From a virus, in IMG/VR virus record IMGVR_UViG_3300017772_000053, positions 1 to 34,094 of that record: 34,094 nucleotides of DNA. The stretch is one strand, 5' to 3'. Shown piece by piece: positions 1-34,094 of this stretch. How positions within the stretch are numbered: the stretch's first letter is position 1; every line of letters begins with the position of its first letter. The notes beneath the pieces are model-generated. The model had not been told where the DNA came from and ran no database searches. It saw nothing but the letters and a program-made list of their open reading frames with translations. Both the position numbers and the translations under genes were made by a program.

Positions 1-662
1 AAGTATCTATTTTTGATCCTGCTTTATGCGAAATTTTATATACTTGGTTCGTTGATAAAGGCGGAAGTATATTAGACCCTTTTTCAGGCGGTAGTGTTAG
101 GGGTATTGTAGCCCATTATTTAGGTTGGAAGTATGTCGGTATTGATGTAAGGAAAAGCCAAATAACAAGTAATAAGATTCAAGGGGAAAAGATTTTAGAT
201 AAAGATAATCAGCCTAAATGGATATTTGGCGATTCAAATAAGATTTTAGATACTATGATAGACGGCAAGGAAGCAAATCAATTAGAAGAATTTGATTTTG
301 TTTTTAGTTGTCCGCCTTATGGTAATTTAGAAATATACTCCGACCAACCTGACGACATTTCAACGCTTGATTATCCTGCCTTTTTGGAAGTGTACGAATC
401 AATCATAGCCAAAAGTTGTAAGTTATTAAAGCAAGGGGCTTTAGCTTGTTTTGTCGTTGGGGAATTTAGAGATAAAAGAGGTAATTATGTCGGTTTTGTT
501 CCAGATACTATTAGGGCATTTACTAAATGCGGAATGAAATACTATAACGAAGCTATTTTATTAAATGCAATTGGTTCGGCTAGTGTTAGGGCTAATACTA
601 ATATGAAAAATAAAAAGCTAGTTAAAGTACATCAAAACATTTTAGTATTTAAGAAAGCATGA
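1..662 (+). CDS. DNA methyltransferase (N4/N6 amino-type), 5' end outside window
   Basis: The frame is open from base 3, without a start, to the TGA at 660-662, so the gene begins left of the window; the ATG at 255 is internal. It carries an AdoMet-binding motif (LDPFSGGSVRG, about residues 24-34 of the visible part) followed by a catalytic SCPPYGN motif at about 104-110, the DPPY-type motif of amino-methyltransferases of DNA. Motif I preceding motif IV argues for the gamma/alpha-like order rather than beta. Such phage enzymes probably modify adenine or N4-cytosine in phage DNA to evade restriction; the target site cannot be read. The stop overlaps the next start (ATGA), so the two genes are translationally coupled. 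Joining the window end to its start would put a TAA in this frame, so the window is not a closed circle. Confidence 0.85.
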   Translation, partial: VSIFDPALCEILYTWFVDKGGSILDPFSGGSVRGIVAHYLGWKYVGIDVRKSQITSNKIQGEKILDKDNQPKWIFGDSNKILDTMIDGKEANQLEEFDFVFSCPPYGNLEIYSDQPDDISTLDYPAFLEVYESIIAKSCKLLKQGALACFVVGEFRDKRGNYVGFVPDTIRAFTKCGMKYYNEAILLNAIGSASVRANTNMKNKKLVKVHQNILVFKKA

Positions 663-862
663 CAATAAAAAAAGATTTATATATTTATAGGGTTCTTTAT
701 GGAACTAAACGAATTAAAAAGATTAGTTTAAATAAATTATTAAATCATTTAAATTTAGAAGTATTTACTAAAAGATTTTTTGTAAATAAGGAAGATGCAA
801 TTAAATTTATAAAAGAAAATGAACAAGAAAATAGAAAAGAAAAAAAATATAGAAAACCTTAA
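659..862 (+). CDS. Small basic hypothetical protein
   Basis: This 67-residue lysine-rich protein starts with an ATG overlapping the stop of the methyltransferase (ATGA), a typical coupled phage gene pair. The C-terminal third is highly charged (many K, E and N). No domain is recognised and no membrane segment is seen. The middle (FTKRFFVNKEDAIKFIKE) looks like a short strand plus helix, reminiscent of small DNA- or protein-binding early proteins, but that is only an impression. A second frame (819-965) overlaps its 3' end and is not called. Confidence 0.55.
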   Translation: MTIKKDLYIYRVLYGTKRIKKISLNKLLNHLNLEVFTKRFFVNKEDAIKFIKENEQENRKEKKYRKP

Positions 863-946
863 AAGATTAACTTTACTTAATATTTTATCTTCTAAAGGGG
901 TTGTTTATAGATATTACAAATTTAATTATAAAAAAGGGAATCAATC

Positions 947-1009
947 ATGCTTGAAACTATCATAGCCGTAGAAATCGCTTTATGGATTTTCTACTTATCA
1001 ACTAATTAA
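947..1009 (+). CDS. 20-residue single-pass membrane peptide
   Basis: ATG at 947 follows a purine-rich Shine-Dalgarno-like stretch (AAAAAAGGGA, about 930-939) at good spacing. The peptide MLETIIAVEIALWIFYLSTN is almost wholly hydrophobic after one acidic residue, as expected for a single membrane-spanning helix. Its TAA overlaps the stop codon of the convergent minus-strand gene ending at 1006. Function unknown. It is shorter than most gene callers accept, so confidence rests on the ribosome site and composition only. Confidence 0.4.
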   Translation: MLETIIAVEIALWIFYLSTN

Positions 1010-1488
1010 ATATCATTAATATTATATAAATCTTTAATTGGAATACTCCAACATTTAGGTCTATCTAAACCGAAGTCGGTTAAATATTTATCTTCTAATT
1101 TAGTTATAAATGGAAACCAACCATGAATCGTATAACTATGGTTGCCATCAAAAGTTACTAAAACATATTTAGCTTTTTTTTCGCTAGGTCTAATTATTAA
1201 AGTATTGTTATTTTTTCTTTCTTGGGTTCTTATTTCTATATCTTTACCAACATCAGCTTTATCGTATCGGCTATAAGTATCGGTATAACTACCATTAAAA
1301 AAAACATTTTTAGCTTTACAATAAGCAACTTCGCCCATAGCCCCTAAAATTCCTAAAGATAATGTTTTTTGTTCCGAACCTTTATAACCATGTCCGAACT
1401 TCTTTTTCATTTTAATATTTTCAATGTATCTTTTATTGGCTACTTGCGAAGCCATCTCTATTTCGTATGGTTCTAATTGAACAATCAA
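1006..1488 (-). CDS. Restriction-endonuclease-fold-like phage protein
   Basis: The 160-residue product starts at a TTG whose codon overlaps the TGA of the upstream MT-A70 gene; the next in-frame ATG, at 1455, would remove the conserved-looking LEPYEIEMASQVANKR start. The core has GAMGEVAYCKA (E53), then KADVGKDIEIRT (D79, E85, R87), a pattern like the PD-(D/E)XK nuclease core (acidic helix residue, D, then E-x-K), with arginine where lysine is usual. Phage proteins with a similar GE-ADVG-VRT pattern and a later VLVT...HGW stretch are common but uncharacterised. It is co-transcribed with the methyltransferase, suggesting a modification-linked role. Nuclease activity is inference; the K-to-R change could mean an inactive or altered site. 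Confidence 0.7.
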   Translation of the reverse strand: MIVQLEPYEIEMASQVANKRYIENIKMKKKFGHGYKGSEQKTLSLGILGAMGEVAYCKAKNVFFNGSYTDTYSRYDKADVGKDIEIRTQERKNNNTLIIRPSEKKAKYVLVTFDGNHSYTIHGWFPFITKLEDKYLTDFGLDRPKCWSIPIKDLYNINDI

Positions 1489-2042
1489 ACTTCGTCACCC
1501 CAACAATCCCAACCTTTTACCTTTTGCCTAGCAAATAGTTCAATTCTAGGTAAATCTCCGCAAAGATTAACTATATTAGTTCTAACAATATCAGGTTTTC
1601 TTGAATGTTCTCTACGGCTATCAACAATTAATTGTTTAACATTCTTATAAAATCTTTTAGGTTTGCCTTTTGTAGCTAACAAACACATCTCAGGGTTACT
1701 TCTTGTCCAATAACCTAAACCCATAAAAAAATTATCGTTTGTTTTATTTTTCTTCGCCCATGTAAAGGCTACTGTTTTGTATTTGAATCCCCATTTTTTA
1801 AGTAACTTAAAAGATTTTTCCAAGAAAGGGTCAGTAACCCACATAAACAAACAACAATCCACATCAGCAATATCATTGATATTAAGAACCAATAAATCGC
1901 CAAATTCCATGCAAGAATAATGTTTGGTAGCATTACGGTCTTCACCTTTTTTAGAATAACTTTTAAAATACCAAGCTGGATCTGCATAAATTATTTTATA
2001 CTTCTTCGAATCGTTTAATATCGGTTTTGACTGTTTTTTCAT
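1485..2042 (-). CDS. MT-A70 family adenine-N6 methyltransferase
   Basis: The 185-residue product matches MT-A70-type enzymes, which transfer methyl from AdoMet to adenine N6, in phages usually on DNA. It has YADPAW (DPPW-type catalytic motif, residues 21-24), then a typical FMWVTDPFL stretch, a GLGYWTRSNPEMCLLATKG segment and the C-terminal pair RREHSRKP and PRIELFARQ. I chose the ATG at 2042 because GAGGAG lies 7 bases upstream (2050-2055); a start at 2078 lacks such a site and would lengthen the overlap with the preceding gene. The gene overlaps the zinc-ribbon gene upstream by 47 bases and its stop overlaps the start of the nuclease-like gene. It runs against the surrounding plus-strand genes. 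The motif is DPAW rather than DPPW, a known kind of variation. Confidence 0.93.
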   Translation of the reverse strand: MKKQSKPILNDSKKYKIIYADPAWYFKSYSKKGEDRNATKHYSCMEFGDLLVLNINDIADVDCCLFMWVTDPFLEKSFKLLKKWGFKYKTVAFTWAKKNKTNDNFFMGLGYWTRSNPEMCLLATKGKPKRFYKNVKQLIVDSRREHSRKPDIVRTNIVNLCGDLPRIELFARQKVKGWDCWGDEV

Positions 2043-2211
2043 TTTCAAGCTCCTCTTGTTCTTTTTTTTGTTTTTCATATTTGTTTAATGTAGTTCCTGT
2101 ATTAGAAAATTTTTTCCACCAACATTCAGCGCAATAATCTTTATTATTTTCAACAACATCAGCTTTGTTATCGCAATCACAACAGGTTCTCATATCTCCG
2201 TAAATGTTCAT
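1996..2211 (-). CDS. Small zinc-ribbon-like protein
   Basis: The 71-residue product has two cysteine pairs, CCDCDNKAD and YCAECW (residues 10-31), spaced as in a zinc ribbon or treble clef, followed by a charged, probably helical tail rich in K and E. AAAGGGA precedes the ATG at 2211. It leads the three-gene minus-strand unit and overlaps the methyltransferase start by 47 bases. A role as DNA-binding partner or regulator of that unit is plausible but unproven. Confidence 0.65.
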   Translation of the reverse strand: MNIYGDMRTCCDCDNKADVVENNKDYCAECWWKKFSNTGTTLNKYEKQKKEQEELENEKTVKTDIKRFEEV

Positions 2212-2323
2212 TATTCCCTTTAAAAACGAATCGTTTTATCATTCTTAAAATTACATTAATTATTTTTTTATTTCAAATTATTTGTATTGCTTTTAATCAA
2301 TTTTTGTATAAAGATTCGAATCA
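2212..2323 (+). promoter_or_regulatory. Divergent control region with two CGAATC palindromes
   Basis: This 112-base AT-rich gap separates the minus-strand methyltransferase unit from the plus-strand gene at 2324. It holds AAAACGA-A-TCGTTTT (2223-2237, 7-base arms around one base) and a perfect GATTCGAATC palindrome (2313-2322) ending one base before the ATG at 2324. A TATAAA at 2307-2312 could be a -10 box for the plus strand; transcription would then start close to the ATG, fitting the absence of a Shine-Dalgarno. Both palindromes share CGAATC. Operator function for the phage XRE or LexA-like protein is inference. Confidence 0.5.
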
Positions 2324-2581
2324 ATGCTAATAAAGATTGGGAAACAATGGAAACATAGAAAGAATGGGGGTTGCTTTACTGCTGATCATCTTTCTCCCTC
2401 TCAATTAACTAAAAGTCCAGACCAATGGTTTTATGACTATTGCGTTCTTGATGAAAAGGATAGGCGTAAGCGACCCCCTAATATGAAAATGATATTTGGC
2501 GGAATTATAGGAAAGGCTCTACAAGATATAATTGTCCACAAATTAACTATTAAAGAAGTTATGAATGGAAAAAAAACATGA
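2324..2581 (+). CDS. N-terminal fragment of a PD-(D/E)XK exonuclease
   Basis: The 85-residue product resembles the N-terminus of RecB/Cas4-like PD-(D/E)XK nucleases: HLSPSQLTKSPDQWFYDYC (the conserved 'LS.S.l..f..Cp' opening) followed by IFGGIIGKALQDIIVH, equivalent to the G-x-x-(H/E) helix. It stops at KKT before any D/ExK core. The missing core (D71, E79-x-K81, Q114 and Y118) is found in the separate frame 5205-5837, which lacks this N-terminus. Translation has no clear Shine-Dalgarno. The stop overlaps the next ATG (ATGA), so it is part of a working operon rather than obvious debris. Either half of a two-part enzyme or a relic left by insertion of the genes between. Confidence 0.65.
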   Translation: MLIKIGKQWKHRKNGGCFTADHLSPSQLTKSPDQWFYDYCVLDEKDRRKRPPNMKMIFGGIIGKALQDIIVHKLTIKEVMNGKKT

Positions 2582-2826
2582 TAGAAAAATTAGCAAGTAT
2601 GCAAACACAAATAAGAAACCAAGAAAAAACTATCAAAACACAAGACCAAAAGATAAGAGAAAGAGATGAAGAAATATTAAATTTAAAAAAAGAATTACAA
2701 AATCAAGAAAGAACAAAAGCTAAAAACCAAAGTTATTTAGAATTAAAAGTACAAAAAGAAGTTGACCAAATAAATGAAAACAAAAAAAGACAAAGGAAAG
2801 GGAAACATGACAACCAAACAAAGTAA
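2578..2826 (+). CDS. Coiled-coil protein
   Basis: The 82-residue product is almost entirely predicted-looking coiled coil with heptad-like spacing (LASMQTQI, EEILNLKKELQ) and many K, E, Q and N; no cysteines, no membrane segment. Its ATG overlaps the preceding stop and its 3' end overlaps the start of the annealing protein by 20 bases, so it belongs to the same unit. A role as oligomerisation or accessory factor for the recombination proteins is a guess from position only. Confidence 0.65.
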   Translation: MIEKLASMQTQIRNQEKTIKTQDQKIRERDEEILNLKKELQNQERTKAKNQSYLELKVQKEVDQINENKKRQRKGKHDNQTK

Positions 2827-3397
2827 AGAAGAAGATAAAAGTAAGGGTTCTTTTAAAGATAGAAGAAAAGAATGTATTGAAAAGTTAGATAGCGAAGTTA
2901 AGAAATTAGATTTTAAAGGTAAAAATTATCTTACAGTTGCTAGACGACATAATCATTTATTAAAATTTTTTCCAGAATCTAAAATTGACGAACAAGTTAT
3001 ATTTCAAGACGATACTAAAGTTATTTGTAAAAGTACGCTTTATATTGGCGATACACCTTATAGTGTTGGTCATGCCGAAGAAAGAAGAGACTCTAGTTTT
3101 GTTAATAAAACTTCCGCTTTAGAAAACGCAGCAACTTCAAGTTTAGGAAGATGTTTAGCAAGTTTTGGATTACATGGTACGGAATTTGCTTCTGCCGATG
3201 AATTGGCAAATGCTTTAACACAACAAAAAGGAAACAACCAAGATTCAATTGAAAAAGAAATAGAAAAACAAGGTACGGAAACTAAATTAAATACTTTGTA
3301 TTCTAATTGGATAACTAAAAACGAAAAAATAGAAGAACTATTTAAAACTAAACAAGAAAGCATAAAAACCAACGGAGGAACAAATGCAAAATGGTAA
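2807..3397 (+). CDS. Putative single-strand DNA annealing protein (ERF/Rad52-like)
   Basis: The 196-residue product contains the stretch SALENAATSSLGRCLASFG followed by EFASADELANAL (about residues 105-145), a signature shared by phage single-strand annealing or ERF-like proteins (the 'EnAETSAiGRALa...iASadE' pattern). Such proteins pair complementary single strands during phage recombination and replication. The start at 2807 is preferred to 2774 because AAGGAAAGGG lies just upstream. It overlaps the following SSB-like gene by 14 bases, a natural partner, and lies within the span between the two nuclease halves, the usual third member of such modules. The N-terminal 25 and C-terminal 45 residues are charged and low in complexity. 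Family assignment is by motif memory and could be refined by profile search. Confidence 0.7.
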   Translation: MTTKQSKEEDKSKGSFKDRRKECIEKLDSEVKKLDFKGKNYLTVARRHNHLLKFFPESKIDEQVIFQDDTKVICKSTLYIGDTPYSVGHAEERRDSSFVNKTSALENAATSSLGRCLASFGLHGTEFASADELANALTQQKGNNQDSIEKEIEKQGTETKLNTLYSNWITKNEKIEELFKTKQESIKTNGGTNAKW

Positions 3398-3761
3398 ATC
3401 TAAAGACTGGGTATTATTCCCATACGATGCAAGTAACGAAAAAGCTATTAAGATTGATTTTTCAGGAAATACTTTATTAGCTAATGGCGAAAAAGGAACT
3501 TTATTAGGTTCTAAAGGTACTTCAAAAGACGGCAATACTAAATTTATAAGAATATTCGCCCAAGTAGGAGTATTGTTTAAAGGAGATGACAATAAATTTA
3601 CTGGAAATATAAACGCTCCAGAAATTGGTTCGTCTAAAAAGAACTTAATAGGTTGGCTTAACGATAAATCCGAAAAGCCCAATATTGCAGGTTATCAAAA
3701 TGATCCGCAAGATAAACCACAACAAGAACAACAACCGAAAGATGATGCTTTGTCGTTTTAA
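3384..3761 (+). CDS. Single-stranded DNA-binding protein (SSB-like)
   Basis: The 125-residue product has a beta-rich first 95 residues, a glutamine/proline-rich linker and the C-terminus PKDDALSF. An acidic tip ending in a hydrophobic-Phe pair after a disordered linker is the hallmark of SSB proteins (bacterial form DDDIPF), which use it to recruit partners. GGAGG lies 6 bases before the ATG, so it is strongly translated, and it directly follows the annealing protein. The OB-fold itself is not obvious by eye; the call rests on the tail, size and neighbours. Confidence 0.7.
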   Translation: MQNGKSKDWVLFPYDASNEKAIKIDFSGNTLLANGEKGTLLGSKGTSKDGNTKFIRIFAQVGVLFKGDDNKFTGNINAPEIGSSKKNLIGWLNDKSEKPNIAGYQNDPQDKPQQEQQPKDDALSF

Positions 3762-4028
3762 GTGAAAGTATTCTTTTTAATTTTATATATAGTTAATGGT
3801 TCAAGTTCCGTTAGTTATGTAAAAATTCCTTTTGCTTATTCGTTAATACCGATTACTTGCGAAGAAGTTTTTTACGATAAAGTTAAATTTACTTTTATAG
3901 AAAATGATGGCTATTATGGATTTTATAAAGATAAAATTGTTTATGCTCATACTTGTATTGATGAACATGGAAATTACTATAATGGCTATGAAGAAAAATT
4001 AGATTGGGAATTAGGCTATGGCAAATAA
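3762..4028 (+). CDS. Hypothetical protein with hydrophobic N-terminus
   Basis: The 88-residue product starts at a GTG immediately after the SSB stop (TAAGTG). The first 17 residues (MKVFFLILYIVNGSSSV) look like a signal peptide or membrane anchor; the remainder is rich in Tyr, Asp and Glu with two cysteines (TCEEV and HTCIDE) that could form a disulfide outside the cytoplasm. No ribosome site is visible, so coupling to the SSB gene is assumed. No family recognised. It overlaps the next gene by 11 bases. Confidence 0.5.
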   Translation: MKVFFLILYIVNGSSSVSYVKIPFAYSLIPITCEEVFYDKVKFTFIENDGYYGFYKDKIVYAHTCIDEHGNYYNGYEEKLDWELGYGK

Positions 4029-4329
4029 TGTAAAAGATATAAACCAAATAACTAAAGAATTAGAAAAACTTTTAAAACAAAAAGAGGAACAATACGGAAG
4101 TTTTGATGTTACAAGCTATTCTTTTAAAGGTGTTTTGGAAAGTATTTTATCGGCTTATAATGGTAGAGTTGTAGTTTGTCCGCCTAATATCTTTGGAGTT
4201 TGTATGATCTTTGTAAAGTTATGGCGTTCAATAACGAATCAAAAATATAAAAAAGATACTTATGATGATATTAGCGGATATAACGAATTAAATAGAAACC
4301 TTAAAATGAAAGAAAACAATGGGAAATAA
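4018..4329 (+). CDS. DUF6378/MazG-like all-alpha protein
   Basis: The 103-residue product has EEQYGSFD at about residues 23-30, a middle helix with KLWRSITN, and a C-terminal DTYDDISGYNEL. These correspond to the 'YG.F', 'K..R..n' and 'DsW.DIaGY' blocks of a small alpha-helical family common in phages and related to MazG-like NTP pyrophosphohydrolases. Members may hydrolyse nucleotides or only keep the fold; the usual metal-binding E-x-x-E-D pattern is not evident here, so activity is uncertain. It overlaps its neighbours by 11 bases on each side. Confidence 0.6.
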   Translation: MANNVKDINQITKELEKLLKQKEEQYGSFDVTSYSFKGVLESILSAYNGRVVVCPPNIFGVCMIFVKLWRSITNQKYKKDTYDDISGYNELNRNLKMKENNGK

Positions 4330-4540
4330 AGTACCAATGACTCCAGTTATGTTAAGACTATTGAATTTTATTAAAAAATATGCCAAAAAGAACAAATATT
4401 ATCCAACTTATCAAGAAATGGCTGATGGGTTAAATTATAAAAGTAAAAATTCGGTAACAGTCATTATCAATAAATTGGAAGCAAGAAACGATATAAAAAA
4501 GATAAAAGGTTACAGGAGGAATATAGAACTTAATGTTTAA
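4319..4540 (+). CDS. Stand-alone LexA-type winged-helix DNA-binding protein
   Basis: The whole 73-residue product aligns with the DNA-binding domain of LexA: TPVMLRLLNFIKKY at the start, YYPTYQEMADGLNYKS (the 'GyPPT.rEIa..lG..S' helix-turn-helix), then VTVIINKLEARNDIKKIKG and RRNIEL. The C-terminal autoprotease of LexA is absent, so it cannot be inactivated by RecA-driven self-cleavage. It may regulate phage promoters or compete at host SOS sites; the sequence does not say which. It lies upstream of the XRE-type gene, so two regulators occur within 1 kb. Confidence 0.75.
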   Translation: MGNKVPMTPVMLRLLNFIKKYAKKNKYYPTYQEMADGLNYKSKNSVTVIINKLEARNDIKKIKGYRRNIELNV

Positions 4541-4796
4541 AGTAGAAAAAAATTCACTCCAAGAATTAGTCGTAAATTTTAAAGAATTTTTTGTCGGAGC
4601 TACAATAGAAGAAGCAACAAAGAAAGCTCATGAACAAGAAAAACCTCAAGATGACGCAACTATAACAATAACTGACAGGCGTTTTCTTGGGTCTAATATA
4701 AAAATAGTCAGTGATAAAAAAGATGGCGATACTAGACCCCAAACAAATCAGGGATCTGAAAGTGAAGCAGGGAAAATGGGTACAAAGAATGAATAA
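4533..4796 (+). CDS. Hypothetical acidic early protein
   Basis: The 87-residue product is not recognised. The first 45 residues look helical (NSLQELVVNFKEFF, EEATKKAHEQ); the last 30 are polar and probably disordered. AGGAGGA is present at 4514-4520 but 12 bases from the ATG, which is long. Its last 74 bases overlap the frame at 4723-4893 in another phase, so one of the two 3' portions may not be real. Confidence 0.5.
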   Translation: MFKVEKNSLQELVVNFKEFFVGATIEEATKKAHEQEKPQDDATITITDRRFLGSNIKIVSDKKDGDTRPQTNQGSESEAGKMGTKNE

Positions 4797-4893
4797 ACAC
4801 AAACAAATGATTCGTTCTTACCAAAATAAATTACCTATTATTTCACAAAAGATTTTAGATTTGGAACAAAAACAAGAAAGTATTATTACTTAA
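4723..4893 (+). CDS. Small helical hypothetical protein
   Basis: The 56-residue product from ATG 4723 (a GTG at 4711 would add four residues) is basic and helical (QIRDLKVKQGKWVQR, then QKILDLEQKQESI). A shorter start at ATG 4789 would nearly abolish the overlap with the upstream gene. No family recognised. The 64 bases after it hold TTGTACAA (a palindrome) and lead into the AAAGGAAAC ribosome site of the XRE gene. Confidence 0.4.
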   Translation: MAILDPKQIRDLKVKQGKWVQRMNKHKQMIRSYQNKLPIISQKILDLEQKQESIIT

Positions 4894-4957
4894 TTTACTT
4901 TCTACCGCTAAAGTTGTACAAGGGATAAGGGGATTCTACGCTCAAAAGAAAGGAAAC

Positions 4958-5227
4958 ATGATAATAATAGATAAAGAACAATTAACACTTGACGAAAAAG
5001 ATTTTAATACAAAGTTAGGTAAAGCATTAAAAAATTTAAGAACTATAAGAAAGAAAACTCAAACACAAGTTGCCAGACAAATAGGGGTAACATTCCAGCA
5101 AATACAAAAATACGAAAAAGGTGCAAACGCTATTAGCGAATTTAAAGCTAGAAGAATTTGTACTTATTTAGGTAAAGATTATAATTTATTACAGGAGGAG
5201 TTTAATGTTTGTACCAGTTCAAGATAG
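4958..5227 (+). CDS. XRE/Cro-CI family helix-turn-helix regulator
   Basis: The 89-residue product contains a full HTH_3 domain at about residues 18-72: LGKALKNLRTIRKKTQTQVA, then GVTFQQIQKYEKGAN, then ARRICTYLG. The recognition helix is GVTFQQIQKYE. There is no C-terminal oligomerisation or protease domain, so it is Cro-sized. AGAAAGGAAAC gives a good ribosome site. It probably controls the switch between transcription units; the short palindromes at 2223-2237 and 2313-2322 are candidate operators. Its 3' end overlaps the nuclease half by 23 bases. Confidence 0.87.
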   Translation: MIIIDKEQLTLDEKDFNTKLGKALKNLRTIRKKTQTQVARQIGVTFQQIQKYEKGANAISEFKARRICTYLGKDYNLLQEEFNVCTSSR

Positions 5228-5837
5228 AATAGATAAATTAATTCCAGACCCAATTGAAATAGATACATTTAATTATTTATCTAGTATTGCCGAAAAATTT
5301 ATTATTAATGGACATGAAGCTCACAAAACAATTCCAGGTTTTGATAAATGCAAACCAGAAATAGAAACCTATAAAGTTTTTGATGGTATAGAAATTCCTG
5401 TTCATGGTTACGCAGATTTTAAAGGTGGCGTTATAATAGAAGATAAATGTAAATTTCCAAGAAGAGGTAAGATTAAAAAAGACGGAACTAGATCATGGTC
5501 AACTTCTAAACTACCTGATTCGATAATGCCAGATCACTTAATACAAACGGATTTTTACCATTATGCAACCGAACTACCTATTTATATTTGTTATATAAAT
5601 GAAGAAACCTTTAAAGTCTTTCATGCCGACAATTGCGAACAACTACAACCTGAAAGCATTAAATCAAGGCTATCACAATTTTTGCAAAGATGTAAAGTAA
5701 GACAAAACCTTTTAAGTGTAAGCCAAGATGTAAATATTATAAAAAACTATATCCAACCTGACTTTGAAAATTTTAAATGGAAAAATGAATTAGACCCAGA
5801 TTATTTAATCAAAGCTAGAAAGTTTTGGAGTAGCTAA
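5205..5837 (+). CDS. PD-(D/E)XK exonuclease, catalytic part
   Basis: The 210-residue product has the catalytic core HGYADFKGGVIIEDKC: D71, then E79-D80-K81 (E-x-K), followed by HLIQTDFYHYA, giving the Q114/Y118 motif of RecB/Cas4/lambda-exo-like nucleases. These digest duplex DNA ends to expose single strands for the annealing protein. The opening helices (VPVQDRIDKLI, FNYLSSIAEKFI, NGHEAH) fit the middle of such enzymes, while the usual first 80 residues are missing and occur instead at 2324-2581. AGGAGG lies 7 bases before the ATG, so the frame is independently and strongly translated. Whether the two pieces assemble in trans is unknown. Confidence 0.83.
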   Translation: MFVPVQDRIDKLIPDPIEIDTFNYLSSIAEKFIINGHEAHKTIPGFDKCKPEIETYKVFDGIEIPVHGYADFKGGVIIEDKCKFPRRGKIKKDGTRSWSTSKLPDSIMPDHLIQTDFYHYATELPIYICYINEETFKVFHADNCEQLQPESIKSRLSQFLQRCKVRQNLLSVSQDVNIIKNYIQPDFENFKWKNELDPDYLIKARKFWSS

Positions 5838-5945
5838 AAATCCCATCAGGAAATTATTGTCGCAGCAAATCTAGAGTACCCTAAAAATAGAATCGTCTAT
5901 TCTTTAATAAAACTTTTTTTTTCTAAAAATTTAAAAAACCTAATT

Positions 5946-5954
5946 TGATATAAT
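5946..5954 (+). promoter_or_regulatory. Extended -10 promoter
   Basis: TGATATAAT combines a perfect TATAAT (5949-5954) with an upstream TG at the extended -10 position (5946-5947). No good -35 box is seen, as is usual for this type. It lies in a 145-base non-coding stretch after the nuclease gene, 29 bases before the ATG of the next gene, whose ribosome site AAGGAGG is at 5972-5978. Upstream, AATAGA-ATCG-TCTATT (about 5886-5901) could be a weak hairpin ending the preceding unit. Confidence 0.6.
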
Positions 5955-5982
5955 AGGTTTATAAAAAAAATAAGGAGGGAAA

Positions 5983-6105
5983 ATGTGTAACGAATGGAAA
6001 CACCCAAGCTACTATAAAGAGTTAGCAAAGGTAAGAAAAGAGTTTGAAGAAGAAGAAAACTCTAAAACTAATAAAGAAGAAGAAAAGGGGGAAGAAGATG
6101 AATAA
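5983..6105 (+). CDS. 40-residue acidic mini-protein
   Basis: ATG 5983 has an excellent ribosome site (AAGGAGGG, 4-5 bases upstream) and follows the TATAAT promoter. The peptide begins MCNEWKHPSYYKELAKVRKE and ends in a run of Glu, Lys, Asn and Asp. Strong start signals and coupling to the next gene (8-base overlap) support it as real. No family recognised; the acidic tail might mimic DNA or contact a basic protein, but this is speculation. Confidence 0.65.
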   Translation: MCNEWKHPSYYKELAKVRKEFEEEENSKTNKEEEKGEEDE

Positions 6106-6523
6106 ATTTGAAATAGCAGGAAATCCTACTATTGATAAATTAGCAAGTCAATTTGGGATTGTAATAGAATGTTATGTAAATGACATTTACGAAGTTTGGG
6201 TTTATAGAAGAAAGTCGGCAGACTTTGTTGTTCATAATCCTTTATATAAAGGTAAATGTACTTATATATCTATAAAAAGAAAAGATAAAAAAGCCATACA
6301 TGATTGGCGACATTTTCAAGAAATTAAAAATGAATTAGTTGGAAAAGAAGTTGAAGCTATGGAAATGTATCCTGCTGAATCAAGGTTACATGATTCGGTC
6401 AATCAATATCATTTGTTTTGTTTGCCAAAGGGAACTTCATTAAAGTTTGGTTGGTTAGAAAGATGCGTTGATTATACGCCTAAAGAGGGCGGTTATAATA
6501 AGCCTGGTCAAAGAGGATTATAA
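6098..6523 (+). CDS. Conserved phage protein (DUF7694-like)
   Basis: The start at 6098 is chosen because GGGGGAAGAAG precedes it; a longer frame from 6044 begins with an implausible lysine run that is the other phase of the mini-gene. The 141-residue product has the block WRHFQEIKNELVG, then EAMEMYPAESRL and NQYHLFCLP, a pattern recurring in phage proteins of unknown function ('WRd.Q.IKNelvG.E.EavElyPAEsRL.D..NqyHL'), which I associate with DUF7694. Last gene of the plus-strand arm, ending just before the convergent hairpin. Function unknown. Confidence 0.75.
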   Translation: MNKFEIAGNPTIDKLASQFGIVIECYVNDIYEVWVYRRKSADFVVHNPLYKGKCTYISIKRKDKKAIHDWRHFQEIKNELVGKEVEAMEMYPAESRLHDSVNQYHLFCLPKGTSLKFGWLERCVDYTPKEGGYNKPGQRGL

Positions 6524-6530
6524 TTGTATT

Positions 6531-6552
6531 GGGCGGTTAGAAATAATCGCCC
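6531..6552. terminator. Hairpin at the meeting point of the two arms
   Basis: GGGCGGTTA (6531-6539), loop GAAA, TAATCGCCC (6544-6552): nine pairs with one G-U. It sits between the convergent stops at 6523 and 6552 and is symmetrical, so it could act in both directions. No U-tract follows on either side, so it may stabilise transcript ends rather than terminate on its own. Confidence 0.55.
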
Positions 6553-6740
6553 TACCAATTAAATTTAGAAGATTCGTTTTCAAAAGTTTTATCTTCGTCA
6601 GCTTTTCTCATACATTCATAGTGAGCATGACCTTTTGGGTAAAAAGAAACAAAAGAATCAGTATTAATAATATTAATTTTACAATATCTGCATTTGCCGA
6701 CATTAATTATTGATTGTATTTTGTTCTTCTTGCCCACCAT
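6552..6740 (-). CDS. Small treble-clef zinc-finger-like protein
   Basis: The 62-residue product has CRYCK and, about 22 residues later, HYECMRK, i.e. a C-x2-C...H-x2-C metal site. GGGGAG gives a good ribosome site before ATG 6740. It is the last gene of the late arm and its stop lies inside the convergent hairpin. Comparable small zinc-finger proteins are frequent in phages, with unknown roles. Confidence 0.65.
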   Translation of the reverse strand: MVGKKNKIQSIINVGKCRYCKINIINTDSFVSFYPKGHAHYECMRKADEDKTFENESSKFNW

Positions 6741-6804
6741 CTCCCCAGTTCAACTTAATGAACTACACCTAAACATTAAGAATTTCGTTTATAGGCTTTA
6801 GCAC

Positions 6805-6921
6805 TTATTGTACTATTTTTTTAGACCTACTTTTACCTGCCTTTTTTCTTTTATTGACATAGTACCAGAGTCCTTTTTTAACTACTTTTCCATCTTTTCG
6901 TTTATGATAACCTTTTTTCAT
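6805..6921 (-). CDS. 38-residue lysine-rich mini-protein
   Basis: ATG 6921, two bases after the stop of the preceding mini-gene. The peptide begins MKKGYHKRKDGKVVKKGLWY and continues with more lysine and arginine; 'HKRKDGKVVKKGLWYYVNK' resembles small basic proteins of marine phages. Strongly basic, so nucleic acid or membrane binding is likely; a place in the virion is possible. Recognised by tight spacing and composition, too short for ordinary gene callers. Confidence 0.55.
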   Translation of the reverse strand: MKKGYHKRKDGKVVKKGLWYYVNKRKKAGKSRSKKIVQ

Positions 6922-6923
6922 AA

Positions 6924-7016
6924 TTATTTTTTCTTCTTGTTTTTTTTCTTTTTCTTTTTGTTCTTCATTGGTGGTCTTCCTCTTTTACTTCCGTAAGTTC
7001 CTTTTCCGTATGGCAT
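6924..7016 (-). CDS. 30-residue AT-hook-like basic peptide
   Basis: ATG 7016 follows a purine-rich AGGAAATA stretch. The peptide starts MPYGKGTYGSKRGRPPMKNK and ends in a nearly pure lysine run. The opening (PYGKGTYGSK.GRPP) is a pattern I know from small proteins of marine phages. Here it contains K-RGRP-P, the core of an AT-hook, which binds the minor groove of AT-rich DNA. In an AT-rich genome this suggests a DNA-condensing or packaged DNA-binding peptide; that is inference. Confidence 0.65.
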   Translation of the reverse strand: MPYGKGTYGSKRGRPPMKNKKKKKKNKKKK

Positions 7017-7018
7017 AG

Positions 7019-7159
7019 TTATTTCCTTTTGTTTTTATGTTTATTATTACCCATATACCAATCTCCAGGTTCATAGTTCCATTTTTTACCATGATGACCT
7101 CTTAAATCAGCATACAGCATTCTAGCTTTCACTATGAATTTTAAAATACTTCTTACCAC
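7019..7159 (-). CDS. 46-residue basic mini-protein
   Basis: The frame starts at a GTG (7159) overlapping the stop of the preceding gene; alternatives are GTG 7132 and ATG 7120. The N-terminus MVRSILKFIVKARMLYADL would form a basic amphipathic helix, then a short segment with GKKWNYEPGDWY and a lysine-rich end. The start choice is uncertain because no ribosome site is clear. It is followed two bases later by the AT-hook-like gene. Confidence 0.5.
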   Translation of the reverse strand: MVRSILKFIVKARMLYADLRGHHGKKWNYEPGDWYMGNNKHKNKRK

Positions 7160-7401
7160 TTTTTGCAAGACCAGTATCTTGCGGTTAGTTTATTATTAGC
7201 CGTACTACATTTATGTCTGGCTCTAAAACTCTTTCGTCTTGCTGGATTAGATTTTTTAATAGTCATGTTTGCATCTCCGTATCTAATTAATCTTACGGTG
7301 CTTCCTGACTTTGCAAGAACAGCAAATTTCTTTGTTTTTGTTCTAGCTCTTTTAGGTTTATTATAACCTGAAAAACTTTCGCCTCTATAATTTATTGCCA
7401 T
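7153..7401 (-). CDS. Conserved basic phage protein (DUF6321-like)
   Basis: The 82-residue product opens with YRGESFSGYNKPKRA, has VLAKSG...VRLIRYGD, and ends with PARRKSFRARHKCSTANNKL and YWSCKKW. This arrangement ('fsGyNKPkr...kArRkSFkaRH..n...gk.sA.YWa.k.kW') is widespread in phages and I associate it with DUF6321; function is not known. Highly basic. It overlaps the endolysin gene by 10 bases. Confidence 0.72.
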   Translation of the reverse strand: MAINYRGESFSGYNKPKRARTKTKKFAVLAKSGSTVRLIRYGDANMTIKKSNPARRKSFRARHKCSTANNKLTARYWSCKKW

Positions 7402-7850
7402 TCCTTATAACCTTTTTCATCTTTAATTAATGCCATTCTTCTATCATCATTTTCAAAGGTTGTGTTTTTGGTACTTACATGAATCCAACCTGAATTTATA
7501 TCCGAATCATTATAATATTCTAAAATTAACTGATCATAAGAATATTTTTCTTTGATGTATGTTGCAACTTCTTTATTATCAACTCCAGGTATCTCAAAGT
7601 CCACCGCTTCTCCTTGACAATGCTGACTTGTAGGCTTTGAGCCTATCATGGTAGCTAATTGTTCGCTTCTAAATCCGCTAGTAACTTTAATTGGTAATTT
7701 ATAATGATTTCTTAAAGGTTGAAGTATTTTTTCGCAAAGGTTTTGTAGGTTATTTATTTGTTGTTCGTTAGGTGTATTATCAATATCATTTCGTAAAGCC
7801 GTTTGGCTTTGTGTTAATTCTTTTAATGTAAAATTATCTGTCAGGTTCAT
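7392..7850 (-). CDS. Endolysin: M15-family D,D-/L-Ala-D-Glu-type peptidase
   Basis: The 152-residue product (ATG 7850; a TTG at 7880 is less likely) is a zinc peptidase of the M15 group, cutting peptide cross-links in peptidoglycan to lyse the cell. Visible features: FTLKELTQSQTA at the N-terminus, VTSGFRS (58-62), the zinc motif SQHCQGEAVDFEI giving H77 and D84, an E111 in LILEYY and GWIHVS with H124. There is no signal peptide, so it needs the nearby holin (8473-8853). It overlaps the preceding gene by 17 bases. Confidence 0.92.
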   Translation of the reverse strand: MNLTDNFTLKELTQSQTALRNDIDNTPNEQQINNLQNLCEKILQPLRNHYKLPIKVTSGFRSEQLATMIGSKPTSQHCQGEAVDFEIPGVDNKEVATYIKEKYSYDQLILEYYNDSDINSGWIHVSTKNTTFENDDRRMALIKDEKGYKEWQ

Positions 7851-8019
7851 TGTTTTCAAAATATTTATAATCAAATTCAACAGCTTTCCAGCCGTCTTTT
7901 TTCTTTAGTTTGCTTCTTTTACCAAAATCCTCCGCTTCTTGTAAAGTAGTAAAAATTTGGTTTGTAAATATTCTTAATTTTTCTGTATTCTTATCGGTAA
8001 TAACTACCAAATACATCAT
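7834..8019 (-). CDS. Small hypothetical protein beside endolysin
   Basis: The 61-residue product (MMYLVVITDKNTEKLRIF...) reads as beta strand, then a helix EAEDFGKRSKLKKKDGW, then AVEFDYKY. The start ATG overlaps the preceding stop (ATGA). I have seen similar short 'EEAEDFAKRSKfKKKDGWKiVEyD' proteins near phage lysis genes, without known function. Confidence 0.6.
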   Translation of the reverse strand: MMYLVVITDKNTEKLRIFTNQIFTTLQEAEDFGKRSKLKKKDGWKAVEFDYKYFENNEPDR

Positions 8020-8252
8020 GCCTTAATTTTAGGTTTTTTAGGCGGTAAAAGTATCTGTTGGCAATCAAATTTAAGATAAATACCATATTGATTAATTTCT
8101 TCTCTTCCCATTTCTACTGTTTTGTCCATAGATTTTTTATATCCATCAACCATACAAGTATAAAAATCGTCATAAACCTTATCAAAGGTATGCGGTTCAA
8201 GGCACTGATTCGCCATAGAGGAACACATTACTATCGTTAATACTATACTCAT
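8016..8252 (-). CDS. Small exported or membrane-anchored protein
   Basis: The 78-residue product starts MSIVLTIVMCSSMANQC, a short hydrophobic segment that could be a signal peptide or anchor, then FYTCMVDGYKKSMDK and EINQYGIYLKFDCQQ. Four cysteines suggest disulfides in the periplasm. It overlaps both neighbours by four bases. Related small proteins appear in marine phage lysis/late regions. A spanin-like role is possible but not supported by a lipobox: there is no L-x-x-C at the right place. Confidence 0.6.
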   Translation of the reverse strand: MSIVLTIVMCSSMANQCLEPHTFDKVYDDFYTCMVDGYKKSMDKTVEMGREEINQYGIYLKFDCQQILLPPKKPKIKA

Positions 8253-8461
8253 TTATCTTCTTTTGGTTTTAATTTATCTTCTAGTTCTTTAATTTTTTTG
8301 TTAGCTTGTTCTAAATCGGTAGAAGTATGTTCTAACTTTTGTAAGCAACGCTTATTAGCAGCGTCTTTAGACTTACCAGCGTCTTGAAGTTCCGCTACTT
8401 CTTGTTTAAGTATTCTTACCTGATCTTTATATTCGTTTATTATCTCTAAACTTTCTGACAT
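8249..8461 (-). CDS. Coiled-coil protein
   Basis: The 70-residue product is one long charged helix with heptad-like leucines (YKDQVRILKQEVAELQD, LEQANKKIKELEDKL). No hydrophobic anchor is present. Twelve bases separate it from the holin upstream. Function unknown; a cytoplasmic or periplasmic partner of the holin/endolysin set is only suggested by position. Confidence 0.65.
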   Translation of the reverse strand: MSESLEIINEYKDQVRILKQEVAELQDAGKSKDAANKRCLQKLEHTSTDLEQANKKIKELEDKLKPKEDK

Positions 8462-8472
8462 ATAAAAAAATA

Positions 8473-8853
8473 TTATTTTGGTTTTTTCATAATATCTGCA
8501 CCTTTAAGTCCATAGATTGCAGAAACAACTCCGATAAACAGAGCTTGATACCAGAATGGCATATTATTAAAATACTCAAAAAACATTTCAACTTTTTTCA
8601 TAATTTCTGGATCGTCAGAAAATATAGACCAAATAAGTAACATTACAGGTGCCGACACCAAAATTAAAACAAACTCATCTTTCCAGCCTTGCTGATTATT
8701 TTGCATAACAGCTTGTTTGTATTCAAGCTCACCTTTTGCCATTTTTTCCGCATGAGTAGTTTCTGCGTCAGCCATGAGCATTTTAGTTTTTTGTCGTTGC
8801 TTGTAAATATGCGAACCTGCATTTACAGCCAGTTTGATTGCACTTAACCACAT
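8473..8853 (-). CDS. Holin (GTA-holin/3TM-like)
   Basis: The 126-residue product begins with an amphipathic segment (MWLSAIKLAVNAGSHIYKQ), a charged helix, and then GWKDEF followed by two hydrophobic spans: VLILVSAPVMLLIWSIF (about 63-79) and WYQALFIGVVSAIYGLKG (about 101-118). This WKDE-TM-loop-TM layout is typical of phage holins related to the gene-transfer-agent holin. It makes the inner-membrane lesion that releases the M15 endolysin. AGGAGA, located within the end of the upstream mini-gene, is its ribosome site. Confidence 0.8.
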   Translation of the reverse strand: MWLSAIKLAVNAGSHIYKQRQKTKMLMADAETTHAEKMAKGELEYKQAVMQNNQQGWKDEFVLILVSAPVMLLIWSIFSDDPEIMKKVEMFFEYFNNMPFWYQALFIGVVSAIYGLKGADIMKKPK

Positions 8854-8855
8854 AA

Positions 8856-8963
8856 CTATCTCCTTTTTTTAAGATGTTTTAAAGTAAATTTTACTCTTTG
8901 TCGCCAAACAAAACCATATAATTTTCTTAATAAACATTCTAGCTTTACAAGTAAATATTCCAT
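8856..8963 (-). CDS. 35-residue basic mini-protein before holin
   Basis: ATG 8963 to TAG 8856, with a GAGG eight bases before the start. The peptide opens MEYLLVKLECLLRKLYGFVW and ends in KHLKKRR, an amphipathic basic helix that could sit on a membrane. Its last codons (AAAAGGAGATAG) contain the ribosome site of the holin gene, so translation through it may influence holin output. Too short for ordinary callers. Confidence 0.5.
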   Translation of the reverse strand: MEYLLVKLECLLRKLYGFVWRQRVKFTLKHLKKRR

Positions 8964-8983
8964 AATTAAACCTCATAAAATCC

Positions 8984-9190
8984 TTAATGTTTACAGTTAT
9001 CACAAATACATAAATCACTATCATAATGGTGTAAATGTAATTCATCTTTACAATGACAATTACAATGACAATTTTTACATACTTTTTTTTTTCTTTTTTT
9101 CTTTGGTTTTTCTATAACTAAATTAGCTATTTTTTCGCATACATTATCTAACCAAGTTAAAAAACTTATTATGACTTTATCTAAAAACAT
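8984..9190 (-). CDS. Cys/His-rich membrane-associated small protein
   Basis: The 68-residue product has an amphipathic N-terminus (MFLDKVIISFLTWLDNVCEK), a KPKKKRKKK stretch and a C-terminus with a dense set of metal ligands: CKNCHCNCHC, then LHLHHYDSD and CICDNCKH, about 14 Cys/His in 30 residues. That is enough for one or two zinc (or other metal) sites. No known family recognised. It lies between membrane proteins in the lysis area; ATG is two bases beyond the preceding TGA. Confidence 0.6.
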   Translation of the reverse strand: MFLDKVIISFLTWLDNVCEKIANLVIEKPKKKRKKKVCKNCHCNCHCKDELHLHHYDSDLCICDNCKH

Positions 9191-9191
9191 A

Positions 9192-9401
9192 TCAATCTAA
9201 TATTAATGCTTTAATACTTTTTTCTCCCATATATATTTCAGTTTCTGCCATAGATTTTATACATTGATACTCTATTGATTTAGAAGCACCTCTGGAAGCC
9301 ACCCTTTTACCTTTCAGACAATCGGACATAGAACTTTGAATACGATGCTCTTTTATTTCACCGTTTATTATTAACAATAAAGCAATAACAATTTCCTGCA
9401 T
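9192..9401 (-). CDS. Small exported or membrane protein
   Basis: The 69-residue product starts MQEIVIALLLIINGEIKEH, a short hydrophobic segment, then two cysteines (DCLKGKRVASR and YQCIKS) and an acidic-to-mixed tail. The pattern 'lIINGEIKEH...S.CL..KR.A.R...Y.C' recurs in small marine phage proteins of unknown function. Its ATG directly follows the preceding stop (TAAATG). Confidence 0.6.
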   Translation of the reverse strand: MQEIVIALLLIINGEIKEHRIQSSMSDCLKGKRVASRGASKSIEYQCIKSMAETEIYMGEKSIKALILD

Positions 9402-9764
9402 TTAATAATTCTTTCCGTTTTCTCTAACTTTATCTTTTAATTTTTCTATATCGTTTAAGGCTTTATCTAATTGTTTTTCTATGTGAATAAGCATTACTTG
9501 ATTATGTATATTCTTATCTAAAAGTTCTTGATGTTTTTCTATTGTTTCGTACAAATCCTCTAATAAAAGAAATTGCTCTTTATCAACTGTTGTTTGTTCA
9601 CTAGCTTTTAATAAATCAGCATTCATCAATTCCCTTGATGTCTCTAGTGATGTAAGTCTAGCAGTTATTTCGGTGTAAGCGAAGATCCCCATAGAAATTG
9701 CTATTATGATTCCTATCATGTTCTTGACAGGCATAGCCACCGATGTGTTCTCATTAATCTTCAT
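9402..9764 (-). CDS. Membrane-anchored coiled-coil phage protein
   Basis: ATG 9764 is preferred to the TTG at 9770. The 120-residue product starts MKINENTSVAMPVKNMIG, then one transmembrane helix (IGIIIAISMGIFAYTEI, about 17-33), then a long coiled coil ending ALNDIEKLKDKVRENGKN. 'eNTsvaMPvkN.igii.A..mG..A' followed by a coiled coil is frequent in marine phages. It could be an inner-membrane spanin-like or structural protein, but the function is not established. It overlaps the preceding gene by 11 bases. Confidence 0.7.
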   Translation of the reverse strand: MKINENTSVAMPVKNMIGIIIAISMGIFAYTEITARLTSLETSRELMNADLLKASEQTTVDKEQFLLLEDLYETIEKHQELLDKNIHNQVMLIHIEKQLDKALNDIEKLKDKVRENGKNY

Positions 9765-10083
9765 AGTCAACCATTAATAATTTTATACCTAATTTTTTTT
9801 GTTTTTTTGTAGGTGCTCTATATATTTTATATGAGCCTTTAGGTTTATTTTTTAAACATTTACCTTTTTTGTTTTTACGAAAAGTAATTGTCTTAATATC
9901 AATTAGTTCTACATTACCATTTTTGTCAACGATAACAATATCAAACGGACAACTTGGATCACAGCTTTTGGCGACATAATAGCCTTTTTTAGTAAGTTTA
10001 GCTATTGTTTCGTATTCGCCAACTGTACCTTTAATAGAAGTTTTTTTTTGTCGTTCAGAGATAAGTTTTTTATCTATTTGCAA
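9754..10083 (-). CDS. PD-(D/E)XK nuclease, Holliday-junction-resolvase-like
   Basis: The 109-residue product has GTVGEYETIAKLTKKGYYV (E23), SCPFDIVIVD (D48) and VELIDIKTITF (D62, K64): the E...D...D-x-K arrangement of archaeal-type resolvases and related small endonucleases. It would cut branched DNA before packaging. The start is a TTG at 10083 with no obvious ribosome site; no ATG lies before the conserved GTVGE, so a non-ATG start is needed. It is placed among late genes, consistent with clearing junctions for the terminase. Confidence 0.75.
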   Translation of the reverse strand: MQIDKKLISERQKKTSIKGTVGEYETIAKLTKKGYYVAKSCDPSCPFDIVIVDKNGNVELIDIKTITFRKNKKGKCLKNKPKGSYKIYRAPTKKQKKLGIKLLMVDYED

Positions 10084-10088
10084 AACAA

Positions 10089-10265
10089 TTATTTAATAAA
10101 GTAATTATAACCACTTGTTATTGCTGTAGCTAATATAAGTAATAACCAAACAGCACCTTTCCCTTTATTAATATCGGCTCTTAATGAATAAGTTTCTTGT
10201 TTTAGTTCCCTAACTTCTTTAACTAAAAAATCTATTTTAACTTCTGTTGCCGATTTTTTTGCCAT
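10089..10265 (-). CDS. 58-residue single-pass membrane protein
   Basis: ATG 10265 begins one base after the stop of the large virion gene. The peptide has a charged helix (VKIDFLVKEVRELKQETY) and a C-terminal hydrophobic span (AVWLLLILATAITSGY). Such short coiled-coil plus membrane proteins sit near phage lysis or internal virion genes; function unknown. Confidence 0.65.
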   Translation of the reverse strand: MAKKSATEVKIDFLVKEVRELKQETYSLRADINKGKGAVWLLLILATAITSGYNYFIK

Positions 10266-10266
10266 G

Positions 10267-12282
10267 TTATTCTTCTTTCTTACCTTGAAGCATTTGTAAG
10301 TATTCGTAAATAAATTGTCTTGTTTCGGAATCAGCGTTTGCCATAATAGTACCTAATTTTCCTAAATGTTGAATAACGCCATCAGCACCTTTGTTTCCTG
10401 TTATTTTAATTCCTTGTGCTAACCATTTAATAAAATTTGGGTTAGTCATTAATCCAGCTGTTACTCTTGCACTTCCTATAACTAAAGGAACGGATAATAT
10501 AAAAGCAGGATTACCTGTAAATGCAGTTGCTCCTCCTCCAAATATTAAACCTTGTCCTACTAATCTATCTGCAGTTCCACTAGGATTAGCAAAAGTTTTA
10601 CCACTTGCTCTAATATTATCTGCAATATTAACTACTTGTTGTAAATTTTTTTGAAATTCTTTTCCAAAAGGTGCACTTTTAAAAAGTGTTTTTTTAGCTT
10701 GATCTGATAATTTACTAAAATTAGTTAAAAAAGTTTCGGAAGAAAATCTTCCAGCTGTCATAACAGTATCGCCACCAAAAGTTTGTGCTGGTTGCATACG
10801 ACCCATTCTTTCAAGAATATTAGATACTAAAATTTTATATGAATCGTTTGATGCTTCTTTATTTACTTTTGCTAAAGAATTTCTTACTGCATTTAATCTA
10901 GTCGCACCTTCTTTTCCTGAACTTAATAAACTCATTACAAGTTTATCAGGGTCAGTAATATTTACTATTGGTTGTAAATAATCTTCAATTCTTTGTAATC
11001 CTTTTTGGTAAAATTTATTAGCCGTATCTAATTGTTTTACAGCAGTATCACTTCCATATTTTTTAGCAGCAATTTTTAAATCTTCGCTTAATGCTTTATA
11101 AATTAATTTTAATTGTCCTTTTTCTACATCAGGAACTAAATCAAAAGAAGCCATTTTTTTACCTATTTTTTGTTTTATACTTTTAACTGCAGCATAAGGT
11201 AATTGTCCATTGACCATATCTTTTTGCAAATTACCAAACAAATCTTTTAAGAATGGACTTTTTAATTGATCACCTACATTTTTAGCACCTGGAATATCAT
11301 CAACTAATGAACGAATAGTATTTAATGTGCTTCCTTTACCTTTAGATAAATCAATTAAAGCGTCTTTTTTTATAAATTTATCTATTTTGCCAAATAAAGT
11401 GTTAGCTTTTGCATTAAACATTCCTACAAAACTTTTTGGATTATTAAGTCCATCTAAAGAATTAATTAATGCTCTACCAACTATTGATTCGTCAGGAACA
11501 ACTGGTTTTTTAATTAAATTTTTTGCCGTAGATAAAACTTTGTCGCCTAATTGTTTTTGTGCATTTCCAGCAACTGCTGCTATTTTTCCAGAACTTCCTG
11601 GAAAATTACCTAACAATAGTTCAACTGTTTGCAATCCTCTTTTTTGTGTAACTTGTCCTAAAGAAGGTGTTACTCCAGCGTCTATATAATCTTCTAATCT
11701 TTTTGCTGTTTCTACTCCTTTTTTTCCAAAACCTGTTATTGAACCTTTTAATGGTTTTAATATTAAAGGAACTACAGCTTGTCCAACAGAACCAAAAGCA
11801 AAATCGGTTCCTCTTTGTGCTGCCCATTCTTTATTAGTTCTTAATATTTCTGCACCGTACATTTGTCCAACTCTTTCAAATAATTCCGCACCTGCAGCCA
11901 TTCCAACTCCAGAACCTACAACGGCACCAGCTGCAGTTCCAACAACAGGTACGGCACTTCCAGCAACAGCACCTTTTGCAGTTCCTATAATAGAACCAAC
12001 CATTTCGGTAGCTTCTTTTCCTAAATCTATTGCGTCTGCAAGATTAGTTTTATTTTTATTATCTAATTGGTATCTATCGCCTTTTTCATCAGTAACGATA
12101 AAATTATTACCTTGTAAGGGTTCAACTTTAGTGTAAAATTTTTCAAGAGTTGCTACTTTAGAAGCCATGTTTGGTGCAGCTTCTACAAGAAATCTTATTT
12201 TATTAGGAACTTCGTTTAATTCTAGTAATTCTTTTTTTTGATCGCTAGGAAGTTGATTTACAAATTCTAGGGTTGTAGCCAT
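10267..12282 (-). CDS. Large virion protein, likely DNA-injection/internal virion protein
   Basis: The 671-residue product has a glycine/alanine-zipper region at about 95-135 (GTAKGAVAGSAVPVVGTAAG and similar) that looks like a membrane-inserting segment, followed by a long alpha-helical, lysine-rich body and a second hydrophobic stretch near the C-terminus (FGGGATAFTGNPAFILSVPL). Large alpha-helical proteins with glycine zippers at this place, after the tail genes, are typical ejection or pilot proteins of podoviruses. I do not recognise a specific family. No lysozyme or transglycosylase motif is visible. A shadow frame on the plus strand (11327-11689) comes from its low-complexity codons. 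Confidence 0.65.
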   Translation of the reverse strand: MATTLEFVNQLPSDQKKELLELNEVPNKIRFLVEAAPNMASKVATLEKFYTKVEPLQGNNFIVTDEKGDRYQLDNKNKTNLADAIDLGKEATEMVGSIIGTAKGAVAGSAVPVVGTAAGAVVGSGVGMAAGAELFERVGQMYGAEILRTNKEWAAQRGTDFAFGSVGQAVVPLILKPLKGSITGFGKKGVETAKRLEDYIDAGVTPSLGQVTQKRGLQTVELLLGNFPGSSGKIAAVAGNAQKQLGDKVLSTAKNLIKKPVVPDESIVGRALINSLDGLNNPKSFVGMFNAKANTLFGKIDKFIKKDALIDLSKGKGSTLNTIRSLVDDIPGAKNVGDQLKSPFLKDLFGNLQKDMVNGQLPYAAVKSIKQKIGKKMASFDLVPDVEKGQLKLIYKALSEDLKIAAKKYGSDTAVKQLDTANKFYQKGLQRIEDYLQPIVNITDPDKLVMSLLSSGKEGATRLNAVRNSLAKVNKEASNDSYKILVSNILERMGRMQPAQTFGGDTVMTAGRFSSETFLTNFSKLSDQAKKTLFKSAPFGKEFQKNLQQVVNIADNIRASGKTFANPSGTADRLVGQGLIFGGGATAFTGNPAFILSVPLVIGSARVTAGLMTNPNFIKWLAQGIKITGNKGADGVIQHLGKLGTIMANADSETRQFIYEYLQMLQGKKEE

Positions 12283-12284
12283 AA

Positions 12285-13385
12285 TTAACCTTTAATTTTA
12301 AATAATGAGCCATTCGGTAATCTAAAGAAATAAAACCCATCTTGGTAATCAGCTAATTTTGTACCTTTTGGCAATCTATTTATAACATCTTTCGTTTGAC
12401 CTGGAGGTCCGTCAGGAACTTTATTATTTACAAATAATGGTCTTAAATCATTATCTACAAAAATATTTTCAATGTTTAATCCTCTATTTTCTGCAATTTT
12501 TTCATAACCAGTTCTTATATTATCAATTGAACCCTCAGAAGCATTATGAAATTCTATTGCAGCTTTTTTAAAGTTTTCTCTTTCTCTATCAGTTAATCTT
12601 TCACCTTTTCTTAACTTTTGCCATTTTTGAAATGCTTTTTCAAAACTAACTAAAGCAGAACCACCTGTTCCCTCAGCTACTTCAAATTCTGATTCCCTAA
12701 CTACTGAATTAGGGTCTAGTGTTTTCATAAAAGCAAAAATTGCTGCTACATCTCCAGCTCCTGTGTTTTGCTCTAAAGAAGATAACATTTTTTTTAATTG
12801 TGTTGTAGATTCATTAAAATTTTCTATTTGTTTGTCATCATTGTAATTTTTAAAAAATTCATTTTCTTGGTCTTGAATATTCTTAAATGCTTCTTTTATA
12901 TCTTTTTTCTTTTGTAGTTTATTCTTATTAGATAATTCTATTGATTTTAGTCTTTCGTTTAAAATACCTGTAACGGCAACTTTTGGAAATGCTTCTGCAA
13001 TTTCTTTATATGGACTGTCATCAGGTAAATTATCAAAAAAATTTCTTTGTTTATCAGCTAATTCTCTTGCCTTTTTATTTTCAGCCATTTTATTTTTCAT
13101 TTCTTCCATTTGCATAAATTGACTTTGTAATTGTCCTGTTTGTTGTAAAGCAGGTGCAAAAGAACTAAATGGGTCTTTACCTTGTATTCCTTGTCCAATC
13201 ATATTTGCCCCAAGAATTAAATTAGGATTAATATTATTAAAGCTACCAAAGAAACCTTTATTGTTATTACTTAACAATCCATTATTAGGTGCATTATTTC
13301 TAACAATACCATCTGGGGCTACGGAATTACTTCCCATAGTTTTATTCATTAAATTTTGTCTAAAAAGTCGTTCAAAAAAGTTCAT
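12285..13385 (-). CDS. Virion/injection protein with FMKxLDPxSVVRExEF motif
   Basis: The 366-residue product begins with an Asn-rich, low-complexity head, then a coiled coil (about 100-200). It contains AIFAFMKTLDPNSVVRESEF (about 216-235) followed by GERLTDRERENF. That motif, 'iFnFMKmLDPnSVVREsEfa.A...G..Lt...R', is a well-conserved phage structural block found in internal virion or tail-associated proteins, sometimes with a lysozyme domain (none seen here). It precedes the large injection protein, two bases apart. Confidence 0.7.
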   Translation of the reverse strand: MNFFERLFRQNLMNKTMGSNSVAPDGIVRNNAPNNGLLSNNNKGFFGSFNNINPNLILGANMIGQGIQGKDPFSSFAPALQQTGQLQSQFMQMEEMKNKMAENKKARELADKQRNFFDNLPDDSPYKEIAEAFPKVAVTGILNERLKSIELSNKNKLQKKKDIKEAFKNIQDQENEFFKNYNDDKQIENFNESTTQLKKMLSSLEQNTGAGDVAAIFAFMKTLDPNSVVRESEFEVAEGTGGSALVSFEKAFQKWQKLRKGERLTDRERENFKKAAIEFHNASEGSIDNIRTGYEKIAENRGLNIENIFVDNDLRPLFVNNKVPDGPPGQTKDVINRLPKGTKLADYQDGFYFFRLPNGSLFKIKG

Positions 13386-13386
13386 G

Positions 13387-14733
13387 TTATATCAATCCTC
13401 TTGTTTTCAAATAGTCTATATTATAAGGGTTATTGGCTAAATTAGTAGCCGTAAAACCGCCATAGGGGGCTTGAGAATAGCCAAATTGACTAGATAGGGG
13501 GGTTAGTGTCATATTAAGATTAGCTTTAGCCTGATCGTATGCTTTTTGCACATCAGATACATTTTGGGATTGCATATTGTTAAAATAGTTATTTACCATA
13601 GAATTTTGCGGAGTTGTATTTCCTATAAGATTTGCAGCTAAAGGAGTTAATTGATTTATTGCATCTCTTTCATCTCCTCCTACATTACCTGTTAAGTAAT
13701 TACCATCATATTTAAAATCTCCAGAACCATCTGGGTTATATTTTATTGTTTTACCTGTATAACCTAAAACGCCTAACGCTTTATTATTTTTATAAGTATC
13801 GGTAACTCCTCTTATCATAGTTCCTACAATACCACCAGATTTTACAACTGTACTTAAAGGATTTTCTGACATATCTTTTGAAAAAGTTGTAGCGTTTTCG
13901 TCTATTGAAGAAGTATATTTACTATATTTTGTTTGATCTTTAATGTTGTTAAAAGCTAAATCCAAATTTTCCATAACAAAATCTGTTTCTATATCCGATA
14001 ATTTACTACCTTTTAAATCGGAATTAGATAAGGCTTGTAATTGATTTAAAGTATTTATTTTATCTTTATCGCTAACATCAGGGGAATCTAAAAATGCACC
14101 TAAATTAGCTGTTTGATATTGTTCCGTATTAATAATTCCTGGAGTTTGTTCAATATCAACTAAACCTGTATCTTTGTTATAAGTAGCGTTTGTAATTTCT
14201 CCTAATCCGTAACCTGCGTCTATTCCCACATCTCCAGAATAAGCGTCTGTTTCGTAATCAAAATTATTAGAAACTACTCCAGGTGGTAGAACAGGATCAG
14301 GATATTCAAAAGGTTTATTGTCATTATCATTTCCAAAATTTGTATTTACTGGAGTTTCGTTAAAATCATTATAACTTTGTGTATTTTCCCAACCACCATC
14401 ACCATAGTTATCATTATTATTATTATTGTTATTATCTCCACCGCCAAATCCATCATTAGCATCAGCTCCACCACCGCCAAATCCATCACTAGCATCTCCC
14501 CAACCATCAAAACTTAATATTCCAGAAGCACCTACATTTGGTTGATTATTCATTAATGAACCATGTAAATTAGCTTCTAGTAATAAACCTTTTTCGGCTT
14601 CGGTTATGTATGATAATTCAGTAGGAGGACTGTTTTCAGAAGATTGCCAAAATTTAGGGGCTGTAACTTCTGGAGTTTTACCTAAATAATTTCTTACGCC
14701 ACCTTGCATTTCAAAGTTTTTATTTAGTAACAT
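13387..14733 (-). CDS. Virion structural protein with Gly/Asn-rich insert
   Basis: The 448-residue product starts with a conserved block TELSYITEAEKGLLLEANLH preceded by APKFWQS, seen in many marine phage structural proteins ('TELAYIT..EK.LLl.aNLHGSL'). Residues about 78-120 are low complexity (DGFGGGGADANDGFGGGDN then seven Asn), encoded by a 33-base imperfect repeat and a triplet repeat. The rest looks mixed alpha/beta. Exact structural role unknown. Confidence 0.65.
   Translation of the reverse strand: MLLNKNFEMQGGVRNYLGKTPEVTAPKFWQSSENSPPTELSYITEAEKGLLLEANLHGSLMNNQPNVGASGILSFDGWGDASDGFGGGGADANDGFGGGDNNNNNNNDNYGDGGWENTQSYNDFNETPVNTNFGNDNDNKPFEYPDPVLPPGVVSNNFDYETDAYSGDVGIDAGYGLGEITNATYNKDTGLVDIEQTPGIINTEQYQTANLGAFLDSPDVSDKDKINTLNQLQALSNSDLKGSKLSDIETDFVMENLDLAFNNIKDQTKYSKYTSSIDENATTFSKDMSENPLSTVVKSGGIVGTMIRGVTDTYKNNKALGVLGYTGKTIKYNPDGSGDFKYDGNYLTGNVGGDERDAINQLTPLAANLIGNTTPQNSMVNNYFNNMQSQNVSDVQKAYDQAKANLNMTLTPLSSQFGYSQAPYGGFTATNLANNPYNIDYLKTRGLI
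14438..14496. repeat. 33-base imperfect tandem repeat in virion gene
   Basis: A 26-base unit (starts CCACCGCCAAATCC, ends TAGCATC) occurs at 14438-14463 and 14471-14496 with a single change, giving two DGFGGG-type peptides. Next to it lies an ATT triplet run (about 14411-14436) coding for asparagines. Both are prone to length change. Confidence 0.8.
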
Positions 14734-14743
14734 TATTATTTCC

Positions 14744-14854
14744 TTACAAGATTATTGAAACAACAAATAATATACCAAGAATAAAAATATATTTAGATGT
14801 GTTGTTATCTATATCTGTTTTTAGATTATAAATTATTTTATTTATTTTATTCAT
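14744..14854 (-). CDS. 36-residue membrane peptide
   Basis: ATG 14854 overlaps the preceding stop (TAATG) and the frame ends at TAA 14744, 11 bases before the next start. The peptide has a basic front (MNKINKIIYNLKTDIDN) and a clear hydrophobic helix (YIFILGILFVVSIIL). Overlap and composition support a real gene; function unknown. Confidence 0.55.
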   Translation of the reverse strand: MNKINKIIYNLKTDIDNNTSKYIFILGILFVVSIIL

Positions 14855-15561
14855 TATAGTAGTCCTCCTAAAAAGCCTAATCCACCACCTATTAATGCAC
14901 CTGGTGCACCAAACATTGAACCCATCATAGCTCCACCAGCTGCGGTTGTTAATGGATTGGCTCTAGTATTTACCGATTGTTGGGTTACAGGAAATCCTGC
15001 TGCAATTGGCGAAACTAAACCTGCGTATTGTTGTAAAGATTGATAAGGTGCTAAATTTTGTTGTCTAGTTAAATTTTCTAATTGTGCACCTGTTTGTGTT
15101 AAAGTTGGAGCATTTGCTGCGATTGAAAGTTGTCTATTTCTTTCTTGTCCATATTCGCCAAACGCTAAAGGTAGAGCTGCTTGTGCAACTTGTGAAGTAA
15201 TTTGTTGTTGCGACATTGGACTACCTGGAGTTCTTCCTGCTGCACTAAATTGAGAATTTACATTTGTTGCAATATCGGAAGCTGTTTTTTGTAATAAAGG
15301 GGAAAGAAAAGGATTTAAATATTGTCCACCAAGCGTTGCTGCAAGTTGTTGATTGGCTGCGTTAGCCATTGTTTCTTGTTGTGCTAAACCTGTTAAAGTT
15401 TGTTGTGTCGGTGCAACATAGCCTGACGCTTTTACGCCTTGATTGTATAAATTACCTGATTCACTAATTATTTGATTTAAAGCTGGTTCAGCTGGTGCGT
15501 ATGGTTGAACACCTGTATTTTGAACTGAATTACCGCCTGAACTTCCACCACCAAAACTCAT
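14854..15561 (-). CDS. Virion protein, Gln/Ala/Gly-rich
   Basis: The 235-residue product is glycine-rich at both ends and Gln/Ala-rich in the middle; it has FSAAGRTPGSPMSQQQI, then EYGQERNRQL, and ends with GGAMMGSMFGAPGALIGGGL, a glycine-zipper/hydrophobic tail. The layout (PYAPAEPAL..., 'n..fs.aGR.gS......a...l..a..y..e..rql', glycine tail) matches structural or injection-type proteins located by the GNAT gene in marine phages. Role: virion, possibly delivery complex; low certainty about detail. Confidence 0.6.
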   Translation of the reverse strand: MSFGGGSSGGNSVQNTGVQPYAPAEPALNQIISESGNLYNQGVKASGYVAPTQQTLTGLAQQETMANAANQQLAATLGGQYLNPFLSPLLQKTASDIATNVNSQFSAAGRTPGSPMSQQQITSQVAQAALPLAFGEYGQERNRQLSIAANAPTLTQTGAQLENLTRQQNLAPYQSLQQYAGLVSPIAAGFPVTQQSVNTRANPLTTAAGGAMMGSMFGAPGALIGGGLGFLGGLL

Positions 15562-16001
15562 ATTTTATCCTCTTGTTTAATTTGTTTTTCTAAAACAACA
15601 TGGGTTCTTTTATACCCAAAATTATTTAAAACTTTTTGCCAACCAGGTCTTGCAATCAGCTCTAGCATTTTGCAATCTTCTTGTTTAGCAAATTCTTCAA
15701 TATCTTTAACAAGATACTGCCATTTTTGTCTTTGCCTACCTGTCATAATATAAATATGACAAACTTTCCCTAGTTTTCTTTGTATTATTTCGGTTACTAC
15801 AACGCCAAAATATTTGTCTATTGTTTTGTCTTTGTCTTTATCCCAAAGTACCCAAACTTGAAATTTGTCTTGTTTGGCAACTTCTAAAACAAAATCCGAA
15901 TCAGTTAGTTGGTTAGAATAAGCTAAAGCGTCTTTAATATCTTTTTCAATTAAACTCCAAACTTTGTCTAATTGTTCGCTAGGTATTCTAACTAATTTCA
16001 T
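15558..16001 (-). CDS. GNAT-family acetyltransferase
   Basis: The 147-residue product has a GNAT-like order: N-terminal helix, strands (FQVWVLWDK, YFGVVVTEI), then CHIYIMTGRQRQKW, LVKDIEEFAKQEDCKMLELIA and RPGWQKVLNNFGYKRTHVVL. In phages this protein is typically found among virion genes; a target is not known, and acetylation of host or virion protein is inference. It overlaps the next gene by four bases. The ATG lacks a clear Shine-Dalgarno and lies just after a hairpin (16017-16040) and a TATAGT stretch. Confidence 0.78.
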   Translation of the reverse strand: MKLVRIPSEQLDKVWSLIEKDIKDALAYSNQLTDSDFVLEVAKQDKFQVWVLWDKDKDKTIDKYFGVVVTEIIQRKLGKVCHIYIMTGRQRQKWQYLVKDIEEFAKQEDCKMLELIARPGWQKVLNNFGYKRTHVVLEKQIKQEDKI

Positions 16002-16016
16002 AAATACTATATAAAA

Positions 16017-16040
16017 TGCTTAAATACAATAATTTAAGCA
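16017..16040 (-). terminator. Terminator-like hairpin
   Basis: TGCTTAAAT (16017-16025), loop of six, ATTTAAGCA (16032-16040): nine perfect pairs. Read on the minus strand it is followed by TTTTATATAG, and it includes the stop of the 16034-16384 gene. It may terminate or stabilise the fibre/adhesin transcript ahead of the acetyltransferase. Confidence 0.5.
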
Positions 16041-16384
16041 CTTTTCTCATCAAAAATTTCTAATAATGAAGTCGTAACCATTAATCTATTTGCATTTCCA
16101 GCGGTTACTTGCAGAACTTCGTTTTCCGTCATTACTAAAGGTTTTGATAATAATTCTAAAGTTTCATAAGCCGAAACTGTTTTGTTCGTATAAATATTAA
16201 ATGGATTTCCACCAGAAGCTGGATTTCCGTCATATAAAATTACAGTTATTGTAGTAGCATTATTGCTTTTTTCATTAGCGGAGAGTGATTTTAAAATAGC
16301 CGTTCTACCACTAGGAACTGTATATAATGTTGTAGCTGAATTAGTTGTTAAATTTAATTTTTGGTTCTTGTAAGAATTAGCCAT
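16034..16384 (-). CDS. Small beta-sandwich virion protein
   Basis: The 116-residue product is all-beta in appearance: TTLYTVPSGRTAILKSLSAN, then TITVILYDGN and ANRLMVTTSLLEIF. The 'lytVPsGktAilksi.v.N...' opening is shared by many phage proteins that decorate fibres or capsids. It is located among the adhesin genes, two bases from the DUF7483-like gene. No ribosome site problem. Role: accessory fibre or surface protein, tentative. Confidence 0.6.
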   Translation of the reverse strand: MANSYKNQKLNLTTNSATTLYTVPSGRTAILKSLSANEKSNNATTITVILYDGNPASGGNPFNIYTNKTVSAYETLELLSKPLVMTENEVLQVTAGNANRLMVTTSLLEIFDEKSA

Positions 16385-16386
16385 GA

Positions 16387-17415
16387 TTATCTAGCTGTAC
16401 ATGGTACATTGTTTGAACCTACTAATGGAGCTTCTGCAAATGCCATGTAGATAAAATTTTGACCATTTCCTTGACCATCTCCATCTCTATATTTAAAACC
16501 ATTAGACAATAAATCCATTCTTGAAGTTGTACTTTCAGCACTATTACTTTCTGCAAATAATCTGTGGTTATTATAATTAAAACCATCTCTTTTATTATCT
16601 TGCATATGCCATGATTGTCCAGAGCCATCATATCTTTTTGTTATTACAAAAGCAGGTTTAAATCCAAGATAGACGAACACACCATCTGCATTTCCATTAC
16701 CAGTATAAGAACCAAATTTGCTATAACCAGTTTTCTCTGCGAAGCAGTAAGCTATACAATTATCATTAGTGTCAAATTCGTCTGATTTTACTGTAAAAAC
16801 TTGATTAGTTGGAGATGTACTATTCATGTAAGTGCTAGATGCTTCGCCACTACTAGAATTTAATACTAATCTTTTACTAATAGCTACTTTATGATGGTGA
16901 ACATCCCAGTTATAAGAAGAATCTAAACTACGCATTATTATAACTTGAGGAACAACACCTAATCCATGTCCAAAAGTATTTGTTGTGTAACTTTGATTAT
17001 TTACAAATTTTACAATACTAAATCCTGCTGTTGTATTTACTGAAACAGTTGAACTTTGACTTCCATCAGTATTTGATGAACCTGCACCACCTGCTTTCCA
17101 GTTCCAGGATACCATTCCTTGACCATTACCATTTGAAGAACCATTAGTACCTAAACTAAATCCATCACTATCAAAAGATTTAATTCCCTCAGTAGTATCT
17201 GTTGCTGCACCAGAAGTATTAGAACGCAGTAAAGCATCAGTAGAAAATCCTCTGAGAACATCAAATAAATTATGGTCATCTGTATTTGCTCTATTTTTAA
17301 TCCAAGTAAAATCTGGTTGATGACCAACACCTTGCACAGATAAATTTGCACCTGTTCCTGTCCAAAGTTTAGTATTAAAATAATCTGTAGATTTATTAAT
17401 TGTTGTATAAGCCAT
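16387..17415 (-). CDS. DUF7483-like adhesin / fibre-tip protein
   Basis: The 342-residue product matches the repeated-strand phage domain I associate with DUF7483: YFNTKLWTGTGANLSVQGVG then HQPDFTWIKNR (about 11-41), DVLRGFSTDALLRSNTSG, FDSDGFSLG and VSWNWKAGG; later repeats of the same blocks (GNADGVFVYLGFKPAFVITK). These domains are found at the C-terminal side of LamG/SPRY phage proteins and probably bind glycans or other cell surfaces. Here the domain is a separate gene directly after the LamG/SPRY gene, 13 bases apart. No cysteine pattern or signal. Confidence 0.75.
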   Translation of the reverse strand: MAYTTINKSTDYFNTKLWTGTGANLSVQGVGHQPDFTWIKNRANTDDHNLFDVLRGFSTDALLRSNTSGAATDTTEGIKSFDSDGFSLGTNGSSNGNGQGMVSWNWKAGGAGSSNTDGSQSSTVSVNTTAGFSIVKFVNNQSYTTNTFGHGLGVVPQVIIMRSLDSSYNWDVHHHKVAISKRLVLNSSSGEASSTYMNSTSPTNQVFTVKSDEFDTNDNCIAYCFAEKTGYSKFGSYTGNGNADGVFVYLGFKPAFVITKRYDGSGQSWHMQDNKRDGFNYNNHRLFAESNSAESTTSRMDLLSNGFKYRDGDGQGNGQNFIYMAFAEAPLVGSNNVPCTAR

Positions 17416-17428
17416 TTATATTTTCTCC

Positions 17429-18769
17429 TTATTCATTTAAATTCTTTGTACACAAAGCTAAAAAGTTTGTTGGTGGTTGATATTTAAATATACCTTGACC
17501 ATTACTGTATTGATAGGTCGTTCCTGTAAGTTGCGTAGAATGAAAACTTCCATTTCCAAAATTTGCATAAATATTATAATTATCTTTAGAAGAAACTCCA
17601 AAACCTACAGCACCACCATATAAAGATGAAGATGTATCAATGCCATATTGACCACTTGATGGATTTTGAACATAACTACTTATCGTTAAATATGTGCCAT
17701 TAACATGAAAATATGCTTTGTTGTTATCTATATCTAATGCACAACCTATTACATCTCCATTATCCCAATCATGTAATCCTGTATGTAAATTTGAATTTCC
17801 ATTTCCTACTATAGTTCCACCACCATAATAACCCATACCACAATTACCAGTACCAGACATACCAAGATACTTATGAGATGAAGTAAGAAAACTATTATCT
17901 ATATCCATAAATCCCATAAATCCTTTTGTGCCATCATCAAAAGTACTTTGAATTTCAAAATACCATTTACCAGAATTAGGTGCTATTGTACTTACACTTG
18001 TGCCATAAGAATTATTATCGCATTTATAAGTATTATTTCCACTTGCGTAAGTTTCTGTTCCTTGTGTTTTAAATAAAGGATTTAATGTAGCAAAAACATT
18101 ACTTGGACAATCTTCTGTTTTTGTAAGTGTACCTGCACCAACTGTAAAGTTATTACTATTACCAGATTGGTCTGTACCAGAATTACCATCTTTTAAAATA
18201 AAGAAACCATTAGTTCCATAAGTTACACTAGGAGAAGTATTTATTTTCCATTCGCCAGTTGTGCTATCTGTTGAACCAAATGCTGATGGTGTGTAAGCTG
18301 TACCATCTATAAAATGAACATGGCTCATAGAACCATTAAAAAAATTAGCACCATTATTATTTCCAACTTTATTTGAATAAGAGGTACTATTTATATACTG
18401 AACATCAAAATTTTGTGTTGGATATTGACTAGCATCAAATGAAGTTTCTTCTGTTCCATTTACATAAATTTTCATTCTATTAGATGCTGTTGCTTGTGTA
18501 GTATCTAATACCATTACTATATGATACCATGCGTTGACATCTCTAAATAATCTATTTGTTCTTAAATAATAGTTTGTTGAACCATTATAATATTCCATTT
18601 GTAATTTAGAGGAGTTTGTAAAATATAATGAAAATAAAGCAGAACCACTTGAACCTGTAGAAAAAAATGCGTTACTTGTAGTTATTCCTAATTTTATCCA
18701 AGCTGAAAAAGTCATTATTCTTTGACTTCCATTACTACTAGGTGTTCTTGTTAAATATGTACTAGCCAT
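17429..18769 (-). CDS. LamG + SPRY-like surface-binding protein
   Basis: The 446-residue product has an N-terminal LamG/concanavalin-like domain (about 1-205: MTFSAWIKLG, WYHIVMVLDTTQATASNRMK, VHFIDGTAYTPSAFG) and a SPRY-like domain (about 245-425: KWYFEIQSTFDDG, GCALDIDNNKAYFHVNG, NFGNGSF). It ends PPTNFLALCTKNLNE, a junction that in related proteins continues straight into a DUF7483-like part. Probably a receptor-binding fibre component. ATG overlaps the preceding stop (TAATG). Confidence 0.82.
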   Translation of the reverse strand: MASTYLTRTPSSNGSQRIMTFSAWIKLGITTSNAFFSTGSSGSALFSLYFTNSSKLQMEYYNGSTNYYLRTNRLFRDVNAWYHIVMVLDTTQATASNRMKIYVNGTEETSFDASQYPTQNFDVQYINSTSYSNKVGNNNGANFFNGSMSHVHFIDGTAYTPSAFGSTDSTTGEWKINTSPSVTYGTNGFFILKDGNSGTDQSGNSNNFTVGAGTLTKTEDCPSNVFATLNPLFKTQGTETYASGNNTYKCDNNSYGTSVSTIAPNSGKWYFEIQSTFDDGTKGFMGFMDIDNSFLTSSHKYLGMSGTGNCGMGYYGGGTIVGNGNSNLHTGLHDWDNGDVIGCALDIDNNKAYFHVNGTYLTISSYVQNPSSGQYGIDTSSSLYGGAVGFGVSSKDNYNIYANFGNGSFHSTQLTGTTYQYSNGQGIFKYQPPTNFLALCTKNLNE

Positions 18770-19644
18770 TAGTTAAATTGTCCTCCACCTGTTGCACCGA
18801 AGCTAGAAGTTAAGCTAAAATCTCTAGTTACAAATTGACCTTCAGCATCTGTAATTTTAAGTGTAAAATTATATGTAGTTGGTGTAGTAGAACTACCACC
18901 AAAATCTGATGTAGTTATTACCCCATTTGAAGCTAAACTGCAATTGGCTTGACTACCGCCATTACCAACTAAAACACTTGTTGTTTCTGTAAATGTAATT
19001 GAACTATCTGATGTTCCTTGAACTGTAAATACAGTTCCTGAAAAATTTCCAGCAACCGAACCTAATGAGCCTGCTGCCGTTGTAAAACTTGGAGCTGTTG
19101 AAGCCGTAATAATATTATTTGTACTTCGTCCAGCAAGTCCGTTTGGATTTTCAACTCTAACATAATAGTTACCACTAGCCAAAGTTACATTTACCGAAAG
19201 TGTCGTTGCGTTTGTAAATGAAACTGTATTAGAATTTGTAATAGCACCTGTTGAACCATTAACAAATTCAACAGAGGGTATTGAAACAAATCCAGTTCCT
19301 GTAATACTAATTGTAGTAGCCGTAGCAGGTGCGATTGTTTGCGATACATTGGCAACTGTTGGTTTTGTTTCAACAGCGTCTATCCAAGATAATTGATTCG
19401 TACCACTACCATTGGTAGCTAAAACTTGACCATTGGTTCCTGTGTTTTGAGGTAAGATTAAAGTATATGATTGTGCTGCGGAATGAGGTGGAGCTTTTAT
19501 AGAAACTCCATGAGAATTTTGACTACAATTTAATGTTAATTTAGCGTCAGCACTTGAACCATCGCCTTTAACAACTAAAGTTGGACCTGGTACTGTTTGT
19601 TCAGTTCCAGAAACTATATTTCCAAGATTCCTTGCTTTTGACAT
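18769..19644 (-). CDS. Ig-like/IPT domain fibre protein
   Basis: The 291-residue product starts like a phage fibre (GDGSSADAKLTLNCSQNSHG, SYTLILPQNTGTNGQVLATN), then a TIG/IPT-like domain (TISITGTGFVSIPSVEFVNG, about 112-185) and a second Ig-like domain (about 190-285, YNFTLKITDAEGQFVTRDFS). Ig-like domains on phage virions commonly bind cell-surface carbohydrate weakly. All-beta, threonine/serine/asparagine rich. A TATAAT on the minus strand (19666-19671) and a hairpin (19672-19695) lie just upstream. Confidence 0.75.
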   Translation of the reverse strand: MSKARNLGNIVSGTEQTVPGPTLVVKGDGSSADAKLTLNCSQNSHGVSIKAPPHSAAQSYTLILPQNTGTNGQVLATNGSGTNQLSWIDAVETKPTVANVSQTIAPATATTISITGTGFVSIPSVEFVNGSTGAITNSNTVSFTNATTLSVNVTLASGNYYVRVENPNGLAGRSTNNIITASTAPSFTTAAGSLGSVAGNFSGTVFTVQGTSDSSITFTETTSVLVGNGGSQANCSLASNGVITTSDFGGSSTTPTTYNFTLKITDAEGQFVTRDFSLTSSFGATGGGQFN

Positions 19645-19665
19645 TTTTTAATTTTTTCCTTGTTT

Positions 19666-19695
19666 ATTATATGGCTAGATATTTCTACCTAGCCA
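19666..19695 (-). promoter_or_regulatory. Hairpin plus TATAAT before Ig-like fibre gene
   Basis: TGGCTAG and CTAGCCA (19672-19678 and 19689-19695) form a seven-pair stem with a ten-base loop. On the minus strand TATAAT (19666-19671) follows at once, 22 bases before the ATG at 19644. It could end one transcript and start another; no convincing -35 is visible. Confidence 0.4.
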
Positions 19696-19701
19696 AATAA
19701 A

Positions 19702-19998
19702 TTATAATACTATTGTATTAGCTTCATCTTCAGTTAATGCCTCACCTGCCATCAATTTAGCTTTAGCACTAGTTTTTAAATCTTCTGTTGATGGTGTATT
19801 AGCCTCTGTTTCATTGGCTACTGTCTCATAACTTTCAATTTGTTCAGAAGTTGGTTGAACAATATCTAAATTCCATTTAGAAATATATGCACCATTTCCA
19901 TCGCTGTCATCTGCTAATCTAACATCTGAAAGAAAATCAACATTACTAACACCATTAGCTTTGCAGTATTCTTTTATTTTTGTATTTAATTGAGCCAT
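19702..19998 (-). CDS. XkdW-like small tail/fibre-associated protein
   Basis: The 98-residue product has AYISKWNLDIVQPTSEQIES, typical of a small phage family (XkdW-like; 'i..Wn....QPteeel...') often beside fibre genes and possibly a fibre chaperone. The C-terminus is helical and acidic. It lies between two fibre genes. Confidence 0.5.
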   Translation of the reverse strand: MAQLNTKIKEYCKANGVSNVDFLSDVRLADDSDGNGAYISKWNLDIVQPTSEQIESYETVANETEANTPSTEDLKTSAKAKLMAGEALTEDEANTIVL

Positions 19999-20019
19999 TT
20001 TATTTTTCTCCTATATTAA

Positions 20020-20799
20020 TTAATCAGCTAATCTGTAGCCACCAAAGTAGCAACAGCTAAAATCTCCGATAAGTTCTCTAGTACCACTATCGTTATGATA
20101 TGCTCTTATGTATAATTTATCTCCTGCTGTTAATTGATAAACAGTTGTAGCAAAGTTTGATATATAAGCATCTCCACTATGAGTATTTTCAGCAGTAATT
20201 ATAGCTTGTCCAGTAGCACCACCAAAAATATCTCTATTCAGTTGCCAGTAAAATCTATTACCAGAAAAATTATTTTTTCTTAAATGACAATACATAAAAT
20301 ATTTTCCACCTTTACCACTTGGAATAGTATATTTATAAGTTGAAGAATTATCATAACCATTATCACTATCGTATTGTTCTGCAGTAAAAGGTATAGTAGT
20401 TTCAGTTGTACTAGCTAAACCAAAGGCAGTTGTTCTATAAACATGCCACATTGGTGTAAAGTCTGCACCAACAGCTTCCCAAACTGGATTTTGACCAGAA
20501 CCTTTTGTAACTAACGCATGACCAGAAGTTCCTGAACCTAATCTTTGTAATCCACTTCCATCTCTGTAAAGTATATCACCTTGTGTTGTTAAAGTTGTTC
20601 CGACATCAGTACCATTAGTTCCTGCCTGAGCCATTACCGACCAATAAGTTCCATTACTTACTGCGTTTCCTGTTGACGCTAAAATACAAACATAACTAGA
20701 ACCGCCAGATGAAACCACATCATCTACTGCATAAGCTGTACTGTTGTTGTAAGCTCCTTTCCAGTTAAATTTGATAGCACCTAGATTAATTGTTGCCAT
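20020..20799 (-). CDS. Fibre protein with C1q/TNF-like tip
   Basis: The 259-residue product starts with a carbohydrate-module-like stretch FNWKGAYNNSTAYAVDDVVS then SYVCILASTGNAVSNGTYW, has a linker region (DILYRDGSGLQRL), and ends in a beta jelly-roll (about 115-259: TTIPFTAEQYDSDNGYDNSS, TIPSGKGGKYFMYCHLR, SNFATTVYQLTAGDKLYIRA) resembling C1q/TNF-like phage tips. Trimeric tips of this kind recognise host surfaces. No signal or membrane segment. Confidence 0.72.
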   Translation of the reverse strand: MATINLGAIKFNWKGAYNNSTAYAVDDVVSSGGSSYVCILASTGNAVSNGTYWSVMAQAGTNGTDVGTTLTTQGDILYRDGSGLQRLGSGTSGHALVTKGSGQNPVWEAVGADFTPMWHVYRTTAFGLASTTETTIPFTAEQYDSDNGYDNSSTYKYTIPSGKGGKYFMYCHLRKNNFSGNRFYWQLNRDIFGGATGQAIITAENTHSGDAYISNFATTVYQLTAGDKLYIRAYHNDSGTRELIGDFSCCYFGGYRLAD

Positions 20800-20809
20800 G
20801 TTTGTTTCC

Positions 20810-22954
20810 TTATATTGTTGCTATTAATTCGCCATTACTAATACTGAAAGTGAAACCACTTGCAGCAAAAAGACAATCATCAAAAGAGGCGAAAGTTGAA
20901 CTTGAGATATTGTCTGCCCCTTGATTAGTTGTTGTAACTATCAATTGGCTATTATTATTTTTACTAAAACCATAAACTTCAGCTGAACTAGCATTACCAT
21001 ATTCTAGCCCATTAGCTCCAGAATTAACTTTAATTACCTGTCCTGCAGAACCTATTGAAGTTAAACCTGTTCCGCCTTTTGTTGTAGGAACAGTAGGCAA
21101 TCTTGCAGAATTTATAGTTCCAGCTGTTATATTAGAAGCATTTATAGACGCAACATTAAAAGTTCCGTATGCTACTATTGAAATTATATCATTTAAAGTT
21201 GCACCAGAAGCTAATACAATACTTGATCCTGAAGTTACAGTTACATCTGTTCCATTGACCAATTTTGCTCCATTCAAATAGACATCTATAAATCCTGCAT
21301 CGTAAGCCAGAGTGTTTCCGCTATCGTCTGCACCTGTAAAAGTAGTTTGGTTAGCCGAAGCCGTATATTTAAATCTGGCAGCCGTACCATTTACAGTAGA
21401 ACCTGCTGCAGCCCACCCACTTGATTTATAAACTTTTAATTCGTTTGCTGTGGTGTCAAAATAAAGATCTCCTACATTTAAAGAAGAAGTCGGAGCTGAA
21501 CTTGAAATTCTATATACTTCGGCAAAATTATTTATTGAACTTAAATTATTTGCAGCCGTTGTTACATTTGCAGAATTAGAAGCTAAAGTATTTAATCCAC
21601 TAATCGCAGCCAAAGTATTCATGTCGGATACTGTTTGTGAAGTACCTAAAGTATTCATATCCGAAACGGCATCTGAAGTTCCTAGTAATCCTATTTGTGT
21701 TGATTTAGCAGCAACAGTTGAAACTTCCGTTGCTTTTGGTACTAATCTATGAAAATTGTAAGTATGTTGTGTAGTTGTAGATTCAACTAATATTCCAAAT
21801 CCTGAAGCTAAAACTGTATTAGCACCACAACCATTTAAAGTTACTGTAGAATTACCAACTGTACCATTAGGAATAGAAACAACACCTGAACCATTGGCTG
21901 TATAGGCTTGTGATAATGCTTCAACACTAACAATAGTTCCTACGCCATTATTTACATCTGGATTTGTATTTGGAAAACTTGTTTCGTTTGCTATTGGAAC
22001 AAAACCGCCAACATCATCAACAAGGTCAATAACTCTTGCATCAATCGCTGCTGTTGTTGCTATAAAATCATCCGAAGCCGACCAAGTTTGTCCTGAATTT
22101 ATTAATTCCGAAGTATCTTTATTTAAAAATCTAGTGTTCGCTGCAGAAGTTGTGTAAAAAGTATTATCGTCTGGAGTATGTCCAGACTGTTCTGAATTTG
22201 TAACTATTGTTGCGTCAGAAATTTTTGCCATAGTAACGGCATTATCTGAAATATGAGCTGTATCAATTGAACCATCTACTAAATGTTCTGAATCAATACT
22301 ATCGTCAGCTATTTTAGAACCATTAACAGCATCTGCCCCTATTTTAGAATTAGTAACCGCTCCAGAATTTATTTTAGCTTCGGTTACGGCATTAGCATTA
22401 AGTTGAGCTGATTGAACTGCGTTGTCAGCAATTTTATCATTATTAACTGCATCATTTGCAATTTTTGCAGTTGTTACCGAACCATCGGCAAAGTTACCAG
22501 AACCTATTACCCCTAAAGGTATAGAATTATTTGTAGCCGTTAATCCTGATAAATAAATTTCTAAATCTGTATCGCTTGATAAATTTCCACTATCCCAAGT
22601 AACATTGACTGTCGTTACATTACTTGAATAAGCCGAAGAACTTATAGTTCCAAATTTTGTTCCTGTGTTTGTTCCAGTTGCTTTTATTCTTCTATTCGCA
22701 TGATAGTAAGAAGTTAAATCGTTTCCTGTTGATGTAATAGTAAATTGTGTATTGCTTACATAGGCTGGAGTGTATGCCCCACTTCCGTCACCATAGATTA
22801 CCCATTGGCTATCATTATACCAATCTCTAGTGTTCTTCATTAGAGCTCTTATGGCATTATTTAAATTTGAGGGTAACATTCCCTCCGCAACACTAATAGT
22901 ATTTAAGCTAGTGTTGTTTGCTTGGACTGTTGAATAATCTTTTATTCCTGACAT
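20810..22954 (-). CDS. Tail fibre protein with decapeptide repeats
   Basis: The 714-residue product opens with a conserved virion-attachment block (VAEGMLPSNLNNAIRALMKN, WVIYGDGSG, about 22-62) shared by podovirus-like tail fibres, then a WDSGNLSSDTDLEIYLSG strand region. Residues about 156-247 are nine ten-residue repeats of the form DAVNNDKIAD, expected to wind into a fibrous trimer. A helical stretch near 420-470 and a beta-rich C-terminal part (SARLPTVPTTKGGTGL) follow. The ribosome site AGGAGA lies in the end of the preceding mini-gene. Confidence 0.88.
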   Translation of the reverse strand: MSGIKDYSTVQANNTSLNTISVAEGMLPSNLNNAIRALMKNTRDWYNDSQWVIYGDGSGAYTPAYVSNTQFTITSTGNDLTSYYHANRRIKATGTNTGTKFGTISSSAYSSNVTTVNVTWDSGNLSSDTDLEIYLSGLTATNNSIPLGVIGSGNFADGSVTTAKIANDAVNNDKIADNAVQSAQLNANAVTEAKINSGAVTNSKIGADAVNGSKIADDSIDSEHLVDGSIDTAHISDNAVTMAKISDATIVTNSEQSGHTPDDNTFYTTSAANTRFLNKDTSELINSGQTWSASDDFIATTAAIDARVIDLVDDVGGFVPIANETSFPNTNPDVNNGVGTIVSVEALSQAYTANGSGVVSIPNGTVGNSTVTLNGCGANTVLASGFGILVESTTTQHTYNFHRLVPKATEVSTVAAKSTQIGLLGTSDAVSDMNTLGTSQTVSDMNTLAAISGLNTLASNSANVTTAANNLSSINNFAEVYRISSSAPTSSLNVGDLYFDTTANELKVYKSSGWAAAGSTVNGTAARFKYTASANQTTFTGADDSGNTLAYDAGFIDVYLNGAKLVNGTDVTVTSGSSIVLASGATLNDIISIVAYGTFNVASINASNITAGTINSARLPTVPTTKGGTGLTSIGSAGQVIKVNSGANGLEYGNASSAEVYGFSKNNNSQLIVTTTNQGADNISSSTFASFDDCLFAASGFTFSISNGELIATI

Positions 22955-23104
22955 TTAATCTCCTATAAACCATGCAAACACTTTATTATTTTCTGTGTTT
23001 TTTTGGTTGATTAATACATTGACTGCTTCTTCTACTTGTCTTTGAAAAAATTCTTGTGAATCTAAACTATATCTAACATTGTCTATATCAAATTTATCAC
23101 TCAT
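22955..23104 (-). CDS. 49-residue helical mini-protein
   Basis: ATG 23104 overlaps the stop of the nozzle gene (ATGA) and its TAA directly abuts the tail-fibre ATG (TAAATG). The peptide is one acidic helix (SQEFFQRQVEEAVNVLINQ) ending in KVFAWFIGD. Perfect coupling on both sides supports a true gene; its last codons carry the ribosome site of the fibre gene. Function unknown, perhaps an assembly factor. Confidence 0.65.
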   Translation of the reverse strand: MSDKFDIDNVRYSLDSQEFFQRQVEEAVNVLINQKNTENNKVFAWFIGD

Positions 23105-24930
23105 CTGCTACCACTCCTTGAAGCAACTAAATCAACTCCTTGTGCATGGCTCCAGACTGTTCCACTTGGTATTTTTACATTAACTCTAACATATCTACCT
23201 GATTGCCTAACAGGAACAACACCGCTAGTTACCATTGAACTATAAGTTGAAGTTGTTTTAGTGTCGGCTAATCTTTCTCTAGTTGTTATGGCAACAGAAG
23301 AAACTGCGTCAACAATTGGTCTGACTTCGGTTATATCCGACCTTAAACCTGGAAACAACTCTAATTCTTTAGTTTCTAATTCTACTTCGCCAGAATCTCC
23401 AGAAAAGATTGCAGCCTTATAATTATTATCTATTGCACCTAAATACAATTGTCCGCCTTGCCAAAATGCAGTATCTAAAGAAATATTAATATTTTCTAGG
23501 TTTGCCGATATTAAGTCCATTAATTCAACTGTGTAAGCACCCACATATTGCGTAAAAATTGTAGAAGCATTGGCATTAGATATAGACCATTTTTCGGTAA
23601 CATAATTATAAATAATTAATTTATCGCAAACTCCAGTTGTGTTTGTTGTATCACTTGAAGATGGATATAACCAAATAGCTAATTGATTAAATGGGTCAAC
23701 CGCAGCTACTATTCTATCTGTAAATGCTTTGTTTAAATCTTTATCAAAAAATCTATTAACTTTTTCAGCCCCAATAGGTTTTATTTGATCTCCGTTAATT
23801 TCAAAAAATCCATCGTCAGCATAAAAGAAAGCTCTTCTATTATCTTGGCAAACTGTTTTTCCATAAGTAGCACCCCTGTTAGGCGATATAACAGAAAATC
23901 TGAATACTGTTGCACCACCAACATAATCCATTCTTACTATTTCGTTTTGTCTAAAAATATATCCATATTCCCCAGAAGTTATAGCTACTACTTGTCCTCC
24001 AGAACCAGGTAAATCTTGAAAATCTGCTTGTTTAGTTCCAGGTGTCCATGAAGTAATATCATTTAATCCTGACCATTGAACTCTATTTTTATTGTTTGTT
24101 TGATTACCTGTAACTAAAAAATCTCTAATAACACCTGAAACTCTAAAAGTAGGTGGAGTTCCAGAAGTAGATATTGTTGAAAGATTAGCAAAATTAGTAG
24201 AAGTACCCATTTGATAATATTGTGGTGGATTAACACCATTACTAATAATTATGTAATCGCCAAATTGTGTAAAAGTAAAAAAATCTGTATCACCACCTGT
24301 TAATGGTGTTCCGCCAACAAAATTAGTAGTTGCTAATCTAGTAGTGTCCGAAGATACATTGGTTAAATTATCTCTACCAATGGCAGCTCTAGTTACTGTA
24401 ACAATATTATTTGAAACTGTTGCCGAAAAATCTGCATGACCATTTATAGTAGTTTTTAAATTTGTAGCGGTAGTATCGTTATTTGTTTGTACTTGAAATT
24501 CGTTAGCAGATGGACTTCCAGTTGAAGAAGTAAATACAACTGTTGTTCCATCATTTTTTTTTAAAGTTATAGTTTTTCCAGCTCCAATATTTGCATAATC
24601 GGTAACTGTAATTGTGCAAGTAGCAAAAGAATTACTTAATAATTTTCCACCTGCCCCTCTATCTATAAAACTTCCAGAAGTTAATTGATAAATTGTATCT
24701 TTAGTAGCAGCAAAGTTAAACGCTAGGTTTTCAGTTGATCTAAAAGAACCTGCCCCTTTACTATCTTTACCAATATTTGCTAATCCGCCACCTGCGGTAC
24801 TTGAATAAGAAATTAAAGACGGAAAAGGTTTATAAGAATTGACGGCATAATATACATTAGTTGCAACTGTGGCTCCAGGATTTAGATGTGGTGGTTGATC
24901 AGGTAACCATTCGCCAAAAGGTATTTGCAT
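23101..24930 (-). CDS. Tail nozzle / tail tubular protein B (T7 gp12-like)
   Basis: The 609-residue product opens FGEWLPDQPPHLNPGATVAT then AVNSYKPFPSL, a hallmark start of T7 gp12-like nozzle proteins of marine podoviruses. It is beta-rich with repeated strand pairs (FTQFGDYIIISNGVNPPQYY, IRDFLVTGNQTN, QNEIVRMDYVGG, QPIGAEKV-like segment near 390). It forms the distal tube of the short tail and follows the adaptor gene, as expected. Standard length for the family. Confidence 0.85.
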   Translation of the reverse strand: MQIPFGEWLPDQPPHLNPGATVATNVYYAVNSYKPFPSLISYSSTAGGGLANIGKDSKGAGSFRSTENLAFNFAATKDTIYQLTSGSFIDRGAGGKLLSNSFATCTITVTDYANIGAGKTITLKKNDGTTVVFTSSTGSPSANEFQVQTNNDTTATNLKTTINGHADFSATVSNNIVTVTRAAIGRDNLTNVSSDTTRLATTNFVGGTPLTGGDTDFFTFTQFGDYIIISNGVNPPQYYQMGTSTNFANLSTISTSGTPPTFRVSGVIRDFLVTGNQTNNKNRVQWSGLNDITSWTPGTKQADFQDLPGSGGQVVAITSGEYGYIFRQNEIVRMDYVGGATVFRFSVISPNRGATYGKTVCQDNRRAFFYADDGFFEINGDQIKPIGAEKVNRFFDKDLNKAFTDRIVAAVDPFNQLAIWLYPSSSDTTNTTGVCDKLIIYNYVTEKWSISNANASTIFTQYVGAYTVELMDLISANLENINISLDTAFWQGGQLYLGAIDNNYKAAIFSGDSGEVELETKELELFPGLRSDITEVRPIVDAVSSVAITTRERLADTKTTSTYSSMVTSGVVPVRQSGRYVRVNVKIPSGTVWSHAQGVDLVASRSGSR

Positions 24931-24939
24931 TTAATTTTC

Positions 24940-25617
24940 CTAACTATTGTTATTAATAACTTTATTGTTGGGTTGAAAAGCAGCTTCAACGGAAGTATCA
25001 GATCTAATTTGTAGGGGCGAACCACTATATTGATCTTCTCTATCGTTTCTTTCAACTCTTTCTAAAGCCGTTACATAATTTTGTTGCCATGCTTGTACTT
25101 TTTGTGGTTCAACGCCACCTAAAAATTGTGCAGCATGATATAACGAACCATATAAATATATTTGTGGGTGATTCGTTAATATATAATTTGAAGTATTTGA
25201 ATCCGATAAAGGATCAAAAGTTTTATAAAAATTTATTGTAGCTGTGTATGTAGAATCAGGTTTAGAAGCAAATCTAAATTTATCGCCAAGTATTGTATAA
25301 ACACTAGGCATACCTGTAGAAGAAGAACCTCTTATTTCGTCCATTTGTGGTGGAGTCATATACCTTAAAGCATATTTAGTTCCGCCACTTAAAATAAAAA
25401 AATCCCTTACTTGTAAAAATCCAGTAGGTACTGTTTCTTCTTCGGAATCAATTGTAAATGAGGTTGAAGTAGAAATCATTTTACCAATTCTTAATTTAGA
25501 ATTGTAATCCGCTTCTACTAATTTAATAAAGTCGTCAGATATTTCGGTTGTTAAATCACTTCTATTTAACCAATTAGCAATAGAAGTTTTTAATTCTGCG
25601 TAAGTAGATAAAGCCAT
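24940..25617 (-). CDS. Tail adaptor / tail tubular protein A (T7 gp11-like)
   Basis: The 225-residue product begins YAELKTSIANWLNRSDLT, then FIKLVEADYNSKLRIG, with PTGFLQVRDFFI and later HPQIYLYGSLYHAAQFLG: the normal pattern of the gp11-like tail adaptor that joins the portal to the nozzle. It overlaps the previous stop by one base and is followed by the nozzle gene. Confidence 0.88.
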   Translation of the reverse strand: MALSTYAELKTSIANWLNRSDLTTEISDDFIKLVEADYNSKLRIGKMISTSTSFTIDSEEETVPTGFLQVRDFFILSGGTKYALRYMTPPQMDEIRGSSSTGMPSVYTILGDKFRFASKPDSTYTATINFYKTFDPLSDSNTSNYILTNHPQIYLYGSLYHAAQFLGGVEPQKVQAWQQNYVTALERVERNDREDQYSGSPLQIRSDTSVEAAFQPNNKVINNNS

Positions 25618-25949
25618 TATATTCTTCCCTCAGCAGTTCTAAAATATTTAAATTCGTTACTATTTAATTTTTTTTTCATAATATCCTTTTGAACTTCTTT
25701 AGGTAAAGCCCACCAATTATTAGTTCCATTATATTCATTAGCCCAAACTTGCAAAGCTAAAATAGGTATAGAAGCAACTCTTTTTAAATCTTTAGACTTT
25801 GAATAACCATCGTCTTTATTTAATAGTTCTTTATTATGTTTTAAATGTGAATCTATATTTAGTTCTTCTTTTAAAACAATTTTTTGTTCGGTTTCGTCTA
25901 GGTTAAAAGTTTCTTTTTTTAATCCATCTACAAAAACATCTTTTCTCAT
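25617..25949 (-). CDS. Hypothetical protein before tail adaptor
   Basis: The 110-residue product has a charged, probably helical first 60 residues and a more conserved-looking C-terminal half (ALQVWANEYNGTNNWWALPK, then IMKKKLNSNEFKYFRTAEG). It overlaps the mini-gene upstream (ATGA) and the adaptor gene downstream. Position between head and tail genes suggests a head-closure or assembly role, not demonstrable here. Confidence 0.6.
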   Translation of the reverse strand: MRKDVFVDGLKKETFNLDETEQKIVLKEELNIDSHLKHNKELLNKDDGYSKSKDLKRVASIPILALQVWANEYNGTNNWWALPKEVQKDIMKKKLNSNEFKYFRTAEGRI

Positions 25950-26080
25950 CTGCCTTGACCTTTATACCTTGTTAGTTTTTTTTGTCTTTTTTCAGATTTG
26001 TTCAATGATTTTTTATGTTTGCCAGGTCTTTTTCTTGGTTTAGGTCTGGGTACATAATGAACAAACTTCTGTCTTGCCAC
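25946..26080 (-). CDS. 44-residue strongly basic mini-protein
   Basis: GTG 26080 overlaps the previous stop (TAGTG) and TGA 25946-25948 overlaps the next ATG. The peptide starts MARQKFVHYVPRPKPRKRPG and is full of Lys and Arg. 'KFVHYVPRP..kr..kHkk.lNKsEKR' resembles basic mini-proteins in marine phage head regions. It probably binds DNA or the acidic capsid proteins. Confidence 0.65.
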   Translation of the reverse strand: MARQKFVHYVPRPKPRKRPGKHKKSLNKSEKRQKKLTRYKGQGR

Positions 26081-26379
26081 TACGCACTCATTTCAGTTAC
26101 GAACAAATCTCCGCTAGTACTTGTATTTCTAATCGCAGCTATTTTTTCACCTGGCGAAACTTTAATAATTTCATAATCTCCAGCATGAAGATAGGCATCA
26201 CTTGTTGTAGCAGTTGGTGCTGAAGAAGCATTACCGCCAATAACATAATGACAACTATGTGTAGTTGCTATTCTTACATATTCAGTTTGCGTTCCAAAAA
26301 CATTTGAAGAAGCAACAGATGAACCTGTAAATGAAACTTTTTGTGTAGTTCCAGGTCTTAAAGCATAATTATAACTCAT
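26080..26379 (-). CDS. Small beta-type head/virion protein
   Basis: The 99-residue product is all-beta (VSFTGSSVASSNVFGTQTEY, CHYVIGGNAS, YEIIKVSPGEKIAAIRN, LFVTEMS). Proteins of this pattern ('v.ftgss.....f......vrI..t..chi..G......d..l.a...e...v.pG.kia.i') are frequent phage virion components, possibly decoration. It follows another beta protein and the capsid gene. Confidence 0.65.
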   Translation of the reverse strand: MSYNYALRPGTTQKVSFTGSSVASSNVFGTQTEYVRIATTHSCHYVIGGNASSAPTATTSDAYLHAGDYEIIKVSPGEKIAAIRNTSTSGDLFVTEMSA

Positions 26380-26403
26380 TTTTTTTTACTCCGTTAGGGT
26401 TAA

Positions 26404-26432
26404 GGGGGAAATACCGCTAGGCAGGTTCCCCC
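26404..26432. terminator. Hairpin between two head genes
   Basis: GGGGGAA (26404-26410) pairs with TTCCCCC (26426-26432), seven pairs around a 15-base loop, in the 61-base gap between two beta-protein genes. No U-tract on the minus strand. It may protect or attenuate the capsid-region transcript. Confidence 0.45.
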
Positions 26433-26440
26433 ATAATTTA

Positions 26441-26788
26441 TTATCTTCTTACAACAATTGTAAAATGTGCAGAATGTGTTCCTGTAGAACCACCGTCTGT
26501 TGCGATAGCGATATAATCGCCCTCATTTACATTATTTGCTGCAGTTGGTTCGCAAGTATCAATATCTCCTGCACCTGAACCAGAATGAGCAATTGTTATA
26601 GCTCCGTTTGTCATATTAGTAGTATTTACTTTAGCAGTACATACCGCATTACCACCTGAAAGAGCTCCACCTAGAACTGAAGTTATTTTAATAACTTTTC
26701 CAGCGTCAGGTACGGCTACTCTTACTGTTGAAGCAGTTGATACATTGTCTAAATGACATTCTAAAAAATAATCGTTTAATGTTCTCAT
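26441..26788 (-). CDS. Head decoration-like beta protein
   Basis: The 115-residue product reads FLECHLDNVSTASTVRVAVP, DAGKVIKITSVLGGALSGG, ANNVNEGDYIAIATDGGSTG: a beta-sandwich with glycine turns. The first gene after the major capsid gene, separated by a strong hairpin. Head decoration or stabilising proteins are typically encoded here; similar proteins in other marine phages have no confirmed role. Confidence 0.65.
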   Translation of the reverse strand: MRTLNDYFLECHLDNVSTASTVRVAVPDAGKVIKITSVLGGALSGGNAVCTAKVNTTNMTNGAITIAHSGSGAGDIDTCEPTAANNVNEGDYIAIATDGGSTGTHSAHFTIVVRR

Positions 26789-26847
26789 TTTTTTTCTCCG
26801 TTTGTCGTTCCGTCTATAACCTTATTAAGACTTCAACATTGGGTTTA

Positions 26848-26890
26848 TTGTTAGGGGGTGTATATCTAAACAAGGTTACACCCCCAACAA
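26848..26890 (-). terminator. Strong hairpin just after major capsid gene
   Basis: TTGTT-A-GGGGGTGTA (26848-26862) pairs with TACACCCCC-AACAA (26877-26890): 14 pairs with one bulged A and a 14-base loop. It begins eight bases past the capsid stop on the minus strand. With no U-tract after it, partial termination or transcript-end stabilisation is more likely than full termination. Confidence 0.65.
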
Positions 26891-26897
26891 TTTAGTA

Positions 26898-27866
26898 TTA
26901 TGAAGTAGTTAAATCAGTAACTAATCCACTTGCTTTTTCGTTTCTTGACTCAAGAGTGTATTCTGTAACCAAGAATCTTTGATCTCCGTCTGTAGTTTGA
27001 CCTGGAGTAGTAAGTTTGAAATCTCTTAAAAAAGAAACTCCCCACATATCCATTTCAAGTACATAAGCGTCTTGACCTTTTTTGGCTGCAGTTCCGTTGT
27101 TGTTTCTAATAAATCTATTAGGTGCAACTTGCATAGTTCCAAAATCTGACTCATACACATCAATAGAAGTAATTAATCTTCTATCTTCTGCAGCGTCAAA
27201 TCTAGTTGAACCACCTGTGAAGCCTGAAAGTTTTTGTTTGTTAAAAGCACCAACCATAATCATATTAGGGTTTCCGCCATTATCAAAACATTTCTTTAAA
27301 ACGCTTTTTAATTGATCTTCAGTGAAAGCTCTCTGCGTACCATCTGTTCTTGCAGTTCCTGGTACATCAGCACTACTAACTTGACCATTAGCACCGCCTG
27401 CTCCAGCGTCAACATTAGCTTGAAGCCAAGTTGGTAAGCCAGATAATTTTCTTGCAGTTGATGCGTTTCCAGCAGTTCCAGTTACATTAGATAAAAGAGC
27501 TGTTTCCATATCTCTTTTTAATTCTTTTGCACCTTTAGCTACTTGGTAAGCTATTTCACTTGCTCTACCAGCTGAAGTTACGGCTTCGTTTGTGCCTGAA
27601 ACTTGGATAGCTTTTGTAGAGATTTGAGTGTGGTTAGATACTTCCACAGATGGAACCATTGTTCCATAAGATATTGCAGCACCTTCAACCGCAGCATTAA
27701 CTGCTGTTGGGGCTAGAGCATCTGTTTGCCATTTGTGTAAAGTATTTGTTGCTCTTGTTTTTGCAACGCCAGACATAAAAGGTGTTTCTGTTGGACTAAT
27801 ATTGTAAATAATGTCCGCTAGGTCTTCTCTTATACCTTTTGTTGTATATGTTTGATACATCGCCAT
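26898..27866 (-). CDS. Major capsid protein (HK97 fold, SU10-type)
   Basis: The 322-residue product has the SU10-type opening REDLADIIYNISPTETPFMS and the following KTRATNTLHKWQTDAL, an E-loop-like part near 50-80, an alpha-rich axial segment (ASEIAYQVAKGAKELKRD) and a C-terminal QRFLVTEYTLESRNEKASGL. This family forms the shell of many tailed phages. It follows the scaffold gene and is bounded downstream by a strong hairpin, both typical of a highly expressed capsid gene. Confidence 0.92.
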   Translation of the reverse strand: MAMYQTYTTKGIREDLADIIYNISPTETPFMSGVAKTRATNTLHKWQTDALAPTAVNAAVEGAAISYGTMVPSVEVSNHTQISTKAIQVSGTNEAVTSAGRASEIAYQVAKGAKELKRDMETALLSNVTGTAGNASTARKLSGLPTWLQANVDAGAGGANGQVSSADVPGTARTDGTQRAFTEDQLKSVLKKCFDNGGNPNMIMVGAFNKQKLSGFTGGSTRFDAAEDRRLITSIDVYESDFGTMQVAPNRFIRNNNGTAAKKGQDAYVLEMDMWGVSFLRDFKLTTPGQTTDGDQRFLVTEYTLESRNEKASGLVTDLTTS

Positions 27867-27891
27867 GATATATTCTCCTTTAGGTTATTTA

Positions 27892-28890
27892 TTAAATGTA
27901 ACGCAAAAGTAAATCGGAAGCATCTTTAATTTTTCCACTTTTCTTGAGCGTTTTAATTTGATTCAACCTTGTTTGAGAATTGATTTCGTCTTTTGTAACT
28001 TTAACACCTGATTTAACAAATTTTGATGGCTTAACTTTCTTATTAACTAAAGTTGGTTTTAACTTTTTGTTATTTTGATAGCTCATAGCATCAACAATAA
28101 TGTCAAATTGTCTTGAATCATAAATTGAATTAACTTCTTTATCGTTAAAGCCTTTAGTCAATAAATAATTCGTCATATTTGTTCTTAAATTATTCCCTTT
28201 AACAGGGTCGGACAATTCAGGATACTTTAAAGCAACCTTTTTTTGTTCTTCTTTAAGAACTTCTTGAAACTGTTGAGTTTGATGATCTCTAATTCGCTTT
28301 TGTGCTTGAGAAATAGTATCTCTACGCTTACGAATTTTACGATCTACTTTTGCAGCTTCAGTTGGATCCTCTTCCCATAAAGCGTCTAGCTCTTTGGAAT
28401 TAATATCACTATTTATTTCAGCGTTCAAAGTCAACACAAGAGAATTTAAATCTTCTAACTTGGTTGAATACTGTTTTTCCAAACGATCTTTTGCAGATTG
28501 TGTTTCTCTTTTTTCAAGAGCTAACTCCTCTGTTTTTCGTCTGTAATCGGCATCCTTTTGATAACCTGCTTTTAATTCTTCAAGGTCAACATCAATTAAT
28601 TCACCATTAACTTTAACTTGGTGTAAATCGGTTTCTTGTTCTTCAATAGCATCATTTTCTACTGGAGCTTCTTCTTCGTCAGAAACTTCTTGAACTTCTT
28701 CTTGATTGGTTTCTGGTTTTTGTTGAACTTCTTGATTATCTTCAGCTTCCGCTTCTGGTTCTTTTGGTTCAACTGGTGCTTCTTTATCTTGAGCTTTAAT
28801 AGTTGCCGTTTTAGGGTCTAGTAATCCCTCAAGAGTTTTAGCTGCACCTTGTACTGAAACATTGTTCAGTAATGGGTTGTTGTCAGACAT
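27892..28890 (-). CDS. Capsid scaffolding protein
   Basis: The 332-residue product has a very acidic, proline-rich N-terminal third (about 35-90: KEPEAEAEDNQEVQQKPET), a coiled-coil centre (QSAKDRLEKQYSTKLEDL, SQAQKRIRDHQTQQFQEVL) and a basic C-terminal helix (NQIKTLKKSGKIKDASDL). Highly helical, acidic at the front and immediately before the capsid gene: the classic scaffold layout. TAGGAGGAC ahead of the ATG is a strong ribosome site. Confidence 0.85.
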   Translation of the reverse strand: MSDNNPLLNNVSVQGAAKTLEGLLDPKTATIKAQDKEAPVEPKEPEAEAEDNQEVQQKPETNQEEVQEVSDEEEAPVENDAIEEQETDLHQVKVNGELIDVDLEELKAGYQKDADYRRKTEELALEKRETQSAKDRLEKQYSTKLEDLNSLVLTLNAEINSDINSKELDALWEEDPTEAAKVDRKIRKRRDTISQAQKRIRDHQTQQFQEVLKEEQKKVALKYPELSDPVKGNNLRTNMTNYLLTKGFNDKEVNSIYDSRQFDIIVDAMSYQNNKKLKPTLVNKKVKPSKFVKSGVKVTKDEINSQTRLNQIKTLKKSGKIKDASDLLLRYI

Positions 28891-28947
28891 TAAGTCCTCC
28901 TATGGTTAAGCTGTCTTTATGACTTGGCTTATTTTAACTTGGTTTAG

Positions 28948-29244
28948 TTAAAATTTTGTTTTTACTTGTTGTTTGCGAAAATCTTCAAGCTGTTTTTCAG
29001 CTAATTTTCCTGTTTCAATAACAGTTTGTAGATGTTGTTCTACTTTGCCTACAACATTATAAGCAATCCAAAGTTTTTCCCTTGTATCGCTTTCTTTAGC
29101 ACCTGTTTTTTCTAACAAGGCTTCAGAATAAAGTTTTTTAAGAGTGTCAATTGCCTCTACAAAAATTTTATTCTCTAATATTTGTTTCGCCTGATTGGAT
29201 CGGCTGACTTCCGCTTCCCTCAGGGTTTGGTCGTTGGTTACCAT
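28948..29244 (-). CDS. Small helical protein overlapping portal 3' end
   Basis: The 98-residue product is helical (SNQAKQILENKIFVEAIDTL, LWIAYNVVGKVEQHLQTV). It starts 77 bases inside the portal gene, in another frame, with AAAGGA before the ATG at 29244. Small helical proteins of the type 'R..qA..il.n....eai..l...y...l..t...d...RE.lw.a...v..v...l...ie.Gk.a...l' recur between portal and scaffold in podovirus-like phages. Function unknown. Confidence 0.7.
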   Translation of the reverse strand: MVTNDQTLREAEVSRSNQAKQILENKIFVEAIDTLKKLYSEALLEKTGAKESDTREKLWIAYNVVGKVEQHLQTVIETGKLAEKQLEDFRKQQVKTKF

Positions 29245-31396
29245 TTAATCCTTTTAATTGCTCATCAAGTAAATTACCAGCTTTTTGAGCCTGTTCTAAT
29301 ATTTTGTTATTACCAGACATCATTAACTTATCTAAATCCGCATCGGCTTTAATTTTTGCCGTATCAAGTTGTGTATTATATTTTAAAGCCATTTCTTTTA
29401 GCTTCGCTTCAAAATCTAACATCATATCTTGTTGCTTTTGTTGTAATTCTCTATTTTGCAATTCTAATTCCGCCATTTTTCGTTTTTCTTCGGAAGAAAT
29501 TCTTGTAAATTCTATTTTTTCTATTGGAGTTAAAGGCGGTGGTTGTGGCGGAGGCATTTGTTGTTTGCCAATATCTGGATTTACAAAGAAAGCGTCCACA
29601 TTTTTTAATCCTGCGTTTTCTATAATCTTGGATAAAGTGTTATACATATTTTTTAGCGTAACCATTGGCATCTCTTTTCCGCCTTGTAGGTTGAACGCTT
29701 GTAATTGTCTTTCCAAAATACTATTAAGCATAATAACTTGTTGTTCTTTAGAACCTGTTCCTAATCCAACAACAACATTTATATTAAATTTGTCTTTCCA
29801 TTCGGTAGGTTTAATAGGAATATAATTATTATTAAGTTCTATAATTTGTTCTTTGTCTTGATACTTAACCATTAGTTCAAAAATTTTATTAAATAAATCT
29901 TTAACTCCTGTTTCCGCAAATATTCTAGCAATTAATTCGGAACGCATTTGTGTTTGTGTCATTAACGCATTTACACCTGTTGCTGTTTTAGAATTTAAAG
30001 CGTTAGCGTCTAAACCTTGTGCGGATTTTGTAATTCCAGTTCTAGCTTCTCTAACGGTGTCTAAATAACTTAATAATGGGAACGCTTGTTGTGAAATTGG
30101 TTGTGCTTGAAGCGGTTGCATAACTTGATTAGGCGGTTGTTTTGTTCTAACGACACCACCTGGTCTTGTTGTAAGTAAGTCGTCCATATTGACCATTCCG
30201 TCCATAACGGCAACTCTATTATTATTAGTTAAATACATATTATCTAAAAGTTGACGCATAACAGTAGATTTCATTAATTGTATATCTTCAACTAATTCGG
30301 AAATACTTCTTCCGTAAAATCTATGGGGCATTGGTATTGGTGTAACAGTTACAAACGGTGCGGAGTCGCATGGCATATTTTCTAATATGTGGCTTCCGTC
30401 TCCAGCACAGATTACTTTTCTTAATTCGGCAATTCCATCTCCATCATAATCAAATCTAATATAAGATTCATATACTAAAACTTTTTCGGTAGATTTATCG
30501 GTAGGTTCGTCTTGGAAGTAACCATCAATATTTCTATCTCTAGCTTCTTCTTCCATTGTAAAATTTTCATCTTCATTTCTTGGAAGTTCCATAACTTCAT
30601 CATAATCAAATCCCATTTCAATTAATTGTGATCTAGTTAGATAAACTTTATGTGCTACAAAATTTGCGTCTTGAATTGTTTTAGCCGATCTATCTATTAA
30701 AAATTCTTCAGGCGGTACGCTTTCTATTTTTACTTTGCCAGACTTTCTAATTCTTTTAATCTTGCAATTATATAAAACAGGTTTTGGAAATTTTATTTCG
30801 GAAATATCAACGCCTTGCATTTCGGCTTGTTGCTTGGCTACTTCTTGTTGTTCTTTAACAACTTCGTCAACTATTTCTTCTTCTTCAACTAATTCAATTT
30901 CATCTTTAGTATCTTCTAAAGCATCTTTTTCCGCTGGAGTTAAATTTTTATAAGTTTCATGTTCAACGCTTTCGTTTTCATCCCAATAAATTTTTAAAAA
31001 ACCATTCTTTTCAATTAATGCGTCTTTAAAAAAATTATATAAAAGCGTAAAGCCATCGTTTTGTTTGTAGAATACATGATTTAAATATGCCGTAGCTTGT
31101 TCGCTTAATGGAACATCTTCCGCTGTAACAGGATCGCAACGAACCACTTTATCGGAAGCGGTAAAAACTCTTAAAAGGTTCGGCAAGATACTTTCAATCG
31201 TATCGGAAACATCGGTACTTACTACTTGGCTTCTTCCGTCTATTTCCGTTCCAAGTTTATCGCCTAAATAATATTCAATAGATTTTCTTCTTGACTCCGA
31301 TAATTCGCCACCTAAATAACCTATGCTATTTCTAACTTGGTTAGTTAAGATTGCTTTTAATTCTATATCGGAAAGTTCTTTATTTTTTTTTGCCAT
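29168..31396 (-). CDS. Portal protein (P22-like)
   Basis: The 742-residue product has the typical beginning (YLGGELSESRRKSIEYYLGD, VVSTDVSDTIESILPNLLRV), a central wing and helix region with FYGRSISELVEDIQLMKST and the DQNNRVAV-like stretch around LDNMYLTNNNRVAVMDG, and GITKSAQGLDANALNSKTAT. The tail end is a long coiled coil rich in Gln, matching the barrel of P22-like portals. It forms the twelve-part channel at one capsid vertex that terminase docks on. An acidic insert (VEEEEIVDEVVKEQQEVAKQ, about 173-192) is notable. ATG follows the terminase stop almost directly. Confidence 0.9.
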   Translation of the reverse strand: MAKKNKELSDIELKAILTNQVRNSIGYLGGELSESRRKSIEYYLGDKLGTEIDGRSQVVSTDVSDTIESILPNLLRVFTASDKVVRCDPVTAEDVPLSEQATAYLNHVFYKQNDGFTLLYNFFKDALIEKNGFLKIYWDENESVEHETYKNLTPAEKDALEDTKDEIELVEEEEIVDEVVKEQQEVAKQQAEMQGVDISEIKFPKPVLYNCKIKRIRKSGKVKIESVPPEEFLIDRSAKTIQDANFVAHKVYLTRSQLIEMGFDYDEVMELPRNEDENFTMEEEARDRNIDGYFQDEPTDKSTEKVLVYESYIRFDYDGDGIAELRKVICAGDGSHILENMPCDSAPFVTVTPIPMPHRFYGRSISELVEDIQLMKSTVMRQLLDNMYLTNNNRVAVMDGMVNMDDLLTTRPGGVVRTKQPPNQVMQPLQAQPISQQAFPLLSYLDTVREARTGITKSAQGLDANALNSKTATGVNALMTQTQMRSELIARIFAETGVKDLFNKIFELMVKYQDKEQIIELNNNYIPIKPTEWKDKFNINVVVGLGTGSKEQQVIMLNSILERQLQAFNLQGGKEMPMVTLKNMYNTLSKIIENAGLKNVDAFFVNPDIGKQQMPPPQPPPLTPIEKIEFTRISSEEKRKMAELELQNRELQQKQQDMMLDFEAKLKEMALKYNTQLDTAKIKADADLDKLMMSGNNKILEQAQKAGNLLDEQLKGLNGNQRPNPEGSGSQPIQSGETNIRE

Positions 31397-31397
31397 A

Positions 31398-32669
31398 TTA
31401 AACTATGTAGCTTGTATCTACCTTTATTGGTTTTTTCCAGTCGCTTCTATCTATTGGTTCGGTAACTGCACCATACCTTATCGAATCGCAAAAATGTGAT
31501 GCCCAGTTGTGTAAGGGTTTATTACGAAAACAATTATTTTTTTCATCCCATCGCTTACAATAGCTTTTTAACGCTTCTATAAGTTTTTTGCAATTACTTT
31601 TATGAAAATAACAATTAGGCAACATTCTTCTTACTTGCTCTATTCCATCTTCTACACCAAGTTTTGGTGCGATTTCAAATTCCATCCCCATCTCTTTGGC
31701 GGACTCCCATCTTGATTTATTCGTTCCTATTTCTCTAACCCTTATATCATGGGGGGCGATATGTTTATCGTAGGTATAAGGTTTATCGTCAATTACATTA
31801 AAATAGTGTTCTAATCCCTCACTAGAATTTTCGTAGCAATCAATTATCCTAATTTCGCCATTTGGTCGCCTTTGTGCAAAAGTTATAACGGTGCTATCAT
31901 TCATCCCTAAATCCCACCAAGTTTCTACTGGGATAGATAAGTCTATTTCAAAATCGGTTATCTTTTTATTCTTATCTAATTCTTCAACTATACCGCCATA
32001 ATAAGAACCGCTAATTCCAGCTTGGAATGAACATTCAAATTCTTGATCGTAACTTTCAGGCGACATGGATAGCTTGGCAGCGTCTAGTTCGTCTTTGGGT
32101 ATTATCTTTGTTTGACTAGCTTTAAAAACACAAGTGAACCAATCTTTTTGTGTTTTAGACTTTTCATGTAAATCAAAAAACCAATTCCGACCCATCGGTG
32201 TGCCGATAAAAATTGCAAAGCCTTTTCGGTCTGATAAGCAAGGGCGTAAAATTGTGTCAAATAAATCTGGACTAATATTTTGGGTTTCATCTACGATAAC
32301 TCCGTCAAAGTATTGTCCTCTTATGGCACTACTATTTTCAGCTCCTATTATTTGAATACGGCTATTATTGACGGAGAAATCTACCCTTAATTCTGATTCA
32401 TTCCATTTAACACCTGGAATTGTGGCGGAAAATTGTTTCATGTAATCCCAAGCTGTGCTTTTCCCTTGCAATCTATAAGGCGATATAAAGGCATATCTTG
32501 GATATAGATTTTTATTTGTTAGGGCAGCTTTAATTAAATGGTTTATTGCAAACACAGTTTTACCGCCTCTTCTATGAACGATAATAACATTAAATCGGTT
32601 CACATCACATTTTTTGTGCAAAAATTTTTGTATTTCTCTAGGATTGTATGGAATAACGATTTGTTTCAT
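31398..32669 (-). CDS. terL: Terminase large subunit
   Basis: The 423-residue product carries the packaging ATPase motifs: Walker A HRRGGKT (residues 32-38), Walker B GVIVDE (123-128) and the coupling motif FIGTP (154-158). The nuclease part shows WWDLGMNDST (D253), IRIIDCYE (D277) and HIAPHD (D308), the acidic metal sites of the RNase-H-like domain. It cuts concatemers and drives DNA into the head through the portal. Length and domain order fit a normal TerL. The small gene at 32702-32893 lies 32 bases before it. Confidence 0.97.
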   Translation of the reverse strand: MKQIVIPYNPREIQKFLHKKCDVNRFNVIIVHRRGGKTVFAINHLIKAALTNKNLYPRYAFISPYRLQGKSTAWDYMKQFSATIPGVKWNESELRVDFSVNNSRIQIIGAENSSAIRGQYFDGVIVDETQNISPDLFDTILRPCLSDRKGFAIFIGTPMGRNWFFDLHEKSKTQKDWFTCVFKASQTKIIPKDELDAAKLSMSPESYDQEFECSFQAGISGSYYGGIVEELDKNKKITDFEIDLSIPVETWWDLGMNDSTVITFAQRRPNGEIRIIDCYENSSEGLEHYFNVIDDKPYTYDKHIAPHDIRVREIGTNKSRWESAKEMGMEFEIAPKLGVEDGIEQVRRMLPNCYFHKSNCKKLIEALKSYCKRWDEKNNCFRNKPLHNWASHFCDSIRYGAVTEPIDRSDWKKPIKVDTSYIV

Positions 32670-32701
32670 ATTAAAACAAAACCCCCCTCTTTAGAATCTT
32701 T

Positions 32702-32893
32702 CTAATGTAAAGTAAAATTTTGTTGGCTATCATAAACTTTGGGTTCTTCTACAAATTGGTCTTGCAAAAACTTTGAAAAATCTATTGCTTCGTCATTGTC
32801 GGAAAAACCTTGAAAATGAGAAATTACAATTGGTTCGCCTGTTTCTTTATCCTTAATTATAAAAATTATTGTTTTCAATATAAGATCATCCAT
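32702..32893 (-). CDS. Small hypothetical protein before terL
   Basis: The 63-residue product (LKTIIFIIKDKETGEPIVIS...) is two strands and a helix (FSDNDEAIDFSKFLQDQF). No ribosome site stands out near ATG 32893. It is the first gene after the long repeat-rich gap and precedes terL. No family recognised. Confidence 0.5.
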   Translation of the reverse strand: MDDLILKTIIFIIKDKETGEPIVISHFQGFSDNDEAIDFSKFLQDQFVEEPKVYDSQQNFTLH

Positions 32894-33219
32894 TTTATTT
32901 GTTTATACCATCCATTCATTTTTACCAAGACGACATTCGCAAAATTGGGTATCGGCTCTAAAAAACCCCCTTGAATCTGTCGTTCAAAGCAAAAAAGCCT
33001 TATTTTTTAGTAACGATAACTTATGGATTATCAATAGTAATACTTCCGATAATTCAGCGTTATCAAACCTTTTGCATTTGTTCTTCTTTTGTTCTTTTTT
33101 TGCTCACATATAACTAATTATCTTTTTATGTGTTAAAAATGCCACAAACCTAATAAAACCAATACTTTTAGTGTTGTAAATATATCACAAAGCATAAATA
33201 TTGTGATATTTTTGCAACA
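32894..33219. other. 326-base non-coding gap between terS and terL genes, rich in inverted repeats
   Basis: No reading frame above about 15 codons with good signals is visible on either strand. It holds two related elements, GATAA-8 bases-TTATC (33015-33032) and GATAA-7 bases-TTATC (33048-33064), a long perfect inverted repeat at 33182-33209, and C- or T-runs around 32961-33007. It does not look like a tRNA. Candidates: control region for the late unit, a non-coding RNA, or the packaging start site. None can be proved from sequence alone. Confidence 0.55.
33182..33209. promoter_or_regulatory. Perfect 9-base inverted repeat (operator or hairpin)
   Basis: ATATCACAA (33182-33190) and TTGTGATAT (33201-33209) with a ten-base spacer. 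On the plus strand it is followed by TTTTTG; on the minus strand it lies 11 bases past the terS stop. Two half-sites 19 bases apart would also suit a dimeric regulator. Either reading is inference. Confidence 0.55.
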
Positions 33220-33642
33220 TTATGACTGCCAACTAATGTTAATTGGTGCTTTATCGTCACCTTTTAATGTTATTTCTGCAGCTTTTCCATACTTTTTAGA
33301 ACTTATTTTAGATGCAGACCATTGTGAACTAGCTACAATAATTTTATAAAGATTAACTAAATTCTGCCCTGCCTTTCCATCTATTTCGCCTGATTCTATT
33401 TTAGCTTCTAATTCTAATCGTTTATCTTTTAAGTTACTTAATTCTAAATCTATCGCTAGTTCTTTTGCCTTTTGGTATCTATCCATCAATTCATTTGAAC
33501 TAACTAATTCTTTTCGGAAACTAGCCCAAGTATAATCAATTTCTTCTTTTTCAAATACTTGCCGAATCGTTAGACCATCGGCAATAAGCTCTAAAATTCT
33601 TTCGGCTAATCTTGGGTTTAGTTTTCTTTTTCGTCCTGCCAT
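33220..33642 (-). CDS. terS: Terminase small subunit (Sf6-like)
   Basis: The 140-residue product has an N-terminal helix-turn-helix region (ERILELIADGLTIRQVFEKE, then YTWASFRKELVSSNELMDRY), a helical middle for oligomerisation, and the C-terminal part SQWSASKISSKKYGKAAEIT ending INISW. The 'W.asKl.pKKYG.k.e..l.gd...pi.i.w' end is typical of Sf6-like small terminases, which mark phage DNA for packaging. AAAGGA precedes the ATG. It lies before the gap and terL. Confidence 0.85.
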   Translation of the reverse strand: MAGRKRKLNPRLAERILELIADGLTIRQVFEKEEIDYTWASFRKELVSSNELMDRYQKAKELAIDLELSNLKDKRLELEAKIESGEIDGKAGQNLVNLYKIIVASSQWSASKISSKKYGKAAEITLKGDDKAPINISWQS

Positions 33643-33660
33643 AATTTTTAATCCTTTAGG

Positions 33661-33706
33661 GGTGGAGGCGGTTATAGAAAGAAAGGGAAAAAGACCGCCT
33701 CACACC
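33661..33706. promoter_or_regulatory. Large hairpin in the 5' region of terS
   Basis: GGTG-GAGGCGGT (33661-33672) pairs with ACCGCCTC-A-CACC (33694-33706): 12 pairs with one bulge, loop of 21 purines or Ts. It lies 19 bases before the terS ATG on the minus strand and could shape translation or act as an attenuator. No U-tract follows on the minus strand. Confidence 0.55.
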
Positions 33707-33707
33707 A

Positions 33708-33717
33708 AGTGTACACT
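33708..33717. promoter_or_regulatory. AGTGTACACT palindrome
   Basis: A perfect ten-base palindrome between the terminator-like hairpin at 33725-33748 and the large hairpin at 33661-33706. It may be a binding site of a phage regulator at the late promoter; unproven. Confidence 0.4.
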
Positions 33718-33724
33718 AATAAAA

Positions 33725-33748
33725 ACTAGCTAAAAGGGTTTCGCTAGT
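33725..33748 (-). terminator. Rho-independent-like terminator of the 33780-34085 gene
   Basis: On the minus strand ACTAGC and GCTAGT form a six-pair stem (33743-33748 with 33725-33730) around a small inner AAA/TTT stem, followed by TTTTT (33725-33721). It lies 32 bases after the stop of the preceding gene. Confidence 0.6.
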
Positions 33749-33779
33749 AGTTAAAATATTTATCATACTAAATATAGTA

Positions 33780-34085
33780 TTACCAATCAAAAATCGTTTT
33801 AGGCTTACGAAATGTTCTAGTATCGTTTGTAATGGGATTCTTCTTAATAACGCCTTTTTCTAGTAGCTTATCTATAAATAATTCTACGGAAAAAGAACCC
33901 CAGCATTCCCTTTCCCAAATCCACACCATTTGATTTACGGACAATAATCCGTTTTGAAATTCATTATTTAATTGAATTATAATTTCTAGCTTTTCTTCTT
34001 TAGTGTAATCGTTGAACTTTCTATGCTGTAATGGTTTTCCTTTATAAGTATAGGCAAGGGGGGTTATAGTCGAATCATTGGACAT
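33780..34085 (-). CDS. Hypothetical protein upstream of terminase genes
   Basis: The 101-residue product starts with a short beta-like part (TITPLAYTYKGKPLQHRKF), a helical middle (EEKLEIIIQLNNEFQNGLL) and WIWERECWGSFSVELFIDKL. A terminator-like hairpin isolates it from terS downstream. Its start is nine bases from the window edge and lacks a visible Shine-Dalgarno, so a longer start beyond the window is possible. No family recognised. Confidence 0.55.
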   Translation of the reverse strand: MSNDSTITPLAYTYKGKPLQHRKFNDYTKEEKLEIIIQLNNEFQNGLLSVNQMVWIWERECWGSFSVELFIDKLLEKGVIKKNPITNDTRTFRKPKTIFDW

Positions 34086-34094
34086 TTAAGTTAT

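Follow-up and report, generated by a model that had tools for sequence, protein, structure and literature searches.

A metal-binding histidine in helix A (G-x3-H) is a defining feature of RecB-type nucleases, and Cas4 proper is defined by a four-cysteine Fe-S cluster, with three of the cysteines located near the C-terminus. Solved structures of the RecB/Cas4/RecE type include ACE1 (9iab), AdnA (9np6), SSO0001 (4ic1), RecE (3h4r) and MGME1 (5zyu). The phage nuclease described here shares with these enzymes a common predicted fold (as judged on a single-chain relative), the D...E-x-K and Q-x3-Y motifs, and N-terminal helices that precede the core. It differs from them in that helices and core are encoded separately, glycine stands in place of the helix-A histidine, and the C-terminal cysteine cluster of the Cas4 type is missing.

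Phage enzymes encoded by two genes have been described before, namely Aeh1 NrdA, the DNA polymerase 43A/43B of phage 25, and the T4 topoisomerase with gene 60/39 (PMC2988022). For NrdA and 43A/43B, the two chains were shown to reassemble into active enzyme, while the splits of NrdA and the T4 topoisomerase were ascribed to homing endonuclease insertion (PMC2988022). In jumbo phages, DNA polymerase III is split (PMC7824862). The present locus would likewise encode one enzyme in two genes, but here a recombination-type exonuclease. Furthermore, in contrast to NrdA and the T4 topoisomerase, no homing endonuclease element was seen; five conserved genes and small ORFs lie between the two parts. The exonuclease and the annealing protein of lambda, Exo and Red-beta, work as a pair and are encoded near each other (PMC7496540). 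Lambda Exo is a single chain, whereas the exonuclease considered here would consist of two, with the slot of the annealing protein between their genes. Split phage enzymes are already known, whereas a split recombination exonuclease was not reported in the literature searched; the lack of a report is weak evidence, as subscription journals were largely outside the coverage. The searched literature that names the isolate HTVC106P does not mention the split.

The window, the whole stretch of DNA that was analysed, is a virus record of 34,094 bases carrying both nuclease half genes. Within the part compared as DNA (10000-17900), its nearest relative is Pelagibacter phage HTVC106P. The N-half (2324..2581, plus strand) encodes 85 amino acids that form the N-terminal helices. 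It displays the pattern H-x-S-P-S-Q...W...Y...R...G...Q, with H22, S24, Q27, W35, Y39, R47, G59 and Q67 conserved, and the catalytic D/E-x-K is absent from this ORF. The C-half (5205..5837, plus strand) encodes the catalytic core of 210 amino acids and is devoid of N-terminal helices. Its motifs are P-x-H-G-Y-x-D, ending in D71 (codon 5415-5417), E79-D-K81 (5439-5441 and 5445-5447), and Q114-x3-Y118 (5544-5546 and 5556-5558). Both ORFs start with ATG and have intact stops. The end of the N-half overlaps the next ORF, which opens at 2578, and the start of the C-half sits within the 3' end of an XRE gene (overlap of 23 nt). It is preceded by AGGAGG (5193..5198, plus strand), a Shine-Dalgarno-like motif read from the sequence inside the end of that gene. 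The sequence-only reading had proposed a nuclease in two separate frames, the first with the opening part only and the second with only the D...E-x-K and Q...Y part, both with intact starts and stops. All of this was borne out by the motifs, by complementary, non-overlapping homology, and by recurrence of the arrangement in related contigs.

In tblastn searches, the N-half matched HTVC106P gp12 (4157-4411) with 61.5% identity and the C-half matched HTVC106P gp22 (7170-7808) with 59.4% identity. The two genes are likewise separate in this phage, which has the same split and gene order as the window at 59-61% identity. Both products are annotated as hypothetical proteins, and the record does not mention their relation. 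Further matches of the C-half are genes annotated 'putative nuclease' in other pelagiphages and, in phage C72C1, a larger gene. In C72C1 (CDS0045), HTVC034P (gp15) and HTVC028P (gp07), where it is annotated as 'putative nuclease' or hypothetical, the nuclease is one chain of 270-360 amino acids, whereas two chains are encoded in the split clade, the C-half about 2.5 kb downstream. As in the split clade, the gene lies directly 5' of the annealing-protein slot, and the nucleases of the HTVC028P type and the C72C1 type are homologous across both halves. An intact relative aligning over both, which the sequence-only reading had suggested looking for, was thus found in C72C1 and HTVC028P, with the N part followed by the C part.

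Family-to-family alignment assigned the N-half to columns 23-77 (97.5%, E 5.8e-12) and the C-half to columns 118-333 (99.9%, E 9.7e-37) of a 336-column profile of single-chain proteins. The two sets of columns never overlap, and the linker region between them aligns to neither half. The N-half corresponds to approximately the first 70 residues of a single-chain relative of 270 amino acids. Judged by these alignments, the two ORFs are complementary halves of one RecB/Cas4-like PD-(D/E)XK nuclease. Relatives of the second frame that share its start and are full length had been named as an argument against a split. Relatives with this start do occur inside the split clade, where the start position of the C-half is conserved; the outgroup proteins, in contrast, are longer and carry the N-half fused in front.

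In silico modelling of the 270-residue relative (L182) with AlphaFold gave a pLDDT of 93.7 and a pTM of 0.88. The model contains helices at residues 61-73 and 83-108, separated by an unstructured stretch (74-82). When the halves are aligned on it, the N-half ends around the first of these helices and the C-half enters just before the second, which places the predicted break in the inter-helix loop of the nuclease fold. The C-half modelled alone reached a pLDDT of 75.5 and a pTM of 0.69, a lower confidence that is only suggestive, as the alignments behind the two models differ. In a Foldseek comparison with solved structures, the model of the relative matched ACE1 of the Cas4 family (E 1.7e-5, TM 0.52) and AdnA (6.7e-5), as well as Cas4 SSO0001, RecE and MGME1; the likeness is moderate (TM about 0.5) and stands for the single-chain relative rather than for the two-chain form. 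Among viral models, it matched proteins named PD-(D/E)XK nuclease and exodeoxyribonuclease 8. The model of the C-half alone matched SSO0001 weakly.

The only argument for a covalent joining of the chains by trans-splicing, a split intein or another mechanism is that a single domain would be built from chains encoded far apart. The N-half has a short tail, EVMxGKK followed by a few residues, and the C-half opens with MF(V/T/I)P; neither end carries an intein-sized extension, and a covalent union is extremely improbable.

D71, E79 and K81 are invariant in 38 C-halves and align with D133, E142 and K144 of the single-chain relatives. Q114 and Y118 are also invariant in the C-halves, with Q177 and Y181 as their counterparts. 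At the position of the helix-A histidine, all N-halves have glycine (G63), HTVC028P-type proteins have glycine or asparagine, and only C72C1-type proteins have the histidine (H48). Nuclease activity of the split form is not certain given this glycine, and the single-chain relatives of the HTVC028P type likewise lack the histidine. No cysteine triad was found near the C-terminus of the C-half. As D...E-x-K, Q-x3-Y and, on the relative, the fold are present while the helix-A histidine and the cysteine cluster are not, the split nuclease is placed in the RecB/Cas4-like neighbourhood, outside Cas4 proper. Neither half has a Pfam match, a PDB sequence search with the combined N and C profile gave no match, and the halves have only weak matches in PHROGs, among them exonuclease/Cas4 families. 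The family assignment is consequently based on the motifs, these weak PHROG matches and the fold comparison.

Besides the isolate HTVC106P, dozens of distinct IMG/VR contigs show the split. When viral contigs were searched with the N-half and the C-half, 80 and 74 loci were obtained, respectively. A profile of the N-half retrieved 265 related stretches, 80 of which were retained, and 87 distinct N/C pairs remained after removal of duplicates. Nearly all loci of sufficient length have the order N-half, (small ORF), annealing-protein slot, SSB-like gene, o103, LexA-like gene, XRE gene, C-half. An assembly or sequencing artefact has a next to negligible probability: this order is found in the isolate as well as in many independent metagenomes, and nothing was found in favour of an artefact. 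The C-half is present at all N-half loci with room for it (63/63) and the N-half at all split-type C-halves with room (75/75); the eight listed exceptions to pairing are the single-chain relatives themselves. In the first locus set, 2513-3043 bases separate the N-half stop from the C-half start, and every listed start is ATG. The N-half is 82-97 amino acids long in 117 of 118 loci, and the C-half measures 210-218 amino acids except for two short ones. Among the GTDB species genomes there was a single match, in a proteobacterial MAG, where a contig of 4.6 kb carries this split.

Purifying selection acts on both halves, with a median pairwise dN/dS of 0.20 for the N-half and 0.24 for the C-half (pairs with dS 0.15-1.5). 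Eight of the nine positions invariant in the single-chain set, counting the start Met, are kept by the N-half (Fisher p 4e-4), and 19 of 36 by the C-half, among which are the motif residues D, E, K, Q and Y without exception. The split is a conserved arrangement and not damage or decay. Since both pieces are intact and inherited together in every checkable relative, two proteins probably come together to make the enzyme.

Correlated evolution of the halves was assessed with distance correlations across 28 loci that remained after dereplication at 95% identity. The N-C pair ranked highest of 15 gene pairs, with a raw correlation of 0.82 and a partial correlation of 0.63, and none of 999 permutations was as high. 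In 191 of 200 subsamples, it also had the highest partial correlation. For the N-half and its near neighbour, the annealing-protein-slot gene, the partial correlation was 0.05. Inclusion of an upstream gene (23 loci) gave 0.65 for N-C and -0.01 for the upstream gene with the N-half; inclusion of a downstream gene gave 0.73 for N-C and 0.08 for the N-half with that gene, in a small sample of 11 loci. These control genes do not support the view that the N-C correlation stems from backbone linkage, few as the downstream loci are. The annealing-protein-slot gene appears to have a history separate from that of the nuclease halves, which remain paired; exchange of the slot gene by recombination would fit this.

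These correlations bear on the proposal that the N-half is by now an independent small protein, e.g., a DNA-binding or regulatory factor, with the C-half acting alone or with another partner. Such independence would suit the own start of the N-half, the promoter-like TTGAC-type box just upstream of it in many relatives and the loss of the RecB-type helix-A histidine. However, the N-half keeps the invariant residues of the single-chain relatives, never occurs without the C-half where the contig is long enough, and follows it in its distances above any other gene tested, which makes independence improbable.

In a phylogenetic tree, the split sequences all fall on one side of a branch with a support of 100/97. 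The splitting of the nuclease gene would have been a single event in an ancestor shared by the HTVC106P-type pelagiphages. In HTVC028P-type loci, an intact nuclease gene is followed by the same annealing-protein-slot gene (hhalign 100%, E 3e-78), by o103 and by the XRE gene. As these genes are found downstream even where the nuclease gene is intact, the split did not come about by entry of the cassette; rather, the 3' part of the nuclease gene came to lie behind the XRE gene. The location of the cassette between the halves in the window had invited the idea of a nuclease gene interrupted by a recombination/regulation cassette, with the halves as remnants. The HTVC028P-type arrangement speaks against this, as do purifying selection on both halves and the retention of start, stop and length over deep divergence, so that an insertion is very improbable. 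Of the two alternatives in the sequence-only reading, the genuine two-chain nuclease gained support from the conserved split, complementary homology, selection, co-retention and co-evolution, while the opening by insertion was contradicted by synteny.

The 3' part may instead have been duplicated or relocated to its position behind the XRE gene, with complementary loss. Duplication followed by such loss would be the simplest route; this step is an inference, as no duplicated piece of the nuclease gene showed up in a search for DNA repeats. In one contig, a gene of the HTVC028P type (L170/L171) seemed to be broken as well, but this proved to be a 10-base gap between stored stretches, with the frame open on both sides.

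The following genes between the halves are on the plus strand. A small coiled-coil-like ORF of 82 amino acids (2578..2826) overlaps the N-half stop and is present in only part of the relatives. The annealing-protein-slot gene (2807..3397, phrog_11717) is homologous to HTVC028P gp09 and encodes a probable single-strand annealing protein by position; its start is probably 2807 and not the first ATG of the ORF (2774). The next ORF (3384..3761, 125 amino acids) has no family match and is considered SSB-like by position, as the same slot in C72C1 is annotated as single strand DNA binding protein. It is followed by o103 (4018..4329), a DUF6378-like ORF (E 3e-5, under the curated cut-off) that is also found 3' of the intact nuclease in HTVC028P-type phages. 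A LexA-type DNA-binding domain alone (4319..4540, 73 amino acids, PF01726) and the XRE/HTH_3 regulator (4958..5227), which overlaps the C-half start, complete the block.

In C72C1 and HTVC034P, the gene directly 3' of the nuclease encodes a recognised annealing protein, Sak (PF06378) and ERF (PF04404), respectively. This supports a role of the nuclease as the exonuclease of a two-component recombinase. No similarity was detected between the phrog_11717 protein of the window and the Sak and ERF proteins of the relatives, and its designation as annealase is therefore by position only. Upstream of the N-half, the TTGAC-type box of many relatives lies about 35-40 bases 5' of the start. Between 2000 and 6100, no terminator-like site was found, and promoter-like sites were fewer than expected by chance. 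The box and the lack of a terminator-like site between the halves make a single transcript from the N-half to the C-half plausible.

Taken with the evidence above, the two ORFs very probably encode the subunits of a single PD-(D/E)XK exonuclease of the RecB/Cas4-like kind, the gene of which came apart once in an HTVC106P-type ancestor. The N chain of about 85 residues and the C chain of about 210 residues would associate non-covalently into an active nuclease. The former would supply the helices found ahead of the core in the single-chain proteins, and the latter the D...E-x-K...Q-x3-Y active site. The assembled exonuclease may resect the ends of phage DNA and so serve the annealing protein whose gene lies between its halves, as in a recombinase composed of exonuclease and annealase. 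More speculatively, since one half opens the gene block and the other closes it, active enzyme might form only once the whole block has been transcribed. That the splitting itself serves as control is a tentative and rather unlikely extension. The N subunit would come from the first gene, whereas the catalytic one would be made from the last gene, which follows the overlapped regulator gene, so that assembly would occur only after annealase and SSB have been made. If true, this timing would keep phage DNA ends unresected until the annealing machinery is present.

A stable natural split indicates where the RecB/Cas4-type fold tolerates a break. It would also provide an exonuclease that nature has already divided into two chains and that might be switched on or off through the supply of the second one. 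As HTVC106P is available in culture on Pelagibacter HTCC7211, the reason for splitting an enzyme, be it timing, dosage or drift, is testable in this system. Moreover, the split accounts for two 'hypothetical proteins' encountered across many marine phage contigs. The phages with the split nuclease are pelagiphages, which infect the commonest bacteria of the ocean.

Helix A of the N-terminal half of the split PD-(D/E)XK nuclease (2495-2527) carries an invariant glycine, whereas RecB-type nucleases have a histidine at this position. One turn after the glycine follows an invariant Gln-Asp, and the histidine-to-glycine replacement together with this pair may reflect altered metal binding in the split nuclease. 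One proteobacterial metagenome-assembled genome includes a contig of 4.6 kb, L239, with a gene block split in the same way; this contig is probably of phage origin and was grouped with bacterial sequences during binning.

The phrog_11717 protein, encoded between the two nuclease halves (2807-3397), sits where relatives have an annealing protein of the Sak or ERF type, has no detectable similarity to these relatives' Sak or ERF, and possibly represents an undescribed annealing-protein family. The distance pattern of its gene is at odds with those of the neighbouring genes, which suggests an exchange by recombination.

Immediately ahead of the start of the N-terminal half lies the 10-base palindrome GATTCGAATC (2312-2321), while AAACGAATCGTTTTA is located within the divergent region at about 2222-2238. 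Both are candidate operators for the LexA-like or the XRE regulator.

In the divergent gene block, the ORF at 1485-2078 (-) contains a DPAW motif and likely encodes an MT-A70-type adenine methyltransferase. The ORF at 4319-4540 encodes a LexA-type DNA-binding domain standing alone, without the autocleavage part.
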